NCBI GenBank assembly: GCA_016840515.1
Contig: JAEOSF010000007.1
Coordinates: 1 to 64,000, forward strand
From: Candidatus Borrarchaeum yapensis
Lineage (GTDB): Archaea; Asgardarchaeota; Sifarchaeia; Borrarchaeales; Borrarchaeaceae
Direction: 5' to 3'
DNA: 64,000 bases
The notes below the pieces were generated by a model. The model saw nothing but the letters and a program-made list of their open reading frames with translations. It ran no database searches and had not been told where the DNA came from. Below, piece after piece: positions 1-64,000 of this stretch. Numbering within the stretch: the stretch's first letter is position 1; the number at the start of each line of letters is the position of its first letter. A program made the position numbers and the translations under genes.

Positions 1-1276
1 AGAGGTCGTAGCTGATTGGCTTTGGCAGTCTTGTTTCTTCATCTCTCCACTTGATTAGAAATTCTGCTGCTCCTTTTATCATTTCCCAGAGCTTGTGGTT
101 CCTTAGATACTCTAGATCCGGTAATGATCTGCAATGACTGTCAAGCGCAAATAAGACGGCTCCGGTTTGATCGATCTGAATGAAGGGATGCGTGTGCCAT
201 GTTGGTCCAAATGAGCCATCAGGACAATATCTATGAAGAAAATAGTTACCACTTCCAATAGTTTTGATTGCAAAATCGAAGAATTTGCGAGATAAGGAAA
301 ATTGCGAAATTGATTCGAATCCTTTGACCACAAAGGCGGCATCCCTCGGCCAACAGTAAAGGTAAGAATCGCCTCCATATCGAACTATGTCAGCATCTGG
401 CGAGGCAATGATCGAACCTGTTTTGTGATCAGACATTAGAGCCGCGATTATAGCTGAAATGTTAAAAAGTTTCTTAAGGCGTTCGTCAGTTACATTTTCG
501 GCATTTGCTGAATCGCTTGCATTCTTTAGCCATCGACTCCAAAAGACGAAGGTCTCATCATATAATTTATCAATTGTTTTATAGTGCAAAACTTTTCGAG
601 CTTTGTTCGCCTCGTGATATCCTTGTCCAGCACAAAAGAACAATGAAACCCGCGAAAATGGATTTTTTTGTGGATCTAAATTCACATTAATCCCTAACGC
701 TGAATCTACTGGTCCATGTGAGGCAGGGCAGCCTGATAGATTACCATCCTCAGCGTCTACAAAAGTCCCACGCAAATCTTTAAAATCTGCACGACCACAT
801 GCCAGTTGTGTAAAGTGTGGGATACTTCCGATTAGAACATAATTTGAAAGTTCGTAATGTACGATGCTTTTAATCTTTTCATCATAAACTGCTGAATCAG
901 GAATCGCCATACCCGTAAAATGTATATCATGATAACTGAATAGTTTAATAGCCCGTTGGTTAGGACTCTCAATGGCAATATCTCGTACAAAAATCGGGTG
1001 ATAAGGATATACAAAATCTCTTATCGTTAAGCTAATATCATGATTATTAATTGCATGAGTTACTCCAATCTGAGAATTATCTACATACTCTTGCGAAATG
1101 GTCCAATTGTGAGAATCTTTAAGCCAATTTATGCCATATGAACTCTCATAAACTCCGAGGAAGATTTTATCGACTAGTTGATATAAACCTACATATGGGA
1201 AGTACATTTCAGCAATGTCGCCTTTTTCATTTATGACAACTGTCAACATTGAATTACCTAGCACTAGTGTTTTCAC
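1..1276 (-). CDS. GH15 glucoamylase/trehalase-like glycoside hydrolase, 3' end outside window
   Basis: Reading the minus strand from a GTG at 1276 gives an uninterrupted frame of 425 codons that runs off the left edge, so the C-terminus is missing. The product would hydrolyse alpha-linked glucosides in the cytoplasm. The sequence YCWPRDAAF at about residue 315 is the WPRDAA signature of family 15 glycoside hydrolases, and the N-terminal part before it looks like the beta-sandwich domain found in archaeal GH15 enzymes. A GAGG ribosome site lies about 11 bases before the GTG; an in-frame ATG nine codons later is an alternative start. Substrate (starch, maltodextrin or trehalose) cannot be told from this part. 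The kinase gene upstream is on the same strand but 165 bases away. Confidence 0.82.
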   Translation of the reverse strand, partial: MKTLVLGNSMLTVVINEKGDIAEMYFPYVGLYQLVDKIFLGVYESSYGINWLKDSHNWTISQEYVDNSQIGVTHAINNHDISLTIRDFVYPYHPIFVRDIAIESPNQRAIKLFSYHDIHFTGMAIPDSAVYDEKIKSIVHYELSNYVLIGSIPHFTQLACGRADFKDLRGTFVDAEDGNLSGCPASHGPVDSALGINVNLDPQKNPFSRVSLFFCAGQGYHEANKARKVLHYKTIDKLYDETFVFWSRWLKNASDSANAENVTDERLKKLFNISAIIAALMSDHKTGSIIASPDADIVRYGGDSYLYCWPRDAAFVVKGFESISQFSLSRKFFDFAIKTIGSGNYFLHRYCPDGSFGPTWHTHPFIQIDQTGAVLFALDSHCRSLPDLEYLRNHKLWEMIKGAAEFLIKWRDEETRLPKPISYDL

Positions 1277-1441
1277 AATTAATCATCCTCGCCTTCAGTT
1301 CGTTTCTGGGTAGACACAGTATTCATCATTCATATTTCTTGTGAATCTAATCCGGTAATTAAAGAAAAGAAGTATTCTCAAACGCCAAAGAAATATGAAA
1401 AGAAAAGGTAGACAGTCAAAAAAGTGCTTCACTACAATAAA

Positions 1442-2407
1442 TTACATCGGAAAGGCAGATACAACGATATTCCGAAATGCTTCACTTAAGATGGTAGCTT
1501 CTTTCTGGATTCGTCGCCAAACATCCTTTATCAAGTTTTGTCGGACAGAAGTACTAATATTTTCTAAGAATAAAGTTAGTGAATCGCCCAAATCAGTTAA
1601 GGCATGATTAAATACTTCTTCATCCAAATTTCTTGAACGTAAATGGCGTTCTATAAACACGGTTGTGTCAGTAACGAGAACATATAAGTCAGTAACACGG
1701 GCGGCATATTCGTCTTCCTTCGCTTCTCCAAGATCAATAATCACCCAGTTATCCTTTTTTGTTCTTAGAATATGCTCTCCTTTTAAGTCACCATGGGCAA
1801 TACCAAGATCCCACATTGCAATAATAAGATCACTAATATCTTGGAATGAACAATTTACACTTTCCTCTCCGAGGCATAGTCGAAGCATATACTTCTCAAA
1901 GGTGTATTTAGAATTTATATAATCCATCCAAAGCACAGATTTAGGTTTCGAACTTCGTAAAATTTCTTCATCTTCTGCCAAAGTAGGTAGCGATAAACCT
2001 CTTGGTTCAGGAACTGGATAACCACTTTCATAAAGTTTGGTTTGTACTGAGCGTTCTCGAATGCCTGCATCAGGGTCTACAACCTTCCCAACCACATTTT
2101 CCTTTACGAGATCTAAACCGCCACCCTCAATAGAGGAAATAGGAAGACCTTCAGTTAAAAAGTCTATAAGGTAGACTTTATTCCGAGACCAATGCTCATA
2201 GAGGTCAGGATAATATCCATAGACTTCTGTCACTGAGACGAGTTCCTCGTTATTTACCAGTTTTGGATGCCAGCGCAGATACTTTTCAACCTCTTTAGGA
2301 TCGACAAGGTTCAACGGTGGAAATTCACCAAGTCCAAAATAGAGACGTTGGCGTGTGGCTCTATCTATTTCAAAGGGTTTCACTGTTGAAAGAGGTATCC
2401 AAGGCAT
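1442..2407 (-). CDS. RIO/Bud32-like protein kinase of unknown target
   Basis: A 321-residue protein with the core of the kinase fold in its second half. HGDLKGEH at residues 205-212 matches the catalytic loop of Bud32/lipopolysaccharide-kinase-like enzymes, and IIDLGEAK at about 223-230 takes the place of the DFG metal-binding motif. The N-terminal 100 residues are not recognised, and a clear glycine-rich loop is not obvious; the region around 95-112 (GGGLDLVKENVVGK) may serve. It is longer than a plain Bud32 (about 220 residues), so it is probably not the KEOPS subunit itself. ATG start behind GGTGATG. It stands alone, before the GH15 gene on the same strand. The target is unknown; being a kinase is inferred from the two motifs. 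Confidence 0.7.
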   Translation of the reverse strand: MPWIPLSTVKPFEIDRATRQRLYFGLGEFPPLNLVDPKEVEKYLRWHPKLVNNEELVSVTEVYGYYPDLYEHWSRNKVYLIDFLTEGLPISSIEGGGLDLVKENVVGKVVDPDAGIRERSVQTKLYESGYPVPEPRGLSLPTLAEDEEILRSSKPKSVLWMDYINSKYTFEKYMLRLCLGEESVNCSFQDISDLIIAMWDLGIAHGDLKGEHILRTKKDNWVIIDLGEAKEDEYAARVTDLYVLVTDTTVFIERHLRSRNLDEEVFNHALTDLGDSLTLFLENISTSVRQNLIKDVWRRIQKEATILSEAFRNIVVSAFPM

Positions 2408-2655
2408 TTATAGCATCACCAAAACTCGTTATATGAATGTATGAATCATCATTATCGATCGTTAAAAATCATTGACTCAGAAATATTAATGTTTTAGATT
2501 TTTAAGATATAGAATACTCTTGAAAACTAAGCATACACTAGATAAGAGATGTTAGGGTCATCTTTGAAAAATTTCACGGAAAACAAAAACTGGTGCTGCA
2601 AAATCATTTTAAATTTGGTAAAAAAAAGATAAAATATGATCCCTTGTCATAAATT

Positions 2656-4398
2656 TTAGTTAGAACTAAAATTTTGGGTGACATCCAATTGGATCGGTGT
2701 TGAGCGAGGTAGATAGTCTAGTTCTACGGGGTAATTGCTGAGTTGAATTGTATAGTAGTTCCGGAATTTCTGTTCTAAGATGGGTAACAATGCATTTTCT
2801 AGTTCCAATGGAATTTTTAAATCTAGCCAAAAAGTTCTTCCTTCTGGTGAGGCTAAGATTCTTCCATCTTTTGCAACTACTTCGCCGTCCTTGATTGTGT
2901 ACGCTGTATTAGAGAATGCCTTTTGTATGGCGACATGGTTTTCACTTGGATTAGAGCTTGGATCAACATTATAGATAGCCATATCAGCGTCTGCTCCAAG
3001 TCCGAGATGTCCTTTGTTCTTTAAGCCCAATAATCTTGCTGCTGCTGCTCTCGTTAATATTGCAATTTCATAGAAGGTCAGCTCTCTGTCGATGTCACTT
3101 AATGTGCTAGCGCTGGTAGCTTTTTTATGCGTACCTTTCAATATGTTGTCACGTGCCTTTTTACTCATAAGCCATGAAATTAAGCCAGGATATGTAGTAA
3201 ATGGACCTCCATTAGGATGGTCAGTTGTTAGAACTACTCGCCACGGATTTTCAATTAATAATGCATATTCCATTCCAATTGTCCACTGAATGGCGTTTAC
3301 TGGGTTTTTTCTAGAATATGTAAATGGCACTATTCCTGAACCACATTCTAATTCGACGTCTCCGTTCATCCATTTGTTATGTGTTAGTTTATACAGGCTA
3401 TATTCCATAGGACCATCAGCAGTCATTGTAGTAGTGTCTCCGAACATGATTTGACCGAGATCAAAAGTCACGTGAGGGTTCTTATTCAAATAATCCGCTA
3501 TGTCAGCGGCACCAGAACCGAAATCTCTCCAACCTGTTCCACCATAGCTATGAAATTGAAGATGCGTCATATGAAGAACTTCGGTACGCCCTCCATTCCC
3601 ATTTCCTGCTACTTTAATGTCCTTTAGCGCTTCCATCGTTTCAATAGTAATGTCAACGTTACCCGGTTGCCCAAGTCTTACTGTATGAAGATGGATTGGA
3701 TGGGGTAAGCCGAGTTTTTCATTTGCTTGAGCTAAGTAGCGTATAATTTGTCTTGGAGTAACATTGAAACTTGGAACAGGATCATCTAAGGAGTCAACAT
3801 TTTTGCCCCATGACCATGCTTCGCTACCGCCTGGATTGACGATCTTGATCGCATATCCTTTTGTTGCTTTTAGCATCCATGCAATAAATGCTGCAAGCAT
3901 GTCAAGGTCGTCATTTGTAATGCATTCTAAGACAAACCAATTGTTGCCGAATAACGGGAAGCATGCCTTATCAATTATTGGCGTGTCTCTTAGTTCTTCG
4001 TGGGTGTGCCTAGCTTTCAGTGGAGGCACGGCCGGTTCCATTACAGTGGTATAGCCCATATTTACATAACGATAGCCAGCGGTGAATGTGCTCGGAACTG
4101 AATGTCCTACACCAGCACGAGTCGTTGCGGAATGCATATACACTTCGTTACGATGGTCTTCAGGTCTGAAGATACGACCTCCGTTTACTTTGCTGCCAGC
4201 AATGTGCGCATGAAGGTCGACTCCACCAGGCATCACAATCATATGTGAAGCATCTATGATTTTAGCATCTTTGGACACTTTCTCGACAATTTTCCCGTCT
4301 TGGATAGCAATATCCATTTTCTCGCCGTCAATTTCGTTAGTTGGGTCAAAAACGGTTCCATTTTTGATTAATAGATTCCTTGTCAATGTTGCCACCAT
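2656..4398 (-). CDS. fwdA: formylmethanofuran dehydrogenase subunit A (FwdA)
   Basis: A 580-residue amidohydrolase-fold subunit, the usual FwdA length. It catalyses condensation of formate, made from CO2 by FwdB, with methanofuran through a dinuclear metal centre. DLHAHIAG at residues 61-68 supplies the first metal histidines. Further on, HLHTVRLG and HMTHLQFHSYGG match FwdA histidine motifs, and TTDHPNGGPFTTYP is a strongly conserved FwdA stretch. It is the last gene of the minus-strand redox cluster, 150 bases after the second HdrA-like gene, and may have its own promoter in that gap. FwdB and FwdD lie 8 kb away on the opposite strand, and no FwdC is seen in the window. Confidence 0.95.
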   Translation of the reverse strand: MVATLTRNLLIKNGTVFDPTNEIDGEKMDIAIQDGKIVEKVSKDAKIIDASHMIVMPGGVDLHAHIAGSKVNGGRIFRPEDHRNEVYMHSATTRAGVGHSVPSTFTAGYRYVNMGYTTVMEPAVPPLKARHTHEELRDTPIIDKACFPLFGNNWFVLECITNDDLDMLAAFIAWMLKATKGYAIKIVNPGGSEAWSWGKNVDSLDDPVPSFNVTPRQIIRYLAQANEKLGLPHPIHLHTVRLGQPGNVDITIETMEALKDIKVAGNGNGGRTEVLHMTHLQFHSYGGTGWRDFGSGAADIADYLNKNPHVTFDLGQIMFGDTTTMTADGPMEYSLYKLTHNKWMNGDVELECGSGIVPFTYSRKNPVNAIQWTIGMEYALLIENPWRVVLTTDHPNGGPFTTYPGLISWLMSKKARDNILKGTHKKATSASTLSDIDRELTFYEIAILTRAAAARLLGLKNKGHLGLGADADMAIYNVDPSSNPSENHVAIQKAFSNTAYTIKDGEVVAKDGRILASPEGRTFWLDLKIPLELENALLPILEQKFRNYYTIQLSNYPVELDYLPRSTPIQLDVTQNFSSN

Positions 4399-4547
4399 AT
4401 TTAGATGAGCTTAATTTCGAATATATGAGCTGAAACGATCTCTTTTAATCTTTCCATCGTGTCAGTTTTTGAACATTATTTAACATGATGTTTTTTTCTA
4501 TTGCATCTTGTTATGAAGACACCAGAGAGGATAACTTTAGTTTAAAT

Positions 4548-6098
4548 CTATTCAGCAGGTGCCGAAAGTACCTGCTCCAATGTTTGTGTGTCACCATACC
4601 TGATAGCTTGAACAGGACATTCTGAAACACAGATTCCGCAGCCCCTGCAAAGACTTTCATGTACCTGAGCCTTTCTTGTTCTGAGAGGTATACCCGCTAC
4701 CTCTGCCACAGGTAACTCTAGTTCTACTACCTGCAGACTAATAGCACAGAAGGGACATGCCTCTCTACAATATCCGCAACCAATACAGTAGTCTGTTTCA
4801 ACGAATGCTTTAGGCGTCCATAGTTCTGGCGGCGCAAATTGTGAAGCTATTTTTGACACAACAGCATTAACATTTGTCATTGCAGCCATAATGTCGTCCT
4901 GTTGCAGATCAACGCCTATAACAAAGATTCCATGCGTTTTTGTTTCAAGGGGTTCTGATTTTGATTTCTTAACAATAAATCCTTTTCTATTCAGTTTTAA
5001 ACCTAAAACGGAAGCCAGTTGAGTCATATCTTCAGAGGGAAACAACTTATCAAAGAGGACAGCCATATTGATTTTTAGTTCTTTGTCCTGATTTTTGTCT
5101 TTGTATTGAAGAACTAAATTTTTACTATCTGGATCTTCTTCTACTGCAGAAATACTCCCATCAATATAACTGACACCGTCTTCTATTGACCTTTGAATGA
5201 ATTTGGCAAACACCTCATCTTCTAAAGTTCCATCCATAAGAATAAAACAATCGATATTGGGTTTTTTTTCTTTGACACGAATAGCTTGCTTTAATGCACT
5301 CGCTTTTTGTGATGTTGATGAGTCTAAGGTAATGAATGCAATGCTTTCAGGAGTCTTTCTGTCAGAGATTCTAAGAATTTGCCCCTCAGTGGGTCCATTC
5401 GGAGTTAGAATTCTTTCAAATTCTAAAGCCGTTAGTACGTTTTCAAAATCATAACCAAACTTTGAGAGAATAGAGTCATCATGCCGTGATACACCAGTTG
5501 CGATGATTATTGCATTAACATCGACTTGAATCTCAACTGGCTTCTGATCAAAGTCAATAGCACCTTTTGGACAGAGTATTTGGCAGCTTTTACACATTTT
5601 ATTGGCATTGAAGTATAAACAGATGTCTTTGTCAATCACATAAGTTTTCGGTACTGCCTGAGTAAAGGGTGTATAAGCAGCTTTTCTTCTACCAAGACCA
5701 ACGTTAAAATCATTATCTACAGTTACTATGGGACAAATAGTAGCGCATGTATCACAAGCGTCACATTTTGTTCCATCAACAAAGCGAGGGTGCTTTACAA
5801 TAGTTATCTTAAAGTTGCCTGCGGATCCTGTGACCTTTGTTACCTCAGAATATGTAAGAAGTTCGATATTTGGATTTTCTAATAGATCACCAAAAAGAGG
5901 AGTGAGGTAATAAAGCGAGTCTTCCATTGTTGGATACAATTTGTCAAGTTGTGTCACCCCGCCTCCAATATTAGGGCGTTTTTCAACGAGGTAGGTTTTA
6001 AAACCTAATTTTGCAAGATCCAATGATGACTGGATACCTGCAATTCCACCACCAATTACCAAGACCGCATTTTTTGACTCGTTGAGATGGCTAGCCAT
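4548..6098 (-). CDS. HdrA-like flavoprotein lacking the N-terminal domain and key cysteines
   Basis: A 516-residue HdrA paralogue. It has the dinucleotide-binding motif VIGGGIAG near residue 15, an inserted ferredoxin domain (CDACDTCATICP and a second cluster site), and two C-terminal [4Fe-4S] motifs (CIGCGYCREACP and CRGCGICVSECP). It lacks the roughly 140-residue N-terminal cluster domain of full HdrA. At residues 55-65, YPTMEDSLYYL replaces the family motif PTxDCSICIL, so both cysteines are gone. The QCVGSRD...CCM region is also degenerate (TLDSSTSQKASALK). It may therefore be a structural or electron-relay partner rather than a complete bifurcating subunit. ATG start with a perfect AGGAGG site, 15 bases after the HdrCB-like gene, so almost certainly co-expressed with it. 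Confidence 0.85.
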   Translation of the reverse strand: MASHLNESKNAVLVIGGGIAGIQSSLDLAKLGFKTYLVEKRPNIGGGVTQLDKLYPTMEDSLYYLTPLFGDLLENPNIELLTYSEVTKVTGSAGNFKITIVKHPRFVDGTKCDACDTCATICPIVTVDNDFNVGLGRRKAAYTPFTQAVPKTYVIDKDICLYFNANKMCKSCQILCPKGAIDFDQKPVEIQVDVNAIIIATGVSRHDDSILSKFGYDFENVLTALEFERILTPNGPTEGQILRISDRKTPESIAFITLDSSTSQKASALKQAIRVKEKKPNIDCFILMDGTLEDEVFAKFIQRSIEDGVSYIDGSISAVEEDPDSKNLVLQYKDKNQDKELKINMAVLFDKLFPSEDMTQLASVLGLKLNRKGFIVKKSKSEPLETKTHGIFVIGVDLQQDDIMAAMTNVNAVVSKIASQFAPPELWTPKAFVETDYCIGCGYCREACPFCAISLQVVELELPVAEVAGIPLRTRKAQVHESLCRGCGICVSECPVQAIRYGDTQTLEQVLSAPAE

Positions 6099-6113
6099 AT
6101 ATGAGCCTCCTAA

Positions 6114-7274
6114 TTAGACACCTAAAGCCTTTGCAACTAGTGTTACAAAGTCCATTACTTCAATTCTTGTGAAATCCAAAGGTTTATCCTCGCCCTTTTC
6201 ACATCTAAGGCAGTTAAAATGCATCTCACACTTGGGGCATGTATTCACTAATATTTGTGCTCCTGTGTTCTGTGCATCGGTCAATCTATCTACACGTATA
6301 GCTTTTGCGTAATCATCACAATTCAGCCAAGCACTTACACCACAACAGAGCGCTTTTTCTTTATTTTTCTTCATCTCTTTGAATGTAAGGCCAGGGATGT
6401 TCTCCATCACTTTCCTTGGGGCATCATAAACGCCCATGTGCCTTCCTAGTCGACATGGGTCGTGGTAAGTTACCACTCTGTTGAAATGTCTTGGAAATTC
6501 TAATTGTCGTTCATCAATTTTCTTGGCAAGAAATTCAGAAAGATGAATCACTTCAAAATCAAAATCGGAAACATAATTCGGATAATCTACGGCTAGCGTG
6601 CGGTAACATTCTGCACAAGTAGTTACAATACGCTTCACATTAGCTTTCTTGAAGGCAGCTGTATTGTACTCTGCCAATTTAAGAAATGCATCTTCATCGC
6701 CAGACCATAAAACGTCATGTCCACAGCATTTTTCGTCCTCAAGGACTACAGGGACAATATTCAATTCGTTGAGGATCCTGACAGCGTCTGGTGAGATTGA
6801 ACCATAATTAGTACCCATTTCGGCAAAGTAAGAGACTTTATCAAAAAACTCTAAACAACCAACAAATAAAGCCGTTTCTCCTTCCTTATTTATTTTAGCA
6901 TCTTCTGGCCAGTTCAGCAATTTGTTTGGCTTAATATTAGGGTTTGCCATTAATCTAGTTGCTGTTTTGAAAATCTCGTGATGTGTTTCTCTGAAGTTTT
7001 GGTAGCCCTCACGTACCGCATTGGTTCTTACTGTCCTAATAAACTCAGCAAAATTAATAGCCATTGGGCAATCTGGGACTGTGCATTCATTGCACGTTAG
7101 GCATCGCCAAACATCTTTAGACTTTATCACCTCTTCGGTGTCTCCCGAAAGTATTTTCTGAATTATAACTCTAGGCGATTCCATAATATGCCCAAGTGGG
7201 CATTTGCCAGAGCATTTGCCACATTGATAACAATAATCTACTATATCTTCAGCAGTCATCATGCTTTTCTGCAA
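6114..7274 (-). CDS. HdrC-HdrB fusion (HdrD-like) with two CCG domains
   Basis: A 386-residue fusion. The first 100 residues are an HdrC-like double ferredoxin (CYQCGKCSGKCP, then CLTCNECTVPDCP). The rest holds two cysteine-rich CCG domains with CCG at about residues 182 and 309, each followed by a CxxC (TTCAECY, NTCPKCEMHF). Such domains bind the noncubane clusters that reduce disulfides in HdrB/HdrD, and also occur in GlpC and lactate-oxidase subunits. Neighbouring HdrA-type and MvhD genes favour a heterodisulfide-reductase-like complex; the physiological disulfide is unknown. The TTG at 7274 is chosen because GAGGG lies seven bases before it; ATG codons follow four codons later. Confidence 0.85.
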   Translation of the reverse strand: MQKSMMTAEDIVDYCYQCGKCSGKCPLGHIMESPRVIIQKILSGDTEEVIKSKDVWRCLTCNECTVPDCPMAINFAEFIRTVRTNAVREGYQNFRETHHEIFKTATRLMANPNIKPNKLLNWPEDAKINKEGETALFVGCLEFFDKVSYFAEMGTNYGSISPDAVRILNELNIVPVVLEDEKCCGHDVLWSGDEDAFLKLAEYNTAAFKKANVKRIVTTCAECYRTLAVDYPNYVSDFDFEVIHLSEFLAKKIDERQLEFPRHFNRVVTYHDPCRLGRHMGVYDAPRKVMENIPGLTFKEMKKNKEKALCCGVSAWLNCDDYAKAIRVDRLTDAQNTGAQILVNTCPKCEMHFNCLRCEKGEDKPLDFTRIEVMDFVTLVAKALGV

Positions 7275-7330
7275 TTTAATACCCTCATAACTGATTTTGG
7301 GAATCTGTCGAAAGTTTAATATCCATTTTA

Positions 7331-8527
7331 TTATTCAGCGCTACTCGCTGCTTTCATGCCTTTCAGAGATCTTGGAGGCGTTCTCTCGATATCATGACCA
7401 GGCGTGTATTTGAAGAGTTCTTTTGAACTTTCAACCAATTTCTTTGAAATGAGACATAACGGAATATTCTTTGGACATACTTCTGAACATTTTCCACACG
7501 CGATGCACGTATCTCCTACATGAGATAAGCGAGTTAAATTAATCATGATAGGATCTAATTCCTTTCTTTTTCGTATAACATTACAGTCTTTACAATAGCA
7601 GATTGGACATGCACGAATACACATCATACAACTCGTACATTGCTCGAAATTTGAAATTATATATTCAAACCGCTCTTCATCAGACATTTCGTCTAATTTG
7701 GCAAATTCGGACTCTTGTAACTCAAGCGCAGTTTGTTCTAAGGAGGTAATGTAATTCTTGAGTTGTTGAACATCCTCATCAGAAAGTTTTTCTACCTCTA
7801 TCACTTCAGTTGCTGCTTTCTCCAACACTTCCTTTCCCCGTATAGAACGAACTTCAAAAATCTCTTCATTTCCTTCTAGAGGATGATCGATCCAGAACGT
7901 TAAATCAGCAACATTTTCTTGTGGCACCCGCTCGGCGCACTGGTTACAATAACTCCTAACATCAATTTCTTCGCCTAACTTGAAGGTGTGAGTTGTTCCA
8001 TTATTCAGTTCCAGAGTTAAGACTCCGTTATTTATTTTTTCGTTAACCACGCTTTCAGGGTCAATGTCGGCTTTTTTAAGGACTTTCTTGAGTTCTCTTG
8101 GGTCTATTCGACCGATACATTCGAGTCCAATCACGAAAAGATTATCAATTGAAACTTGATCACGTTTTGCCAGTTCTATAAAAGCTCTAACATCACAGGG
8201 CCTGGCAATAACTCCTATTTTTTTGTCTTTTGCCCCGTTGAGTTTAGAGGCAACATATTTAGAAACAGAGTCGATGTTTGGCAAGTTATAAGCAATAAAT
8301 TGAGAAAGAGAAATATCAAAAATTTCCTTGGGCTCTTCCACAAGGACTGGTTTTAGTGTAAAATGATCCTTACGTTCTGTAAATGATAAAAAGGTGTCTA
8401 CTATTTGATTTTTCAACATGAAATTCATAATTGCTTGAATTGCACCGTTCCCATACTTTAATTCACGGGATTCAAGCTCTTCAAGACCTTCTTTTAGTCT
8501 AGCAGCGACAAATTCTCCGATTTCCAT
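7331..8527 (-). CDS. FrhB/FdhB-family F420-type oxidoreductase subunit
   Basis: A 398-residue protein of the coenzyme F420 hydrogenase/dehydrogenase beta-subunit family. GVIARPCDVRAFIELAKR at about residues 104-121 and VIGLECIGRIDP at about 130-142 are typical of the FrhB/FdhB core that binds flavin and passes electrons to or from F420. The C-terminal third carries two [4Fe-4S] motifs (CTSCMMCIRACPICYC and CIACGKCSEVCPKNIP). In this operon it may connect the HdrA/MvhD complex to F420H2 or another two-electron donor, standing in for the hydrogenase that is absent from this strand; this is inference. AGGAGAG lies about 11 bases before the ATG. Confidence 0.83.
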   Translation of the reverse strand: MEIGEFVAARLKEGLEELESRELKYGNGAIQAIMNFMLKNQIVDTFLSFTERKDHFTLKPVLVEEPKEIFDISLSQFIAYNLPNIDSVSKYVASKLNGAKDKKIGVIARPCDVRAFIELAKRDQVSIDNLFVIGLECIGRIDPRELKKVLKKADIDPESVVNEKINNGVLTLELNNGTTHTFKLGEEIDVRSYCNQCAERVPQENVADLTFWIDHPLEGNEEIFEVRSIRGKEVLEKAATEVIEVEKLSDEDVQQLKNYITSLEQTALELQESEFAKLDEMSDEERFEYIISNFEQCTSCMMCIRACPICYCKDCNVIRKRKELDPIMINLTRLSHVGDTCIACGKCSEVCPKNIPLCLISKKLVESSKELFKYTPGHDIERTPPRSLKGMKAASSAE

Positions 8528-8628
8528 TTGGATGTAGACTCTCCTGAGGGAATTGATAAAGATAGGATATAACTGCCGCTCCCCTCGCAGGGGCGTTAAC
8601 TCATGGCTCTAGGTTTTTCCCACGAGCG
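8528..8628 (-). promoter_or_regulatory. candidate SECIS-containing 3' region of mvhD
   Basis: This is the first non-coding stretch of useful size after the two selenoprotein-like genes. On the minus strand it contains CCCCT-GCG-AGGGG (a strong stem-loop near 8580-8593), a CTC/GAG-bounded stem around GGGAAAAACC next to the mvhD stop, and two ATGA tetramers. Archaeal SECIS elements usually sit in the 3' untranslated region, so it is the best place for one. I cannot fold it reliably by eye and do not claim a match to the SECIS consensus; it could also be a terminator or processing site. Confidence 0.35.
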
Positions 8629-9081
8629 TCATTCTTTCGCAGCAGGTCGATTTTTTAAGGGATTTGGTCCTAATTTCAAGATTTCGTTTGTCACTTCAAT
8701 CGCCGTTTTCGCAAATCTTTCTCCTTCAGCAGCAGAACACCATTTCATTTGAATACGGCGTTCATCAAGACCGATCAACGTTGCTAGTTTTTTGAGATAA
8801 TCAATCTGCATCTTTGCGACTTTGTTCCCAATCTCAAAGTCACATTCGCCTTCATATCATCCAACAACTAATACAGCGTCCGCGCCTTTCCGTAAAGCTC
8901 TAATGATAAGATCAGGTGATACTCTTCCAGCACAAGGAATCCGTATCGGCTTAATTGTAGCAGGATATTGCATCCTTACAATTCCTGCCATATCAGCAGC
9001 GCCATAACCTCATTTCCAGCAAACGAATGCAACGATATTAGGTACAAATTCTTCGACTTTTTGCTCTTGGCTCTGTGTCAT
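8629..9081 (-). CDS. mvhD: MvhD/VhuD-like [2Fe-2S] subunit with two TGA-encoded selenocysteines
   Basis: Reading two in-frame TGA codons as selenocysteine (U) gives 150 residues, the family's normal size. Motifs are CWKUGYGAADMAG (residues 21-33), PCAGRVSPD (49-57), VGUYEGECDFEIGN (73-86) and a C-terminal WCSAAEGERFA. In relatives the U positions are cysteines of the [2Fe-2S] site. MvhD passes electrons between a hydrogenase or dehydrogenase and HdrA. The ATG at 9081 follows a GGAGG located in the last codons of hdrA, only four bases away, so the two are co-translated. The final codon is also TGA; if it were read through, the frame would go on for 11 residues to a TAA at 8596. Standard gene finders would report only the short C-terminal piece. 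Confidence 0.88.
8857..8859 (-). other. in-frame TGA, predicted Sec75 of MvhD
   Basis: The codon falls where relatives have the cysteine of VxGCHPGDCHY. Similarity continues in the same frame on both sides, so a frameshift is excluded at this point. Confidence 0.85.
9010..9012 (-). other. in-frame TGA, predicted Sec24 of MvhD
   Basis: It replaces the second cysteine of the CxxC pair in the N-terminal FxCxxCxYxxAD motif. The same reading frame continues through it. Confidence 0.85.
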
Positions 9082-9085
9082 TCGT

Positions 9086-11098
9086 CTAACCTCCTACTCC
9101 TTCCTTTACTGATGCCTTTTCCGAAGCGGATGTCTCGGCTACGGCTTCTTCGGATGCCAATAATGAATCAATGTATGCTTCTAGTTGTTCATCCCTGTAA
9201 TATCTTAGCGCAATAGCGTTTGATAAGCATACTGAACTGCACGTGCCACATCCTCTGCACCTGACATCGTCCACTTTCGCAATACCATTTTCCATAGTTA
9301 TTGCATCATAGGGACATGTTTTAACGCAGAGTGTACAGCCTGAACATCGTTCATCGTCCACAAGTGCCTTGATAAGTTCCATTTCATACTTTCGTGTTAT
9401 CATTGGTCCACTTGCCGCAGCTGCAGCTCCTTTTGCTGAAGCTACCGTCTCAGCAATGGATTTAGGCCCCTGTGCAACACCACAGACATAAATGCCTGGG
9501 ATCTTCGTGTCTATGGGACTAAGACGAGAATGGAATTCTTTGATAAAACCGTCAGGACTCTTTTCAAGTCTCAATAGAGCAGCAATCTCATTAGTTCCTT
9601 CACCTGCAACCATGGCCACTGATAAAATTACTAGGTCTGCTTCGATTATCTTGAGTTGGTTTGATAGTGTATCTTCAACTTTCAGAAACAGATTCTTGGT
9701 TTCTGGATCTTCTGAAATTTCTGAAACGTTTCCTCGTAGATATTTTATCTTATGTTTCCTAGATCGCGTGTAGTACTCCTCGAAATCCTTTCCAGCAGCT
9801 CTTATATCCATGTAACAAATTGTTATTTCAGCATCAGGATCATGCAGTTTTGCCAATTTCGCATTCTTGATGCCAACCATGCAACAGTATCCCGAACAGT
9901 GTAAATTCTTTGTTCGATCCCGCGATCCGACGCATTGTAGTACTGCGATTTTCTTCGGTGCTTTGTCATCGGAAATCCGACGCAGATGACCTAGGGTAGG
10001 TCCGTTTGGTGCTAAGAGCCTCTCGAACTCATTCTGAGTAATGACGTTTTCGTATTCCCCATAACCATAGAGACCGTATGGTTTGAATTCATCAAAGCCA
10101 GTGGCAACTATTATCGTCCCTACACGCAATTCTGTAAACCTAGGTTTTTGATTAAAGTCGATCGCGTCTAGTTCACATGCTTTGACACAAAGGCGACATT
10201 TGATGCAGTAATCCATATCGATTGTAACAATATTCGGAACTGCCTGAGCAAATGGTTTATAGATCGCTTTTCTTGGCCCAAGACTACAGTCAAACTCGTT
10301 AGGAGCATAAACAGGACAGGTATCTTGACAATTACCACAGCCATTGCATCTTATTTCATTGATATATCTGGGTTTATGTTCAACAGTAACTACGAAATCA
10401 CCGATCACGCCTGAAACGCTTTTTACTTCAGAATAACTCATGACTTCAACGTTAGGATGTCGGTCAGTTTCAAGCATCACGGGGCCCAATATTCAAATGC
10501 TGCAGTCGTCCGTTGGGTACGTACGGTCGAGCATTGCCATGTGCCCGCCAATGCTAGGAGCCTTTTCAACTAGATAAACTTGGAATCCTTCATCTCCTAG
10601 ATTCACTGCTGCAGATAGACCTCCTATTCCACCGCCAATGACTAATGCAGTAGGCTTTACACCGACCACCTTTCTGGGAACGTCTTCTAGTTTAGCAGCA
10701 CGAGCTATACCTGCTCGCAATAGATCTTTTGCTTTCTGCAGAGCATCCTCTGGTTCTTCCATGTGGACAGACGCAACATGCTCTCGAACGTTAACAAACT
10801 CTAAGTAGCTAGGACTCAGCCCTAATTCCTTGAGCACTGCCCTGAAAACAGGTTCATGTGTTTTTGGCGTACAAGATGCAACTACTATTCTGTTTAAGTT
10901 GTAAACAACGATTTTATCCTTGATCAGATCTGCACCAGCGGTTGTACATAGCGATAGATTGTTTACTGATGTGACAACATTCGGCAAAGTTGCCGCATAT
11001 TCGGTCAACGTCGGAACGTCGACATACGCAGCTATTTGGAAGCCTCACTCACAAACGAAAACTCCAATGCGAATTTCTTCTTCTTCTGAAATTCTCAT
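9086..11098 (-). CDS. hdrA: full-length HdrA with two TGA-encoded selenocysteines
   Basis: HdrA is the FAD-containing electron-bifurcating subunit of heterodisulfide reductase complexes. From the ATG at 11098 (GGAGGTG site seven bases upstream) to TAG at 9086 there are 670 residues, the normal length, if two TGA codons are Sec. The N-terminal domain reads VFVCEUGFQIAAYVDVP (U18; usual form CxCG). The FAD fold has VIGGGIGGLSAA, and the conserved cysteine motif reads PTDDCSIUILGPVM (U202; usual DCSICIL). An inserted ferredoxin domain (CNGCGNCQDTCP, CIKCRLCVKACE), QCVGSRD with CSGYCCMVG, and two C-terminal clusters (CSGCTLCVKTCP, CRGCGTCSSVC) complete it. It is followed four bases later by mvhD and preceded by a polyferredoxin gene, implying one operon. 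Confidence 0.92.
10493..10495 (-). other. in-frame TGA, predicted Sec202 of HdrA
   Basis: It sits at the second cysteine of the family motif DCSICIL. Frame and similarity continue on both sides. Confidence 0.9.
11045..11047 (-). other. in-frame TGA, predicted Sec18 of HdrA
   Basis: It takes the place of the second cysteine of the CxCG motif in the N-terminal cluster domain. The codons before it, back to an ATG with a strong ribosome site, read as a normal HdrA N-terminus. Confidence 0.88.
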
Positions 11099-11134
11099 CA
11101 CCACCTCCAAAGTGGGAAATGTTCTTTGATTCAA

Positions 11135-11893
11135 TTACTCACGTTCGTAGAATTTAAGGGGAGATCTTAATTTCGCTACTACATCAAGCCAAAATTGTGT
11201 ATATTCCCCTTCTTCATCATAAATTACTTCACGCTGTAATTCAATAGGGCATTCATTTACGCAGACAATAGGACATTCAGTGTCAAATAAGCATTGATCT
11301 TCATCTCTCATGATCGTACATTTTGTTGGACAGGCATTTACACAAGCTCCACAATAGATACATTTTTCCTCATCAAGTGCGATTTTATCAACTCGTTCTC
11401 CGCCTTCTTTAGGATGTGGTACATAAAGTGCTCCTGTGGGGCAAATGTCTGCGCAGGTGGAACAACCTCCAGGACAATTTTCTGGATAGAGTTTTATCTT
11501 ACCCTTGAATAGCTTTCGCGCCTTCATTCCTTTTTTTCTTTCTAGGTCGACAAATTCTGCGGGTAGTGCTGGAACCGCTTTGTTTTCAAAGAGTAAGTTT
11601 CTGGGCTCATCATTTATCTCTAATTTTAAGGCAAAAAAAGGGCACATATACGAGCATGTTCCACAGTAAACACACTTATTCTCATCGATCAATATCGCAG
11701 GCGTATCTGTATCTCCTTTAATTGCTGCGCCAATAGGTCCTCTTTCAATTGCTGACTTTGGACAGACAAGGATACAAGTCCCGCAACCTGTACAGCGATT
11801 TCTATCATAATTAAGTTTTAGATCAACAGTTAAGAGTTTGAATTCTGCGGTTACTTTATCAGGTTCAACAATCTTTCGGTGCAGCGGCAACAT
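11135..11893 (-). CDS. polyferredoxin (FwdF-like)
   Basis: A 252-residue iron-sulfur protein with four clear [4Fe-4S] motifs: CTGCGTCILVCP, CVYCGTCSYMCP, CPGGCSTCADICP and CIYCGACVNACP. A further cysteine stretch (CLFDTECPIVCVNECP) could hold another cluster. It likely shuttles low-potential electrons between the HdrA complex and formylmethanofuran dehydrogenase, as FwdF does; it is shorter than usual FwdF (about 350 residues). The ATG overlaps the stop of the upstream ferredoxin gene as TAATG, with GAGGTGA about eight bases before it. hdrA begins 36 bases after its end. Confidence 0.8.
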   Translation of the reverse strand: MLPLHRKIVEPDKVTAEFKLLTVDLKLNYDRNRCTGCGTCILVCPKSAIERGPIGAAIKGDTDTPAILIDENKCVYCGTCSYMCPFFALKLEINDEPRNLLFENKAVPALPAEFVDLERKKGMKARKLFKGKIKLYPENCPGGCSTCADICPTGALYVPHPKEGGERVDKIALDEEKCIYCGACVNACPTKCTIMRDEDQCLFDTECPIVCVNECPIELQREVIYDEEGEYTQFWLDVVAKLRSPLKFYERE

Positions 11894-12135
11894 TAGCGAG
11901 TCACCTCTGTAGCAGTTACAATAATTTTTATCGCGTTAACAGGGCAAGCCTCAATGCACATTCCGCAACCGTCACATAACTTTGATTTCACAACTTGAGC
12001 TTTACCTTTCTTAACAACGAAAATTAAGTTTTCATGATCTTCATTTATTAAACATAATTGAGTCTTTGGACACGCAGTATAACAATCTCCACATCCATGA
12101 CACAATCTTTCATTGATAACAATTTCGTAAGGCAT
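11893..12135 (-). CDS. 2[4Fe-4S] ferredoxin (FwdG-like)
   Basis: An 80-residue dicluster ferredoxin: CHGCGDCYTACP with a further Cys four residues on, then CDGCGMCIEACPVNAI. It is the first gene of the minus-strand cluster and probably carries electrons to or from FwdB. I chose the second ATG (MPYEIVIN) because GAGGG lies six bases before it; the ATG two codons earlier overlaps that ribosome site. It overlaps the polyferredoxin start by one base. Being FwdG rather than a generic ferredoxin is inferred from position. Confidence 0.8.
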   Translation of the reverse strand: MPYEIVINERLCHGCGDCYTACPKTQLCLINEDHENLIFVVKKGKAQVVKSKLCDGCGMCIEACPVNAIKIIVTATEVTR

Positions 12136-12141
12136 TAACAT

Positions 12142-12734
12142 CCCTCAAGGTCATAGGAGTTTGCCGATAATCACCCAAAAGTGAGGCGATCAACAGTCCT
12201 TTAAGCAGTATTTGGATATTTAAGCATTTACTTTTTATGAATTTTACACCCAGTCGCTTAACTAGAATAGGATGAGGCTTCAAGAAGATTACAGGATCAA
12301 CAAAAGTTGTATTTTGAAACACTAGATCATTGAAATGTGCAAAATTGCATTGGAAAGTCAATCTAATGTTTCTTCCTCTTATCTCCTTGAAATTTTTTCA
12401 CATTGTATTAGTAAGCATGTGCTCTTTTTTATATGGTGTTTTTGGCAAAAATTCTACCTTAGCTCCAAAACAATCAATTTTTATTCATGGAGAATAATAT
12501 TCAGCTTCTCATCTTGAAAATCAACTGACTCTTTTCAATATATTCTAAATGTATCATTCAAAACATTCAAATCAGAAAATTTAAATTGGAAGACTAGTGA
12601 ACGTTTCGACAACTTTCAAATTGTATATGTGTGAAAGATCATTACTTGAAAATTCGTTGACTAGATCTACTATTCATCTATGTTAGTTTTCAAGACATCC
12701 TCTTTAATTTCCAATATGAAAATGGTGAAAAGAG
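12142..12734. promoter_or_regulatory. divergent intergenic region between the ferredoxin operon and fwdDB
   Basis: About 590 AT-rich bases separating the two arms of the formylmethanofuran dehydrogenase/Hdr island. It must hold promoters for both directions. On the minus strand TTAAATATCC near 12212-12222 resembles a TATA box; no convincing operator or RNA was seen. Short open frames here have no family features and are ignored. Confidence 0.45.
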
Positions 12735-13145
12735 ATGGGAATTAAAAAAACAAAAAAGGTCACCCTTCTTACCGGTCGATCGATTGAGCAAGGAGTTTCT
12801 TTAGAGGGCGAGAAACTTACACGCGGATATGTCCTTAGCACGGGAATCTGTGAAATCGATCCCGAGGACATGAAAGAACTAGGAATATATGATGGGGACA
12901 CCGTGATAGTTAAGACTAATCACGGACAGGTCTTAGTAAGCGGAATTGAGTCGACTCAGGCTCCACACAGAGGAATTGTATTCATACCGATGGGACTTTA
13001 CGCAAACGCGGTGATCAATCCAGAGACTGACAGTACCGGGATGCCCTCGTACAAGGGAGTCGAAGCCGTCATTGAACCAGCTCCTAATGAGAGGGTACTA
13101 GCACCTAAGGCACTAATGAAGAAAATCATGCCACTCAAAAAATGA
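12735..13145 (+). CDS. fwdD: formylmethanofuran dehydrogenase subunit D (FwdD)
   Basis: A 136-residue molybdopterin-dinucleotide-binding domain that forms part of the tungsto/molybdopterin site together with FwdB. VLLTGRSIEQG-like N-terminus (here TLLTGRSIEQGVSLEG), LGIYDGDTVIVKTNHG in the middle and FIPMGLYANAVINPETDSTG followed by MPSYKG near residues 90-115 are typical of the family. GGTGA lies eight bases before the ATG. It ends in TGA four bases before the fwdB region, so the two form an operon. Confidence 0.92.
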   Translation: MGIKKTKKVTLLTGRSIEQGVSLEGEKLTRGYVLSTGICEIDPEDMKELGIYDGDTVIVKTNHGQVLVSGIESTQAPHRGIVFIPMGLYANAVINPETDSTGMPSYKGVEAVIEPAPNERVLAPKALMKKIMPLKK

Positions 13146-13161
13146 GGAAGTGAACGAAAAG

Positions 13162-14493
13162 ATGAGCAAACAAACTGTTGTTAAAAACGTAGTATGTCCC
13201 TTTTGTGGCTGCCTCTGCGATGATATTGAAATTTACGTGGATTTAAAAGAAAACAAGATTGTAGAAACTGCAAATGCCTGTGTCTTAGGCACAGCAAAAT
13301 TCATGTCAGCCAATAATGTATCTCACAGAATCACTACTCCAATGATAAGAGAAAATGGGAAACTCAAAGAAGTATCCATCGATAAAGCCATAGAAAAGGC
13401 CGCACAGATTCTAGTGGATGCAGAATGGCCGTTGCTTTATGGATGGGCTTCAACAGAATGCGAAGCCCAAAGCGTAGGAGTAGAATTAGCCGAAGAAGTA
13501 GGCGGTTGTATAGATCAGACTGCTTCTGTATGTCACGGTCCGTCTATTTTAGGAGTGCAGGATATTGGATTATCTGGAGCCACCTTAGGAGAAATCATGA
13601 ATCGCGCAGACTTAATCATTTACTGGGGTTGTAATCCCGTACATGCTCACCCTAGACATATGAGTAGATATTCCGTTTATCGAAGAGGATTCTTTACAGA
13701 ACGTGGTGTTAAAGACAGACTTATGGTTGTGGTAGACCCACGTGAAACGCATACGGCTAAATTAGCGAACCTTTACATTCAACCGAAACCAGGTGCGGAT
13801 TTCGAATTAATAACTGCGATTAGAACTGTGTTAGCAGGCAATGAACTCTTCATCGATGAGATAGGTGGAGTTTCTAAGGAAGAAATAATTGAGCTTGTTA
13901 ATATCTTAAAGAATTGCAAATTAGGAATTGTTTTTTTCGGTCTTGGGCTCACGATGAGTCGCGGAAAGCATAGAAATATAGATATCGCCTTAAGTCTTGT
14001 TCGAGATCTTGCTGCCTTCACCAAATTTCTGATCTGTCCGATGCGTGGACATTGGAATGTGACTGGGATCGGTCAGGTCTTAGCTTGGCAGACAGGATAC
14101 CCCTTTGCAGTAGACTTTAGTAGAGGATTTCCTAGATACGGCCCAGGAGAATTTACCAGCAATGAAGTATTAGCACGAGGTGAAGTCGATGCCGCTCTAG
14201 TGATTGCAGCAGATGCCGCGGCTAATTTTCCTTTACAAGCAGCAAAAAAACTCGCAGAAATTCCTCTCATAGCAATTGACCCTCATCAAACACCTACGAC
14301 AGAGCTTGCAGATGTTTTGCTTCCTTGCTCGATAGCTGGTATTGAGGCTGAAGGCACGGGTTACAGAATGGACGGCGTCCCGATCCGCGTCAAAAAGGTA
14401 ATAGAAGCGCCAGAAGGATGCTTATCGGACAAAGAAATCTTAGAACGACTATTAGCAAAAGTAAAAGAACTAAAGGCTAAGAAAAAGGCTTAA
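13162..14493 (+). CDS. fwdB: formylmethanofuran dehydrogenase subunit B (FwdB), cysteine form
   Basis: The catalytic subunit that reduces CO2 to formate at a W- or Mo-bispterin centre. VVCPFCGCLCDDIEI at the N-terminus binds a [4Fe-4S] cluster. SVCHGPSILGVQ carries the metal-ligating residue, here an ordinary TGT cysteine and not selenocysteine, although nearby hdrA and mvhD use Sec. YWGCNPVHAHPRHMSRY and MRGHWNVTG are further family motifs. About 443 residues, normal length. The ATG at 13162 has GAGGAAG about 11 bases before it; a GTG at 13150 is possible but overlaps that site. A fwdC gene does not follow. Confidence 0.93.
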   Translation: MSKQTVVKNVVCPFCGCLCDDIEIYVDLKENKIVETANACVLGTAKFMSANNVSHRITTPMIRENGKLKEVSIDKAIEKAAQILVDAEWPLLYGWASTECEAQSVGVELAEEVGGCIDQTASVCHGPSILGVQDIGLSGATLGEIMNRADLIIYWGCNPVHAHPRHMSRYSVYRRGFFTERGVKDRLMVVVDPRETHTAKLANLYIQPKPGADFELITAIRTVLAGNELFIDEIGGVSKEEIIELVNILKNCKLGIVFFGLGLTMSRGKHRNIDIALSLVRDLAAFTKFLICPMRGHWNVTGIGQVLAWQTGYPFAVDFSRGFPRYGPGEFTSNEVLARGEVDAALVIAADAAANFPLQAAKKLAEIPLIAIDPHQTPTTELADVLLPCSIAGIEAEGTGYRMDGVPIRVKKVIEAPEGCLSDKEILERLLAKVKELKAKKKA

Positions 14494-14650
14494 ATTCTCA
14501 TTTTATTTATTCACGTTTTTATACAAACACAAGAATACACGATCGAAACGAGTATTGCGATCAGAGGTCACAGTTTTCTTCTTTTAGGATTCATAAAAAT
14601 AAAAATCAAAAAAGAGTAAAGGACAAAAATAGGGGAATCAGCGAATAAAA

Positions 14651-14995
14651 TTAGATTTTGACTCCCAAGTTGACCTTAGATTCTGCAATTTTCTTTTGAA
14701 CAATACTTACTAAGGATTCCATCTCTGCAAGAGATTGTAAGTATTCTTGTCTTTTTTCTTTCTCTTCCATACAGTTCACCTTCAACGGACAGCTGCTACA
14801 GAATAGATTGGTTGTATCAAATTGACCAAATGTCTCACATGAATATGCCAGATTTGGTTGATTCGCGGTTTTTACCGCTTCATAGGTAAGACTTTTACCA
14901 AACGCGCAGATGTCACAACGGTGAACACTGCAGGTGTCCCAGTTTGGACAAGCGAAAGTGTTTGTTTCAGGTTCAGTAACTTCATTTTGAGCCAT
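14651..14995 (-). CDS. small cysteine-rich protein, unknown function
   Basis: A soluble 114-residue protein with ten cysteines in its first three quarters, arranged as CxxxxTCxxxxCDxC, then CETF...CSSCPLKVNC, followed by a short helical tail. The pattern suggests metal or Fe-S binding, but I do not recognise the family. GGAGGA lies before ATGTTAATG, and I use the second ATG on spacing. It is transcribed divergently from the winged-helix/HdrA fusion gene, which makes it a possible target of that protein. Confidence 0.68.
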   Translation of the reverse strand: MAQNEVTEPETNTFACPNWDTCSVHRCDICAFGKSLTYEAVKTANQPNLAYSCETFGQFDTTNLFCSSCPLKVNCMEEKEKRQEYLQSLAEMESLVSIVQKKIAESKVNLGVKI

Positions 14996-15001
14996 TAACA
15001 T

Positions 15002-15352
15002 TCCTCCATATGAGTTTTAAGAGATTTTAATTGATAATTTTCACCTATTGAATTTTTTCAGTGTTATTTCAACCATAAACGCAAGAATATATAATTTTGT
15101 CCAAAAATTTTATTTCTAAATTTTTATTGCAAAATTTTACTAAAAGTTAACTTATCTTAACGTCCAAAAGACCATCTAAACCATTGAAAAAGAAAATATT
15201 TTTTTTCCTAATTTGTAAACAAAAATTATCAAAAAAGTTTTTGTAAGTAACTATCGACAATTATTTATGAGTTAACAAAAATTTCACGATTATAATCTTG
15301 CATTCTCAGTTGAATGAAACAGGCTAAAAGGAAAAATAGAGATTTTTGAAAA
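15002..15352. promoter_or_regulatory. divergent AT-rich promoter region before the wHTH-HdrA fusion
   Basis: About 350 very AT-rich bases between the Cys-rich gene (minus) and the fusion gene (plus). It contains the perfect 10-base palindrome GATTATAATC at 15288-15297, about 55 bases before the fusion start, and TATA-like ATTATTTATG near 15260. If the fusion protein binds DNA, this is the natural place to look for its site. No RNA gene seen. Confidence 0.4.
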
Positions 15353-17938
15353 ATGGGGTTTACAATTATGGAATTATATTCGGTTCTTTCACATCCAACA
15401 AGGCAAAAAATACTCCAACTTCTTGAGAGAGAAGGGGTTTTGCCTTTTTCCGCTTTTCTGCCGCTGTTGAAGCTGGAAACGTCGGGTAAACTTAACTTCC
15501 ATCTAAAAAAGATGGGAGATTTGGTTAAAAAGAGCGGAAAGAACTATATGTTAACTGAAGAAGGCAAATTGGCTCTAAAAATCATGAAATTAAATGATAA
15601 CATCCTTTCGGGGACAGCGCAATTTGATCAAATCGATAAAGATGACATCAAAAAAGTAGGAATACTGCGTATAGGTGTCATCATCTGTTTATGCGCTGAA
15701 GAAATATCTTGCGTATTAGATGTCGCCGACTTAAAGAGATATGTTGCCTCTCTAAAAAACGTTGTTTCGGTACGCCTTGTTGATAGATTGTGCGATATAA
15801 GAGAAGTGGAGCGAATCAAAGAAGATTTTGTTGATCAGTTCTTTATTAATCGCATCGTGGTTGCTTCATGTTCACCAAGAACTCACAGTTTTGTATTTGA
15901 GGATATATTTGAGGGACTTCTCCCAGTTGAAGTAATCAAAAACACAGAATTTGCCAATATCAGGGAGCAATGTGTCTGGGTCAATGATTCAGAACCACAG
16001 ATCGCTCTTGAAAAAGCAAAGATCTTAATAGAAGCCGCTGTTAATCGGGTTATCCTTCAAGAAGACATCGAAGTAACAGAAATTATAAGAACCCAAAAAA
16101 GTGTTGCAGTGATTGGAGGTGGACTTGCGGGTATAAACTTAGCGTTATCATTTGCAAAGGCGGGCTTGGAAGTTTCCCTCATCGAAAAATCCCCAACGTT
16201 AGGTGGAAAGATTGCAAGATGGAGTACTATTCATGATGTTAAAGAGTGTGCGTCATGTTATCTTACAGAGTTAATTAGCCGAGTTGTGAAAGAGAAAAAT
16301 GTGAAGATTTTTACAAACACCACTGTCGAAAGAGTGTCTGGGCACGTTGGTAATTTTGAAATTGAATTGCTAATCCATCCTAGATTTGTCGACGTGGATG
16401 ATTGTACCGGTTGTAAGAGATGCTCCAATATGTGTCCAAATGAAAAACCAGATGAATATGAATTCGGACTTAAGCAAAGAAAGTTCATCCATATCCCTTT
16501 TTCAAATGCATATCCCTACGCCCCTGTCATAGATGAAGAATCTATTGAAGATTGTAGAAACTGTAGACTGTGTGAAGAATCTTGTCCAACGAACGCCATT
16601 AACTTAGAAGAAAAAACCAAAAAGTTGAGAATCAATGTAGGGGCAAAGGTGCTAGCAATTGGTTCTGACTTATTTCAAGATTTGTCAGCATATCAACATA
16701 ACCCTCAAAATGATGTGTTGACATCAGCTGAGTTTGAAAGGATTCTAGCTTCTGATGGTCCTACTAGGGGTAAACTGATCAAACTTTCTAATGGAAACCC
16801 ACCAAAGAGTATAGCAATAATCCAGTGTGTCGGGGGAACCTATAAATGCTCTACCTATTGTTGTACCCTTACTAAAAAGTACATTGATGAAATCGAAAAG
16901 AGGTTACCAGAATGCGAACTTCATGTATTCTATGATATCAGTAGAATACCACAGAACCCAGTTATGTGGTTTACACCGGAACATAAGATTTTTCATTGGG
17001 CAAAAATCCTTAAAGTCGAAGTAGAGGGGACTAGGAAATATATAGCGACAGAATCAGATCGTTTTGAAACCGACATGATTATTCTAAACATTGGTATGGT
17101 CCCTAACAAAAGCTTAAAAGAACTGAGAGAATCGGCCCTAGACTTCAGTTTAGATTCTAAAGGATTTATGTCAGACATTACATTAGCTTCGGGTATTTTT
17201 GGCTGTGGTTCTGTAAGAGGACCAGCGGATTATAAAACCACAATTTCTGCAACAAATGATGTTGCGATAAAGGTTATCGGTCTCTTGTCAAAAGATCATT
17301 TGATACCAGAAATTCATGGCATCACAATAGATATTGACAAATGTGGATTCTGCGGATTGTGCGTTATTTCATGTCCTTACAGGGCTATTTCCATTGATTC
17401 GGAAGACGTAATTATCGATCAATTTAGTTGTAAGGGATGCGGCATTTGCGTTGCAGTTTGTCCGACGAAAGCAATTGAAATGCAGATTGATACTACGCCC
17501 AAAATGATGAAAACAATTGAAACATACTCAAAATTTTCACAATCGCCAAAAATTATAGCCTTTGCATGCGAGTCGTGTGGTTATTCTGCCGCAGATGATG
17601 CAGGTCTTAAAAAAATACAGTACACGCCAAATGTTTTGATTGTAAAGGTGCCCTGTACGGGAAGAGTTGATACTCGGTTCATAACGTATTCCTTTGAGCA
17701 AGGTTTTGATGGCGTATTAGTGATAGGATGTCAACGAGACTCATGTAAGTACATTGATGGCTTTTCAAAAGCAGAAAAAAGAATAAAGTTGCTAAAAGAA
17801 CTTGTTCCCGAGCTCAAGGATAAACTCCACATAGTTTCGCTTTCCGCTATTGACAGTCATAAATTTGCATCCATAGTTAACGATTTTTTTAGAAGGTTAT
17901 CTGGATTAGAAAGCCCTACTATCACCGCAACGCAGTGA
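15353..17938 (+). CDS. winged-helix (ArsR-like) - HdrA - MvhD fusion protein
   Basis: A single 861-residue frame. Residues 6-85 are a winged-helix DNA-binding domain (HPTRQKILQLLEREG, GKLNFHLKKMGDLVKK, YMLTEEGKLAL). From about 102 follows a complete HdrA: N-terminal cluster domain (IICLCAEEISC), VIGGGLAGINLALSFAKAGL at about 251-270, KECASCYLTELI in place of DCSICIL, ferredoxin motifs at about 351 and 402, QCVGGTYKCSTYCC, and two C-terminal clusters at about 663 and 693. Residues 735-850 are an MvhD domain (FACESCGYSAADDAG, PCTGRVD, GCQRDSCKY). All redox positions are cysteine, unlike the Sec-containing separate copies. [NiFe] hydrogenase small and large subunit genes follow on the same strand. 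I infer a redox- or H2-responsive transcription factor, or a bifurcating complex tethered to DNA. Confidence 0.9.
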   Translation: MGFTIMELYSVLSHPTRQKILQLLEREGVLPFSAFLPLLKLETSGKLNFHLKKMGDLVKKSGKNYMLTEEGKLALKIMKLNDNILSGTAQFDQIDKDDIKKVGILRIGVIICLCAEEISCVLDVADLKRYVASLKNVVSVRLVDRLCDIREVERIKEDFVDQFFINRIVVASCSPRTHSFVFEDIFEGLLPVEVIKNTEFANIREQCVWVNDSEPQIALEKAKILIEAAVNRVILQEDIEVTEIIRTQKSVAVIGGGLAGINLALSFAKAGLEVSLIEKSPTLGGKIARWSTIHDVKECASCYLTELISRVVKEKNVKIFTNTTVERVSGHVGNFEIELLIHPRFVDVDDCTGCKRCSNMCPNEKPDEYEFGLKQRKFIHIPFSNAYPYAPVIDEESIEDCRNCRLCEESCPTNAINLEEKTKKLRINVGAKVLAIGSDLFQDLSAYQHNPQNDVLTSAEFERILASDGPTRGKLIKLSNGNPPKSIAIIQCVGGTYKCSTYCCTLTKKYIDEIEKRLPECELHVFYDISRIPQNPVMWFTPEHKIFHWAKILKVEVEGTRKYIATESDRFETDMIILNIGMVPNKSLKELRESALDFSLDSKGFMSDITLASGIFGCGSVRGPADYKTTISATNDVAIKVIGLLSKDHLIPEIHGITIDIDKCGFCGLCVISCPYRAISIDSEDVIIDQFSCKGCGICVAVCPTKAIEMQIDTTPKMMKTIETYSKFSQSPKIIAFACESCGYSAADDAGLKKIQYTPNVLIVKVPCTGRVDTRFITYSFEQGFDGVLVIGCQRDSCKYIDGFSKAEKRIKLLKELVPELKDKLHIVSLSAIDSHKFASIVNDFFRRLSGLESPTITATQ

Positions 17939-17992
17939 AGTGAATTTACAATTTGATAATTCTAGGAACGATCGGAGATGGAGAGAAACTTA

Positions 17993-18736
17993 ATGAAACC
18001 TAAAATCTTAGTAACTTCATTAACATCCTGCAACGGGTGTCTTACTTCTATTATAGAATTAGATATCTTTCCTGAGCTTTTAGAGTCCGTTGATTTTATT
18101 TTCCCACTAATTGAAGATAACGACAACAATATCGACAATTGTGACATTGCGTTAATAGAAGGAAGCGTTTCTCAAGAGGAGCAGAAAGAGGAACTTTTAG
18201 AAATCAGAAGGAAGGCTAAGAAGGTCATTGCACTTGGCCAATGTGCGATCTCAGGTGGAATTACTTCACTTTCAGATGAAATAGAAGCAATACCAATTAA
18301 CGAAATAATAGAAATAGACGGATTCATTCCAGGATGTCCGGTTCCTACAGAGTTCCTTGGAAACTCTCTAATGGCACTTTTAAATGGTGAAAGAATTAAA
18401 GTGTCTCCCAAAAACCTATGTTCAGAATGTGAACTTCGACCAGATAGTGGATTTAAAAGTAAAATAAAGATAGATAAACTAATACCTGAAAAAATACCTT
18501 TTGAGTGCTTTTTACATGAGAATGTGCTTTGTCTAGGTCCAATAACACGAGCAGGCTGTAAATCAAAGTGTATAAAGGCAAATATCCCATGTGAAGGATG
18601 TATGGGTGCAATTGTGGAAGATTTTATGTCTAATATAGTCAATTTCTTTTCATCTATTTCAGTTTCTGAGGACATTAAAACTAGTGATATGTATTCAAAA
18701 TTCACACGTCCAAAAAGCTTTGTGAAGATGGGGTGA
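17993..18736 (+). CDS. [NiFe] hydrogenase small subunit (MvhG/VhuG-like)
   Basis: The electron-transfer subunit of a group 3-like cytoplasmic [NiFe] hydrogenase; no twin-arginine leader. SCNGC near the N-terminus, GQCAISGG and GCPVP supply the proximal cluster ligands. The C-terminal CSECEL, CLGPITRAGCKSKC and CEGCMG supply cysteines for two more clusters. The ATG at 17993 follows GGAGAG by seven bases; an upstream ATG at 17978 is possible. It starts 54 bases after the wHTH-HdrA-MvhD gene and overlaps the large-subunit gene by four bases, so the three proteins probably form one complex, with the MvhD domain as contact, as in Mvh-Hdr of methanogens. Confidence 0.87.
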   Translation: MKPKILVTSLTSCNGCLTSIIELDIFPELLESVDFIFPLIEDNDNNIDNCDIALIEGSVSQEEQKEELLEIRRKAKKVIALGQCAISGGITSLSDEIEAIPINEIIEIDGFIPGCPVPTEFLGNSLMALLNGERIKVSPKNLCSECELRPDSGFKSKIKIDKLIPEKIPFECFLHENVLCLGPITRAGCKSKCIKANIPCEGCMGAIVEDFMSNIVNFFSSISVSEDIKTSDMYSKFTRPKSFVKMG

Positions 18737-20082
18737 AAAAAACGAAAAAAATGACAATAAAACCATTAACCAGAATTGAAGGTCACGGACAGATAGAGAT
18801 CTTTGTAAACAAAGACAAAGATGAAGTTTCAAGAGTAAATTTCTCAACGCTAGATTACAGAGGAATTGAGAAAATCCTTATCGGAAAAAAAATCTCAGAG
18901 ATTCCTAGATTAGTTTCGAAGATTTGTGGATTCTGTTCTGCGGCACACATAGTTGCATCTTGTAAAGCTGTTGAAAAAGCCTTGGATATAGAACCCACGT
19001 ATGCCTCAGCCTTATCAAGACAATTAGTCTTAATAGGAGAAATAATTACTAATCATATGATACATTTTGCGTACATGGCACTGCCGGATTTATTAAGTCT
19101 AGCGTCCGCAAGCCAAGAAAATGATGTTATACTTAATCGATCGGAAATTTTCGTAAAGGCGTCAAAGCTCATAAGTATCGGGAAAAATTTGATGGAAATT
19201 GTAGGTGGACGCGCTATTCAACCTGTTTCTATAATTATCGGCGGAATGTCAAAAAATTTAACAGAAAAAGAAGTAAGCCTTTTAAAAAGGAGTTTAAAAA
19301 GCGGTATTGCTATTGCTAAATTTTTCCTTAATTTTGCACAGGAAATAATCGAAAAAATTGATGATACAGTAAAAATGTTTGAATTGAAAAATCCGTTGTA
19401 TATGGGACTTCAGAGAGATGGAACATATAGTATCTATGATGGGCGCTTAAAAATTGCGAATGAAGACAGAGAAACTTTGGCAACTTTTGATGTAAACGAT
19501 TATGACAAGTTCATCATTGATAATAGAATAAAAACTTCAAGCCTCACTTCATCAAGTACGCAAGAAAGAGGAAGAGGTTTTTTGGTAGGACCTCTAGCGA
19601 GGTATCACATAACAAACGAATATGGGGTTTATGAAGTTCATGAAATCCTTAAGGATTTTCAGAAATGGGATGAAAACATTTTAATGATGAATGTCTTAAG
19701 GTTGATTGAAATCCTTGTATGTTTATATAAAGGGCTTTTGATCCTCGATAATACAGAAATAACTAAAGAACAACCTGTTTTTGTTACATCTACGAAGTTA
19801 AAATACGATAACATATTTAGCGCCGTGGAAGCACCTAGAGGAACCTTAATTCACTACTATAAAGTGAATGAAAACATGACTGCCGATGATGTAAAAATCC
19901 ATGTCCCAACAGAGTTAAACACCTTTTCAATTCACGAAATTCTAAACAGAATTTGTCAAAAAGAATTCACTAAAAATAAATCTCTTGAGACCGTACAAGA
20001 GACTGCGAAATTTATAGTGAGATCTTTTGATCCCTGCATTTCATGTTCATCTGTCAGCCTTCAAAAAGCACACCACGTTTGA
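18733..20082 (+). CDS. [NiFe] hydrogenase large subunit (MvhA-like), partly divergent
   Basis: The H2-activating subunit, 449 residues. RIEGHGQIEIF, KICGFCSAAHI and DPCISC keep the four nickel cysteines, and VEAPRGTLIHYY keeps the active-site arginine. Other motifs are altered: GGRAIQPVSIIIGG where relatives have GGRxxHPxxxxPGG, and the residue that is normally His three after the last cysteine is Val. Eleven residues follow the last cysteine, so a short peptide might be cleaved by a maturation protease; one is encoded at 27.7 kb. Starts at GTG within the overlap GTGA of the small-subunit stop. The altered motifs suggest a slow or sensory enzyme, but this is inference. Confidence 0.87.
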   Translation: MKKTKKMTIKPLTRIEGHGQIEIFVNKDKDEVSRVNFSTLDYRGIEKILIGKKISEIPRLVSKICGFCSAAHIVASCKAVEKALDIEPTYASALSRQLVLIGEIITNHMIHFAYMALPDLLSLASASQENDVILNRSEIFVKASKLISIGKNLMEIVGGRAIQPVSIIIGGMSKNLTEKEVSLLKRSLKSGIAIAKFFLNFAQEIIEKIDDTVKMFELKNPLYMGLQRDGTYSIYDGRLKIANEDRETLATFDVNDYDKFIIDNRIKTSSLTSSSTQERGRGFLVGPLARYHITNEYGVYEVHEILKDFQKWDENILMMNVLRLIEILVCLYKGLLILDNTEITKEQPVFVTSTKLKYDNIFSAVEAPRGTLIHYYKVNENMTADDVKIHVPTELNTFSIHEILNRICQKEFTKNKSLETVQETAKFIVRSFDPCISCSSVSLQKAHHV

Positions 20083-20238
20083 TTTTAAAATTTCATAACA
20101 GAAAATGCTATCAACAAACAACCCATAGTAGTGTCAGTTTTTTGCCAGACTTTAATACAGAGTTTCTTGAAATGTTTATAGGGACAAAGTTCCCTTAAGG
20201 TGTTTTGAAGTTCCTTTCCTAACTAGTTTTTTCATAAG

Positions 20239-21837
20239 GTGATGGAATTGACTGATGACGTCATAACACCAGAAGAAATGACAATTGTAGATATGAACAC
20301 TGCATATCTTGGTGTTCCAGCGCTTTTACTAATGGAAAACGCTGGTAGAAGCATAATAGATGCAATCCTTGAAAATTATCCAGGATCGATCGCAGGAAAA
20401 AAAATTGTTTTGTTCGCGGGATTAGGCAATAACGGCGGAGATGGGCTAGTTGCAATTAGACATCTTTCTCACTACGGATGTAAAGGTTTGGTACTCCTTC
20501 TAGGTCGACCTGAACAAATTAGATCTGACCTGGCACGAACTAATTGGAAGGTTCTGCAAAAACTTCCTCTTTCTGTCAAATTAATGTCATTAAAAGATTC
20601 CTCTCAATTACAAGACCTCAAAAAAGAGATCACGACCGCAGATATAATAATTGATGGAATCCTAGGCACTGGAATCAAAGGAAGAATAAGAGAACCGATT
20701 TTGTCTACGATTAAACTCATTAATTCAGTACCAGAAAAGTCATTCATTGCCGCTATTGACGTACCAACAGGACTTGATCCAAGCACAGGAAAAACACAAA
20801 GGCCCACTGTAAAGGCAAATATTACAGTTACATTTCATAAAGCAAAACCCGGTCTTGTAATGAAGAAAAACGAGAAATACACTGGTAAAGTAATCGTGAA
20901 AAAAATTGGAATACCTTGGGACGCCGAATATATTGTAGGACCTGGAGATCTTGCAAATATCATCAAACAAAGGTCACCTCATTCACATAAAGGAAATTAT
21001 GGAAGACTTGTTATAATAGGGGGGGGAATAGATTATACTGGTGCACCAGCACTTTCTGGAATGGGTGCGCTTAGAACTGGGGTAGATTTGGTTTTTATTA
21101 TTACCCCAGCAAAAGTCGCTGTCAATATTCGAAGCTTTAGTCCTGACATAATCGTACGCGAAACACCAGGGAATGTGATATCGGAAGAAAGTATACCAAT
21201 AATAGAAGAAATGTTAAACCAAGCGACCGGCCTTATCATCGGACCGGGATTGGGACTCGAAAAAGAGAGTTTTGATACTGTACTTAAGATATTAGAAATG
21301 GCAAAAACAAACAACTTGCCAACGGTTGTAGATGCTGATGGACTAAAAGCTATGAGTCAAGAGCCAGCGATTTTAAAGGGATTACCAGCAGTACTCACAC
21401 CACATGCTAAAGAATATAATATTCTAACAGGAAAAGAATTGCCGCCCCCTGAAAACATCGAAGAAAGAATGGACGCAATAATGGAGACTGCCAACGAATT
21501 AGGTGTTACCATATTGTTGAAGGCTCATATTGATGTAATTTCTGATGGAATTCGTGTGAAAATAAATAGAACTGGCAATCCAGGAATGGCAGTAGGAGGA
21601 ACTGGTGACGTTTTGACGGGTATAGTTGGCACGTTTTTGTCGTGGAAAACGCCACCTTTTAGAGCAGCAGTTTCAGGTGCTTTTGTAAATGGTGTAGCCG
21701 GAGATTTAGCATGTGTAGAAAAAGGATATCAACTATTAGCATCAGATATAGTAGAAAAAATTCCTGATATTATACAACCTTTCGAATATTGGCGTGAATC
21801 ATATAAGTCAAATTTAAAGTGGTTAGTAAGCTTATAA
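20239..21837 (+). CDS. nnr: bifunctional NAD(P)H-hydrate epimerase / ADP-dependent dehydratase
   Basis: A 532-residue cytoplasmic repair enzyme that restores hydrated NADH and NADPH. The N-terminal YjeF/NnrE domain has LLMENAGRS and GLGNNGGDGLVAIRHL. The C-terminal ribokinase-like NnrD domain has RLVIIGGGIDYTGAPALSG, GPGLG, VDADGL, LTPHAKEY and the GNPGMAVGGTGDVLTG nucleotide/catalytic motif. Both halves are complete. GTG at 20239 and ATG at 20242 are adjacent starts. It stands alone behind the hydrogenase genes with its own upstream region of about 150 bases. Confidence 0.94.
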   Translation: MMELTDDVITPEEMTIVDMNTAYLGVPALLLMENAGRSIIDAILENYPGSIAGKKIVLFAGLGNNGGDGLVAIRHLSHYGCKGLVLLLGRPEQIRSDLARTNWKVLQKLPLSVKLMSLKDSSQLQDLKKEITTADIIIDGILGTGIKGRIREPILSTIKLINSVPEKSFIAAIDVPTGLDPSTGKTQRPTVKANITVTFHKAKPGLVMKKNEKYTGKVIVKKIGIPWDAEYIVGPGDLANIIKQRSPHSHKGNYGRLVIIGGGIDYTGAPALSGMGALRTGVDLVFIITPAKVAVNIRSFSPDIIVRETPGNVISEESIPIIEEMLNQATGLIIGPGLGLEKESFDTVLKILEMAKTNNLPTVVDADGLKAMSQEPAILKGLPAVLTPHAKEYNILTGKELPPPENIEERMDAIMETANELGVTILLKAHIDVISDGIRVKINRTGNPGMAVGGTGDVLTGIVGTFLSWKTPPFRAAVSGAFVNGVAGDLACVEKGYQLLASDIVEKIPDIIQPFEYWRESYKSNLKWLVSL

Positions 21838-21944
21838 CTTTGAAGTTCTGTATTCAACATAGATTTATAAGGTAAAGTTTTTAATGCGAGTTCAATCTCT
21901 AAGGGATGAGAATTTAGCATGGAGTTCTCACGGAAGGATACCTA

Positions 21945-22442
21945 TTGAAGAAGAAAACAGCACTTTTCATTGTAATAATAGTCTTCTATATGGGATCGCT
22001 TGCATATGCTGAGAGTTCACAAGCTTCAGCAAATAGAGCAATTAATGAAGCTCAAGATTCTATTTATGTGGCATACAAAAGCATTGCTCAAGCAGAACAG
22101 GCAGGTGGAGATGTAACAAATCTAGTAGATCTACTTAACACTGCAGTCTCATTATTAGAAGATGCTAGGGATTCATATGAGCAAGAAGACTATTCTACGG
22201 CATATGAAAAAGCTGTAGAGGCTGAAAGTATAGCTGAAACTGTTAAACAGAACGCCGATGACCTACAAGCAAGAGCTAGTTTTGCTAGAACTCTACAAAT
22301 AATTGTTATACCTTTAGCTATTGTCTTAGCGGTCATATTTAGTTATATTTTTATAAAACGTGGCTGGAAATGGCTTGAAAGAAAAGCAGACGAGGAATTT
22401 CTAGAAATGGAAATCGGAATACCAGAGGAGGACGAAGATTAA
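21945..22442 (+). CDS. membrane-anchored helical surface protein
   Basis: A 165-residue protein with an N-terminal signal peptide (hydrophobic 4-20, cleavage likely after AYA), an extracellular alpha-helical region rich in Ala, Glu and Gln (about 25-105), a membrane helix at about 115-137 (LQIIVIPLAIVLAVIFSYIF) and an acidic cytoplasmic tail. No enzymatic motif. It starts with TTG behind AAGGA and shares its stop with the start of the DUF1616-like gene (TAATG), so the two are co-translated. Confidence 0.72.
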   Translation: MKKKTALFIVIIVFYMGSLAYAESSQASANRAINEAQDSIYVAYKSIAQAEQAGGDVTNLVDLLNTAVSLLEDARDSYEQEDYSTAYEKAVEAESIAETVKQNADDLQARASFARTLQIIVIPLAIVLAVIFSYIFIKRGWKWLERKADEEFLEMEIGIPEEDED

Positions 22443-22930
22443 TGTCAAAGAGAAGAATGGAAGAAAATCTAATTTTCATTGCAGTCGCAGTGTCTACAAT
22501 GATTGTAGTTTCGATGTTAATTTATACTGCAGTGACAAGTCCTCCAAGTGAATCTTTCAGTGTTATTAGCATACTCGGACCTAATCAAGACGCTAGTTAC
22601 TACGTCGACGAAGTCAATGTCGGAGAAACAATTGACATGTATATATTAGTTGAGAATCACGAGAACAGAGCAGAATATTATGTTGTTAAGTTTAAACTGG
22701 GCGATGTAAACACGGAAATCAGTGATAACCAACCGGCAAGTCTCTCTACAAGGAAGACATATCAGAAAATCCTAAATGATAAAGAATCTTGGCAATTTCC
22801 AGTAGATGTATCTATTAGTGAAAGAGGAAATGACTATAGGCTAATTTTTGAACTTTGGCGTTACAACGAAAACACTGGAGATACAGAATATACAGGAAAT
22901 TGGGTACAAGTATGGCTAGACGTACGTTAA
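22442..22930 (+). CDS. DUF1616-like membrane-anchored extracellular protein
   Basis: A 162-residue protein with one N-terminal membrane helix (about 10-30) and an extracellular beta-rich domain. FSVISILGPNQDASYY, VNVGETIDMYILVENHENR and the C-terminal VWLDVR match the DUF1616 extracellular domain common in archaeal surface-glycan loci. Its start overlaps the stop of the preceding gene. The role is unknown; S-layer or glycan assembly is likely from family context and from the GT2 gene next door on the other strand. Confidence 0.74.
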   Translation: MSKRRMEENLIFIAVAVSTMIVVSMLIYTAVTSPPSESFSVISILGPNQDASYYVDEVNVGETIDMYILVENHENRAEYYVVKFKLGDVNTEISDNQPASLSTRKTYQKILNDKESWQFPVDVSISERGNDYRLIFELWRYNENTGDTEYTGNWVQVWLDVR

Positions 22931-22998
22931 CAATCTCTCTAAGCTAAAAATGTGAAACTTGCAGTTTTACAAGGTGAGAGGGTTGTTATCTTTTCTCC

Positions 22999-23038
22999 GC
23001 AAGAAGACCCCCCAACTTGTTGGGGGATGATTTGCGTG
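22999..23038 (+). repeat. solo IS200/IS605-type end hairpin, copy 1
   Basis: GCAAGAA, a perfect stem-loop CCCCCAAC-TT-GTTGGGGG (23009-23026), then GATGA and TTGCGTG. The same arrangement with a different stem sequence is found on the minus strand at 38410-38451. It lies between convergent genes and may also act as a terminator. GGTAGTTCAC at about 23131-23140, also seen at the right end of the TnpB remnant near 36.6 kb, could be a leftover of the other end. Confidence 0.5.
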
Positions 23039-23137
23039 TTTTTCTTGTTTTACGTTCACAGTAGTGTCCCCCAGCTTTAAATAGCTTTGTACGGATAGAG
23101 AAAAGAGGCCTGGCAAGCCTATGTGTAGGGTGGTAGT

Positions 23138-24043
23138 TCACTGATGAAATTTTCTGACAAGAACATCTGCCATTAACCCAAAAAGTAGTACTTGCAAGCC
23201 GCTCAGTATAAGAAGTACTGAAAAAATAGTGAGTCTAAGATTTGTAGTGCTACCCGAAATTATCCATCCAAAAACAGGCAGCAATCCAACTAGAATACCT
23301 GAAATAATGAGGAAGAAGCCAATACTTCCAAATAAGAGCAGAGGATTATAATCTCTAAGCATACGTAGTAGGGTACCAAAAATTGAAGCGCCATGTCTAA
23401 ATGCGCGAAGTTTTGCCGAACCTACCCTTGGATAATAACTTATCGGAACTTCAGCAATTCTAACCCCCGCACGTCTAGCCTCAATTATCATCTCGGTAGC
23501 GAAAGGCATACCCTTTAAATCAAGATTAACATCATCGAGCATGTCTTTTTTAAATGCACGCATACCACTTTGACTATCCGAAATCTGAAGTTCATACAAA
23601 CGATTTACAAAGGCAGTAATAGTTTTGTTGCCAAGTTTGTTCCGATAACTCATTGCACCTTCTTTTAAATTAGCAAATCGATTTCCTAAAACAAAATCGG
23701 CTTGTTCACGCAAAATAGGTTCTAACAAACTTGGAATATCCATAGGATCGTAGGTTCTATCACCGTCAAGCATAACAATGATATCGCCGGTTGCATATTT
23801 AAAACCAGTTAGATAGGCGTCACCGTATCCTCTTGCTAATTGAAATATAACACGTGCACCAGCTTGTTCTGCACGTATTGGAGTATCATCGCTTGACTTG
23901 TCTATCACTATAACATTCACGTTATGATCATCCTCTAAAGCTTTAAATACGTCTTTAATCACGTCTTGAACTGCTGGTTCATTCATTGTTGGGATAAGCA
24001 CTGTAATATCCAAATTGAGCCCGCCTTCAAAATTTTGACACAT
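23138..24043 (-). CDS. GT2 dolichyl-phosphate glycosyltransferase with membrane anchor
   Basis: A 301-residue family 2 glycosyltransferase, DPM1/AglD-like. VLIPTMNE near residue 16, VIDKSSDDT, and MLDGDRTYDP with the metal-binding DGD mark the GT-A fold. SQSGMRAF at about 155 is the usual acceptor-side motif. Two C-terminal membrane helices (about 230-255 and 268-290) anchor it. It would load a sugar on dolichyl phosphate for N-glycan or surface glycan assembly. The reported ATG is used, but a TTG ten codons later with GAAGGCGGG before it fits better to the conserved start DITVLIPT. Confidence 0.88.
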   Translation of the reverse strand: MCQNFEGGLNLDITVLIPTMNEPAVQDVIKDVFKALEDDHNVNVIVIDKSSDDTPIRAEQAGARVIFQLARGYGDAYLTGFKYATGDIIVMLDGDRTYDPMDIPSLLEPILREQADFVLGNRFANLKEGAMSYRNKLGNKTITAFVNRLYELQISDSQSGMRAFKKDMLDDVNLDLKGMPFATEMIIEARRAGVRIAEVPISYYPRVGSAKLRAFRHGASIFGTLLRMLRDYNPLLLFGSIGFFLIISGILVGLLPVFGWIISGSTTNLRLTIFSVLLILSGLQVLLFGLMADVLVRKFHQ

Positions 24044-24203
24044 AAATGGTAGAACTAATAGTTTATTACTTGATCGATTTTTTCTTAATGTGGGAAATTA
24101 GTTTTAAAAGAGTAGTCTAAAAACTATAGAAATATGTAATTTGATTTTCTTATTTAACCAAAGGATATGGTTGAGTTATTACAGAATGGAGACGATTTTG
24201 CCA

Positions 24204-24740
24204 ATGAAAAAAACTCATAATAATTCAAAATCCAGAGTCATATTAATAACAGGAACGCCAGGAACTGGAAAAACAACCGTTTCCAAACTTCTTAGTAAAA
24301 AGTTAAACGGAATTTACATAAATAGTGGCAATATTGTGAGAAATGGTTATTTTTTGGGTTTGGATATCAAAAGAAACTCTTTAATTGCCGATATCGATAA
24401 ATTACAGCAATTCATAGATGATATGCTACTGAATATAAGAAGATTAACGGTTATTGACAGTGTTTTACCAGATATCGTTTCTCCAGAAAATGTACTTCTT
24501 GTTGTGGTACTACATACTGCTATCGAGAAACTACATGCAAGGCTAAGCAAGAAAGGTTTTGAAGTTAAAAAGATATTGGAAAACATCGATGCTGAACTTT
24601 GTAAAATTTGTACTCAAGATGCAATAGAAACATACGGTTTAGAACGCATATTCGAAATCGATACAACTCATAGCGACCCTATGGAGGCAGTCGCCCAAAT
24701 ACATGAAGAAATAAGAAAAAAATTGGGCATAATTGCCTAA
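24204..24740 (+). CDS. AK6/Fap7-like adenylate kinase
   Basis: A P-loop nucleotide kinase of about 178 residues. The Walker A motif GTPGTGKTT lies near residue 17, followed by VSKLLSKKL and a lysine/aspartate region similar to archaeal AK6 (Fap7), which assists small-subunit ribosome maturation. The middle differs: the usual DxH motif after the lid is here VIDSVLPD, so the exact family assignment is moderate. I use the ATG at 24204 (GGAG 12 bases upstream); longer starts at 24186 and 24141 are possible. Its last four bases overlap the end of the convergent surface-protein gene. Confidence 0.78.
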   Translation: MKKTHNNSKSRVILITGTPGTGKTTVSKLLSKKLNGIYINSGNIVRNGYFLGLDIKRNSLIADIDKLQQFIDDMLLNIRRLTVIDSVLPDIVSPENVLLVVVLHTAIEKLHARLSKKGFEVKKILENIDAELCKICTQDAIETYGLERIFEIDTTHSDPMEAVAQIHEEIRKKLGIIA

Positions 24741-27628
24741 AAAGGAATTTCTCTCTTTAAGAGAAGAGCAAAGCCTCGAAATTGGAAAATCAAGAACAGA
24801 ATGACTCCGATGTTATATGCCAATCCAAAAATTAGGTTAGGATTTGCATAAAATGGCGAATCATCTCTTTGAACAGTTATTTCTCCATAATAGTAAGTTA
24901 TAGACGTCTTGTCATCTTCGATGCTTACGTATACATCATAAGTACCTTCTTGCCAAATAGAGGTGTCTATTTCTATGTCAAACGTTCCTATGCGGTAATA
25001 TTGATCAACAAGACGCGCTTCAAACAAACTCAACGTTCCATAGTAAACAATACTGACACCTGGAGAACTACAGTAGAGAGAAATATTTAGATTAAATAGG
25101 GGAGTTTCTACTTCTCTAACGCCTAGCGATCCCTTTATTGTATCCCCTACTGTCACGTTTGTTTTATACAATTGCATCCATTCTACTTTTGGTTTTGTGT
25201 TTTTTACTGTGAAGTTATAATAAGATGATCGACCTGTTAGATCGTATTCATCGGTGGCATAAATTCGAAATGTATGAGTTCCAGTCGCAGCACCAGCACC
25301 TGGAGTAAAATTACCAACGAATAAGTTTGTCTTTTCATCAAAGGTCATATTTATATTATAGAGTCGATCATCGGAGTCATTAATCCGAAGCACAACATTT
25401 AGTTCTGCACGTGGCGTTTCATGATCTGAAATACTAGCTTCTACCGTAACGGTTTCTTTCACACGGTCTAGTTTTGTCGCATTAAAAGAAACTGAATCTA
25501 CCTTAGGTCTTCTATTGATATGAAAATTTTCTACCTCGGAAAAAGCGATTACTGGATCAAGAGATGTAGAAGTATTGGAGACCACCAATATGGGAGCATA
25601 TAAATAATTATTACCTGTTTTATCAGGAATAGAATAACTGTAATTATACGCATAGCTTTCACCTGGATCAAGAGTTAAAGTAAAATTGTTATCTCCTGCT
25701 GTTTGATTAAGTTCTTCAATTTGATTTTGAATAGTCCGATATGGTGCACGATTTATAACCCTGTACTGTTCAGATGAATTGCTATAATTGGTAATAGTTA
25801 CATTAACAGTCATAATAGTGTCTGGGTTAACAGGTGTATTGAAATCTGCTTTAACTTTGATGTTATGGTAAAAGAGATCTTGGAGAACTTGCGGATAACT
25901 CATAAATGTTAATACATTAGATCGAATAGTATTTGATTCTCCTTCATAGAAATATGTAGCGTTACCCTGTTCAAAATATAGTTTACCTAAATCTAAAGAA
26001 TAGAAAGTGTAATTAAATGTGGTTGAGTGATGTTTAGAGGGGGGTTCTAAGGTAAAATTCACCCTGTAGATTCCTGAATCATATTGTGATGTTAAAATAG
26101 ATGTATTGTTGGAAATCGAAGATCTATCAAAAAGTCCCGGAATACATTCAAGAACGGTCATATTACCATCAGGATTCAATTCACTTAAATTTGAAATAGT
26201 TACTGTAACGTTAATTTCTTCTCCACTAGAATAAGACGCTCTTAAAATCGTTCTAGTGACGGTCAATGATGGAAAATCCTGTTCTACTGGAACCAATACA
26301 TCATTTGATGTGGCATTCAAATGAACAACAGTTGCTGTGTCTTCTGATGAAAAATTATAGTTCGCAATGGAAGGATTCAAGAAAAGAAATCCTTGCAACG
26401 CTGAATCTTTCACTCTCAATGTATATGAAAAGTCTACAGTTTCATCTGGTTCAATGACTGACCATTGTTCTATTGGATTTCCGCTAGCAAGTTCTAAATC
26501 CGCGTCCCATTTCCCAGTATCATCAATTATTACATCACTGGCGTTTCCTTCGCCAATGTTGGTTACTGATACTTCGACTTCAAAGGTGTCACCTCTGGAA
26601 TACGAGTCCTCAAGAGATATGCTCTTTACAACCTGGAGACTCGGCCATTTTTCAAAAAGAAAACTTGCGTTAAAATTAGTTAGTGAGGTTATTGTTGAAT
26701 TATATGCAAACTCTATTGTTCCATTACTTACATCAAGAAGAGATTGATATGAGTTTGGATCGGGTTGAGTCACATTTGGCTCTAAAGGAGTTGGCAAATA
26801 TACATTTATTTTTGAGCTATTAGAGGGATCATATCGCGAAATGTCGCCAGTATGATGAAAAATGTCGTTCAAACTGAAATTATAATTCCCTGTTGAAAGT
26901 TCCATAACTCCTTCTTCTAAATATTCTACCGAAAAAAATACTTCACGTAAAGATGTTGGCGTGCTATTAATATCTCTAGTTTTATTTATAAAGCCCATTA
27001 CGACCTTCGCGTAATCTGACACCTTAATATCGTATCTTAAATCACCATTATTAAGCAAACCAGGAAAACCAGCAGTTACATTGCTAGCATCGGACCAGAA
27101 CTTGTCAAATATTTCGTTAAACTGTGGTCGTTCATTCACGAATGTAAAAATGTGATATTCATTATCAATTGTATTAGTGCTGTTGTATAGAGTGACATTG
27201 AAGGCATTTTCAAAGATTTCTTTGGCGGTTTCTGCTTTTAATTCCGCATCACTCTGGCTAAGATTAGCATAAGCAACCGTGAAGATTACACCATCACCTT
27301 GTTGATGAAGAAAAGTATTTCCGTATCTATTAAAGTCATAATCTCCAATTTGGCTAATTAAAAGGGCATAAGTGGCGTTTTCAAATGCGGATTTGTTCAA
27401 AATGTCGATTATATGATCATCAGAGGTAATATTTAGGTGGGTTCCTTGAAACCTAATTTCATTTAAGCTATCGTTCTTAGTATCTACTCTTACAGTCACG
27501 TTTTCTTCAAAATAGTACGGTTGTGGATTTGGTTGAGCAACAGCTATGTCAATTTTTAATAATGTGATATAAAAACTTAATAGAAGGACAAGCAGTACTA
27601 TTAGGCTCTTTTTTTTCACTAATACCAC
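24737..27628 (-). CDS. large secreted, membrane-anchored surface protein with Ig/CARDB-like repeats
   Basis: A 963-residue protein. Signal peptide at 5-31 (ends in AVAQ), then a long extracellular part rich in Asn-X-Ser/Thr sequons (potential N-glycans), then one C-terminal membrane helix (about 930-955) with a short basic tail. Internal segments such as VEVSVTNIGEGNASDVIIDD, VTVTISNLSELNPDG and MTVNVTITNYSNSS are repeated beta-sandwich units like those in CARDB/DUF11 surface proteins. Probably an S-layer or adhesin-type protein. GTG start, with a second GTG three codons on. It is convergent with the AK6-like gene. Confidence 0.75.
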   Translation of the reverse strand: MVLVKKKSLIVLLVLLLSFYITLLKIDIAVAQPNPQPYYFEENVTVRVDTKNDSLNEIRFQGTHLNITSDDHIIDILNKSAFENATYALLISQIGDYDFNRYGNTFLHQQGDGVIFTVAYANLSQSDAELKAETAKEIFENAFNVTLYNSTNTIDNEYHIFTFVNERPQFNEIFDKFWSDASNVTAGFPGLLNNGDLRYDIKVSDYAKVVMGFINKTRDINSTPTSLREVFFSVEYLEEGVMELSTGNYNFSLNDIFHHTGDISRYDPSNSSKINVYLPTPLEPNVTQPDPNSYQSLLDVSNGTIEFAYNSTITSLTNFNASFLFEKWPSLQVVKSISLEDSYSRGDTFEVEVSVTNIGEGNASDVIIDDTGKWDADLELASGNPIEQWSVIEPDETVDFSYTLRVKDSALQGFLFLNPSIANYNFSSEDTATVVHLNATSNDVLVPVEQDFPSLTVTRTILRASYSSGEEINVTVTISNLSELNPDGNMTVLECIPGLFDRSSISNNTSILTSQYDSGIYRVNFTLEPPSKHHSTTFNYTFYSLDLGKLYFEQGNATYFYEGESNTIRSNVLTFMSYPQVLQDLFYHNIKVKADFNTPVNPDTIMTVNVTITNYSNSSEQYRVINRAPYRTIQNQIEELNQTAGDNNFTLTLDPGESYAYNYSYSIPDKTGNNYLYAPILVVSNTSTSLDPVIAFSEVENFHINRRPKVDSVSFNATKLDRVKETVTVEASISDHETPRAELNVVLRINDSDDRLYNINMTFDEKTNLFVGNFTPGAGAATGTHTFRIYATDEYDLTGRSSYYNFTVKNTKPKVEWMQLYKTNVTVGDTIKGSLGVREVETPLFNLNISLYCSSPGVSIVYYGTLSLFEARLVDQYYRIGTFDIEIDTSIWQEGTYDVYVSIEDDKTSITYYYGEITVQRDDSPFYANPNLIFGLAYNIGVILFLIFQFRGFALLLKREIPF

Positions 27629-27690
27629 TCAAACCGTTAAAGGACGCAAATAAAAATTGAATATATTATATTAGAGGATTTCATAGCAAA

Positions 27691-28218
27691 TTACTTTAAC
27701 TTCATTTTAAGTTTTTTGACTTCACTGACGATTGTTTTTATAATATCAGTGATTTTATTACTTACTTCCTCTGAAAGATTTAAACCATGGGAAGAGTATT
27801 CTTTTGGTTCAATACCTATTATTATAACTTCAGTTTTCATGCCCAGTTCTTTACCCACTTGAAGCGTGTAGGTTAGGTCGATATCATGGGCTGAAAACAT
27901 ACGTTGAGAATCTGGTGATTTGGAAATTTGTTCTGGACTTAAAATATAGATATCTCCCGGTTTGCCTCCTGCTAAAACAGCATCAACAATAAAAACTGTA
28001 TCGAAATCCTCTATTAGTTTTAAGAGAAGGAGGCCTCCTGTACCTCCATCAATTAGTTCTACATCTTTTAATGGATCGTAACGCCTTTTTACTTTTTCTA
28101 GGGCACGTATTATGTGAATTCCTACCCCTTCATCTTTGTGTAAAGTGTTTCCTACGCCCATTATTGCTATTTTCCTTTTAGGCAAAGAGATGCCTCCAGA
28201 TTGTAAGTTGGACTCCAT
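27691..28218 (-). CDS. [NiFe] hydrogenase maturation protease (HyaD/HycI/FrcD family)
   Basis: A 175-residue endopeptidase of the family that trims the C-terminus of the [NiFe] hydrogenase large subunit after nickel insertion. IMGVGNTLHKDEGVGIH at about 19-35 contains the nickel-binding acidic residue, VFIVDAVLAGGKPGDIY the second, and FSAHDIDL the histidine. It is the only maturation gene in the window and lies 7.6 kb from the hydrogenase genes, whose large subunit has only an 11-residue extension; whether it acts on that one is not known. It follows its own upstream region. Confidence 0.9.
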   Translation of the reverse strand: MESNLQSGGISLPKRKIAIMGVGNTLHKDEGVGIHIIRALEKVKRRYDPLKDVELIDGGTGGLLLLKLIEDFDTVFIVDAVLAGGKPGDIYILSPEQISKSPDSQRMFSAHDIDLTYTLQVGKELGMKTEVIIIGIEPKEYSSHGLNLSEEVSNKITDIIKTIVSEVKKLKMKLK

Positions 28219-28403
28219 AAAATTATTTTACTTTTGGTACAAGAGCTGCCAATCACTATAATAGTTAGTTTATTTTAGTGTTTTTTGTCAATTACGTGAA
28301 ATTATACTTTCATGCAAATCGTTTTCGAAATTGTTGGAAATTCACTTAAATTATAAGTCTAGCACATTATAATTTGTAGTGTATATCACGCCGAGGGAAA
28401 GAT

Positions 28404-28967
28404 ATGGACGCTGATGAAATAAAATTAAAAGAAAAGACATGGTCGCTTCTTCATGAACTTTTTGGTAAACTAAATCGTGAAAACATCGAGTTACCTATCT
28501 CAATCAACAAAGATCTACGGCATAGTAGATACTTATTAACCCACTTGAAACTCTATGGAAAAGAAGCACTAGAAAAAAATGTAGAATTTCTTGATGAGTT
28601 AGAAATTGCACTGTTAAGAGTTAGAGAGATGCTTCTTGCGTTCGCAAGCGAACGCGGTAAGGATTTTGTCGATTTATGGAAAGAAAAACTTGCTAAGATA
28701 GCCAATGATCCGTCTAATAGTGAGTCGTCCAATACAGAAGTGGTAAGATTCGTGAAAGATCTCCCACGAGAGAAAGAAGTAGGTTTTGCACGAATTACAT
28801 ATGATAAAGAGTTGCCAGTTGAACGTGTTTCGGATATAGCAGAGAATTGTGGAGTTATAATAGAATTCGAAGAAGAAAATGTAATTAGAGTCCGTGGAAA
28901 GAAGGAATCCGTTAAAAAGGCTTTAAAAGAAATCGGTGCACTTTTTTTTAAACCTGAAGATCCGTAA
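28404..28967 (+). CDS. DUF2096-like archaeal protein
   Basis: A 187-residue soluble protein. The first 100 residues are helical (LLHELFGKLNRENIELP, LKLYGKEALEKN). The last 60 (VGFARITYDKELPVERVSDIAE ending VRGKKESVKKALKEIG) resemble a small alpha/beta domain that closes many archaeal DUF2096 proteins. Function unknown. ATG start. The next small gene begins two bases after its stop, so they form a pair. Confidence 0.68.
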   Translation: MDADEIKLKEKTWSLLHELFGKLNRENIELPISINKDLRHSRYLLTHLKLYGKEALEKNVEFLDELEIALLRVREMLLAFASERGKDFVDLWKEKLAKIANDPSNSESSNTEVVRFVKDLPREKEVGFARITYDKELPVERVSDIAENCGVIIEFEEENVIRVRGKKESVKKALKEIGALFFKPEDP

Positions 28968-28969
28968 CA

Positions 28970-29239
28970 GTGAATTATAGAGACATTATGAAAAAGAAAA
29001 AAGCGATACAAATGTCAATAATTAGGAAAGAGGTAATTGAACTTAAAGATATTCAAAAACAAGTTGAACAACTACTTGTTACCTTAACGAGCAGTCTTCA
29101 AATTATTATAAGTGGAGTAACTTTGAAAGAAGATGCTACAGAAAAACTCAGAATAAAAATTCTTAAAGATACAGTAAGCATTAGTGATAGGCTAGCACAC
29201 GTAATAAGCAAATTAGAAAGTTTAGACGTCAACGAATAA
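28970..29239 (+). CDS. short helical protein, unknown
   Basis: Eighty-nine residues, basic at the N-terminus and predicted to form coiled helices (IELKDIQKQVEQLLVTLTSSLQII, then DRLAHVISKLESL). No family recognised. It starts with GTG directly after the DUF2096-like gene; an ATG six codons later is an alternative. Co-transcription suggests a partner of that protein. Confidence 0.6.
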   Translation: MNYRDIMKKKKAIQMSIIRKEVIELKDIQKQVEQLLVTLTSSLQIIISGVTLKEDATEKLRIKILKDTVSISDRLAHVISKLESLDVNE

Positions 29240-29302
29240 AAACTGAAAAACTATTCTACGTGGCAAATTCATCCAAGAATCTTGATCTTCAGTCGTACGA
29301 GA

Positions 29303-30721
29303 TTATCGGGAAAGATATTGAGCATAGCGATAAAGAGCAGATGCTGCGGCAATAACTTTCCCTGCTTGATCGAACACGGGGATACCCTTCTCTTGTATTA
29401 ATTTAGTCATTTTCTTTGTATAAGGACCACCATGAGCCCCCACTAGAATCGGCTTTTCTTGTCTCTTGTTCATTTTATCAAGGACATTAATTATGTTTTC
29501 ATCTAGAGGAGTATCTTGAAATACAAACCAGGGCACCAAAACGTCAACATTGGAATCATCAAGAAACGCTTCTAATGCAATCTCATAGTCATTGGAGGTT
29601 GCAGATCCAGTAACATCGACTGGATTTTCGACAACAAAGTAAGGAGGAAATTTCTCTCGTAAGTGTTCTTTTGTACTATCTTGTAATTTTGCAACTTCAA
29701 GTTTATTCTTCACGGCCTCATCAATCATGGCAATTACTGGGCCTATACCATTAGAAACAAATGCACATCTATTTCCTTTGGGAAGTGGTTGAAATGTCAA
29801 AGCTTTACTAACTGCAAGAAGTTCACTAAAATTTCTGACTGAAAGAATTCCTGTTTGTTTGAAAACTCCATTATATACAACTGCTTGGCTGCTTAAATGA
29901 CCAGTGTGGCTTTTTGCAGCCGTTGTTCCTTCAGTTGTTGTTCCAGTTTTGTAAATAACAACTGGCTTTTTCCGAGTGACTTCTTTTGCTACTTCAAAAA
30001 AGGTTCTTCCCTCACCACGTCCTATAGCTTCAAGATAAATCGCTATAACTTTTGTATCTTGATCTTCTGCAAGGTATTGAAGCATATCTGCTTCGCTAAC
30101 ATCTGCTTTATTCCCATAACTTACAAATTTGCTCACACCAAGGTTATCCTCATTAAGTAATTCCAAGAAACTAGCCCCATACGTACCACTTTGAGTTAGG
30201 AAAGAGACAGGACCGTAGGAGGGGCGAATCATGCGATCGTGTGACTGGAAGAATGTTTCAACTTTGGTTTTTGCATCATAAACTCCAATACAATTTGGAC
30301 CGATAATACGTATATTGTTTTGTCGCGCAATCTCAATGATTTGGGATTCGAGAGATACCCCTTCTTTCCCAAGTTCTTTAAAACCCCCGCTCACAATTAC
30401 TATATTTCGTACACCCTTTTTTCCGCATTGTTCAATAATTTGAGGAGTATACTTTGCCGCAATAGTGATTACCGCTAACTCAGTATCATCGGGGCAATCA
30501 AGTATTGAAGGAAAAGCCATATGGCCAAGAATATCTCCCCCTTTGGGATTGACGGGATATATCTTGCCACTGTATTGTGATTCAAGCAGGCTTTTAAAAA
30601 TAATATGACCGATTTTTTCAGGATGGTGCGATACGCCCACAACGGCAACAGCTCTAGGTTTGAAAAATTTTCCTAGTTGTTCTATAATCGATTGCGTTAT
30701 AGGGATCACCTCTTGAGGCAT
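29303..30721 (-). CDS. ADP-forming acyl-CoA synthetase, alpha subunit
   Basis: A 472-residue protein of the ADP-forming acetyl-CoA synthetase / succinyl-CoA synthetase superfamily. It makes ATP from acyl-CoA and ADP. A CoA-binding domain comes first (FKPRAVAVVGVSHHPEKIG, then GPNCIGVYD), followed by ligase domains; KSHTGHLSS at about residue 255 carries the phosphohistidine. It is the separate alpha subunit; no beta (ATP-grasp) subunit is in the window. ATG with GAGGTGAT upstream. It stands alone. Confidence 0.88.
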   Translation of the reverse strand: MPQEVIPITQSIIEQLGKFFKPRAVAVVGVSHHPEKIGHIIFKSLLESQYSGKIYPVNPKGGDILGHMAFPSILDCPDDTELAVITIAAKYTPQIIEQCGKKGVRNIVIVSGGFKELGKEGVSLESQIIEIARQNNIRIIGPNCIGVYDAKTKVETFFQSHDRMIRPSYGPVSFLTQSGTYGASFLELLNEDNLGVSKFVSYGNKADVSEADMLQYLAEDQDTKVIAIYLEAIGRGEGRTFFEVAKEVTRKKPVVIYKTGTTTEGTTAAKSHTGHLSSQAVVYNGVFKQTGILSVRNFSELLAVSKALTFQPLPKGNRCAFVSNGIGPVIAMIDEAVKNKLEVAKLQDSTKEHLREKFPPYFVVENPVDVTGSATSNDYEIALEAFLDDSNVDVLVPWFVFQDTPLDENIINVLDKMNKRQEKPILVGAHGGPYTKKMTKLIQEKGIPVFDQAGKVIAAASALYRYAQYLSR

Positions 30722-30912
30722 ATAGGGCTAGAAAGTCCTTTACTTTGACAATATGGATGTGAAATGTCAATTTGAGGATATCGAATCATGAAGAATTAAT
30801 TCTTCATTGTTTGAGTTACTCTATTAAAAATAAGTATAAAATGTTGACTTGACAATTAAAAAAGGAAACGCATACTATCATTAAGTAACTGCTGGCTTTA
30901 TAATTTTGAAGA

Positions 30913-31980
30913 TCACGGCTTCATTGCTTTTAATAGAAATTCTATCGGCGGGGACGCAATCATAGCCCCATTTAATCTTGAGAGCAAAATTGTTGCTTCA
31001 GCATATACGATGCTCTCTAACTCGTTTCGATGGGATAATGTTTTTGCTTGAGTTAATAGATTGTTACAAACGTCACGGATGTACTTCAACACTCGCTTTT
31101 CGAGGCTTGCTGCACCCATATTGAACGTCTCAAGTTCATGTTCTGCTTTTATAATGATCTTTGAAGATTCAATTTCGTTTGTTAAATCTTCTTCGATGCG
31201 TACGTAGTATTCATCGACCTTCTCTTTAATGGCATCCATATAACTCGAAGAGAGTTCTGACTCACCATGTTTTTGCTTCATATCTTGCATAAGGCGAGCA
31301 AACGGTGCTTCACTAAGAAATGTGCGAATGAGACGATAAATAGTTTCAGCAGGAGTTTTAATGGCGAATTTGTGTTCTTCTGTTTCGCCTTCATAAGAAA
31401 GAAGTTCCTGTGTAGCGGCATGCCAGAAAGCTGGCAAAAGCATATGCGAATTCTGCCTGTAGGTTTCAAAAAGTCTGTTTAAATGCTCAAGATAATCCCA
31501 TTCATCGTTAGCATAATTCTTTCTTGCAAACATGGGTTTTTCTTCTTCTACTACTTCAACTTCTTCAATAAGTTGTGTGGAGGTTTCTTGAGGTGTTAAC
31601 TCTGGAGTAGACGTGGGGGTGGTCTCTATCTGCTGACGCTTTTTAACTTCTTCTTCGAGTTGGAAGAGGCCTTCATCATCGAACAAGAATTGTTCTTCTT
31701 TTTCAACTGCAACACTAGCATGCTGTAGTTTTTCCAGAAGGGCATCGATCTGTGACAATGTTTTATTAGTTAATGTAATCGCACTTTCAATGAAGGAATC
31801 TGCGGGAACCGATAATGACTTATCCATTTGTTTTTTGCTGCCTTCCAGCATCTTTTTGACTACTTGCCAATATCTTTCATCAAGCGTCTCATTTACCTCT
31901 TTATTCAGCAGTAAATTGATTAAAACGGTATTTATTGTGGAAACTGTCCACAATTTTTCAATTAACTCATCTGCGCTCAA
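30913..31980 (-). CDS. third gene of the tubulin-like operon, unknown helical protein
   Basis: A 355-residue soluble protein, largely helical. A low-complexity acidic, Thr/Glu/Pro-rich linker occupies about residues 105-150 and separates an N-terminal helical domain from a C-terminal domain of about 190 residues (EWDYLEHLNRLFETYRQNSHM, FMQDMKQKHGE-like). No family recognised, no membrane helix. It starts with TTG and overlaps the tubulin-like stop by four bases (TTGA), so its synthesis is coupled to the GTPase. It may be a regulator or membrane adaptor of the filament. Confidence 0.75.
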   Translation of the reverse strand: MSADELIEKLWTVSTINTVLINLLLNKEVNETLDERYWQVVKKMLEGSKKQMDKSLSVPADSFIESAITLTNKTLSQIDALLEKLQHASVAVEKEEQFLFDDEGLFQLEEEVKKRQQIETTPTSTPELTPQETSTQLIEEVEVVEEEKPMFARKNYANDEWDYLEHLNRLFETYRQNSHMLLPAFWHAATQELLSYEGETEEHKFAIKTPAETIYRLIRTFLSEAPFARLMQDMKQKHGESELSSSYMDAIKEKVDEYYVRIEEDLTNEIESSKIIIKAEHELETFNMGAASLEKRVLKYIRDVCNNLLTQAKTLSHRNELESIVYAEATILLSRLNGAMIASPPIEFLLKAMKP

Positions 31981-33404
31981 GTCGATTCACCTGAAGACGT
32001 TTCCTCCGTAGGTTCTGACATTATATAATATCCAAATAATTCTTTCAGATCTGCTAAGGCCTTTTCGAGAGCTTCTCTTGTAGTACCTTTTGAACGACGG
32101 AACCATTCCCTTTTGATGGGGGATGGGCCTGTGTGAAGCTTGATCAGTTGATTAGCTTCAAACAGGATATCGCGCATTTCTGGGATCTTTGGAAGCCCAA
32201 GCAATACTAAAAGGCTTGCTGATTTCTTTTCAGGTGTAACGTCACCTGGACCCTTTTCTTGATCCGTAAACTGAACAAAGCAAGGAGTTATGGCTGCTCC
32301 TGGTAAAACGTATTTTTGTAACCCTGCTTTGAGGTGCATGTCAAATTCTGGACGGGCTAATTCGGACGGGGCTGAAAACACATAGTACACCGACTCAGCG
32401 CGTGGATCTTTTCCAATTTCGGTATAAGAGCACTCATTGATCGTATGACTGACAATCCTCTCGAACTGTTTTTGGATATTTCCTGCTGATGGAATGAATC
32501 CGACGTCAGTATACAAACAGGGGACGATAATTGGATCTAGTTTATGCGAATAATCTGCCAAGTCAGTAGTGGGGAAAACTCGCTTACCTGGTTCAACTAC
32601 ACCTGGACTTAGCATAAAGTCTGTGACCTCAAGAGCTAAGGGGTTGACCAAGTCAATGAACGTCTGCTCTTGTTGCTTCATCATGGCACTTTCTTCTTCT
32701 AGGGTAGAAGGAACTAGTCGTTCTATATCACCCATATCGCCTACATCGATATCTAACTCTTTCGAAAGAAAGTCTTCGATAACACCAGATCTCCAACTTA
32801 AAATCCGCTTAAGCATAGCTCGATTACTTATCAAAACAATCAGGTCAGGACCTATATCTTGTAACTGGTTGCGTAACAGTTTAGTAATCGCCCAAACAGT
32901 ATTAACAGCCTCGCTGCTTTGATTTTTGAAAGGAAGGACTCCTATAACGTAAATAAAGATCCTTCTCTGTTCCATGACTTCAAATCGGTGTTTTAAAACT
33001 TCGATTAAAGCAGGAGTGCCTCCACAACCAGTTCCTCCACCCAACGAGGAAAATATCACAAATCCTGAGACACCTTCATAACCCAATTGCGTAAGCTGAT
33101 CCAAAATTATGTCCTTAGATTGGTGGATATAATTATAACCGTCTGAAAATTTACCACCAACACCAGTATCGCTTTCTCCATAGAGAAGCGTATGAGATTT
33201 TGGAATGTCATATAACGTTCTTACTTTTTGGACATCTGCCCTATCGGTATTCATTAATAAGTATCCGCGTATACGGGGAGGAAGCGCTCTTTCTGCGCTC
33301 TTCTTGAGGTAAGCACCAACAAGATTTGATCCGCATTCGCCCATGCCTATCGCGAAGACCTCAGCGCGAGGTGCGATCTCTTTTTCCTCGGATTCCCATG
33401 TCAT
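31977..33404 (-). CDS. divergent tubulin/FtsZ superfamily GTPase (CetZ- or FtsZl-like)
   Basis: A 475-residue GTPase. GMGECGSN at 20-27 is the first nucleotide loop, MNTDRADV at 51-58 and GVGG at 81-84 follow, and LGGGTGCGGTP at 121-131 is the tubulin signature. TTDLADY at 279-285 corresponds to the T7 loop with both acidic residues that catalyse GTP hydrolysis in the next subunit, so it is probably an active polymer former. Spacing and the DRADV/GVGG region are nearest to CetZ, but it is longer than CetZ or FtsZ and has an acidic insert at about 205-250. The ATG at 33404 overlaps the upstream stop (TAATG) behind AAGGAGG. It sits between a giant coiled-coil gene and an unknown gene. Confidence 0.9.
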   Translation of the reverse strand: MTWESEEKEIAPRAEVFAIGMGECGSNLVGAYLKKSAERALPPRIRGYLLMNTDRADVQKVRTLYDIPKSHTLLYGESDTGVGGKFSDGYNYIHQSKDIILDQLTQLGYEGVSGFVIFSSLGGGTGCGGTPALIEVLKHRFEVMEQRRIFIYVIGVLPFKNQSSEAVNTVWAITKLLRNQLQDIGPDLIVLISNRAMLKRILSWRSGVIEDFLSKELDIDVGDMGDIERLVPSTLEEESAMMKQQEQTFIDLVNPLALEVTDFMLSPGVVEPGKRVFPTTDLADYSHKLDPIIVPCLYTDVGFIPSAGNIQKQFERIVSHTINECSYTEIGKDPRAESVYYVFSAPSELARPEFDMHLKAGLQKYVLPGAAITPCFVQFTDQEKGPGDVTPEKKSASLLVLLGLPKIPEMRDILFEANQLIKLHTGPSPIKREWFRRSKGTTREALEKALADLKELFGYYIMSEPTEETSSGEST

Positions 33405-36124
33405 TAAGTATCCTCCTTCTCTATTTCTTTCTTTTTCTTCTTTAACATAGTTTCCACTATCTCCTCTGCTGCCCATGAGAGATAAGATGAGACATCATCA
33501 GCAGGATACGTCTCCTTGATCGATCTTTTGATGTCTTCCACCTGTCTAAACAATTCTCCTTCAGATGCAGTTGGATCGAAACTAGCAAGAAATACACGAA
33601 GGGTTTTGTGCCATTCGTGGATATCAGTTACTTTTTTTGACCAACCTTCTTCTAAACGTCTGATTTGTTCAAAAAAGTCGCTCGCATCACTAAGCGATGG
33701 TGTTTTTAATAATTTTTCCTTCAAATCAGATATTCTAGAAACGGGATAAATCACAGTATCAAAATTCATTTTATGCGCATTATAGACTTCTTTTATTGTT
33801 GAGTAATATTTGCTGATTTCATTTACAGATGTATTAAATTGTTCGCTTTCTACTTTGTCAATCTCAATGATGATAGACTTAATCTCATTCATAACTGCAT
33901 TTAAATCTTGACTAAGCCCAATTAACGATTCAAGAGGTTCCTTGTCGATTTTACTGCGTACCCCTATAATTAATGTCTCAAATCGCTTGATTAGTTCTCC
34001 TTGGCCGTGTTTTCGAAGTAAAAAGTTGCTACGATCAAGTTCTGAGATTTTAATATTAACTTGCTCTCGAATATCTTTCAACAGATTTTGATCCGTCTTT
34101 ATTGTTTCGATACTATCAAAATGATCTGTCATTTCACTCATTTCAGCCGGGAGAACGGTTCTTAACTTTCGAAGTGTTTCTAGATGCGGTTGTACACTTT
34201 CAATACCTACTTCAAGTAGAGAAGTAAGCATTTCTTCTAGTTTTTTGGCTTCTTCAATTAAGTAATTATTAAGTTCTCCTTCAATTTTCTTCTCGTAAAC
34301 CTCGATCATGCGGCGCGTGTGTGTAGCAACTGCGTATGGATCTAATACGGATGTTTTCATCTCATTCAATTCAGAAACTGCTTCTTGGATTTCTTTTGGT
34401 ATATGATACTGTCCTTCTAGTATTTTTACTATCGCTAAACGTACCTTTAATGTCAATTTATATTTTATATTCTCTATCGCGTCTCCACCTTTCACAACGA
34501 TTTCTTTTTTGGTATCCTGAATCAAATTTTTAATATCAAAAGTGGAAACTGTATCTCCAATTACGTGAATGTTTTTTTTGGATAATTCAATGATTGGCTC
34601 AAAGTAAGCATTAAAAGGAGGCCTAATCGTTTGCAAATCTTCCATGAGATTTGTCAGTTCTTCTTGTGCTGCTCTTTGGTAACTTTCTGAATATTTTGCT
34701 ACGTGTGTTTCAAGTTGCTTTTCTACAGCCAATAAATCAGGAATTTCGCGGTCAGTTGAATATCTGAGGCTTCCCAACACACTCATCTTAGCAATTTCTG
34801 TTTGATCTAGACTCTCACCAGCTGTTGAAGAAAGATCTTCAAGTTCGCCTTCAAGAAGCTTAATATGATCGATGATTCTTTCTTTTTCCTTTTGGAATCT
34901 GTCAATAACTTCAAGATACACGGTCGTTAAATCCTCAATAGTGCTCTCTTCTATCTGTGCACGCTTTTTTTCAACAAAGTCGCGGAGAAATTCTTCATTT
35001 TCATCGGCTTTAGCTAATACAGGTTTTAGTTCATCTAAGAATGAAAAACAGAATGTTTTTAGATTTCCTTCAACTTGTTTTTTCCAATCTAAAATCCCTT
35101 GATAGTCAGAGAGTAAAGTCGCAATATCTGATACTTCTTGGCTGATAGGAGGTGTATTTGGAATTACCTCAGACTTCTTAGTAATGCCTACATTAAGCAA
35201 TAAATTGATCATGTCATGTTCTACGTTCACCACAGAGTCCTTTATTAAATTACCAAATTTATCCTGTATACTTTCAAACTGGTTATCGAGACTGAGTAAA
35301 CTAGTCAGATTATCAGTGCTTGTATTCTTACGAATTGTCTCGATGTTCTGGGACACTGTAGGAGGCACCTGAACTCCAATTTTTTCTGCTGTGTTAACAT
35401 AAGACTCAAAAGACGATAATTCATTTAGTAATTTAGATTGGAGAAGGGAAATTACTTCGTCCCGCCGACTTTCTAGATACAGTTTTTCTTCCAAGAGTCT
35501 AGAACGAAGCGTCAAGAGCTCCTCTATTGCAGTCTCAGTGATTCTTTCCTTTGAAGCAGATAAGGGAGTTTTTGCCTGATCAATTGACAAATACTTATCA
35601 TACGTTTTTAGCGTGAGTCTGTTCTCGTCTAAAATGCTTGAGTCTTCTTTTAATAACTTGTTTCGAAAAGAAGTAGTAACGGTTAGCAGTCTATTTGTAG
35701 CATTCCCCATATTATCAAGAAACGCAAAAGTGTCATCAAGTCTTGGTGGGGTTTTTAAAGTTTGAAGTGATTGTACGCTTTTCTCATCTATAGCCGATAA
35801 ATCACTGCTTAAAGGTTTAAGGTTATTAATAACCTTCACAAACATGTTAAAGTAAGTAAGCGCACAATCTGAGAACTTCTCCTTAAGAAGATTTGTTAGT
35901 TTAGCCATATCGTCCTCAAGTTGTTTTCGCTTTCCTTTTTGTCTCCAACCTGTCGCTTCTTCAAGTTCCTTGTGAAGATGCTCAAGTTTTTTAGACAAAT
36001 TGGTAGCTGTAGTTATACATTCGCTTACATCTTCAACTTTAGTTCCAATTGCCTGAAACTGTTCTCTTAGGGTATTGATTACAGATAAATATTTTGCATA
36101 TAAAGAATGAGATGACAACGCCAT
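33404..36124 (-). CDS. large coiled-coil protein, first gene of the tubulin-like operon
   Basis: A 906-residue, almost entirely helical protein with long coiled-coil stretches, rich in Glu, Lys, Leu and Ser, with no membrane helix or signal peptide. An early basic patch (EATGWRQKGKRKQLEDDM, about 57-74) and repeated units of helices separated by short Pro-containing breaks are seen. The end is KKKKKEIEKEDT. No enzyme motif. It precedes and overlaps the tubulin-like GTPase gene by one base. A structural scaffold or cross-linker for the GTPase filament is the simplest idea; by size it resembles the coiled-coil partners reported near other archaeal and bacterial FtsZ-like families. ATG start with AGGGGCG upstream. 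Confidence 0.8.
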   Translation of the reverse strand: MALSSHSLYAKYLSVINTLREQFQAIGTKVEDVSECITTATNLSKKLEHLHKELEEATGWRQKGKRKQLEDDMAKLTNLLKEKFSDCALTYFNMFVKVINNLKPLSSDLSAIDEKSVQSLQTLKTPPRLDDTFAFLDNMGNATNRLLTVTTSFRNKLLKEDSSILDENRLTLKTYDKYLSIDQAKTPLSASKERITETAIEELLTLRSRLLEEKLYLESRRDEVISLLQSKLLNELSSFESYVNTAEKIGVQVPPTVSQNIETIRKNTSTDNLTSLLSLDNQFESIQDKFGNLIKDSVVNVEHDMINLLLNVGITKKSEVIPNTPPISQEVSDIATLLSDYQGILDWKKQVEGNLKTFCFSFLDELKPVLAKADENEEFLRDFVEKKRAQIEESTIEDLTTVYLEVIDRFQKEKERIIDHIKLLEGELEDLSSTAGESLDQTEIAKMSVLGSLRYSTDREIPDLLAVEKQLETHVAKYSESYQRAAQEELTNLMEDLQTIRPPFNAYFEPIIELSKKNIHVIGDTVSTFDIKNLIQDTKKEIVVKGGDAIENIKYKLTLKVRLAIVKILEGQYHIPKEIQEAVSELNEMKTSVLDPYAVATHTRRMIEVYEKKIEGELNNYLIEEAKKLEEMLTSLLEVGIESVQPHLETLRKLRTVLPAEMSEMTDHFDSIETIKTDQNLLKDIREQVNIKISELDRSNFLLRKHGQGELIKRFETLIIGVRSKIDKEPLESLIGLSQDLNAVMNEIKSIIIEIDKVESEQFNTSVNEISKYYSTIKEVYNAHKMNFDTVIYPVSRISDLKEKLLKTPSLSDASDFFEQIRRLEEGWSKKVTDIHEWHKTLRVFLASFDPTASEGELFRQVEDIKRSIKETYPADDVSSYLSWAAEEIVETMLKKKKKEIEKEDT

Positions 36125-36250
36125 CGCCCCTATGCTCAGATTAACGTCAACCTATAGATAGTTAGGGATAATTTTTTCTGAGTAATTCACAAGTTCATAA
36201 TTCATATGTATTTTGGGTGATTATTCGTTTCTATTTTGATATTCATCTTA

Positions 36251-36258
36251 CTATATAA
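36251..36258 (-). promoter_or_regulatory. possible TATA box of the tubulin-like operon
   Basis: On the minus strand TTATATAG lies about 125 bases before the first ATG of the operon. It is the best TATA-like match in the 36125-36300 stretch, which otherwise shows nothing. Confidence 0.35.
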
Positions 36259-36300
36259 CGATAAACCAAAAAAAAACCATAGCTTGAGCTTGATGATGAA

Positions 36301-36585
36301 TGGTATCAGGAGGCTACGCTTACAACTTCTTGCTAAATTGTGCTGAGTTTATAAACAAGGATGTAGTAAATAGAGTGAGAATCTGCATGCTTAATAATCA
36401 ACTGGATACTTTCATTTGTGTGGAGAACTTGTGTCATGTCAACAAAGAACGAGCGGATTAAAGCTACCTCGGAGACTATTACCTCTACGTTAACGTTGGA
36501 GTATCTGAATCAGGTAGCCTACGTTAACGAAAGTATGGTCAAAGAAACAGGAAGCCTCACCGCTTTATCGTGAGGTAGTTCACAA
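36301..36585 (+). pseudogene. decayed IS200/IS605 TnpB C-terminus and right end
   Basis: The last 40 codons before the TGA at 36571 read ERIKATSETITSTLTLEYLN and then VNESMVKETGSLTALS. This is the typical variable tail of archaeal IS605-family TnpB proteins. The earlier part is broken by stops in all plus frames. The end contains the stem CCTCAC...GTGAGG (36555-36575) and is followed by GGTAGTTCAC, like IS605 right ends. No TnpA gene is present. A remnant only. Confidence 0.65.
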
Positions 36586-36605
36586 TATATATCACAGAAA
36601 TTAAG

Positions 36606-36643
36606 CATGTCAATTACCCCACCCTGAAGGATGGGGCTTGTTC
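36606..36643 (-). repeat. solo IS200/IS605-type end hairpin, copy 2 (degenerate)
   Basis: On the minus strand ACAAG, the stem-loop CCCCATCC-TTCA-GGGTGGGG with one mismatch, then TAATTGACATG. It has the same build as the copies at 23.0 and 38.4 kb but poorer flanks, and lies 20 bases after the TnpB remnant. The rest of the 36644-36829 stretch shows nothing definite. Confidence 0.5.
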
Positions 36644-36829
36644 CGTGAGGATCAAGAGTAATTAGTTGATTAGCCTAAGAGAAATCAACGAAAAAACAGC
36701 GAAAAGAGATTATTGTGCTTGTAATGTTATGAAGCAAGGATTTATATTCGCGCACGTCATTAAAGATATTCATAGAAAGTTCGCTCAGGAGCGTACAAAC
36801 AAAAAACGAGAATATATTGGTGATCCTCT

Positions 36830-37771
36830 TTGCGTCCACCTTGCGAAATCATTGTAAAAATGTATTTACCGCGTTTAAGACGACTGGTTGCAAGAGAACT
36901 AAGTGAAAGGTATAAACTCACTCAAGAAGAAGTTGCTCAGACTCTTGGTTTAACTCAAGCAAGCGTTTCGAAATATCTATCTAATATGAAATTACGAGAA
37001 ACTGATGCTAGTTTTGAAGATATCGCTAAGAACTTAGCACGCTCAATCGTCTTTTCAAATATAAGCCCAAAAGAAATAATATTAGAACTTTGCAAAAGTT
37101 GTTTTTCGCTACGTGAAGGAAGTTTTGTTTGTAGAGAACATAAACGCATACTTCCTTTAGGAGACGAATGTAGTGTGTGTACAGAACTCAGAAATTTAGA
37201 CTCCATGGAAATCTCAGAGAGAACATATGTGCTTTCAAATATGGAACGTGCTGTCAGTTTATTAGAAAATAGCGAAAATTTCAGTATTATCATGCCTGAA
37301 CTTCGTGTAAATTTGGCGATGGCTGTTTCTGATGCAAATGACGTTATGGAAGTAGCCGGAATTCCAGGTCGCATTGTTCTCGTTAGAGGTAAACCTAAAG
37401 CTGTCGAAAGACCAGCATTCAACGTCTCGCATCATATCGCTTTAGTTCTATTAACAATTATGAAGTTTGATTCGAACAAAAGGGCTGTAATGAACACCAG
37501 ATACAATGAAGAAATTAATCGAGCTTGCCAAGAATTAAATTTTTCTGTCTCTGAATTTAATCGAGAGAATGCGCCAAAAGAAATAATAGACATTGAAACA
37601 TGGGGAATGACTTCGGCAATTGAGATGGTTAATGGTATAGTCCCAGATTGTATCAGCGACATTGGAGCGTTTGGCATCGAACCCTGCATGTATATCACTG
37701 GAAATGATGCTGAAGACGTCGTTAGAAAGGCTTTGGATATCGCTGACGAACTGTCTCAGTTTAATGAGTAA
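36830..37771 (+). CDS. ThiR-like transcriptional regulator (HTH + ThiN domain)
   Basis: A 313-residue DNA-binding regulator. PPCEIIVKMYLPRLRRLVAREL (shown in part) and a helix-turn-helix (LTQEEVAQTLGLTQASVSKYL at about 29-50) form the N-terminus. A short linker with CKSCF...C...C cysteines may bind zinc. The last 180 residues are a ThiN-type thiamine-phosphate domain (MPELRVNLAMAVSDANDVMEVAGIPGRIV, GMTSAIE, VPDCISDIGAFGIEPC). ThiR proteins repress thiamine genes when thiamine phosphate binds. The TTG at 36830 is chosen because the PPCE segment is conserved in the family. No thiamine genes are in the window. Confidence 0.86.
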   Translation: MRPPCEIIVKMYLPRLRRLVARELSERYKLTQEEVAQTLGLTQASVSKYLSNMKLRETDASFEDIAKNLARSIVFSNISPKEIILELCKSCFSLREGSFVCREHKRILPLGDECSVCTELRNLDSMEISERTYVLSNMERAVSLLENSENFSIIMPELRVNLAMAVSDANDVMEVAGIPGRIVLVRGKPKAVERPAFNVSHHIALVLLTIMKFDSNKRAVMNTRYNEEINRACQELNFSVSEFNRENAPKEIIDIETWGMTSAIEMVNGIVPDCISDIGAFGIEPCMYITGNDAEDVVRKALDIADELSQFNE

Positions 37772-37959
37772 CATGATTTTTTTTAGACACGTTCGTGTTA
37801 ATATTGATCGCGTCTACAGAAGAGACTTAGAATACGTAATAGAGTGTATAAAAGACATTCTCAAAAAAATCCAGTTTAGCCTTTACATTTACCAAAGGAA
37901 AACAGGGTCAATTCTAACTAATTTCATAAGAAGATTTAAAAAGATCTACATACATTAGA

Positions 37960-37975
37960 GTCCAGAACTCTGGAC
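37960..37975. repeat. inverted repeat GTCCAGA-AC-TCTGGAC
   Basis: A perfect 7-base inverted repeat with a 2-base spacer, between the ThiR-like gene and the zinc-ribbon gene, about 65 bases before the latter's ATG. It could be an operator or a small hairpin. Function unknown. Confidence 0.5.
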
Positions 37976-38039
37976 AACTTACAGAGTGAAATTTCAACCT
38001 TTGCATATGTCAAACAACTATTGGAGTAATGTGATAACT

Positions 38040-38192
38040 ATGGAAACTAAAGTCTGTCCTATATGTGGACACGAGGTTTATGCTCGCTTTTTAATAACTC
38101 ATAAAGGAAATGGTGAAAGAGAAGGCGAGTATAAATGGGTATGCAATGATTGCGAAAAACTCGTTGATTGCTTGAAAATCATAATTTCCTAA
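38040..38192 (+). CDS. small zinc-ribbon protein
   Basis: About 50 residues: METKVCPICGHEVYARF, then VCNDCEKLVDCLK. The two CxxC pairs form a zinc ribbon, with one more cysteine near the end. The function is not recognisable; such proteins often bind nucleic acid or serve as small regulators. I start at the ATG at 38040; in-frame starts at 38031 (GTG after GGAGTAAT), 38010 and 37986 are possible. It stands alone. Confidence 0.55.
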   Translation: METKVCPICGHEVYARFLITHKGNGEREGEYKWVCNDCEKLVDCLKIIIS

Positions 38193-38580
38193 ACATCAAG
38201 TCATCATTTTTTTTGGTTTTCAACATATCGTACTCGTGGGGGAGGGATAGGCGTTATTTTTTTTCTTATAGATAGTTTTTTGCCTTCAAATGTTATCAAT
38301 CTATTTTTCTAAGTTAAATTATGTATGTATGTTCAATTTATTGAAAAATAATGCAGTTTGATGCAATATTTTCTATATATTCTCAAAATGAACCAAGTGA
38401 ACACTCACTCACGCAATTCATCACCACGCTGAAGCGGTGGTGCTTTCTTGCTTAGTTGTCTGTAAAGATCTAGCAAGTTCGTTCTGTTTCATAACGAAGA
38501 TATGTACTAAGAAACTGTTATAAAAAAAGATAAAAAAGAAGAAAGAAAGAGATTTTAGTTTATAGACGTTTTATGCTCTT
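38193..38580. other. AT-rich intergenic region between zinc ribbon and thermosome genes
   Basis: About 390 bases without a credible gene. It holds the IS200/IS605-type hairpin at 38410-38451 and poly-A/T stretches near 38515-38540 that may terminate the thermosome transcript on the minus strand. Long plus-strand frames after 38573 are antisense to the Gly/Pro/Met tail of the thermosome and are not genes. Confidence 0.5.
38410..38451 (-). repeat. solo IS200/IS605-type end hairpin, copy 3
   Basis: On the minus strand GCAAGAA, a stem-loop (CACCACCGC / GCGTGGTG with one bulge around TTCA), GATGA, then TTGCGTG. The flanks GCAAGAA and GATGA-x-TTGCGTG are identical to the copy at 22999-23038, while the stem differs but keeps its pairing. 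No transposase gene is adjacent. Confidence 0.55.
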
Positions 38581-40251
38581 TTACATCATGCCGGGCATTC
38601 CGCCCATTCCACCCATTCCTGGGGGCATTCCGCCCATTCCACCTGGGGGCATTGGTGGTCCTCTTTCAGCTTTGCTGGCAATTACATCGTCGATCCTTAG
38701 AATCATATGGGCTGCTTCGCTTGCGCTCTTAATTGCCTGTTTCTTGACAGATAAGGGTTCAATGACACCTTCTGACATCATATCACTAGGTTTGCCCGTG
38801 AAGACATTGATTCCGAACCATTTTCCTTCTGGAACTTCATGCTTTGCTCTTAGTTCTACTATGATAGTGATGGGATCCCAACCAGCGTTTTCTCCCAGCG
38901 TTTTTGGAATCGTTTCTAAAGCATCTGCAAAGATTTCGATTGCAATTTGTTCTCTGCCGCCAATAGTTCCAGCATATTCGCGAAGTCCTTTGGCAACTTC
39001 AATTTCCGGCGCACCGCCACCTGCTACGATTTTCTTGTCTTGCACTGCATTTCTAACGACACAGAGTGCGTCATGCAATGCCCTCTCAGCCTCATCTACT
39101 ACTTGACTAGATCCTCCTCTGATAACAACTGTAACAGCTTTTGGATCTGCGCAGTCTTTTATGTAGACCATTTTATCATCGCCGATCGTTGCTTCTTCAA
39201 CTACGCCTGCACTTCCAAGAACATCAGCTGATAGTTCTTTTACATTAGACACAATTCTTCCGCCTGTAGCTCTTGCGAGTCTTTGCATGTCGCTCTTTTT
39301 AACACGTCGTACTGCCAGAATACCTGCTTTTGCTAAGAAACCTACTACGTCGTCTTCAATGCCTTTCTGACAGAGAAGCACGTTGGCACCAGTATTTATT
39401 ACCCTGTCAGCTAGGGTTTTGAGCATTCGGTCTTCCTCTGCCATAAGGGATTTAACTTGGTAAGGATCAGATATGCGAATCTCTGCATCGAATTCGGTTT
39501 TTTCAATTTCGAGAGCTGCATCTAGAATCGCTATTCTAGCGTTAGTAACCCGTTTAGGCATCGCGGGGTGCAGAATTTCTTTGTCTATTACCATACCTCT
39601 TATAAGTTCTGTGTCTGTTAAGCCCATACCCTGTTTTTTAACGATACTTACGTGATCTAAATCTGCGACAACTTTTCCATCTCGATCTTCCTTGATAAGA
39701 CCAATAGCTTTAGCTGCTATATCCGCAAAAAGTTCTTTTGATCCAGCTACACTCTTGCTGTTCATTGATGTCATGGCGATTTTCATCAAAATTTCTACAT
39801 CTTCAGGGTCTATATCAACTGCCATTTGATCTAAAATTTCATTTGCTTTATTGGCTGCTTTCTTGAGTCCAGCGACAATTGTAGTTGGATGAATCTTTGA
39901 TTCTAATAATTCTTCACTACCTTTGAGCAATTGCCCTGCAATGATTACGGCGGTTGTTGTTCCGTCGCCAACTTCATCGTCTTGGGCCTTTGCAACCTGA
40001 ACCATCATCTTCGCAGCGGGATGTTTTACGTCCATTTCATCAAGTATGGTAGCACCGTCATTCGTGATTACAATGTCACCTAAAGAATCTACGAGCATTT
40101 TATCCATTCCGCGTGGCCCTAGAGCCGATTTTACCGCTTCTGCGATAACCTTACCTGCGGCTATGTTGTTCATTTGAGCTTTTCTTTTTGTGGTTCTTTC
40201 TGTGCCTTCCTTAAGAATTAATATAGGCACTCCTCCAAGATTTAAAGCCAT
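38581..40251 (-). CDS. thermosome (group II chaperonin) subunit 1
   Basis: A 556-residue ATP-dependent chaperonin subunit. [28 protein letters not shown] and VGDGTTTAVIIAG are the ATP-binding motifs (about 45-72 and 97-109), and [10 protein letters not shown] and NAGWDPI lie in the equatorial domain. The C-terminus is a Gly-Met-Pro-rich tail (GGMGGMPPGMGG) facing the ring cavity. It follows the other thermosome gene by 12 bases with an AGGAGGA site before the ATG, so the two are co-transcribed and form a hetero-oligomeric ring. Confidence 0.96.
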   Translation of the reverse strand: MALNLGGVPILILKEGTERTTKRKAQMNNIAAGKVIAEAVKSALGPRGMDKMLVDSLGDIVITNDGATILDEMDVKHPAAKMMVQVAKAQDDEVGDGTTTAVIIAGQLLKGSEELLESKIHPTTIVAGLKKAANKANEILDQMAVDIDPEDVEILMKIAMTSMNSKSVAGSKELFADIAAKAIGLIKEDRDGKVVADLDHVSIVKKQGMGLTDTELIRGMVIDKEILHPAMPKRVTNARIAILDAALEIEKTEFDAEIRISDPYQVKSLMAEEDRMLKTLADRVINTGANVLLCQKGIEDDVVGFLAKAGILAVRRVKKSDMQRLARATGGRIVSNVKELSADVLGSAGVVEEATIGDDKMVYIKDCADPKAVTVVIRGGSSQVVDEAERALHDALCVVRNAVQDKKIVAGGGAPEIEVAKGLREYAGTIGGREQIAIEIFADALETIPKTLGENAGWDPITIIVELRAKHEVPEGKWFGINVFTGKPSDMMSEGVIEPLSVKKQAIKSASEAAHMILRIDDVIASKAERGPPMPPGGMGGMPPGMGGMGGMPGMM

Positions 40252-40263
40252 TTTTTATTCCTC

Positions 40264-41916
40264 CTAATAGTCCTCATCGCCCATGTCGGGCATTCCACCT
40301 GGTGGTCCTCCTGGACCTGCGCCAAGATCGCTAGCTGCGATGACATCATCAATTCGTAGGATCATTTGAGCTGCTTCGCTTGCACTTTTAATCGCCTGTT
40401 TTTTCACAGCAAGAGGCTCGAATATGTTCAGTGCGGCCATATCTGTTGTACCGCCTTCTTCTGTATTCACTCCATAGCTAGTATTACCTTGATCATGATC
40501 TGCACGTAATTGCACCAATGAATCTATGGGATCTAAACCCGCATTTTCTGCTAGAGAGCGTGGAATGATCTCGACTGCATCTGCGAAGTTGTTTACCGCC
40601 AACTGTTCACGACCTCCAAGAGATCGCGCATAATCACGTAAACCTCTTGCAATTTCAATTTCAGGCGCACCACCGCCTGGGACAACTTTAGCGTCTTGAA
40701 TCACGTTTCTTACAACGCATAATGCGTCATGTATCGCGCGGTCTGCTTCATCAACTATAAGTTCTGTTCCACCTCTTATTAAGAGGCTTACAGCTCCTGG
40801 GTTCTTGCAACCTTCTACAAAAACCATGTTTTCATCAGAAATTTTTCGTTCTTCTACTGTTGCGGCTTCACCTAGATCTTCAGGAACAAGTTCGTCAAGA
40901 TTTGATACTATTCTGCCACCAGTTGCCTTAGCGAGTTTCTCGATATCAGATTTTTTCACTCGTCTTATAGCGGCTATATTCGCCTTAGCTAAGAAATGCT
41001 GTGCTATGTCATCCATGCCTTTCTGGCAGAGAACAACGTTTGCTCCAGCTGCACTTAGTTTATCAACCATTTCTTTGATCATATCTTCCTCTTGGTCGAG
41101 GAACGCTTGCATTTGCGTTGGATCAGTGATATTGATCTTGCTGTCAAATTCGGTTTTAGTGATTTCGAGAGCGGCGCTTAATAATGCTATTTTGGCATTT
41201 TTAACGATTTTGGGCATTCCTGGGTGTACAATCTCTTTGTCCATGACAATTCCGTTAATTAATGCTGTATCCTCTAAGGATTCACCTTTTTGCTTCTGAA
41301 TAGCTATGTTTTCGATATCTACTTTCCACTGTCCATCGACTTGATTTGCTACTTGCTTGCACGCTTTCACTGCTAAATCTGCCAAGTGGTCTGAGGAATA
41401 AGCCACCATTTTTGAGCCCATTGCGGTCATAGCGATATTCTTTAGCATTGCGGTATCTTCAATATTTACTGGTATTCCAAAGCCATCAAGAATTTCAAGG
41501 GTTTTTTCTGTTGCTTTTCTATATCCTTCAACAAGGACAGTAGGATGAACATCTAAATCAAGGAGTGTCTCTGCGGCTTTTAATAGTTCTCCAGCCAGCA
41601 CGACAACTGTTGTTGTTCCGTCACCTACTTCCACATCCTGCGTCTTAGCTAATTCGACAACCATTTTTGCTGTAGGATGCTGTACATCGATTTCTTTTAG
41701 TATTGTAGCACCGTCGTTCGTTATAACAACATCACCAAATGAATCAACCAGCATTTTGTCCATGCCTTTGGGTCCGAGTGATGTCCGAACCGCTTCAGCG
41801 ATTACTTTTGCTGCTGCAATATTGTTTCTTTGAGCATCTTTTCCTTCAGTTCTTTGTGCTCCTTCTCTTAATAGAAGGATAGGTGTTCCACCTAAATTTG
41901 CTGCTATTTTTAACAC
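40264..41916 (-). CDS. thermosome (group II chaperonin) subunit 2
   Basis: A 550-residue paralogue. [28 protein letters not shown] and [16 protein letters not shown] are the ATP motifs, and [21 protein letters not shown] and a C-terminus [15 protein letters not shown] without long GGM repeats set it apart from its neighbour. The only standard in-frame start is GTG at 41916, fused to its GAAGGTG ribosome site; an ATA three codons on is conceivable. It is the first thermosome gene after a 225-base gap that contains a palindrome, so it likely has its own promoter. Confidence 0.95.
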
Positions 41917-41989
41917 CTTCTTTTTGTTACATTTTGTTTTTTTTTTTGAAAATTAGGTTACAACAATTTTTGAGAGTGACAACTCACTC

Positions 41990-42022
41990 TATGTAGATAT
42001 CTACATGAAGTGTATGTAGATA
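41990..42022. promoter_or_regulatory. palindrome and repeated half-site before the thermosome genes
   Basis: ATGTAGATATCTACAT at 41991-42006 is a perfect 16-base palindrome. The 10-mer TATGTAGATA occurs at 41990-41999 and again at 42013-42022, 23 bases apart, about two helix turns. It lies 75-105 bases before the thermosome start, where archaeal promoters sit, and right after the ArsR-like gene. A heat-shock repressor site is the simplest reading. Confidence 0.6.
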
Positions 42023-42141
42023 GATTTGGGAAAACATGAAGTTGAAGTAAATAAAAAGTTTGCGCCATCGTCAATAGTTGAGTTTCACAGATCGCTATTT
42101 GACTCCACAAGTCTCTATTCAAAGAATATGTAATCAAAAAA

Positions 42142-42678
42142 CTATTCTGATTTAGTTTCAATTAATTTTTCATTGAATGTTTTGATGTAATTTATTATTT
42201 TCTGTCGTAATTCGACAAGATACTGTCTTTTTTTCTCCAGTTCCTCAATTTCAGAATTCAGGTTTTCTAAAGCCATATTCAAATCAGAAATCTTTTCATC
42301 TGGAGAATCCCCAGTGTTAACAATAGTTTCTATTTTATCAGTTAGTTCCGCATATTCGTCCTGATCTGGACTTTGTCGTTCAAAAGACAGGATTTTTGTT
42401 TCAAACGAGTCAGGTGTAATATCTGCCATGATTGAAAAAGATTTGGTGATCTTAAAATATTTTCTGGGTGGACCACCAACTGTACTTGCACCTTCATAGC
42501 TCTTTATGATTTTTAATTCTTTAAGCTGATCGAGATGTTTTCTTATAGCTTGATGCCTGATTTTAATGTCTTCGGATAGTTGAAAGACATAACCCGCCTC
42601 TTCGGAAAGAGCTGCAAGAATCTTTCGGCGAGTCTTGTTGCCTAAAATATCTAAAATCTTCTCAATATCAAGATCCAT
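42142..42678 (-). CDS. ArsR-like winged-helix regulator, probable chaperone regulator
   Basis: A 178-residue transcription factor. An N-terminal winged helix (LDILGNKTRRKILAALSEEAG, HQAIRKHLDQLKELKII, PRKYFKITKSF) is followed by a coiled-coil tail (LNSEIEELEKKRQYLVELRQKI) that likely dimerises. It lies between dnaJ and the thermosome genes on the same strand, like the archaeal heat-shock repressor Phr in being ArsR-related, though not shown to be Phr. I use the ATG at 42678 with GGTGA nine bases before it; a longer start would overlap dnaJ. The palindromes at 41991 and 46437 are candidate sites. Confidence 0.82.
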   Translation of the reverse strand: MDLDIEKILDILGNKTRRKILAALSEEAGYVFQLSEDIKIRHQAIRKHLDQLKELKIIKSYEGASTVGGPPRKYFKITKSFSIMADITPDSFETKILSFERQSPDQDEYAELTDKIETIVNTGDSPDEKISDLNMALENLNSEIEELEKKRQYLVELRQKIINYIKTFNEKLIETKSE

Positions 42679-42682
42679 CCGG

Positions 42683-43798
42683 TTATTCACCAAGCTCATT
42701 AGCTACATCTTGCAAAAGCTTTTTTTGAGATCTTGTCAAATTTTCGGGAGTCTTGATGATTACTCTTACGAGTTCATCTCCACGTCCACCATTTAAACTT
42801 GGCATTCCTTTTCCTTTTAGACGAAATAGTGTATGGGTTTGGGTGCCTGCTGGGATTTTGAGTTCTGCAGCACCATCAAGAGTAGGAATTTTCACTTTAG
42901 CACCGAGTGAGGCTTGGAAGAAGTTTATGGGCTGTTCAAGATAGAGGGTAGTACCATCGCGCTGGAATATTTCGTGCGGCAAAACATTAATAATGACATA
43001 TAGATCTCCTGGAAGTCCTCCTGAAGTGCTAACTTCTCCTTCTCCTCGTAATCGCAGTACAGAGCCAGTGTCTACGCCTTTAGGTATTGTAACATTTATT
43101 TTTCGAGTTGAGCGAACTACACCAGATCCTCGACAGTTATGACAAGATTTCTCAATAATTTTTCCTGCACCGTTACATCGATCGCATGGTACTATTTGGA
43201 CGAACCGTGTATTCCCTTGTGTACGAGCAATTTGAATTTGTCCGTTTCCTTTACATTTTGGGCAGGTATTTATAGATGTGCCGGGTTCCGCACCTGTCCC
43301 CTCGCAAACTGGGCATCTTTCTCTACGTGGTATGTCTATCTGACGTTCAATGCCGTTGGCTGCGTCTATTAACGTAATTTCAAGTTCAAACTGTAAGTCG
43401 TCACCTCGTTGAACTCTGGGTCCTCGCGCTCTCGCTCTTCGATTACCAAAGAACACATCGAAAATACTATCAAAGCCACCTCCAAAGCCGCCTCCAAAGC
43501 CACCTCCAAAGCCAAAATCTCTGAAAATGGAATCAAAGTCAACTCCGCTGAAAATATCCTCAGTAGTGTATCTACCATCAATGCCTGCATGTCCATACTG
43601 ATTATACATACTTCTTTTTTCGTCATCAGAAAGAACAGCATATGCTTCAGAGACTTCTTTAAATTTGTCTGTAGCATCGGGGCTTTTGTTGCGATCTGGA
43701 TGATATTGGACAGCTAGCTTTCGGTATGCCCTTTTGATATCATCCTGTGAAGCATCTTTCGAGACGCCAAGAACTTCGTAGTAGTCGCGCTTTTCCAC
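42683..43798 (-). CDS. dnaJ: DnaJ (Hsp40) co-chaperone
   Basis: A type I DnaJ of 371 residues that delivers substrates to DnaK and stimulates its ATPase. J domain at 4-68 with HPD (YHPDRNK), a Gly/Phe-rich linker with repeated GGGFGG, four CxxCxGxG zinc motifs ([32 protein letters not shown]) at about 140-215, and C-terminal substrate domains. It lies 31 bases after dnaK and is followed by the ArsR-like gene five bases before that gene's start. Confidence 0.97.
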
Positions 43799-43829
43799 TA
43801 TAATTCACCTAATAAAAAAAGGAAATAGG

Positions 43830-45716
43830 TTATTCGTCATCCACGACTTCATAGTCCGCATCTACAACTTTTTCTCCGGGTGGTGGAGGAGATGTACCTG
43901 TGGTTTCAGTCCCGCTACCAGGAGGCGGTTGTTGAGCAGCTTGCTCTTGAGCAACTTGTTGATATACTGCGGTTCCAATTTCTTGTAATACCTTTGCGAG
44001 TGCTTCCGTTTTTGCTTTTATTTGTGAAATATCTTCGCCTTTAAGCGCTTCATTTAATTCATTCACCGTATTTCTGATTCTATCCTTCTGTTCTTTCGCC
44101 AGTTTCTCTTCGAGATCCGCTAAGGTTTTCTCTGCAGTGTAGATCATTGAATCTGCATTGTTTCTAACTTCGACTTCTTCCTTCTTTTGTTTATCCTGTT
44201 CGGCAAATTGTTCCGCTTCTTTGACCATACGGTTAATCTCAGATTGGTCGAGTTTTGTTGACGCTGTAATAGTGATTGACTGTTCTTTGCCCGTGCCAAG
44301 ATCTTTTGCTGTAACATTTAATATCCCATTCTCATTGATATCAAATTTAACTTCAATCTGAGGAACATTTCTTGGTGCTGGTGGAATGCCAACAAGATTG
44401 AACATGCCAAGCGAAACGTTATCAGCTGCCATTTTTCTTTCGCCCTGCAGAACGTTGATTGTGACACTTGTTTGGAAGTCAGCTGCAGTTGAAAATATCT
44501 GTTTTCGTTCAGCAGGAATTGTCGTATTTTTTTCCATTATTGGAGTAGAGACGCCACCTAACGTTTCAACGCCTAGCGTAAGTGGTGTAACATCTAAAAG
44601 AACAATCTCATCTACTTCTCCAGCCATGATACCTCCCTGAATCGCTGCACCCATGGCAACACATTCCATAGGATCGACACCCGTTTCAGCAGGTTTACCA
44701 ATGATATCCTCCACGAATTTTCTTACAATTGGCATGCGAGTTGGACCACCAACAAGGATGACTTTCTCAATTTGATTTGGCTGTAATTTTGCATCTTGTA
44801 ATGCGGTCATCATTGGGCCTCTGCATCGCTCTATAATAGGAGTTACGAGTCGTTCTAGCGTTGAGCGAGTCAATTTCATTCGCAGGTTTTTAGGTCCGCT
44901 TTCATCTGCAGCAATAAACGGGAGATTTATTTCTGTTTCCAAGACTGTAGATAGTTCGATCTTTGCCCTCTCGCCAGCCTCTCTCACGCGCTGCATTGCG
45001 GTCGCATCAGAACGAAGATCAATTCCATTGTCTTTCTTAAATCCATCAACAATATAGTCAACAATAGTGTTATCCATATCAGTTCCGCCTAACTGGGTAT
45101 CACCACTTGTTGATTCAACCAGAAACGCGTTTTGTCCAAAATCCATAATTGTAACGTCAAGAGTACCGCCGCCAAAGTCGAACACAAGAATTTTTAATTC
45201 CTGATCCATTTTGTCAATGCCGAAAGCTAAAGATGCTGCAGTTGGTTCATTGATAATACGAACAACATCTAATCCGGCAATGACCCCTGCATCCTTTGTT
45301 GCTTGTCGCTGATTATCATTGAAATAAGCTGGTACTGTAATCACTGCTTTTTCCACTTTTCCACCTAGAAAGGCCTCAGCATCTCGTTTAATCTTTTGAA
45401 GTATGAAAGCTGAGATTTGTTGGGGTGAATATGTTTTGCCATGAATGTTCACCTTATAATCTTGGCCCATTTTTCGCTTAATCGCAGTGATGGTAGCTTC
45501 AGGATTTGACACTGCCTGACGACGTGCTGGTTCACCTACAAGTAGAGATCCATCTTCAGCAAATGCTACATATGACGGGAACGCTTTGCCATATTGAGTG
45601 CTTCCTTCCGCACTCGGGATAATGACAGGTCTACCGCCCATCATGGCCGCCGCTGCTGAATTGCTAGTTCCAAGATCTATGCCAATAATTTTTTCCCTTT
45701 TTGTTTCTTTAGCCAT
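43830..45716 (-). CDS. dnaK: DnaK (Hsp70) chaperone
   Basis: A 628-residue Hsp70. [15 protein letters not shown] (first phosphate loop), [33 protein letters not shown] and LVGGPTRMP mark the ATPase domain; the EEE/V-rich linker and substrate-binding domain ([13 protein letters not shown]) follow, and the end is an acidic tail [11 protein letters not shown]. In archaea Hsp70 was acquired from bacteria; the grpE-dnaK-dnaJ order here is also bacterial. It starts two bases after grpE. Confidence 0.97.
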
Positions 45717-45718
45717 AA

Positions 45719-46378
45719 TTATACCTCCATTTTTTTGTTATCATCATTATTTGTAGAATCATCTTTGATAGATTCTTCTTTTTTAGGAATTTTCGACACT
45801 GCAACCGTAGCAGGTCGAATTATTTCATCATCTAACAAGTATCCTTTTCTAAATTCTTCAATTATTGTGTTATTGGGGTGATCTAAAGATTCAATCCGAC
45901 AGACTACCTCGTGATAACGAGGATCCATCCGTTTTCCTAACGCATCTATCTTTTTTACCCCTTCTTCTTTTAAGATCTTATCAAACTGATCTGAGATCAT
46001 CTTCACTCCGTCAAAAAAAGCAGAGTTAGTTAATTCTTTGTCGCTGTTTTGGGCAGTTGAAACGGCTCGTTCAAGATCATCTACAATAGTTAATAGCCTG
46101 CCCAAAAAGCTTATAATTCCAACTTTCTGTATTCGTTCCATTTCCTTTTTCGTTCTTTTTTGAAAATTTTCAAGGTCGGCCTTCAGATATTTTAGTCTTT
46201 TTAAGTAATCTTCGGCTCGTGCTTTTTCTGTTCGTAACTCTTCCTTTAACTGCTCTATCTTTTCCGCTTCGTTCTTTTCAATTGGTATCTCTACCTCATG
46301 TTTTTCCTTTTCTGCACTACTTGATGCGTTGTTATTCTCATTTATTTTTGTTGAGTCATCTTTAGTATTATTCGTCAT
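45719..46378 (-). CDS. grpE: GrpE nucleotide-exchange factor
   Basis: The DnaK nucleotide-exchange factor, 219 residues. A charged, disordered N-terminus leads into a long coiled coil ([21 protein letters not shown]; first 20 shown in part) and the beta domain with [14 protein letters not shown] and [15 protein letters not shown]. The ATG at 46378 has GGAGG nine bases before it, so the longer upstream start is rejected. It is the first gene of the chaperone operon, 59 bases after a 20-base palindrome. Confidence 0.93.
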
Positions 46379-46436
46379 TTGTGAGCCTCCACTCAGTAAA
46401 GAGTAACAAACCATCCAATGCTTTTTTAATACAGAA

Positions 46437-46456
46437 ACGTCTATTATAATAGACGT
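46437..46456. promoter_or_regulatory. 20-base perfect palindrome before grpE
   Basis: ACGTCTATTATAATAGACGT reads the same on both strands. It lies 59 bases before the grpE ATG and includes a TATA-like centre, so a bound dimer would block the grpE-dnaK-dnaJ promoter. The ArsR-like product of the same operon is the obvious candidate. Confidence 0.65.
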
Positions 46457-47064
46457 AAACAGATAAAGTTTATTTCTCCATTAATTTATACGTTCATATT
46501 AGATTTTCTTTATATTAGGGTGTTTGATACATATTTTCACGAATAAATATCATCTTTTAATTTAGAAAAATATTTATGTTGGTGTTTTGTTTACTTCTTA
46601 TTGATTTTTTACAAAATGTGTTCATTTTATAGGTGATAAACTAAGTCACTTTTGGTGACATAATAAGTTCATTTATCGCTGTATTTAAACTTAATGGTAA
46701 AGGTCACTAGAACATCAATAGTCGATTGAGTAAATGCCAATATAAGGTCAGAGTATTTACCAAAGGCTATAAGATTGATATACAATAAAAAATCAACAAG
46801 CGTAGATTAATATTTATGAAAAAAGAGTTAATAGAAACTCACTTTAGATCCTTCTTCAAATAGATGAAAGATCGCTGTTTTTCAAAAAACACTTATAAAT
46901 CAAACCGCTGAGAGTTGGTCACGAAACATAACAGATACGCCATAAATACTTGACATACCTTTTATTTTACCATTTTATATAAGATAAGCGGACGTGGGTG
47001 TATTTCACAACAGGATCAATAGGATGCGCATAATTACGTTATAAATATACAATGAGGCGATTTT
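46457..47064. promoter_or_regulatory. intergenic region before the sugar-cassette genes, with a TATA-like box
   Basis: About 600 AT-rich bases between divergent grpE and the dehydrogenase gene. TTTATATAAG at about 46974-46983 lies 80 bases before the plus-strand gene and is a good TATA box. A GTCAC-TTTTG-GTGAC inverted repeat lies near 46646-46660. No gene or RNA seen. Confidence 0.5.
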
Positions 47065-48075
47065 ATGGTTGAAATTGGAGTGCTTGGTGTTGGTGAATGG
47101 GGAAAAAACCACGCACGGGTCTATAGAGAGTTGGAAAATTCAAATTTAGTCATGGTGGCAGATTTAAGCGGTATGAGGCTAAAAAAACTCAATAAAACGT
47201 ACAAAGTAGCTGTGACAAATGATTATCGTGATATCTTAAACGATCCAGAGATAGAGGCTGTGAGTGTATGTACACCTAGCTCAACTCATTTTGAAATTGT
47301 AAAAGAGTGTTTAGAGGCAGGAAAACATGTTCTTGTGGAAAAACCCTTGTGTTTGGACTCATTAAGCGCTCAAAAACTGATTGACATTTCTGAAAAACAT
47401 AATAAAATCTTAATGGTAGGACACATCTTTCGTTTTAATCCTGCCGTAAGAAAATTGAAAGATGAAATCGGTAAAGACAACTTTGGCAGAATATTCTTTT
47501 TATACGGATCAAGAATGGGTTTAAGAACACCAAGAGATGATTGCGGCGTTATCTTTGACTTCGCACTCCATGATTTTGATGTGTTTTGTTTTTTATTAAA
47601 CGATTTTCCCATTGAAGTTACAGCAATAGGAACGCCATACTTGCGAGAGCCATATGAAGATGTGGGAATAGTTACACTTCGCTTTCCAAACAATATTCTT
47701 GCTCATATTCAGGTGAGTTGGCTTACTCCAAAGAAGATAAGAGATTTGTGGGTAGTTGGACAAGAAAAAAGTGCGAGCTTGGACTACATGTCGCAAGATA
47801 TTGAAATCTATGATATTGGTGTTGTCCCAGAATATGATTCCTTTGGTGGATTCAAACTTATTACTCGAGAGGGTGATACATACAAACCATATATACAGAA
47901 CTTAGAACCACTTAAACTAGAACTTGCCCATTTTCTAGAGTGCATCGAAAACAAGAAACAACCTTTAACGGATGGAAAAGTTGGCATACAAGTAATTAAG
48001 ATTATTGAGGCGACATACAAGTCCATAAAAGAGAAAAAAACAGTCAACTTGAGGGAAGAATGTGGATCTTCTTAA
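47065..48075 (+). CDS. Gfo/Idh/MocA dehydrogenase (WbpB/WlbA-like)
   Basis: A 336-residue NAD-dependent sugar dehydrogenase. GVLGVGEWGKNHARVY at 5-20 is the Rossmann motif; VCTPSSTHFEIVKECLEAGKHVLVEKPL (in parts) carries the conserved EKP. WlbA/WbpB oxidise C3 of UDP-N-acetylglucosaminuronic acid. The acetyltransferase and aminotransferase genes that complete this pathway follow directly; its stop overlaps the next start by 14 bases. ATG start behind GAGGCGA. Confidence 0.9.
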   Translation: MVEIGVLGVGEWGKNHARVYRELENSNLVMVADLSGMRLKKLNKTYKVAVTNDYRDILNDPEIEAVSVCTPSSTHFEIVKECLEAGKHVLVEKPLCLDSLSAQKLIDISEKHNKILMVGHIFRFNPAVRKLKDEIGKDNFGRIFFLYGSRMGLRTPRDDCGVIFDFALHDFDVFCFLLNDFPIEVTAIGTPYLREPYEDVGIVTLRFPNNILAHIQVSWLTPKKIRDLWVVGQEKSASLDYMSQDIEIYDIGVVPEYDSFGGFKLITREGDTYKPYIQNLEPLKLELAHFLECIENKKQPLTDGKVGIQVIKIIEATYKSIKEKKTVNLREECGSS

Positions 48076-48691
48076 AATTTATCCAAATGTTCAACTCGGA
48101 AAAGATGTCGTGATTGATGATTTCGTCATAATTGGCGCACCGCCACGTAGGAAAAAACCAGGTGAACTAGCAACTACGATTGGAGATAATTCACACATAC
48201 GTTCACATTCAATTATTTATGCCGGCACAGAAATTGGAAATGGGCTAGAAACGGGACACGGAATAATGATAAGAGAGGGGAATAAAATAGGTGATGATTG
48301 CTCTATTGGAACGAATAGTGTTCTTGAGAATGACAATAATATTGGAAATAATGTGAGAATTCATTCTAATGTCTTCATCCCACAGTATACCGTAATAGAA
48401 AATAACGCTTGGATTGGACCTAATGTAGTGTTAACTAATGACCCCCATCCGCCCTGTGCAAAATGTATGAAGGGTCCAACCATCAAGAGATATGCCAGGA
48501 TTGGTGCACATTCTACAATACTGCCAAAATTGACCATTGGAGAAAATTCATTGGTCGGCGCAGGATCATTGGTCACAAAAGATGTTCCTCCAAATTCAGT
48601 TGTTATGGGACATCCCGCAAAGTTCATAAAAAGGATAACTGAAATTGAATGCAAATCCGGTATTCAAGAGAAACCCTATCAGGAGATGTAA
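48062..48691 (+). CDS. hexapeptide-repeat N-acetyltransferase (WbpD/WlbB-like)
   Basis: A 209-residue left-handed beta-helix acyltransferase. Hexapeptide units such as IGNNVRIHSNVFIP, IGPNVVLTNDPHP and IGENSLVGAGSLVTKDVPPNSVVMGHPAK (in parts) are typical. WbpD acetylates the 3-amino group of UDP-GlcNAc3NA. It starts with GTG inside the dehydrogenase gene, and its end carries the AGGAG of the aminotransferase gene. Confidence 0.9.
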   Translation: MDLLKIYPNVQLGKDVVIDDFVIIGAPPRRKKPGELATTIGDNSHIRSHSIIYAGTEIGNGLETGHGIMIREGNKIGDDCSIGTNSVLENDNNIGNNVRIHSNVFIPQYTVIENNAWIGPNVVLTNDPHPPCAKCMKGPTIKRYARIGAHSTILPKLTIGENSLVGAGSLVTKDVPPNSVVMGHPAKFIKRITEIECKSGIQEKPYQEM

Positions 48692-48693
48692 TA

Positions 48694-49776
48694 ATGATAC
48701 CTTTCGGAAAGCCTATCGTGACTGAAAAGCAAAAAGAGGCTGTATTAAACGTATTATCGACCACCTCATTTATCTTAGGCGAGAATGTTCACAAATTCGA
48801 AGAGGAATTCGCAGCTTATTGTGGAGCAAAGTATGGGATTGGTGTAAGTTCAGGTACTGAAGCTTTATACTTAGCTCTATTAACTGCAGGAATCACTGCG
48901 GGTGATGAAGTTATAACCGTACCAAATACCTTTATTGCGACATCAAACTCAATTATACATGCTAATGCTACTCCTGTATTTGTGGAAATCGATCCTATTA
49001 CATATACTATGGATGTAGATAAATTAAAAGAAAAAATCTCGAATAAAACACGCGCTATAATTCCCGTACATCTCTATGGACACCCAGCGGATATGGATCC
49101 GATCGTTGAGTTAGCCGCACAGTATGAGATTCCAGTAATTGAAGATGCGTGTCAGGCTCATGGTGGAAAATACAAAGGAACACCTACAGGCTCGATTGGT
49201 GATCTTGCATGTTTCAGTTTTTATCCTTCTAAAAATATGACAGTTTGTGGAGATGGTGGAATGATCGTGACAGACAACGAGGAATTTACTGAGAAAATCC
49301 GGATGTTACGAAGTCACGGTCAGAGGGTAAAAAATAGACATGATCTTATTGGATTTACCGCCCGGCTTAGCGAAATTTCAGCAGCAATTGGAAGAGAACA
49401 ACTCAAGGAGTTAGATAACTGGAATAAGAAAAGAAGGGCGAATGCAGCTTTATACGATGAGCTCCTAGAAAAAAATATTATTAAACCAATCGAAAAGGAA
49501 TGGGCATATCATGTATACCATTTGTATGTAGCTCAATGCGAAAAGCGAGATGAATTAGTAGACTTCTTGACCAAAAATGAAATTGGTGTAGGCATACATT
49601 ATCCAATCCCGATTCATCTACAACCGGCATATATTGATCGATTCGATTTTAGTTCAGGAATGTATCCTATAAGCGAAAAAATTGCTAATAAGATAATATC
49701 GCTCCCAGTTCATCCTGCACTCAATGAAGAAGATGTACAGTTTGTTGCAGAGAAAATCAGAGAATTTTATCGCTAA
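48694..49776 (+). CDS. PLP aminotransferase, DegT/DnrJ/EryC1 family (WbpE/WlbC-like)
   Basis: A 360-residue sugar aminotransferase. GVSSGTEALYLAL binds PLP phosphate, VIEDACQAHGGKYKG has the conserved Asp, and FSFYPSKNMTVCGDGG carries the Schiff-base lysine at about residue 183. It would aminate the 3-keto sugar made by the dehydrogenase. The ATG at 48694 is chosen for the AGGAGATG six bases upstream. Confidence 0.93.
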   Translation: MIPFGKPIVTEKQKEAVLNVLSTTSFILGENVHKFEEEFAAYCGAKYGIGVSSGTEALYLALLTAGITAGDEVITVPNTFIATSNSIIHANATPVFVEIDPITYTMDVDKLKEKISNKTRAIIPVHLYGHPADMDPIVELAAQYEIPVIEDACQAHGGKYKGTPTGSIGDLACFSFYPSKNMTVCGDGGMIVTDNEEFTEKIRMLRSHGQRVKNRHDLIGFTARLSEISAAIGREQLKELDNWNKKRRANAALYDELLEKNIIKPIEKEWAYHVYHLYVAQCEKRDELVDFLTKNEIGVGIHYPIPIHLQPAYIDRFDFSSGMYPISEKIANKIISLPVHPALNEEDVQFVAEKIREFYR

Positions 49777-49794
49777 TACCCAGTACTAGCATGA

Positions 49795-50514
49795 ATGATA
49801 CCAATGAGAACAATTGCAATAATTCCTGCAAAGGATGAAGAAAAAAAAATTGGTATCGTAGTTAATGGCATTCTAAAATACGCAGAAGAACTTGTAGACG
49901 AAGTAATAGTAATAGATGATGGTAGTAGCGATGAGACAGCGATTGTAGCTGAAAAAAGTGGTGCAACCGTCATATCTCATCCTAAAAATAAGGGGGTGGG
50001 AGCTGCTATTAGAACAGGCATCGACTACGCCATACAAAATAACTTTGGCATTTGTGTTGTAATGGGCGGAGACGCACAGGACGATCCACGCGAAATGAAT
50101 CGTGTGATTTCGCCTATAGTCAATGAGGCATATGATTTTGTACAAGGATCTAGGTTTTATGGGGCAGTAATAAATTTTCCCATTTTCCGGAAAATTACTA
50201 CATATTTATTCAGTCTTTTTTTTAAGATAGTTGCAGGAGCTAAAATAACAGATGCTTCTAATGGATACAGAGCATTCCGTACTAAAATAGTAAAAGATCA
50301 AAGAATCAATCTTCATCAAGACTGGTTGGATAGATATGAACTAGAACCTTATTTACTTCTGCAGACTATCAAAAAGGGCTATAAAATCACAGAAGTCCCA
50401 GTTACCAAGATGTATTTTAAGGAATTAGGCTACTCCAAAATGAAACCTATCTTAAGTTGGTGGCATATTTTAAGGCCGCTCATTAAGGAAATTTTTCATA
50501 GAATTTCTATCTAG
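49795..50514 (+). CDS. GT2 glycosyltransferase, dolichyl-phosphate type
   Basis: A 239-residue cytoplasmic family 2 transferase. AIIPAKDEEKKIG, VIDDGSSDETA and VMGGDAQDDP (metal-binding) are GT-A motifs, and DASNGYRAF is the DPM-like acceptor-side motif. No C-terminal membrane segment. ATG at 49795; a second ATG three codons on. It follows the sugar-nucleotide cassette by 18 bases and may transfer its product to dolichyl phosphate. Confidence 0.88.
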   Translation: MIPMRTIAIIPAKDEEKKIGIVVNGILKYAEELVDEVIVIDDGSSDETAIVAEKSGATVISHPKNKGVGAAIRTGIDYAIQNNFGICVVMGGDAQDDPREMNRVISPIVNEAYDFVQGSRFYGAVINFPIFRKITTYLFSLFFKIVAGAKITDASNGYRAFRTKIVKDQRINLHQDWLDRYELEPYLLLQTIKKGYKITEVPVTKMYFKELGYSKMKPILSWWHILRPLIKEIFHRISI

Positions 50515-50622
50515 ATTTTTCTATAAAGCACATCTGTCGCAAGTGGACTTTGGTCATTTTTACAGATCCTATCAGATATCAAACATAGTCATAAAATAAA
50601 ATTTCTTGATTCCTTCTTTTTC

Positions 50623-51921
50623 TCATTTATGGGATTTCTCTTTCTTCACAAAATGATACAGCTGTAATATGAATTCCTTATCGTTCAAAATTGAAATCCT
50701 ATTTTCGTATAGATTTTTGTTGAAATGGATTAAGGCAATCGCGACCATATAAAGAACAACATAGGTTATCGACATGGAAAAAAATATAGTAGCTGTCACT
50801 TCTAACCTTTTTGATAAGAAAGCCAACCCGTAGATAATGATCGTTAGATAAGTGGTTATATGATATGCAATAATCCAGAAAGCAAAATAGGTGAACTTTT
50901 TAAAACAATTCATGAAAATTAATACAAATGGGAATGCATATACGACGTATTGATATCCCGCCATCTTGAAAGTCAACAAAAAAATTAAACTAACAATTGA
51001 AAATCTTTTTATTAAAGCCCTATCCGTACTGAGCGGGTTCTCTTTTTTTATTTCGTAAAAATAATCTGCTAGAACATAGATGAATATACTCCCTACCTGA
51101 ATCCAAACTGAAATGACAGATACTAACTCATTTCCTCTAGATATCAAGAAGATCCAATACCAAATCGAGTATGGTACAGATATTCTAGTTGCTTGAAAGA
51201 AAATCCCGGAAAGAATTTTCGTCCCAAAGATTAAATAAAATGGAATGTGAATTAACACTGTTAAGGCAAGTATGCTCCCCACATATATTACCGTTTTTTT
51301 GAAACCATCTCGTTCGAAATAATACCATATCAACGGAATTGTGAATAATATTGGATAGAATTTCGTCAAAATGGCTATGGTGATCGATATCCAAGCATAC
51401 CAAGGCCTATTTTCAACGGCGAAATATAAAGTGGAAACAATAAAGGCCATAGGAAGCAATTCCCATCGACTTATAGTTATCCACCAAACTACAGGTAATA
51501 GAATGAAAATAAACATTATATTTGAAGCATAGATCCTTTCAAAATAACGTGAAACCAGTCGCATTGTCAAAATAACAGTAATAATTTCAAATAACACGTT
51601 AAGCAGTCCCATATATATCACATGATAATGAAATGGAAGTAAAAAAGGTATACGTGACGCCATTAGAGATCTAGTGGTAACTGCCGCTTGTCCTACCCCA
51701 ATTAGATATGCTACTCCTAAAACAGGAAATTCAAACAGATATTGGAACCGTTCTATTTTAGATGATCTCATTAAAATTATCTTATAATCAAGCCATTCAG
51801 CAAGCCATGTAAACATGTACCATTTGCTTTCCGCTATTGAAAACGTTGAAAACACAATAACAAAATACACGAAATTCACGAAAATTATGAAGAATATCAT
51901 ATAGAGTTCATTTTTTCTCAT
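50623..51921 (-). CDS. multi-pass membrane glycosyltransferase (GT87/mannosyltransferase-like)
   Basis: A 432-residue membrane protein with about ten membrane helices. The first loop and the segment WEL LPMAF followed by KFYPILFTIPLIWYYFERDG resemble DUF2029/GT87-type mannosyltransferases that use polyprenyl-phosphate sugars. Assignment rests on topology and this region. It is oriented opposite to the neighbouring glycan genes. Confidence 0.68.
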   Translation of the reverse strand: MRKNELYMIFFIIFVNFVYFVIVFSTFSIAESKWYMFTWLAEWLDYKIILMRSSKIERFQYLFEFPVLGVAYLIGVGQAAVTTRSLMASRIPFLLPFHYHVIYMGLLNVLFEIITVILTMRLVSRYFERIYASNIMFIFILLPVVWWITISRWELLPMAFIVSTLYFAVENRPWYAWISITIAILTKFYPILFTIPLIWYYFERDGFKKTVIYVGSILALTVLIHIPFYLIFGTKILSGIFFQATRISVPYSIWYWIFLISRGNELVSVISVWIQVGSIFIYVLADYFYEIKKENPLSTDRALIKRFSIVSLIFLLTFKMAGYQYVVYAFPFVLIFMNCFKKFTYFAFWIIAYHITTYLTIIIYGLAFLSKRLEVTATIFFSMSITYVVLYMVAIALIHFNKNLYENRISILNDKEFILQLYHFVKKEKSHK

Positions 51922-52450
51922 AAACCCCGCCTTTCATAAGGGCTCTAAATTCTCTTAAAATATCATGTTCACGCTTTTTAGCATTGTTTGAAGACTGTAT
52001 TTAACTTATAAGGGAATTTATTCTCAAGGTTAATCAATTGATCTATATTAATGCTTCTTAGGAGAAACAGAGATCATAAAGATTGTTGTAGTTATTAACA
52101 AAAAATAAAACAGAATTCTTTTGATGAGGGCGTCAATGGTTTTTACGAGTAAAGTAGATTAAAATCAATTCGTTACTAGTCTATATGGAGATTCTAAACA
52201 CGCTTTCAATAGCCATCTCATTTACTTGACGTATCCTCAATTTCATAAACTAATGAAATTTTATATTTTCGTCCAGACAAAAAGCAATTAAATTCTTCGA
52301 CACCTAAGAGATCTTCAATGAAATTTAACGAATTTATTACCAACAAATTAAAATATTGATGTTGTATTTGCTACCTTCGAAGATTTACGAGTCTATTATT
52401 AAAAATTAAGAATCTCGGGCACTCATTCTAAGAATATATGGCGATGTTAG
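51922..52450. other. AT-rich divergent intergenic region
   Basis: About 530 bases between two divergent membrane glycosyltransferase genes. Only AT-rich DNA with several TATA-like runs is seen; no gene, RNA or repeat can be supported. Confidence 0.45.
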
Positions 52451-54343
52451 ATGCAAAAATACAATAAATATACATCCTTCATATTGCTCATACTGATAGT
52501 AGCATTAGGGTTTCTCTTACGGGTTTATAATGTAGGGTATCCATTAATGAAAGTAGGTGATGAGGTAGAGCATGCTATAGTTGCTAATAATGCTATGAAA
52601 CATTTTAGTAGATTGACTTTGTTCGATGACCCCTATTTAGCACCAGTTAAAAACGGTGGTTGGAGAGATTGGCCTAAAGCTCATGTTTGGCTCAATAAGC
52701 CGCCATTTAGTTTTTGGTTGATAGCACTATTCATGTTTATTTTTGGTCCAAATGAGTTTGGATACAGAATTACAGCTGTTCTATTAGGTACTTGTTCCCT
52801 TTTTATCACCTTCTTGATTTCTAGAAGATTATTCGGGGAAAGAACAGGATATTTGGCTGCATTTATTCAAGCAATTTGTCCCATAACCGTATTATTTGAT
52901 CGCGGTACCTGGATACCAGGTGGAATTTTTGCTATCTTTAGTTTTTGGCTTGAACTTACTGTATTATGTATTATTATTAGTTATCAAGAGAGGAAGAATA
53001 TTTTCTATATATTTGCGGGACTTTTTAGCGGAATTAGTTATTTATCGTTGTCATTTGTTGGTTTTATACCCATCCTCGCGTTAGTCATAAGTTTATTCTA
53101 CAAAAAGTTAAAAAATAAGGTGGGAAGAGAATCATATACACTTTTACTGTATGTCATAATAGTCTCTTCTCTGATAATAATTCCGTGGGAGATAAATTCA
53201 TTTCTTCAATATGGGCGGGTGTACCCAACAGAGTTGTTCACGCACTTAACTGTAAGTTTAGCGCCATCAGGACCTTGGTATTATCATTTGGAGATATTAA
53301 ACGAAAATTTGTTAGGGCCTTTATTCATCTTGTTTATCTTAGGATTCATTACTCATTTTAAACGAATTAAACACTCATTTTCAATGTCAGATCTATATTT
53401 GTTGTCTTTAATTCTCCCAAGCATTATTATTTTTTCTCTCGCTAAATCAAAATTTCCCCATTTTCTTTTTCCGATCTATCCATATTTCTACATAATAATC
53501 TCTAACTTTTTAAGCGATCAAACTGATCTTATAAGGCAAAAGGGGTTTTCATTGTTCCATCTCTTTTTAGTAGCATTTACCTTTATTTGGGTGATTAATG
53601 AGATTCAAGAGCGCTTTTTGATTTTCGAATACATAATGATTCCTTTTTCAGTTCTTCTGTTTTCATTTCTACTAATTGATTCTACAAAATATCCTTATAT
53701 TATTAGGATAAAACAGGAAAAGACTTTTGTTATCAAACTTATACTGTTTTTTGTTTATTTAATCGGCGCATGTTTATTCGGACCATTTTGGATTTTTAGT
53801 AAAAATGTCTTAGGAAAACAGTATTTTTTAATAGTAAGTCGGCTCGTTGAATTCAATCAGGATTTTTCATTCTTTGGGAGCAGTTTCTTTATTTCAATAG
53901 CCGTTCTAATTCCATTTCTCTGTATTTTTTATAATAAGCAGATGAAAAAATCTCGCATATTTTTTCCGCGACTTAAAATAACTATTGTACTATTTATTTC
54001 ACTATTATTTATCAGTGGCACACTCATTACATTACTTGGATGGACTACTCAAGGTTGGGCATGTTTGTTTAATCAACGCTTTCAATATCGTGAAGTGGGG
54101 TATTTTATAAGAGAAAACACAGATCCAAAGACTGTAATTTACGGATTAGATGAAATAGATAGTTATAAAATAATGTTTTATTCAGACAGAACTGCATTAC
54201 CTGGATATCCTTCATTAGAGAGAATCAACGAATTAAAATTGAGAGGATATGACGTATTGATACTCTCAAACACGTCTCAAGTGCCCTACGAAGCAAATTT
54301 AATTTATGCTGAAGAACAAGGAATCTTTCTGTATGTTCTTTAA
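52451..54343 (+). CDS. ArnT/PMT-type membrane glycosyltransferase
   Basis: A 630-residue membrane protein. After a first helix (6-26), VGDEVEHAIVANNAM contains the acidic catalytic pair typical of the first luminal loop in GT-C enzymes; RDWPKAHVWLNKPPFSFWLI matches the 'KPP' region of ArnT/PMT-like enzymes. About 11 membrane helices and a small extracellular C-terminal domain (about 545-630) follow. It would transfer a lipid-linked sugar to a surface acceptor. Confidence 0.85.
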   Translation: MQKYNKYTSFILLILIVALGFLLRVYNVGYPLMKVGDEVEHAIVANNAMKHFSRLTLFDDPYLAPVKNGGWRDWPKAHVWLNKPPFSFWLIALFMFIFGPNEFGYRITAVLLGTCSLFITFLISRRLFGERTGYLAAFIQAICPITVLFDRGTWIPGGIFAIFSFWLELTVLCIIISYQERKNIFYIFAGLFSGISYLSLSFVGFIPILALVISLFYKKLKNKVGRESYTLLLYVIIVSSLIIIPWEINSFLQYGRVYPTELFTHLTVSLAPSGPWYYHLEILNENLLGPLFILFILGFITHFKRIKHSFSMSDLYLLSLILPSIIIFSLAKSKFPHFLFPIYPYFYIIISNFLSDQTDLIRQKGFSLFHLFLVAFTFIWVINEIQERFLIFEYIMIPFSVLLFSFLLIDSTKYPYIIRIKQEKTFVIKLILFFVYLIGACLFGPFWIFSKNVLGKQYFLIVSRLVEFNQDFSFFGSSFFISIAVLIPFLCIFYNKQMKKSRIFFPRLKITIVLFISLLFISGTLITLLGWTTQGWACLFNQRFQYREVGYFIRENTDPKTVIYGLDEIDSYKIMFYSDRTALPGYPSLERINELKLRGYDVLILSNTSQVPYEANLIYAEEQGIFLYVL

Positions 54344-54408
54344 GGTTTAATGTTCAATAAGTATTAACACAAATTTTTAGTGCTTCAAAAATCTTATATT
54401 TTCGAAAA

Positions 54409-55533
54409 ATGTTCCCTGATATCTGCATTTCTAGACCCGGTGTTATGTTTATGGAATTTTTGTATAATTGTGCGAAGTTGCCAAAAGATCACAAATCTTT
54501 GTCAATTATAAATTCAGCTGCTGAGCGATTATTTAAACGGCTTAAAAATCTTAGAGTTGAAGAACTAGATATCTCGGATTATAATAGAACATATCTAAAA
54601 AGTTATTTAGAGGACCTATATGGCACATTGCAAAAATATTCTTATATCTTAGCATTATCTTTAAGCACTTCTAATTTGTCTCTTAATAAACTTACCTTCA
54701 TAGACTATGGCGGCGGAACAGGAATATTAAGTTTATTGGCTAAAGAATGTGATATTGGTACAGTGATCTATAACGATATTTATGATGTTTCATGCAAAGA
54801 TGCGAAAACAATCGCCCAAATTATTGGAAATGAAATTGATTATTATATTCAAGGTGAAATTGACGATTTAATCAAATTTCTAAGGAAAAAATCAATGTCT
54901 TGTAATGCTATAGCATCATCTGATGTTATAGAACACATATACGATATAACCAAATTTTTCCAAAAAATGAAGTTTTTACCTGGAAAATCAATAACAGTGG
55001 TAATGAGTTCAGGCGCAAATATGTTAAATCCCATAATCAATAGATCAATAATGAAACAACAAAGGGAAATAGAATATACAGATAGAGTTAAAATAAAAGG
55101 GCATAAGAAAAGGGATTGCCTAAAGGCTTATTCAAAAGTTAGAAGAGAGATTATTTCTAATTTCGAAGGTTTAACCAACGAGGAAATTGCAAGGCTGACT
55201 AAAGCAACTAGGGGTATGATAAAAGAGGATATCGAAAAAACCATATCTGTATATCTTAAAACAAGTCGACTACCTAAAGAACCAATCCATCCTACAAATA
55301 CATGCGACCCGTACACCGGAAATTGGGCAGAACATTTAATGGATCCGTTTAAATTAAAAGAAATTTTAGCAGAAGAAGGCTTTAAGGTAGAGGTCCTAAA
55401 TGGGTATTATACCGAATCTAAAGACATCATAAGAAGAATAATTTACAGTCTTTTGAATCTCTCTATTACCAAATTAAAGAAGCAGGGCATTAGATTGTCT
55501 CCGTTTTATACGATTTATGGTGTTAAGAATTGA
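54409..55533 (+). CDS. SAM-dependent methyltransferase-like protein
   Basis: A 374-residue soluble protein. IDYGGGTGILSLLAKECDIG at about 103-122 is motif I of class I methyltransferases, VIYNDIY is the acidic strand 2 end, and IASSDVIEHIYD is motif IV/V. Long N- and C-terminal helical regions are not recognised. Probably modifies a glycan or lipid; substrate unknown. ATG at 54409, with another at 54445. Confidence 0.75.
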   Translation: MFPDICISRPGVMFMEFLYNCAKLPKDHKSLSIINSAAERLFKRLKNLRVEELDISDYNRTYLKSYLEDLYGTLQKYSYILALSLSTSNLSLNKLTFIDYGGGTGILSLLAKECDIGTVIYNDIYDVSCKDAKTIAQIIGNEIDYYIQGEIDDLIKFLRKKSMSCNAIASSDVIEHIYDITKFFQKMKFLPGKSITVVMSSGANMLNPIINRSIMKQQREIEYTDRVKIKGHKKRDCLKAYSKVRREIISNFEGLTNEEIARLTKATRGMIKEDIEKTISVYLKTSRLPKEPIHPTNTCDPYTGNWAEHLMDPFKLKEILAEEGFKVEVLNGYYTESKDIIRRIIYSLLNLSITKLKKQGIRLSPFYTIYGVKN

Positions 55534-55694
55534 TTGTAGCATCTAAGAAACCTTATTATAGTTTTGAGGATTGTTTATTCAAAAAATGCATAATTTAATT
55601 TACAGGGAAAATCACCAATCTTTCTGTATCTCCTACGACCTCTAGTTAATAATGCAAAACTTATATCTGCATCCAGCGCATATGAGGTAAAAAA

Positions 55695-57377
55695 GTGCTC
55701 AGTAAAGATAATAATTCAGCATTTACGAAATTTCTAATTCGATTAGGGCGTTTCACTCAAGAAACACTCAAAAAACATCTTAATTATTACACAATTTCTC
55801 TCATATTAGTAGTTTGTCTTTATAATATTCTTCTTTATAATCTTAAGATTCTAGAAATGAGTTGGGATGGCGCAGCTCATGCTAGCAATGGAATTATCCT
55901 GCATGATATGATTCGAGATGTCATCATAAGGGATCATAATTTTTCTCCTTTTGCTTTGTATGATTATATTCTTAAATTTAATTTAGAATGGTATGCCTCG
56001 CTTGGTGGATCGATTGCTCACTACGGGCTTTTTGTGCCATTCCTCTTCATGCTTTCTTATTTCATTTTAGGAATTTCCTATTCTTCTGCATATCTTGTTA
56101 TTATTATCATGGGAAATATCTGTATCTTAACAACTTTCTTCTTAGGGGCAGAGTTATTCGATAGACGTATTGGTTTGCTTGCAGCGCTTTTTCTAGCATT
56201 TTCATCGGTGTTTTTCGCATTTTCAAAAACAGCACTCCTGGACATTCCTGCAACGACGATATTCACTCTTTCAATTTATTCACTAATTCTCACCAAGAAA
56301 AAGTTAAAGAAAAAACAAGATCCAAAAAAGCAATCATTTCTTACTGGTTTACTTGTAGGCCTAGCCTTTATGACGAAGCCTACAAGTATCCTTCTTCTTC
56401 TTGTAATAAGTTTAGCATTTATTCTAAACTATGCGCATATAATAAAGGATCGAGGACTTTTAGAATGTTGCCAAAAACTGATTAAGACCCTGAAAAGTAA
56501 TTTATGGATTTTCTATGGCATAATCCCCGCTCTTCTCTTAATTAGCTTCCAAGCAGGCATCATTATATTTTCGGGTTCGATTAAGATTTGGTTAGCTTAT
56601 GGAACAAATGAGCCCCAAACATTCCTAGTAACAGTTCAAGGATGGCTTTTCTATATTATAAGAATTGGACTTACAATTCCAGAATTGGGAGGAGTACTCA
56701 TTGGCTTGTGTTATGCAATTTACAGAAGGACAAAGAAGGATAAGTTATTACTTTCATGGTATTTTGTCATATACATAATCTTCTCATTTATTCAAGATAG
56801 AGAAGCAAGATACTTTCTACTAGCATTTCCTGTCATTTTTCTACTATCTGCGCGTGCTCTGATTAAGATACATGATCGTGTAAAAAAATATCGTCCTAGT
56901 ACTGTTAATGTAGGAACAATCGTTGTAATCGCAATAATATTCCTTGTTGGATTGGTAAATACACTGCAGCATCCTTATCCCTATTTTTATAATCCTCAGA
57001 TGCCTACATCCGAGACTGTAATGGAAGACGCTGCCATATTTTTAGTAGAAAACAAAGCAAAAACTATGCAATTGACATTAAATCCAACTATATCACCATC
57101 GGCGATGACTTTCTATATACTTAAACATGATCGAGAACATGAAACGAGATATTTTGACGTATTATGGACAACAAGAGGAGAACTGACTGTTGATGAATTC
57201 AGAGACTTTATTAAACAACTTAACATTTCACATTTACTTATTTCAGATCCAGGAAATATCCCAATGTATGAAAACTTAGATAAATATGTTAATTATATCT
57301 TAGAAAATCCTAAAGAATTTAGCCTAGTTAGAATCTTTCAAGGAGAATACAGCATTTACATTTATAATGTGCAATAA
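55695..57377 (+). CDS. PMT-family (GT39-like) membrane glycosyltransferase
   Basis: A 560-residue membrane protein. SWDGAAHASNGIILHDM in the first loop has the conserved Asp of GT-C enzymes; about ten helices follow, with SKTALLDIPATTIF and QDREARYFLLAFP typical of the PMT/ArnT superfamily. A soluble C-terminal tail (about 445-560) lies outside. It starts with GTG at 55695 behind ATGAGGT. Confidence 0.85.
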   Translation: MLSKDNNSAFTKFLIRLGRFTQETLKKHLNYYTISLILVVCLYNILLYNLKILEMSWDGAAHASNGIILHDMIRDVIIRDHNFSPFALYDYILKFNLEWYASLGGSIAHYGLFVPFLFMLSYFILGISYSSAYLVIIIMGNICILTTFFLGAELFDRRIGLLAALFLAFSSVFFAFSKTALLDIPATTIFTLSIYSLILTKKKLKKKQDPKKQSFLTGLLVGLAFMTKPTSILLLLVISLAFILNYAHIIKDRGLLECCQKLIKTLKSNLWIFYGIIPALLLISFQAGIIIFSGSIKIWLAYGTNEPQTFLVTVQGWLFYIIRIGLTIPELGGVLIGLCYAIYRRTKKDKLLLSWYFVIYIIFSFIQDREARYFLLAFPVIFLLSARALIKIHDRVKKYRPSTVNVGTIVVIAIIFLVGLVNTLQHPYPYFYNPQMPTSETVMEDAAIFLVENKAKTMQLTLNPTISPSAMTFYILKHDREHETRYFDVLWTTRGELTVDEFRDFIKQLNISHLLISDPGNIPMYENLDKYVNYILENPKEFSLVRIFQGEYSIYIYNVQ

Positions 57378-57413
57378 CCAATTTGATCTAAAAGCTATAA
57401 CGATTGCGCAACT

Positions 57414-58349
57414 TCAATCGATCAACTTTAGTTTTTTAGCCAAATTATTCATAGAAACATATTCAACATTATAGTTATTTTCTAACAAATTACAAATATT
57501 TAAGAGACTCTTATAATTTTCCTCAGAACATCTAATCTTTTTAGTATCATGTTCTACAAATTCCCATGAATGTGCAAAAAAAACTAAATGTGGTTTAAAT
57601 CCAAATGAAATTTGATAAGATGTTACAATTTCTACGAAATCTAAGAACTCATTTTTGCTCATTGACAGAACACTTGGGAAAGTCAACCGATCATAATAGA
57701 CAAGTGGAATTATATGATACTTTAATTGGAATTTAGGTATGGGGTTAGCAGTATGAGGAATCATTAATAAACTATCATAAAACTTGGGTAGAGGTTTAAC
57801 TCCTAAATAAGATGGAAGAGAAGAGTCTATCTTAAAGCCATAGTTCTTTATTAAAGACAAGGTTTTCTTATTAATTATCAAATTAGGTGCCCTAAACGAA
57901 GTGGGTCGCTCTAAATCATTTTCTTCAAAAATATCTAAAGAGATTGTAATTAGTTTTCTCTTTTGTTTTAAATTCAGAGATTTTTTTCTATCCCACCACT
58001 GTTCATATCCCCAAAGTTCGTGAGCATATCCATGCAAGCCTAATTCATGTGTTTTTTGAAGATTTTTAAATTGAGTTGAAAAATCTTTTATGAGATTTGC
58101 TTGAATAAACAAAGTCGCCTCAATATTTTTTGATTTAAGTAATTTGTTCATCCTACGCAGAAAATTGCCGATTGGTTCAATCTTATTATGGTTTATTGGA
58201 TCCTTTTCTATATCGAAAGTTAATGAAACTGCTAATTCTTTTACTTTATGTCTTTTAGTTCTTCTACTTGTTAGAATCTTTTTCAATAAATTGTAGTGTA
58301 AATAAATGGGAAGTCTACTATCAGATAATAAACTTCTTAGATTTTCCAT
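57414..58349 (-). CDS. polysaccharide deacetylase (NodB-like)
   Basis: A 311-residue carbohydrate esterase family 4-like protein. SLTFDIEKDP at about 43 holds the catalytic Asp pair, LGLHGYAHELWG at about 104 the metal histidines, and SFRAPN at about 152 motif 3. No signal peptide, so it may act on a cytoplasmic lipid-linked glycan. Its 3' end faces the GT39-like gene. Confidence 0.85.
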   Translation of the reverse strand: MENLRSLLSDSRLPIYLHYNLLKKILTSRRTKRHKVKELAVSLTFDIEKDPINHNKIEPIGNFLRRMNKLLKSKNIEATLFIQANLIKDFSTQFKNLQKTHELGLHGYAHELWGYEQWWDRKKSLNLKQKRKLITISLDIFEENDLERPTSFRAPNLIINKKTLSLIKNYGFKIDSSLPSYLGVKPLPKFYDSLLMIPHTANPIPKFQLKYHIIPLVYYDRLTFPSVLSMSKNEFLDFVEIVTSYQISFGFKPHLVFFAHSWEFVEHDTKKIRCSEENYKSLLNICNLLENNYNVEYVSMNNLAKKLKLID

Positions 58350-58458
58350 TTAATTAAACACCCGATTTTAAGATTTTACGTCTAAAAAACTGCATCTTAC
58401 GTTAAAACTTTTTTCTTCATCAAAATATCCCGAAGTCATTCAAGGAACTAAAGATAAC

Positions 58459-59661
58459 CTATTGAACATAGTACCTTTTTAAAAATTCGAAAATAGGCGA
58501 AATTAGTTGAAATATGACCGGGATTTTGGCAGAGTACATAATGAACAAAAGAGCAACAGAATAATTCACAACTATCATTAAAATAAAAAAGATTTTCGGA
58601 AGTTTTGGAGAGATCTCATTTAACTTATGTGCCTTCAGTTCTCCATAACCTAATATAACAGCGGGAAAAAGGCAAGGTAACCATAATCTATCCCAAAAAG
58701 GTCCTGGGGCGATTATCCTAGCAATAATAAAAAGGAATAGCCAAATTAAAAATACCCAATATTTTTGATTCCTAAAAACCTTGTAATTGGAGAATACTAG
58801 AATCGGGAGGAAATGAAAACAAACAATAATTGAGAAAATAAACATGAAAGGAGTATGAGCAGAACTGTAAACAGTTTTTAAAACACCTAATCTTCTGTTA
58901 ATTATAATTGGTAAAAGATCAAGACTCAAAATAAAAACAAGCCAAATGATAAGCGGGATTAGAATAGTAAACGCGATAATTTTACCTATGGTCTTCGTAT
59001 TTACTGTAATTTTCCTTTTAAAAAGACTTAATAAGTAGAAAATCATTGGAACTAGAAGTAATGGAAAAAGAGAGTCTTTAGTAAAGAGTGAAAGGGTTAA
59101 TATTATTGAGAGTACAATATATTCCCGGAAATGCCCTGTTCTAAGGCATTTATACGTGAAAAAGAGAGATAACACTGCGAAAAGAGTTGCTAGTGAATCG
59201 TTCATTGGACGTGCTATGTTTGAAATTACAGTGTAACTCGAAATATAGACGATGAGAATTTTATTTACTTCATCCTCAAGTCCGATATAAATTGCAAATT
59301 CTCTTAAACAAAATAAAGTAAGTATTACCGAAAAGATTGATACCAAGATGCAGGAAAGTTTGGCGTCACCAATAACAAAGAGAAGCAATGCTGAGATGAA
59401 TGCAAAAAACGGTAAATGTGGCTGCCAACTTAATTCATATATGAAAGGGGCTAAATCGTAATCCCAATCTAGCATTTTGTTTCTAATATTAATTGCATAA
59501 ATATACCATAAATCCCATGGATCCGTTAATGGATCCTGAATAATAAATAACCATAGAGACAGAAAGATTGAGATGCAGGTCATTACAAGGAGATGCAGAG
59601 TCAAGGAAGAATATGCATCCGACAATTTCATTTTTAAAGTTTGAAACATAAACTCCCTCAA
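58459..59661 (-). CDS. multi-pass GT-C-type glycosyltransferase, short form
   Basis: A 400-residue protein with about nine membrane helices. DPLTDPWDLWYIYAINIRN in the first loop and LSWQPHLPFFAF resemble GT39/GT83 enzymes; NIARPMNDSLATLFAVLSLFF (in part) matches the conserved third loop. It lacks the usual soluble C-terminal domain. ATG start; alternatives at later Met codons (MFQTLKMKL). Confidence 0.72.
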   Translation of the reverse strand: MREFMFQTLKMKLSDAYSSLTLHLLVMTCISIFLSLWLFIIQDPLTDPWDLWYIYAINIRNKMLDWDYDLAPFIYELSWQPHLPFFAFISALLLFVIGDAKLSCILVSIFSVILTLFCLREFAIYIGLEDEVNKILIVYISSYTVISNIARPMNDSLATLFAVLSLFFTYKCLRTGHFREYIVLSIILTLSLFTKDSLFPLLLVPMIFYLLSLFKRKITVNTKTIGKIIAFTILIPLIIWLVFILSLDLLPIIINRRLGVLKTVYSSAHTPFMFIFSIIVCFHFLPILVFSNYKVFRNQKYWVFLIWLFLFIIARIIAPGPFWDRLWLPCLFPAVILGYGELKAHKLNEISPKLPKIFFILMIVVNYSVALLFIMYSAKIPVIFQLISPIFEFLKRYYVQ

Positions 59662-59699
59662 ATTTCAAATAATTTAAATTCTTTTGGTATAGATATCAG

Positions 59700-60491
59700 T
59701 TATTTCACTTTTGGATGTGGGATTTTTATGCATTTAAATAACACGGATCCTCCAAATAACTTAAAGAAGTCATTTTGACCAAATATATGTTCAATGAACG
59801 TATCAATCTTTATTAGTCGTTTAGTAAATTGTTCACTGCACCAATAAAAACTTCCAAGACCAGGTAAGTAGAGTGTTGGGAGGAACGGGCAAAATATTGA
59901 CCCTAAAAACCTAGTAGAATGAGTTTTGTCAATTCTAAATCCAGAATCAGTTATCCACTGTTTTATTTTACTTGTCAAATAGTTTTTATGAAAAGGGACT
60001 ACTTTGAAAATTACTGTTAGGAAATGTTCGAGATAGTTTTGGAGATGGAAACCCCCAGGAACATCAAATACGACAATACCACGATCTTTCACAATTCGGT
60101 AAGTTTCTTGTATAGCAGACAAAGGATTTGGAAGATATTGAAGCACAGCAGTACATGTTACTCTATCAAAACTATTGTCGGCAAAAGGAAGTTTCATTGC
60201 ATCTCCCAAAACTAGAGAAAAATCCTTACCCTTTTTCACCGTACTTACCATTTGATCTTTGATTATGTCAATTCCAACTATTTCTATTTTGGGATAATTC
60301 AGTTTAATTTTATTAATTAAAAAGGCGTTTCCACAACCAACATCTAAAACTGATTCAGAACTTTGAAGTTCAAGAAGTTTGATTGTTAAATCTTTAGTTT
60401 TATGATAAAAATATTCCCTTATTGGGTTTTTTCTATATGTTTCAAGTTTTTTAGAGGGCTTTTGATATTGGTTTTTTAATTTGTCGATCAT
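59700..60491 (-). CDS. class I SAM-dependent methyltransferase
   Basis: A 263-residue UbiE/Methyltransf_11-type enzyme. VLDVGCGNAFLINKI at about 48-62 binds SAM, VGIDII the second motif, and DNSFDRVTCTAVLQYLPNP motif IV. The C-terminal half is hydrophobic in part. It lies between a GT-C enzyme and a GT4 enzyme on the same strand, and probably methylates a glycan or lipid carrier. Confidence 0.88.
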   Translation of the reverse strand: MIDKLKNQYQKPSKKLETYRKNPIREYFYHKTKDLTIKLLELQSSESVLDVGCGNAFLINKIKLNYPKIEIVGIDIIKDQMVSTVKKGKDFSLVLGDAMKLPFADNSFDRVTCTAVLQYLPNPLSAIQETYRIVKDRGIVVFDVPGGFHLQNYLEHFLTVIFKVVPFHKNYLTSKIKQWITDSGFRIDKTHSTRFLGSIFCPFLPTLYLPGLGSFYWCSEQFTKRLIKIDTFIEHIFGQNDFFKLFGGSVLFKCIKIPHPKVK

Positions 60492-60564
60492 TATTTATGC
60501 CTTCATCTTAATATCTAAGAGGAAAATTACATGGAACTGAGAACTGAGTTAGAATGGTCCATTT

Positions 60565-61593
60565 TTAGGTGGGAAGAGGTCTATCGCAAGCTGTTTTATA
60601 AACTGATTCATAATTTGCTGTTATTGTGTCCCATTGGTATTTCTTAGATTCTGTAATCGCATTCATGCCGATTTTTTCTCGCAGTTCTTCATTTTCCATA
60701 AGATATCTTATAGAGTCTACAATTGCGCTGATAGACTTTGGTTTTATCAAAACTCCAGTATTCCCATTTTGTAATAGTTCTGAAAACCCTAGGCTTCTTG
60801 TTGCAATAATTGGGCATCCACATGACATAGCTTCAAGGCCTACCAACGGTAAACCTTCAAAACGAGAAGGAAATATGCAGATTGTTGCTTCGTTATATAA
60901 TTTTGGCACATCCTCATCTGGAACAAATCCTAGAAATCTAGTATTTGGAAGATTTATTCTATTTGATAATTTTCCTCTTCCTGCAAAATAAAAATTATAT
61001 TCTGGCAAGGTTTTTGCTGCTTCAAGCAGCTCTAATATTCCTTTTCTTTCTATAAACTGTCCTACATAGAGAATCATATTCTTCTTTCTTTCCATGTGTA
61101 ATGGTTTGAATCGTTTATCTATCCCGTTTGGTATGTAAAGACTTTTTATTCCGTATTTCTCTTTGACATAATCCACCATCCATTTCGAAACGCAAGTAAT
61201 CACGTCTGCTGATTTTAGAACGGGTTCTGCAACTAATTTTGACTTAAATTTCTTAGGATATATACCATCTCCATGACAAGTTATTATTAGTTTATCATGT
61301 TTGATTAGCTTTGGTATTACCTTCCCCCAAAGCCCTACCATGTGGCAATGCATTACATCAAAGCGTATACCTCTTAAAGACTTACTCATAGCAAATTTGC
61401 CTAATCTAGTATAAAATAGTGGAAAAGGTATTTTGTGAATGAAAACTCCGTGCTTTTTTTCAATCCCCCTTTTTCCTGCTGCCAGAACGTGTACTTCATG
61501 GCGCATGGCGAGTCTTATTGCAGTTTCCCAAGCGACTCTTTCAGCACCACCTGGAAATGGTGGTAAGAAGATGCTACTTAACAGAATTTTCAT
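60565..61593 (-). CDS. GT4 glycosyltransferase
   Basis: A 342-residue GT-B enzyme. SSIFLPPFPGGAERVAWE starts the N-terminal acceptor domain; LYVGQFIERKGILELLEA begins the donor domain, and FEGLPLVGLEAMSCGCPII with the EX7E motif ends it. Cytoplasmic, retaining. ATG at 61593. First gene of this minus-strand group. Confidence 0.94.
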   Translation of the reverse strand: MKILLSSIFLPPFPGGAERVAWETAIRLAMRHEVHVLAAGKRGIEKKHGVFIHKIPFPLFYTRLGKFAMSKSLRGIRFDVMHCHMVGLWGKVIPKLIKHDKLIITCHGDGIYPKKFKSKLVAEPVLKSADVITCVSKWMVDYVKEKYGIKSLYIPNGIDKRFKPLHMERKKNMILYVGQFIERKGILELLEAAKTLPEYNFYFAGRGKLSNRINLPNTRFLGFVPDEDVPKLYNEATICIFPSRFEGLPLVGLEAMSCGCPIIATRSLGFSELLQNGNTGVLIKPKSISAIVDSIRYLMENEELREKIGMNAITESKKYQWDTITANYESVYKTACDRPLPT

Positions 61594-61885
61594 TGTTTAC
61601 ATCCTGAAGAAATGATAGGAAATTAGATTTTAAAACTACACATTAAATAGAAGTTGAATCCTAAAGCGCTTCTCGTCAGCTTTTTGTGTTCCTAACATAA
61701 AAATACTTACCAATCTTCTAAACTAAAACTTTTTCATGTTAAGTACAATGTCAAATTAAAAAATCCTTTAATTCTTTTGGAAAACGCCCGCGCGTAGAAT
61801 ATATAAAAGGAATCATAGAAGAAGAAATGATTATCAGAGTATCATTCCGAAATAACTTTACAATGAAAGTGGATGTCTGAAGACT
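61594..61885. promoter_or_regulatory. divergent intergenic region between GT4 and methyltransferase genes
   Basis: About 290 AT-rich bases. ATATATAAAAGG at about 61799-61810 is a good plus-strand TATA box for the methyltransferase gene, whose GTG lies about 75 bases downstream. Nothing else seen. Confidence 0.45.
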
Positions 61886-62656
61886 GTGAAAAAAAGCACA
61901 TCTGAACTGTGGGATAAATTTTGGACAGACACTCCTACAACAAAAGAAGATATTTTCACTCTGATGAAAGAAGAAAGTGGTATTAGATGGCAAAGAATCG
62001 AAAAAATTGTATTACAGGAATTTGGAGATTTTAAGGATTTAAAAGTCATAGAACTTGGCGCTGGTACTGGAACAAATGCTGCTTTAATGGCAAAAAAGGG
62101 AGCAAAAATTACACTGCTTGATTATTCAGCAAGCGCTCTTGAAAGAGCAAGAGAATTGTTTGAAAGAAATGGGTTATCTGCTGAATTTATTAAACAAGAT
62201 GCACTATCTCTACCAACAAACTTGCCTAATAAATTTGACATTTGTATGTCCTTTGGTCTTGTCGAACATTTCTGGGGCGTTAAAAGAACCAAGATAATCA
62301 AAGTCCATTTTGATATCTTGAGAAAAGGTGGAATAGTTTTCATTTCAGTTCCTAATAAATTCAATCTGCCTTATAGGATATTCAAGTTTATTGCTGAACA
62401 TACTAGTAAGTGGCAGGTCGGTGAAGAATATCCTTTTACAAGAAGAGAACTTAGAAATATTTGCAAGCAAATTGGAATTACAGAGTGCTCGTTTTTCGGA
62501 GATTCTTTTTTTTCTTCTTTTGATTTCATTAATCCCTTCAAACTTATTAGAAAGGCGTACGGAACTAATAATCTAAAAACTCACATAAAAGGCGAAAAAG
62601 GGACATTTTTAGATAGTTATTTAAGCTACGCTTTGATACTTTATGGGAAGAAATGA
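61886..62656 (+). CDS. class I SAM-dependent methyltransferase
   Basis: A 256-residue methyltransferase. VIELGAGTGTNAALMAKKGAKITLLDYS (in parts, about 54-81) is motifs I-II, and FDICMSFGLVEHFWG motif IV. GTG start without a strong ribosome site. It stands alone in the glycan region; substrate unknown. Confidence 0.87.
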   Translation: MKKSTSELWDKFWTDTPTTKEDIFTLMKEESGIRWQRIEKIVLQEFGDFKDLKVIELGAGTGTNAALMAKKGAKITLLDYSASALERARELFERNGLSAEFIKQDALSLPTNLPNKFDICMSFGLVEHFWGVKRTKIIKVHFDILRKGGIVFISVPNKFNLPYRIFKFIAEHTSKWQVGEEYPFTRRELRNICKQIGITECSFFGDSFFSSFDFINPFKLIRKAYGTNNLKTHIKGEKGTFLDSYLSYALILYGKK

Positions 62657-62747
62657 TGGGGAAGCTTCTTATGGTAAAAGCTTGTAGATTAGGCTCTTTA
62701 GGTGACTGTGAAAAATCATCCTGATAAATTGGATCTCTTATTTTTTT

Positions 62748-63140
62748 CTAGGACTTATCCTTTGGATTGCTATTTTCAACATTTCCTTGTCCTGAATACA
62801 TATTTTCAACATCATATCGTAAAATAGCATTTGCTTGCGCCATTTCAACCACCTTTTTCTTTAAGTCCTTAAGAGCACTATATATTATAAATAGGAGAAA
62901 ATATGACACGATGGTACTTAATATTAAAGTTGCGAAAATGCTTGTTTGTAATGTTAGTGCGGGTAGTACTAAATTGGCTGCTCCAGGGTAAATAAATGTT
63001 ATTGCAGCAGTGATCCAGATGCCGATCCAAAGAAGAAAATCCCAGAGATTATAACGCTTTTTCTTATAAAAAATATATGTCTGAACGAGGGCTATTGCTA
63101 CTAAAATGATTCCAAGTATTTGAATTCCTTTTAACTGCAT
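62748..63140 (-). CDS. DUF2304 membrane protein
   Basis: A 130-residue protein with three membrane helices (about 5-22, 32-51, 66-88) and a cytoplasmic coiled tail (LKDLKKKVVEMAQANAILRYD). The spacing of the helices and RYNLWDFLLWIGIW fit DUF2304, a small family that often accompanies GT2 enzymes in glycan loci. Role unknown. Confidence 0.75.
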   Translation of the reverse strand: MQLKGIQILGIILVAIALVQTYIFYKKKRYNLWDFLLWIGIWITAAITFIYPGAANLVLPALTLQTSIFATLILSTIVSYFLLFIIYSALKDLKKKVVEMAQANAILRYDVENMYSGQGNVENSNPKDKS

Positions 63141-63228
63141 GAATATACAACACTTTATTTTGAATCATAAATATTTAGTTCTGTTCAGCTTTATTTGGAA
63201 TGATGTAATAGTGAGGTTCCGCCCAATT

Positions 63229-64000
63229 CTATTCAACGCCATTATATCTGTAAATAAAAGCATGTAAGAAGTTTTTCTCTAACATGTAATTTTCTTGAAG
63301 ATAATTTATGATTTTTAGCAAATCTGTATACGATGTATAACGTTGTTGTAAAGTCTCAAGAGTATTTGCAAAAACCGCGTAGTTCACTTTGCTACTTTCT
63401 AACGTCTCAAATACTTCCTGTAAAATGATTGCACTGTTAGGTGCATCTAAATAATAGATATCTTTGATAAAGATGTACTTGCATAGAATTTCTCTATTAG
63501 CTTGAAAAACAAATCTTGGGTGAAACGAAAAAATTTTTTCATCTGGTGATGTTCGCTCTTCTAAATAAAGACCAACCTTTTTATCTTCACTAAGAGACCC
63601 TACAGGATTATACAAAAGTCTACCTTCATATGAATAAAAAATGAATGGAAAAGAATGTACATAAGGGACTGAAACAATACCTATTATTAAAGCCATCGAT
63701 ATAGTCTTCTCATGAGAAAAATCTTTCATTTGCAGCTGCTGAGCAAAGAAAAGTAATTTCGAAAAAAACACAGCCGATATAATACTTAAAGAGGGAATGA
63801 CCTGAAGGAAATAATGATCTAAAAAGCTTGGTAAAGAAACAAGTATTGCGAAAGGAATCAAAAAGCAAGAAAGTGCAATTAGATCCGATTGACTCCTTCT
63901 TTTAAGAGTTAAGAGTGTGCCACTCAACCCTAGAGTCCAAATAAGCAAATTATAATTCAATACCACATAAAATATTTTAAGTCTAGCCGATATGAGAGCT
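63229..64000 (-). CDS. GT-C membrane glycosyltransferase, C-terminal part (5' end outside window)
   Basis: The frame is open up to the right edge: codons before the internal GTG at 63966 continue without a stop, so the gene starts outside. The visible 256 residues have five or six membrane helices followed by an extracellular domain (about the last 115 residues) with DEKIFSFHPRFVFQANR, the arrangement of ArnT/PMT-like transferases. The catalytic first loop is not in the window. Confidence 0.7.
   Translation of the reverse strand, partial: ALISARLKIFYVVLNYNLLIWTLGLSGTLLTLKRRSQSDLIALSCFLIPFAILVSLPSFLDHYFLQVIPSLSIISAVFFSKLLFFAQQLQMKDFSHEKTISMALIIGIVSVPYVHSFPFIFYSYEGRLLYNPVGSLSEDKKVGLYLEERTSPDEKIFSFHPRFVFQANREILCKYIFIKDIYYLDAPNSAIILQEVFETLESSKVNYAVFANTLETLQQRYTSYTDLLKIINYLQENYMLEKNFLHAFIYRYNGVE

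Follow-up and report, generated by a model that had tools for sequence, protein, structure and literature searches.

The window, by which the whole analysed stretch of 64,000 nucleotides from Candidatus Borrarchaeum yapensis is meant, carries a cassette of three genes on the forward strand (Table 1). The first encodes a fusion of a winged-helix domain with HdrA and MvhD, and the other two encode the small and large subunits of a [NiFe] hydrogenase. A Cys-rich gene is read divergently from the cassette, and C1 genes are found in the neighbourhood. Rfam gave no match within the window.

Table 1. Features of the cassette locus, with positions in the window.
Feature	Position	Strand	Remarks
FwdD-like gene	12735..13145	+	NF042908, E 1.1e-34
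FwdB gene (formylmethanofuran dehydrogenase subunit B), a C1 neighbour	13150..14493	+	TIGR03129, E 4.2e-185
Divergent Cys-rich gene, 116 aa	14651..15001	-	
Divergent intergenic region, 366 bp, between cassette and 116-aa gene	15002..15367	.	
Candidate operator TTTGTAAACAAAAATTATCAAA	15212..15233	.	weak match to family palindrome: 13/16, or 13.5 if T/A is tolerated; p=0.012 against shuffles
wHTH-HdrA-MvhD fusion gene	15368..17938	+	856 aa; start first placed at 15353; orthologues back 15368
ArsR-like winged helix (DUF7347), residues 7-73 in the 861-aa numbering	15371..15571	+	Pfam PF24038, E 2.7e-9
HdrA part, complete, with FAD domain and four cluster motifs (CxxCxxC...C)	15668..17524	+	NF040770, E 8.6e-171; 5odc_A, E 2.1e-103
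MvhD/FlpD part	17552..17908	+	PF02662, E 1.7e-35; 5odc_D, E 3.1e-24
[NiFe] hydrogenase small subunit gene (MvhG/VhuG-like)	17993..18736	+	start 17978 or 17993; orthologues back 17993
[NiFe] hydrogenase large subunit gene (MvhA/VhuA-like)	18733..20082	+	
L1 motif KICGFCSAAH	18919..18948	+	retains His, where most other families have Gln
L2 motif DPCISC, then SSVSLQKAHHV	20029..20046	+	without L2 His in this genus

The fusion lies in a real, uninterrupted open frame of 861 codons (15353-17938), as the earlier note had described, and the joining of winged helix, HdrA and MvhD within it stands. The start at 15353 does not: orthologues begin with an ATG matching residue 6 of the 861-aa frame, most of them with an in-frame stop just 5′ of it, and thus the true start is probably 15368. 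Numbered on the longer frame, NCBIfam HdrA2 spans residues 106-853 and Pfam FlpD/MvhD residues 734-852. Every cluster cysteine of HdrA and MvhD is kept, and 27 Cys are invariant over the whole fusion when orthologues are compared.

The assignment of the N-terminal fold rests on profile matches; the model predicted from a single sequence was of poor quality (pLDDT 55) and was set aside. PF24038 (DUF7347) scores 37.6 bits, above its gathering cut-off of 27.6, and a profile of the domain matches 1y0u, the structure of an ArsR-type repressor (E 1.3e-6), in agreement with the ArsR-like character first ascribed to it. The segment belongs to a recognised winged-helix family, which removes the concern that it might not be a DNA-binding fold. 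Its mean column conservation is 0.75, level with that of the redox domains, and the recognition-helix region is conserved (TTGQLNFHLKKLG).

The domain combination and its neighbourhoods were searched for in other genomes, as the earlier note had suggested. The fusion occurs in 56 of 228 Asgard genomes, distributed over eight GTDB families, and about 165 non-Asgard genomes yielded no example. Bit scores were at least 203 for fusions and at most 93 for non-fusions. A scan of the full-length protein against genome contigs returned only Ca. Borrarchaeum weybense, in which the same fusion is carried with 96% identity on a 964-kb contig. The fusion, small subunit and large subunit genes adjoin in all 38 loci where the contig continues, mostly overlapping or abutting, and the hydrogenase genes are never missing. 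In the window, the reported 54-base gap between fusion and small subunit holds with the start at 17993, and the 4-base overlap of the subunit genes is correct. Neither HdrB nor HdrC is present in the cassette operon, and the Hdr genes nearby sit in other operons. Beyond the three cassette genes, no gene family common to all loci was found, with a minority of the flanking clusters annotated singly.

The large subunit finds its best matches among MvhA/VhuA-type proteins and falls in a clade separate from HoxC. Both CxxC motifs that hold Ni-Fe are present in all complete orthologues, and the maturation gene HypD in 16 of 16 genomes. Of the 37 large subunits that could be read in cassette loci, 29 have Gln for His in the L1 motif; His is found instead in the genus of the window and in two families (f10 and f12). 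The protein ends exactly at the L2 His in 27 of the 37 (all f3 and f26), and the others continue for about 6-11 residues past it, the window protein being without this His. By sequence comparison, HoxC, the H2 sensor of C. necator, has RVCGICSVSQ at L1 and DPCMVCTVH at its C-terminus. The literature on HoxC describes a protein without C-terminal extension and cites a conserved Gln close to the active site (PMC8229454). The paralogous hydrogenase of the same genome is of the catalytic type in 12 of 12 cases, with L1 His, a split VhuU with in-frame TGA (selenocysteine) and a tail. Mean identity is 46% for the cassette large subunit versus 65% for the paralogue, and 62% for the fusion, which points to faster evolution of the large subunit in the cassette. 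Both hallmarks of bacterial H2 sensors are best read as having arisen independently in the cassette hydrogenase, apart from HoxBC/HupUV. Borrarchaeum itself is atypical: the L1 His is kept, the L2 His is absent, and the operator match is weak. Since the L2 His is lost, the Ni-Fe site of its hydrogenase may be altered.

An inverted repeat, TTTGAYAA-N6-TTRTCAAA, with its half-sites spaced at 14 bp, lies upstream of the cassette operon and recurs in the divergent promoter of relatives. It reaches an EM score of 147, against 39-50 in shuffles, and is found in 58% of cassette upstream regions versus 2% of other intergenic regions of the same loci. A full match (16/16) is exemplified by the site TTTGACAATTTTATTTGTCAAA of genome G198. 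The candidate operator of the window is identical in Ca. B. weybense and partly so in another genome (G003); in a third species of Borrarchaeum the match has a p of 0.23, and in family f29 the palindrome is absent. Of 15 genomes with the fusion, 14 also have the palindrome at unlinked or distant promoters of Mtd-like genes (p<0.05 against shuffles), although this and the other p-values overstate the case, as the data used for motif discovery were partly shared with the tests and the genomes are related. The palindrome is absent in three of three near-complete genomes without the fusion, and none lies upstream of the stand-alone MtdA-type gene of Borrarchaeum (G000, contig 3). When one mismatch was allowed, a genome-wide scan found only a small number of sites in each genome, and in several of them the number did not exceed that of a reversed control. 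A wide regulon is therefore not supported; support is confined to the cassette and Mtd-like promoters.

The Mtd-like gene (methylene-H4MPT-dehydrogenase-like) is present in 54 of the 56 fusion genomes, versus 19 of 172 others. Its product has a 209-aa partner, for which no family was found in Pfam or NCBIfam.

The cassette operon probably encodes a one-component transcription factor for C1 metabolism that responds to H2 or to redox state. The hydrogenase pair would oxidise H2 or equilibrate with it, and electrons would pass from the clusters of the small subunit to the MvhD part and on into the HdrA part with its clusters and FAD. The redox state reached there would then alter the binding of the winged helix to the inverted repeat, so that the electron path would end in a changed affinity for DNA. 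We infer that the fusion protein binds the palindrome and that H2 is the physiological signal. The predicted targets are the promoter of the cassette itself and C1 (archaeal Wood-Ljungdahl) operons, nearby or distant, chiefly the Mtd-like operon; they could be either activated or repressed. A regulator of this kind had been proposed in the earlier note, and the proposal is supported by the sensor-type hallmarks, the palindrome in the divergent promoter, its recurrence at unlinked operons and the strict conservation of the cassette.

The factor could be redox-responsive with a signal other than H2. Ferredoxin, F420 or thiol pools would set the state of HdrA/FAD, and the hydrogenase would bleed off electrons as H2 or tune the potential. 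HdrA takes electrons from ferredoxin in known complexes, and the HdrA and MvhD parts of the fusion could do likewise. The retention of all their cluster cysteines, the FrhB-like F420 genes that adjoin the cassette in some genera and the altered L2 motif of Borrarchaeum are consistent with such a signal. However, a hydrogenase lost from none of the 38 loci, whose large subunit converges on bacterial H2 sensors, makes it unlikely. An ordinary electron-transfer or bifurcating enzyme, in which the winged helix serves for dimerisation or tethering and genes are not regulated, is improbable: the cassette keeps every catalytic domain of MvhAGD-HdrA in conserved form, but the operon is without an HdrB/HdrC partner, every genome tested (12/12) already has a catalytic-type hydrogenase, and a palindrome of a kind that would suit a dimeric binder is found both at the operon's own promoter and at unlinked ones. 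The palindrome might also be the site of another regulator that co-occurs with the cassette, given the many wHTH regulators of each genome. Its presence nevertheless tracks the fusion, including its absence from near-complete fusion-less genomes, and no other gene family accompanies all loci, so that this explanation too has little probability. An assembly chimera or frameshift artefact, which the 10% contamination of the genome might suggest, can be dismissed, and with it the worry that the fusion is unique to this assembly or a sequencing error, because the fusion recurs in 56 genomes of eight families, the 964-kb contig of Ca. B. weybense included.

The H2- or redox-responsive regulator would, somewhat better than evenly, represent a new class of one-component DNA-binding H2 sensors, which Asgards would have built from Hdr-Mvh bifurcation machinery, with independently evolved hallmarks of bacterial H2 sensors, and by which C1 metabolism would be set by H2. 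In the literature searched, no H2-responsive regulator of this type has been described from archaea. If the reading is true, a hydrogenase is coupled directly to DNA binding in an archaeal regulator, and sensory hydrogenases have converged, two unrelated hydrogenase groups having each replaced His by Gln and lost the maturation tail. H2 is a currency of Asgard syntrophy, and its exchange with partners is central both to the way of life proposed for Asgards and to models that derive the eukaryotes from a hydrogen-based partnership. The question is open to test, since the protein complex is defined and there are candidates for both the operator and the target operon.

Homologues of MvhA, MvhG, MvhD and HdrA of the MvhAGD-HdrABC bifurcating complex (group 3c; 5odc) are all present in the cassette. 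Unlike that complex, the cassette has no HdrB and HdrC in its operon, HdrA and MvhD are fused, a winged helix is added at the N-terminus, and the large subunit is faster-evolving and bears sensor-type motifs. HdrA-MvhD fusions are common in Asgards and occur also in methanogens; the survey that describes them does not mention fusions to winged-helix, helix-turn-helix or DNA-binding domains (PMC11237513). The group 2b regulatory hydrogenases HoxBC/HupUV share the L1 Gln with most of the readable cassette large subunits, though not with that of the window, end at the L2 His like the f3 and f26 cassettes, and coexist with separate catalytic hydrogenases as the cassette does. In bacteria, H2 is sensed through a separate signalling kinase, as with the HoxJ kinase and HoxA that accompany HoxBC/HupUV. 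The cassette hydrogenase, in contrast, is group 3c-like and archaeal, its DNA-binding domain is fused to HdrA-MvhD, and no kinase or response regulator is among the genes shared across cassette loci. With the ArsR/DUF7347 regulators (1y0u, PF24038) the fusion has the winged-helix domain in common. Proteins of this type bind inverted repeats as dimers. In the fusion, a redox module of ~750 residues with many cofactors stands in place of their small-molecule or metal site.

The single reading frame in which the earlier note had joined a winged helix, HdrA and MvhD proved to be intact, its domains being recognized by Pfam and NCBIfam (see the table), and the genes for the small and then the large [NiFe] hydrogenase subunit follow it as described there. 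Its proposed start is less secure: because orthologues begin at the Met equivalent to residue 6, mostly with an in-frame stop directly upstream, the true start is probably 15368. That the N-terminal winged helix is ArsR-like is supported by its profile, which hits the structure 1y0u, a repressor of the ArsR type, with E 1.3e-6, and PagR weakly. For the winged helix, column conservation amounts to 0.75, compared with 0.68-0.74 for the redox domains and 0.66 for the linker. Invariant cysteines number 27 and include those of the HdrA and MvhD cluster motifs.

Features of the window and of related loci
Feature	Position	Strand	Remark
Fusion reading frame	15353-17938		Uninterrupted
DUF7347 winged helix	Fusion residues 7-73		Pfam
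HdrA2	Fusion residues 106-853		NCBIfam
FlpD/MvhD	Fusion residues 734-852		Pfam
Weak candidate operator	15212-15233		Borrarchaeum match to the palindrome; shuffle p=0.012
Cys-rich 116-aa protein	14651-15001	-	Divergent from the cassette; only in three Borrarchaeum loci
FwdA, FwdF-like, FwdD, FwdB genes	2656-14493		Interleaved with HdrA, TfrB/HdrD-like, FrhB-like; possible Fwd-Hdr complex
HdrA and MvhD paralogues	8707-11077	-	In-frame TGA; probably selenoproteins, as reported for Asgards
HycI-type hydrogenase maturation protease	27691-28218	-	About 8 kb from the cassette
~210-aa protein	Locus L047, 3542-4189	-
~210-aa protein	Locus L054, 10503-11132	+
CDC48-family AAA ATPase	Locus L054, 16690-18936		Adjoins the Mtd-like operon in 16 loci

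The domain combination and its neighbourhood recur beyond the window. A profile of the first ~206 residues, which separates the fusion widely from ordinary HdrA (at least 203 against at most 93 bits), detected it in 56 of the 228 Asgard genomes, in families f1, f3, f10, f12, f24, f26, f28, and f29; run over 393 genomes, of which about 165 lie outside the phylum, the search yielded no additional fusions. The three genes of the cassette (fusion, small and large subunit), mostly overlapping or abutting, are adjacent in 38 of the 41 loci examined closely, a contig edge cutting the other three. The same locus, 96% identical, is present on a contig of Candidatus Borrarchaeum weybense, which shares the genus of the window's host, a genus assigned to the class Sifarchaeia (PMC9723677). 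One Borrarchaeum genome carries a second cassette copy, 58% identical (L045, G003 contig 88). HdrA-MvhD fusions have been reported in an archaeal fusion survey that does not mention winged-helix or DNA-binding fusions (PMC11237513). Neither an HdrA with a DNA-binding domain nor an archaeal sensor of the cassette type was found in the literature covered, which comprised few subscription papers and no preprints.

HoxC, the H2 sensor of C. necator, has RVCGICSVSQ as its first CxxC motif (L1) and ends in DPCMVCTVH; the catalytic HoxG has RICGVCTGCH and extends beyond DPCLACSTH. The regulatory hydrogenase, whose partner kinase is HoxJ, has no C-terminal extension (PMC8229454), and work cited there deals with a Gln conserved close to the active site. 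Gln occupies the HoxC-equivalent L1 position in 29 of the 37 readable cassette large subunits, the eight with His belonging to the window's genus, f10, and f12, and 27 of the 37 terminate exactly at the His of the second motif. All 38 cassette large subunits form one clade (support 0.93) that excludes HoxC as well as the catalytic paralogues of Asgards. Within this clade, Gln arose once and the tail was lost afterwards; as the tree holds few non-Asgard references, the placement within group 3 is not exact. By these motifs, the cassette hydrogenase looks like a sensor. Its catalytic paralogue consists, in 12 of 12 genomes, of a VhuA that has His in L1 and a separately encoded VhuU, which carries a tail and has a TGA in frame. 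Across one set of genome pairs, the paralogues share on average 65% identity, the cassette large subunits 46%, and the fusions 62%. HypD was found in 16 of 16 genomes. Strong HycI-type proteases (E < 1e-18) occur only in f1, f10, f12, and f24, the families with a tailed cassette large subunit, and f3 has weak matches only, a distribution which fits a loss of processing.

A palindrome-constrained motif search of 30 upstream regions yielded a candidate operator, TTTGACAA-N6-TTGTCAAA, scoring 147 against 39-50 in dinucleotide shuffles. Sites of at least 14/16 were seen upstream of 58% of 33 cassettes versus in 2% of 92 other intergenic regions of the same loci. In this and the other comparisons, the genomes are related and thus do not count as independent, and the palindrome was discovered partly on the test data. 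Sites are also present in the distant families f10, f12, f24, and f28 (shuffle p 0.002-0.010), and the shuffle-tested search found none at the f29 cassette. Genome-wide, the palindrome scan turned up only a handful of sites in each genome, a number that in several of them did not exceed that of the reversed control. The window's branch has both the weakest sensor hallmarks and the weakest candidate operator.

On this evidence from sequence, the simplest reading is that H2 would reduce the Ni-Fe site and that electrons would pass from the small subunit via MvhD to HdrA. HdrA is dimeric in the known complex, and its redox state would alter how the pair of winged helices sits on the inverted repeat. 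The operon holds no HdrB or HdrC, so that the usual electron exit is absent. The main rival is that HdrA senses a redox pool other than H2. If H2 is the signal, the cassette would work like HoxBC/HupUV, yet it is not a member of that system: it belongs to a different hydrogenase group and contains no kinase. It derives instead from MvhAGD-HdrA, without HdrBC.

A candidate target is the divergent neighbour of the cassette in many f3 and f12 genomes, a pair of ~210-aa and ~560-aa proteins. The larger, split in some genomes, is homologous in its C-terminal part to methylene-H4MPT dehydrogenase MtdA/MtdB (Mtd-like); its partner matched no known family. In genus g3 the pair lies ~10 kb from the cassette and retains the palindrome in its promoter, and the palindrome also occurs there on contigs other than that of the cassette, perfectly in G198. 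Where the pair is unlinked or distant in fusion genomes, a site is found at p<0.05 in 14 of 15, nine scoring at least 14/16. Three near-complete genomes lacking the fusion have no palindrome at the pair's promoter; G179 has the site without a detected fusion, in a genome 79% complete whose contig stops just before the expected position. The Mtd-like gene occurs in 54 of 56 fusion genomes versus 19 of 172 others, as raw counts uncorrected for phylogeny. In the window, the cassette neighbours are formylmethanofuran dehydrogenase and Hdr genes, which again belong to C1 and electron-bifurcation metabolism. The ~210-aa protein is related to the N-terminal 240 residues of the Mtd-like protein and tends to co-occur with the fusion.
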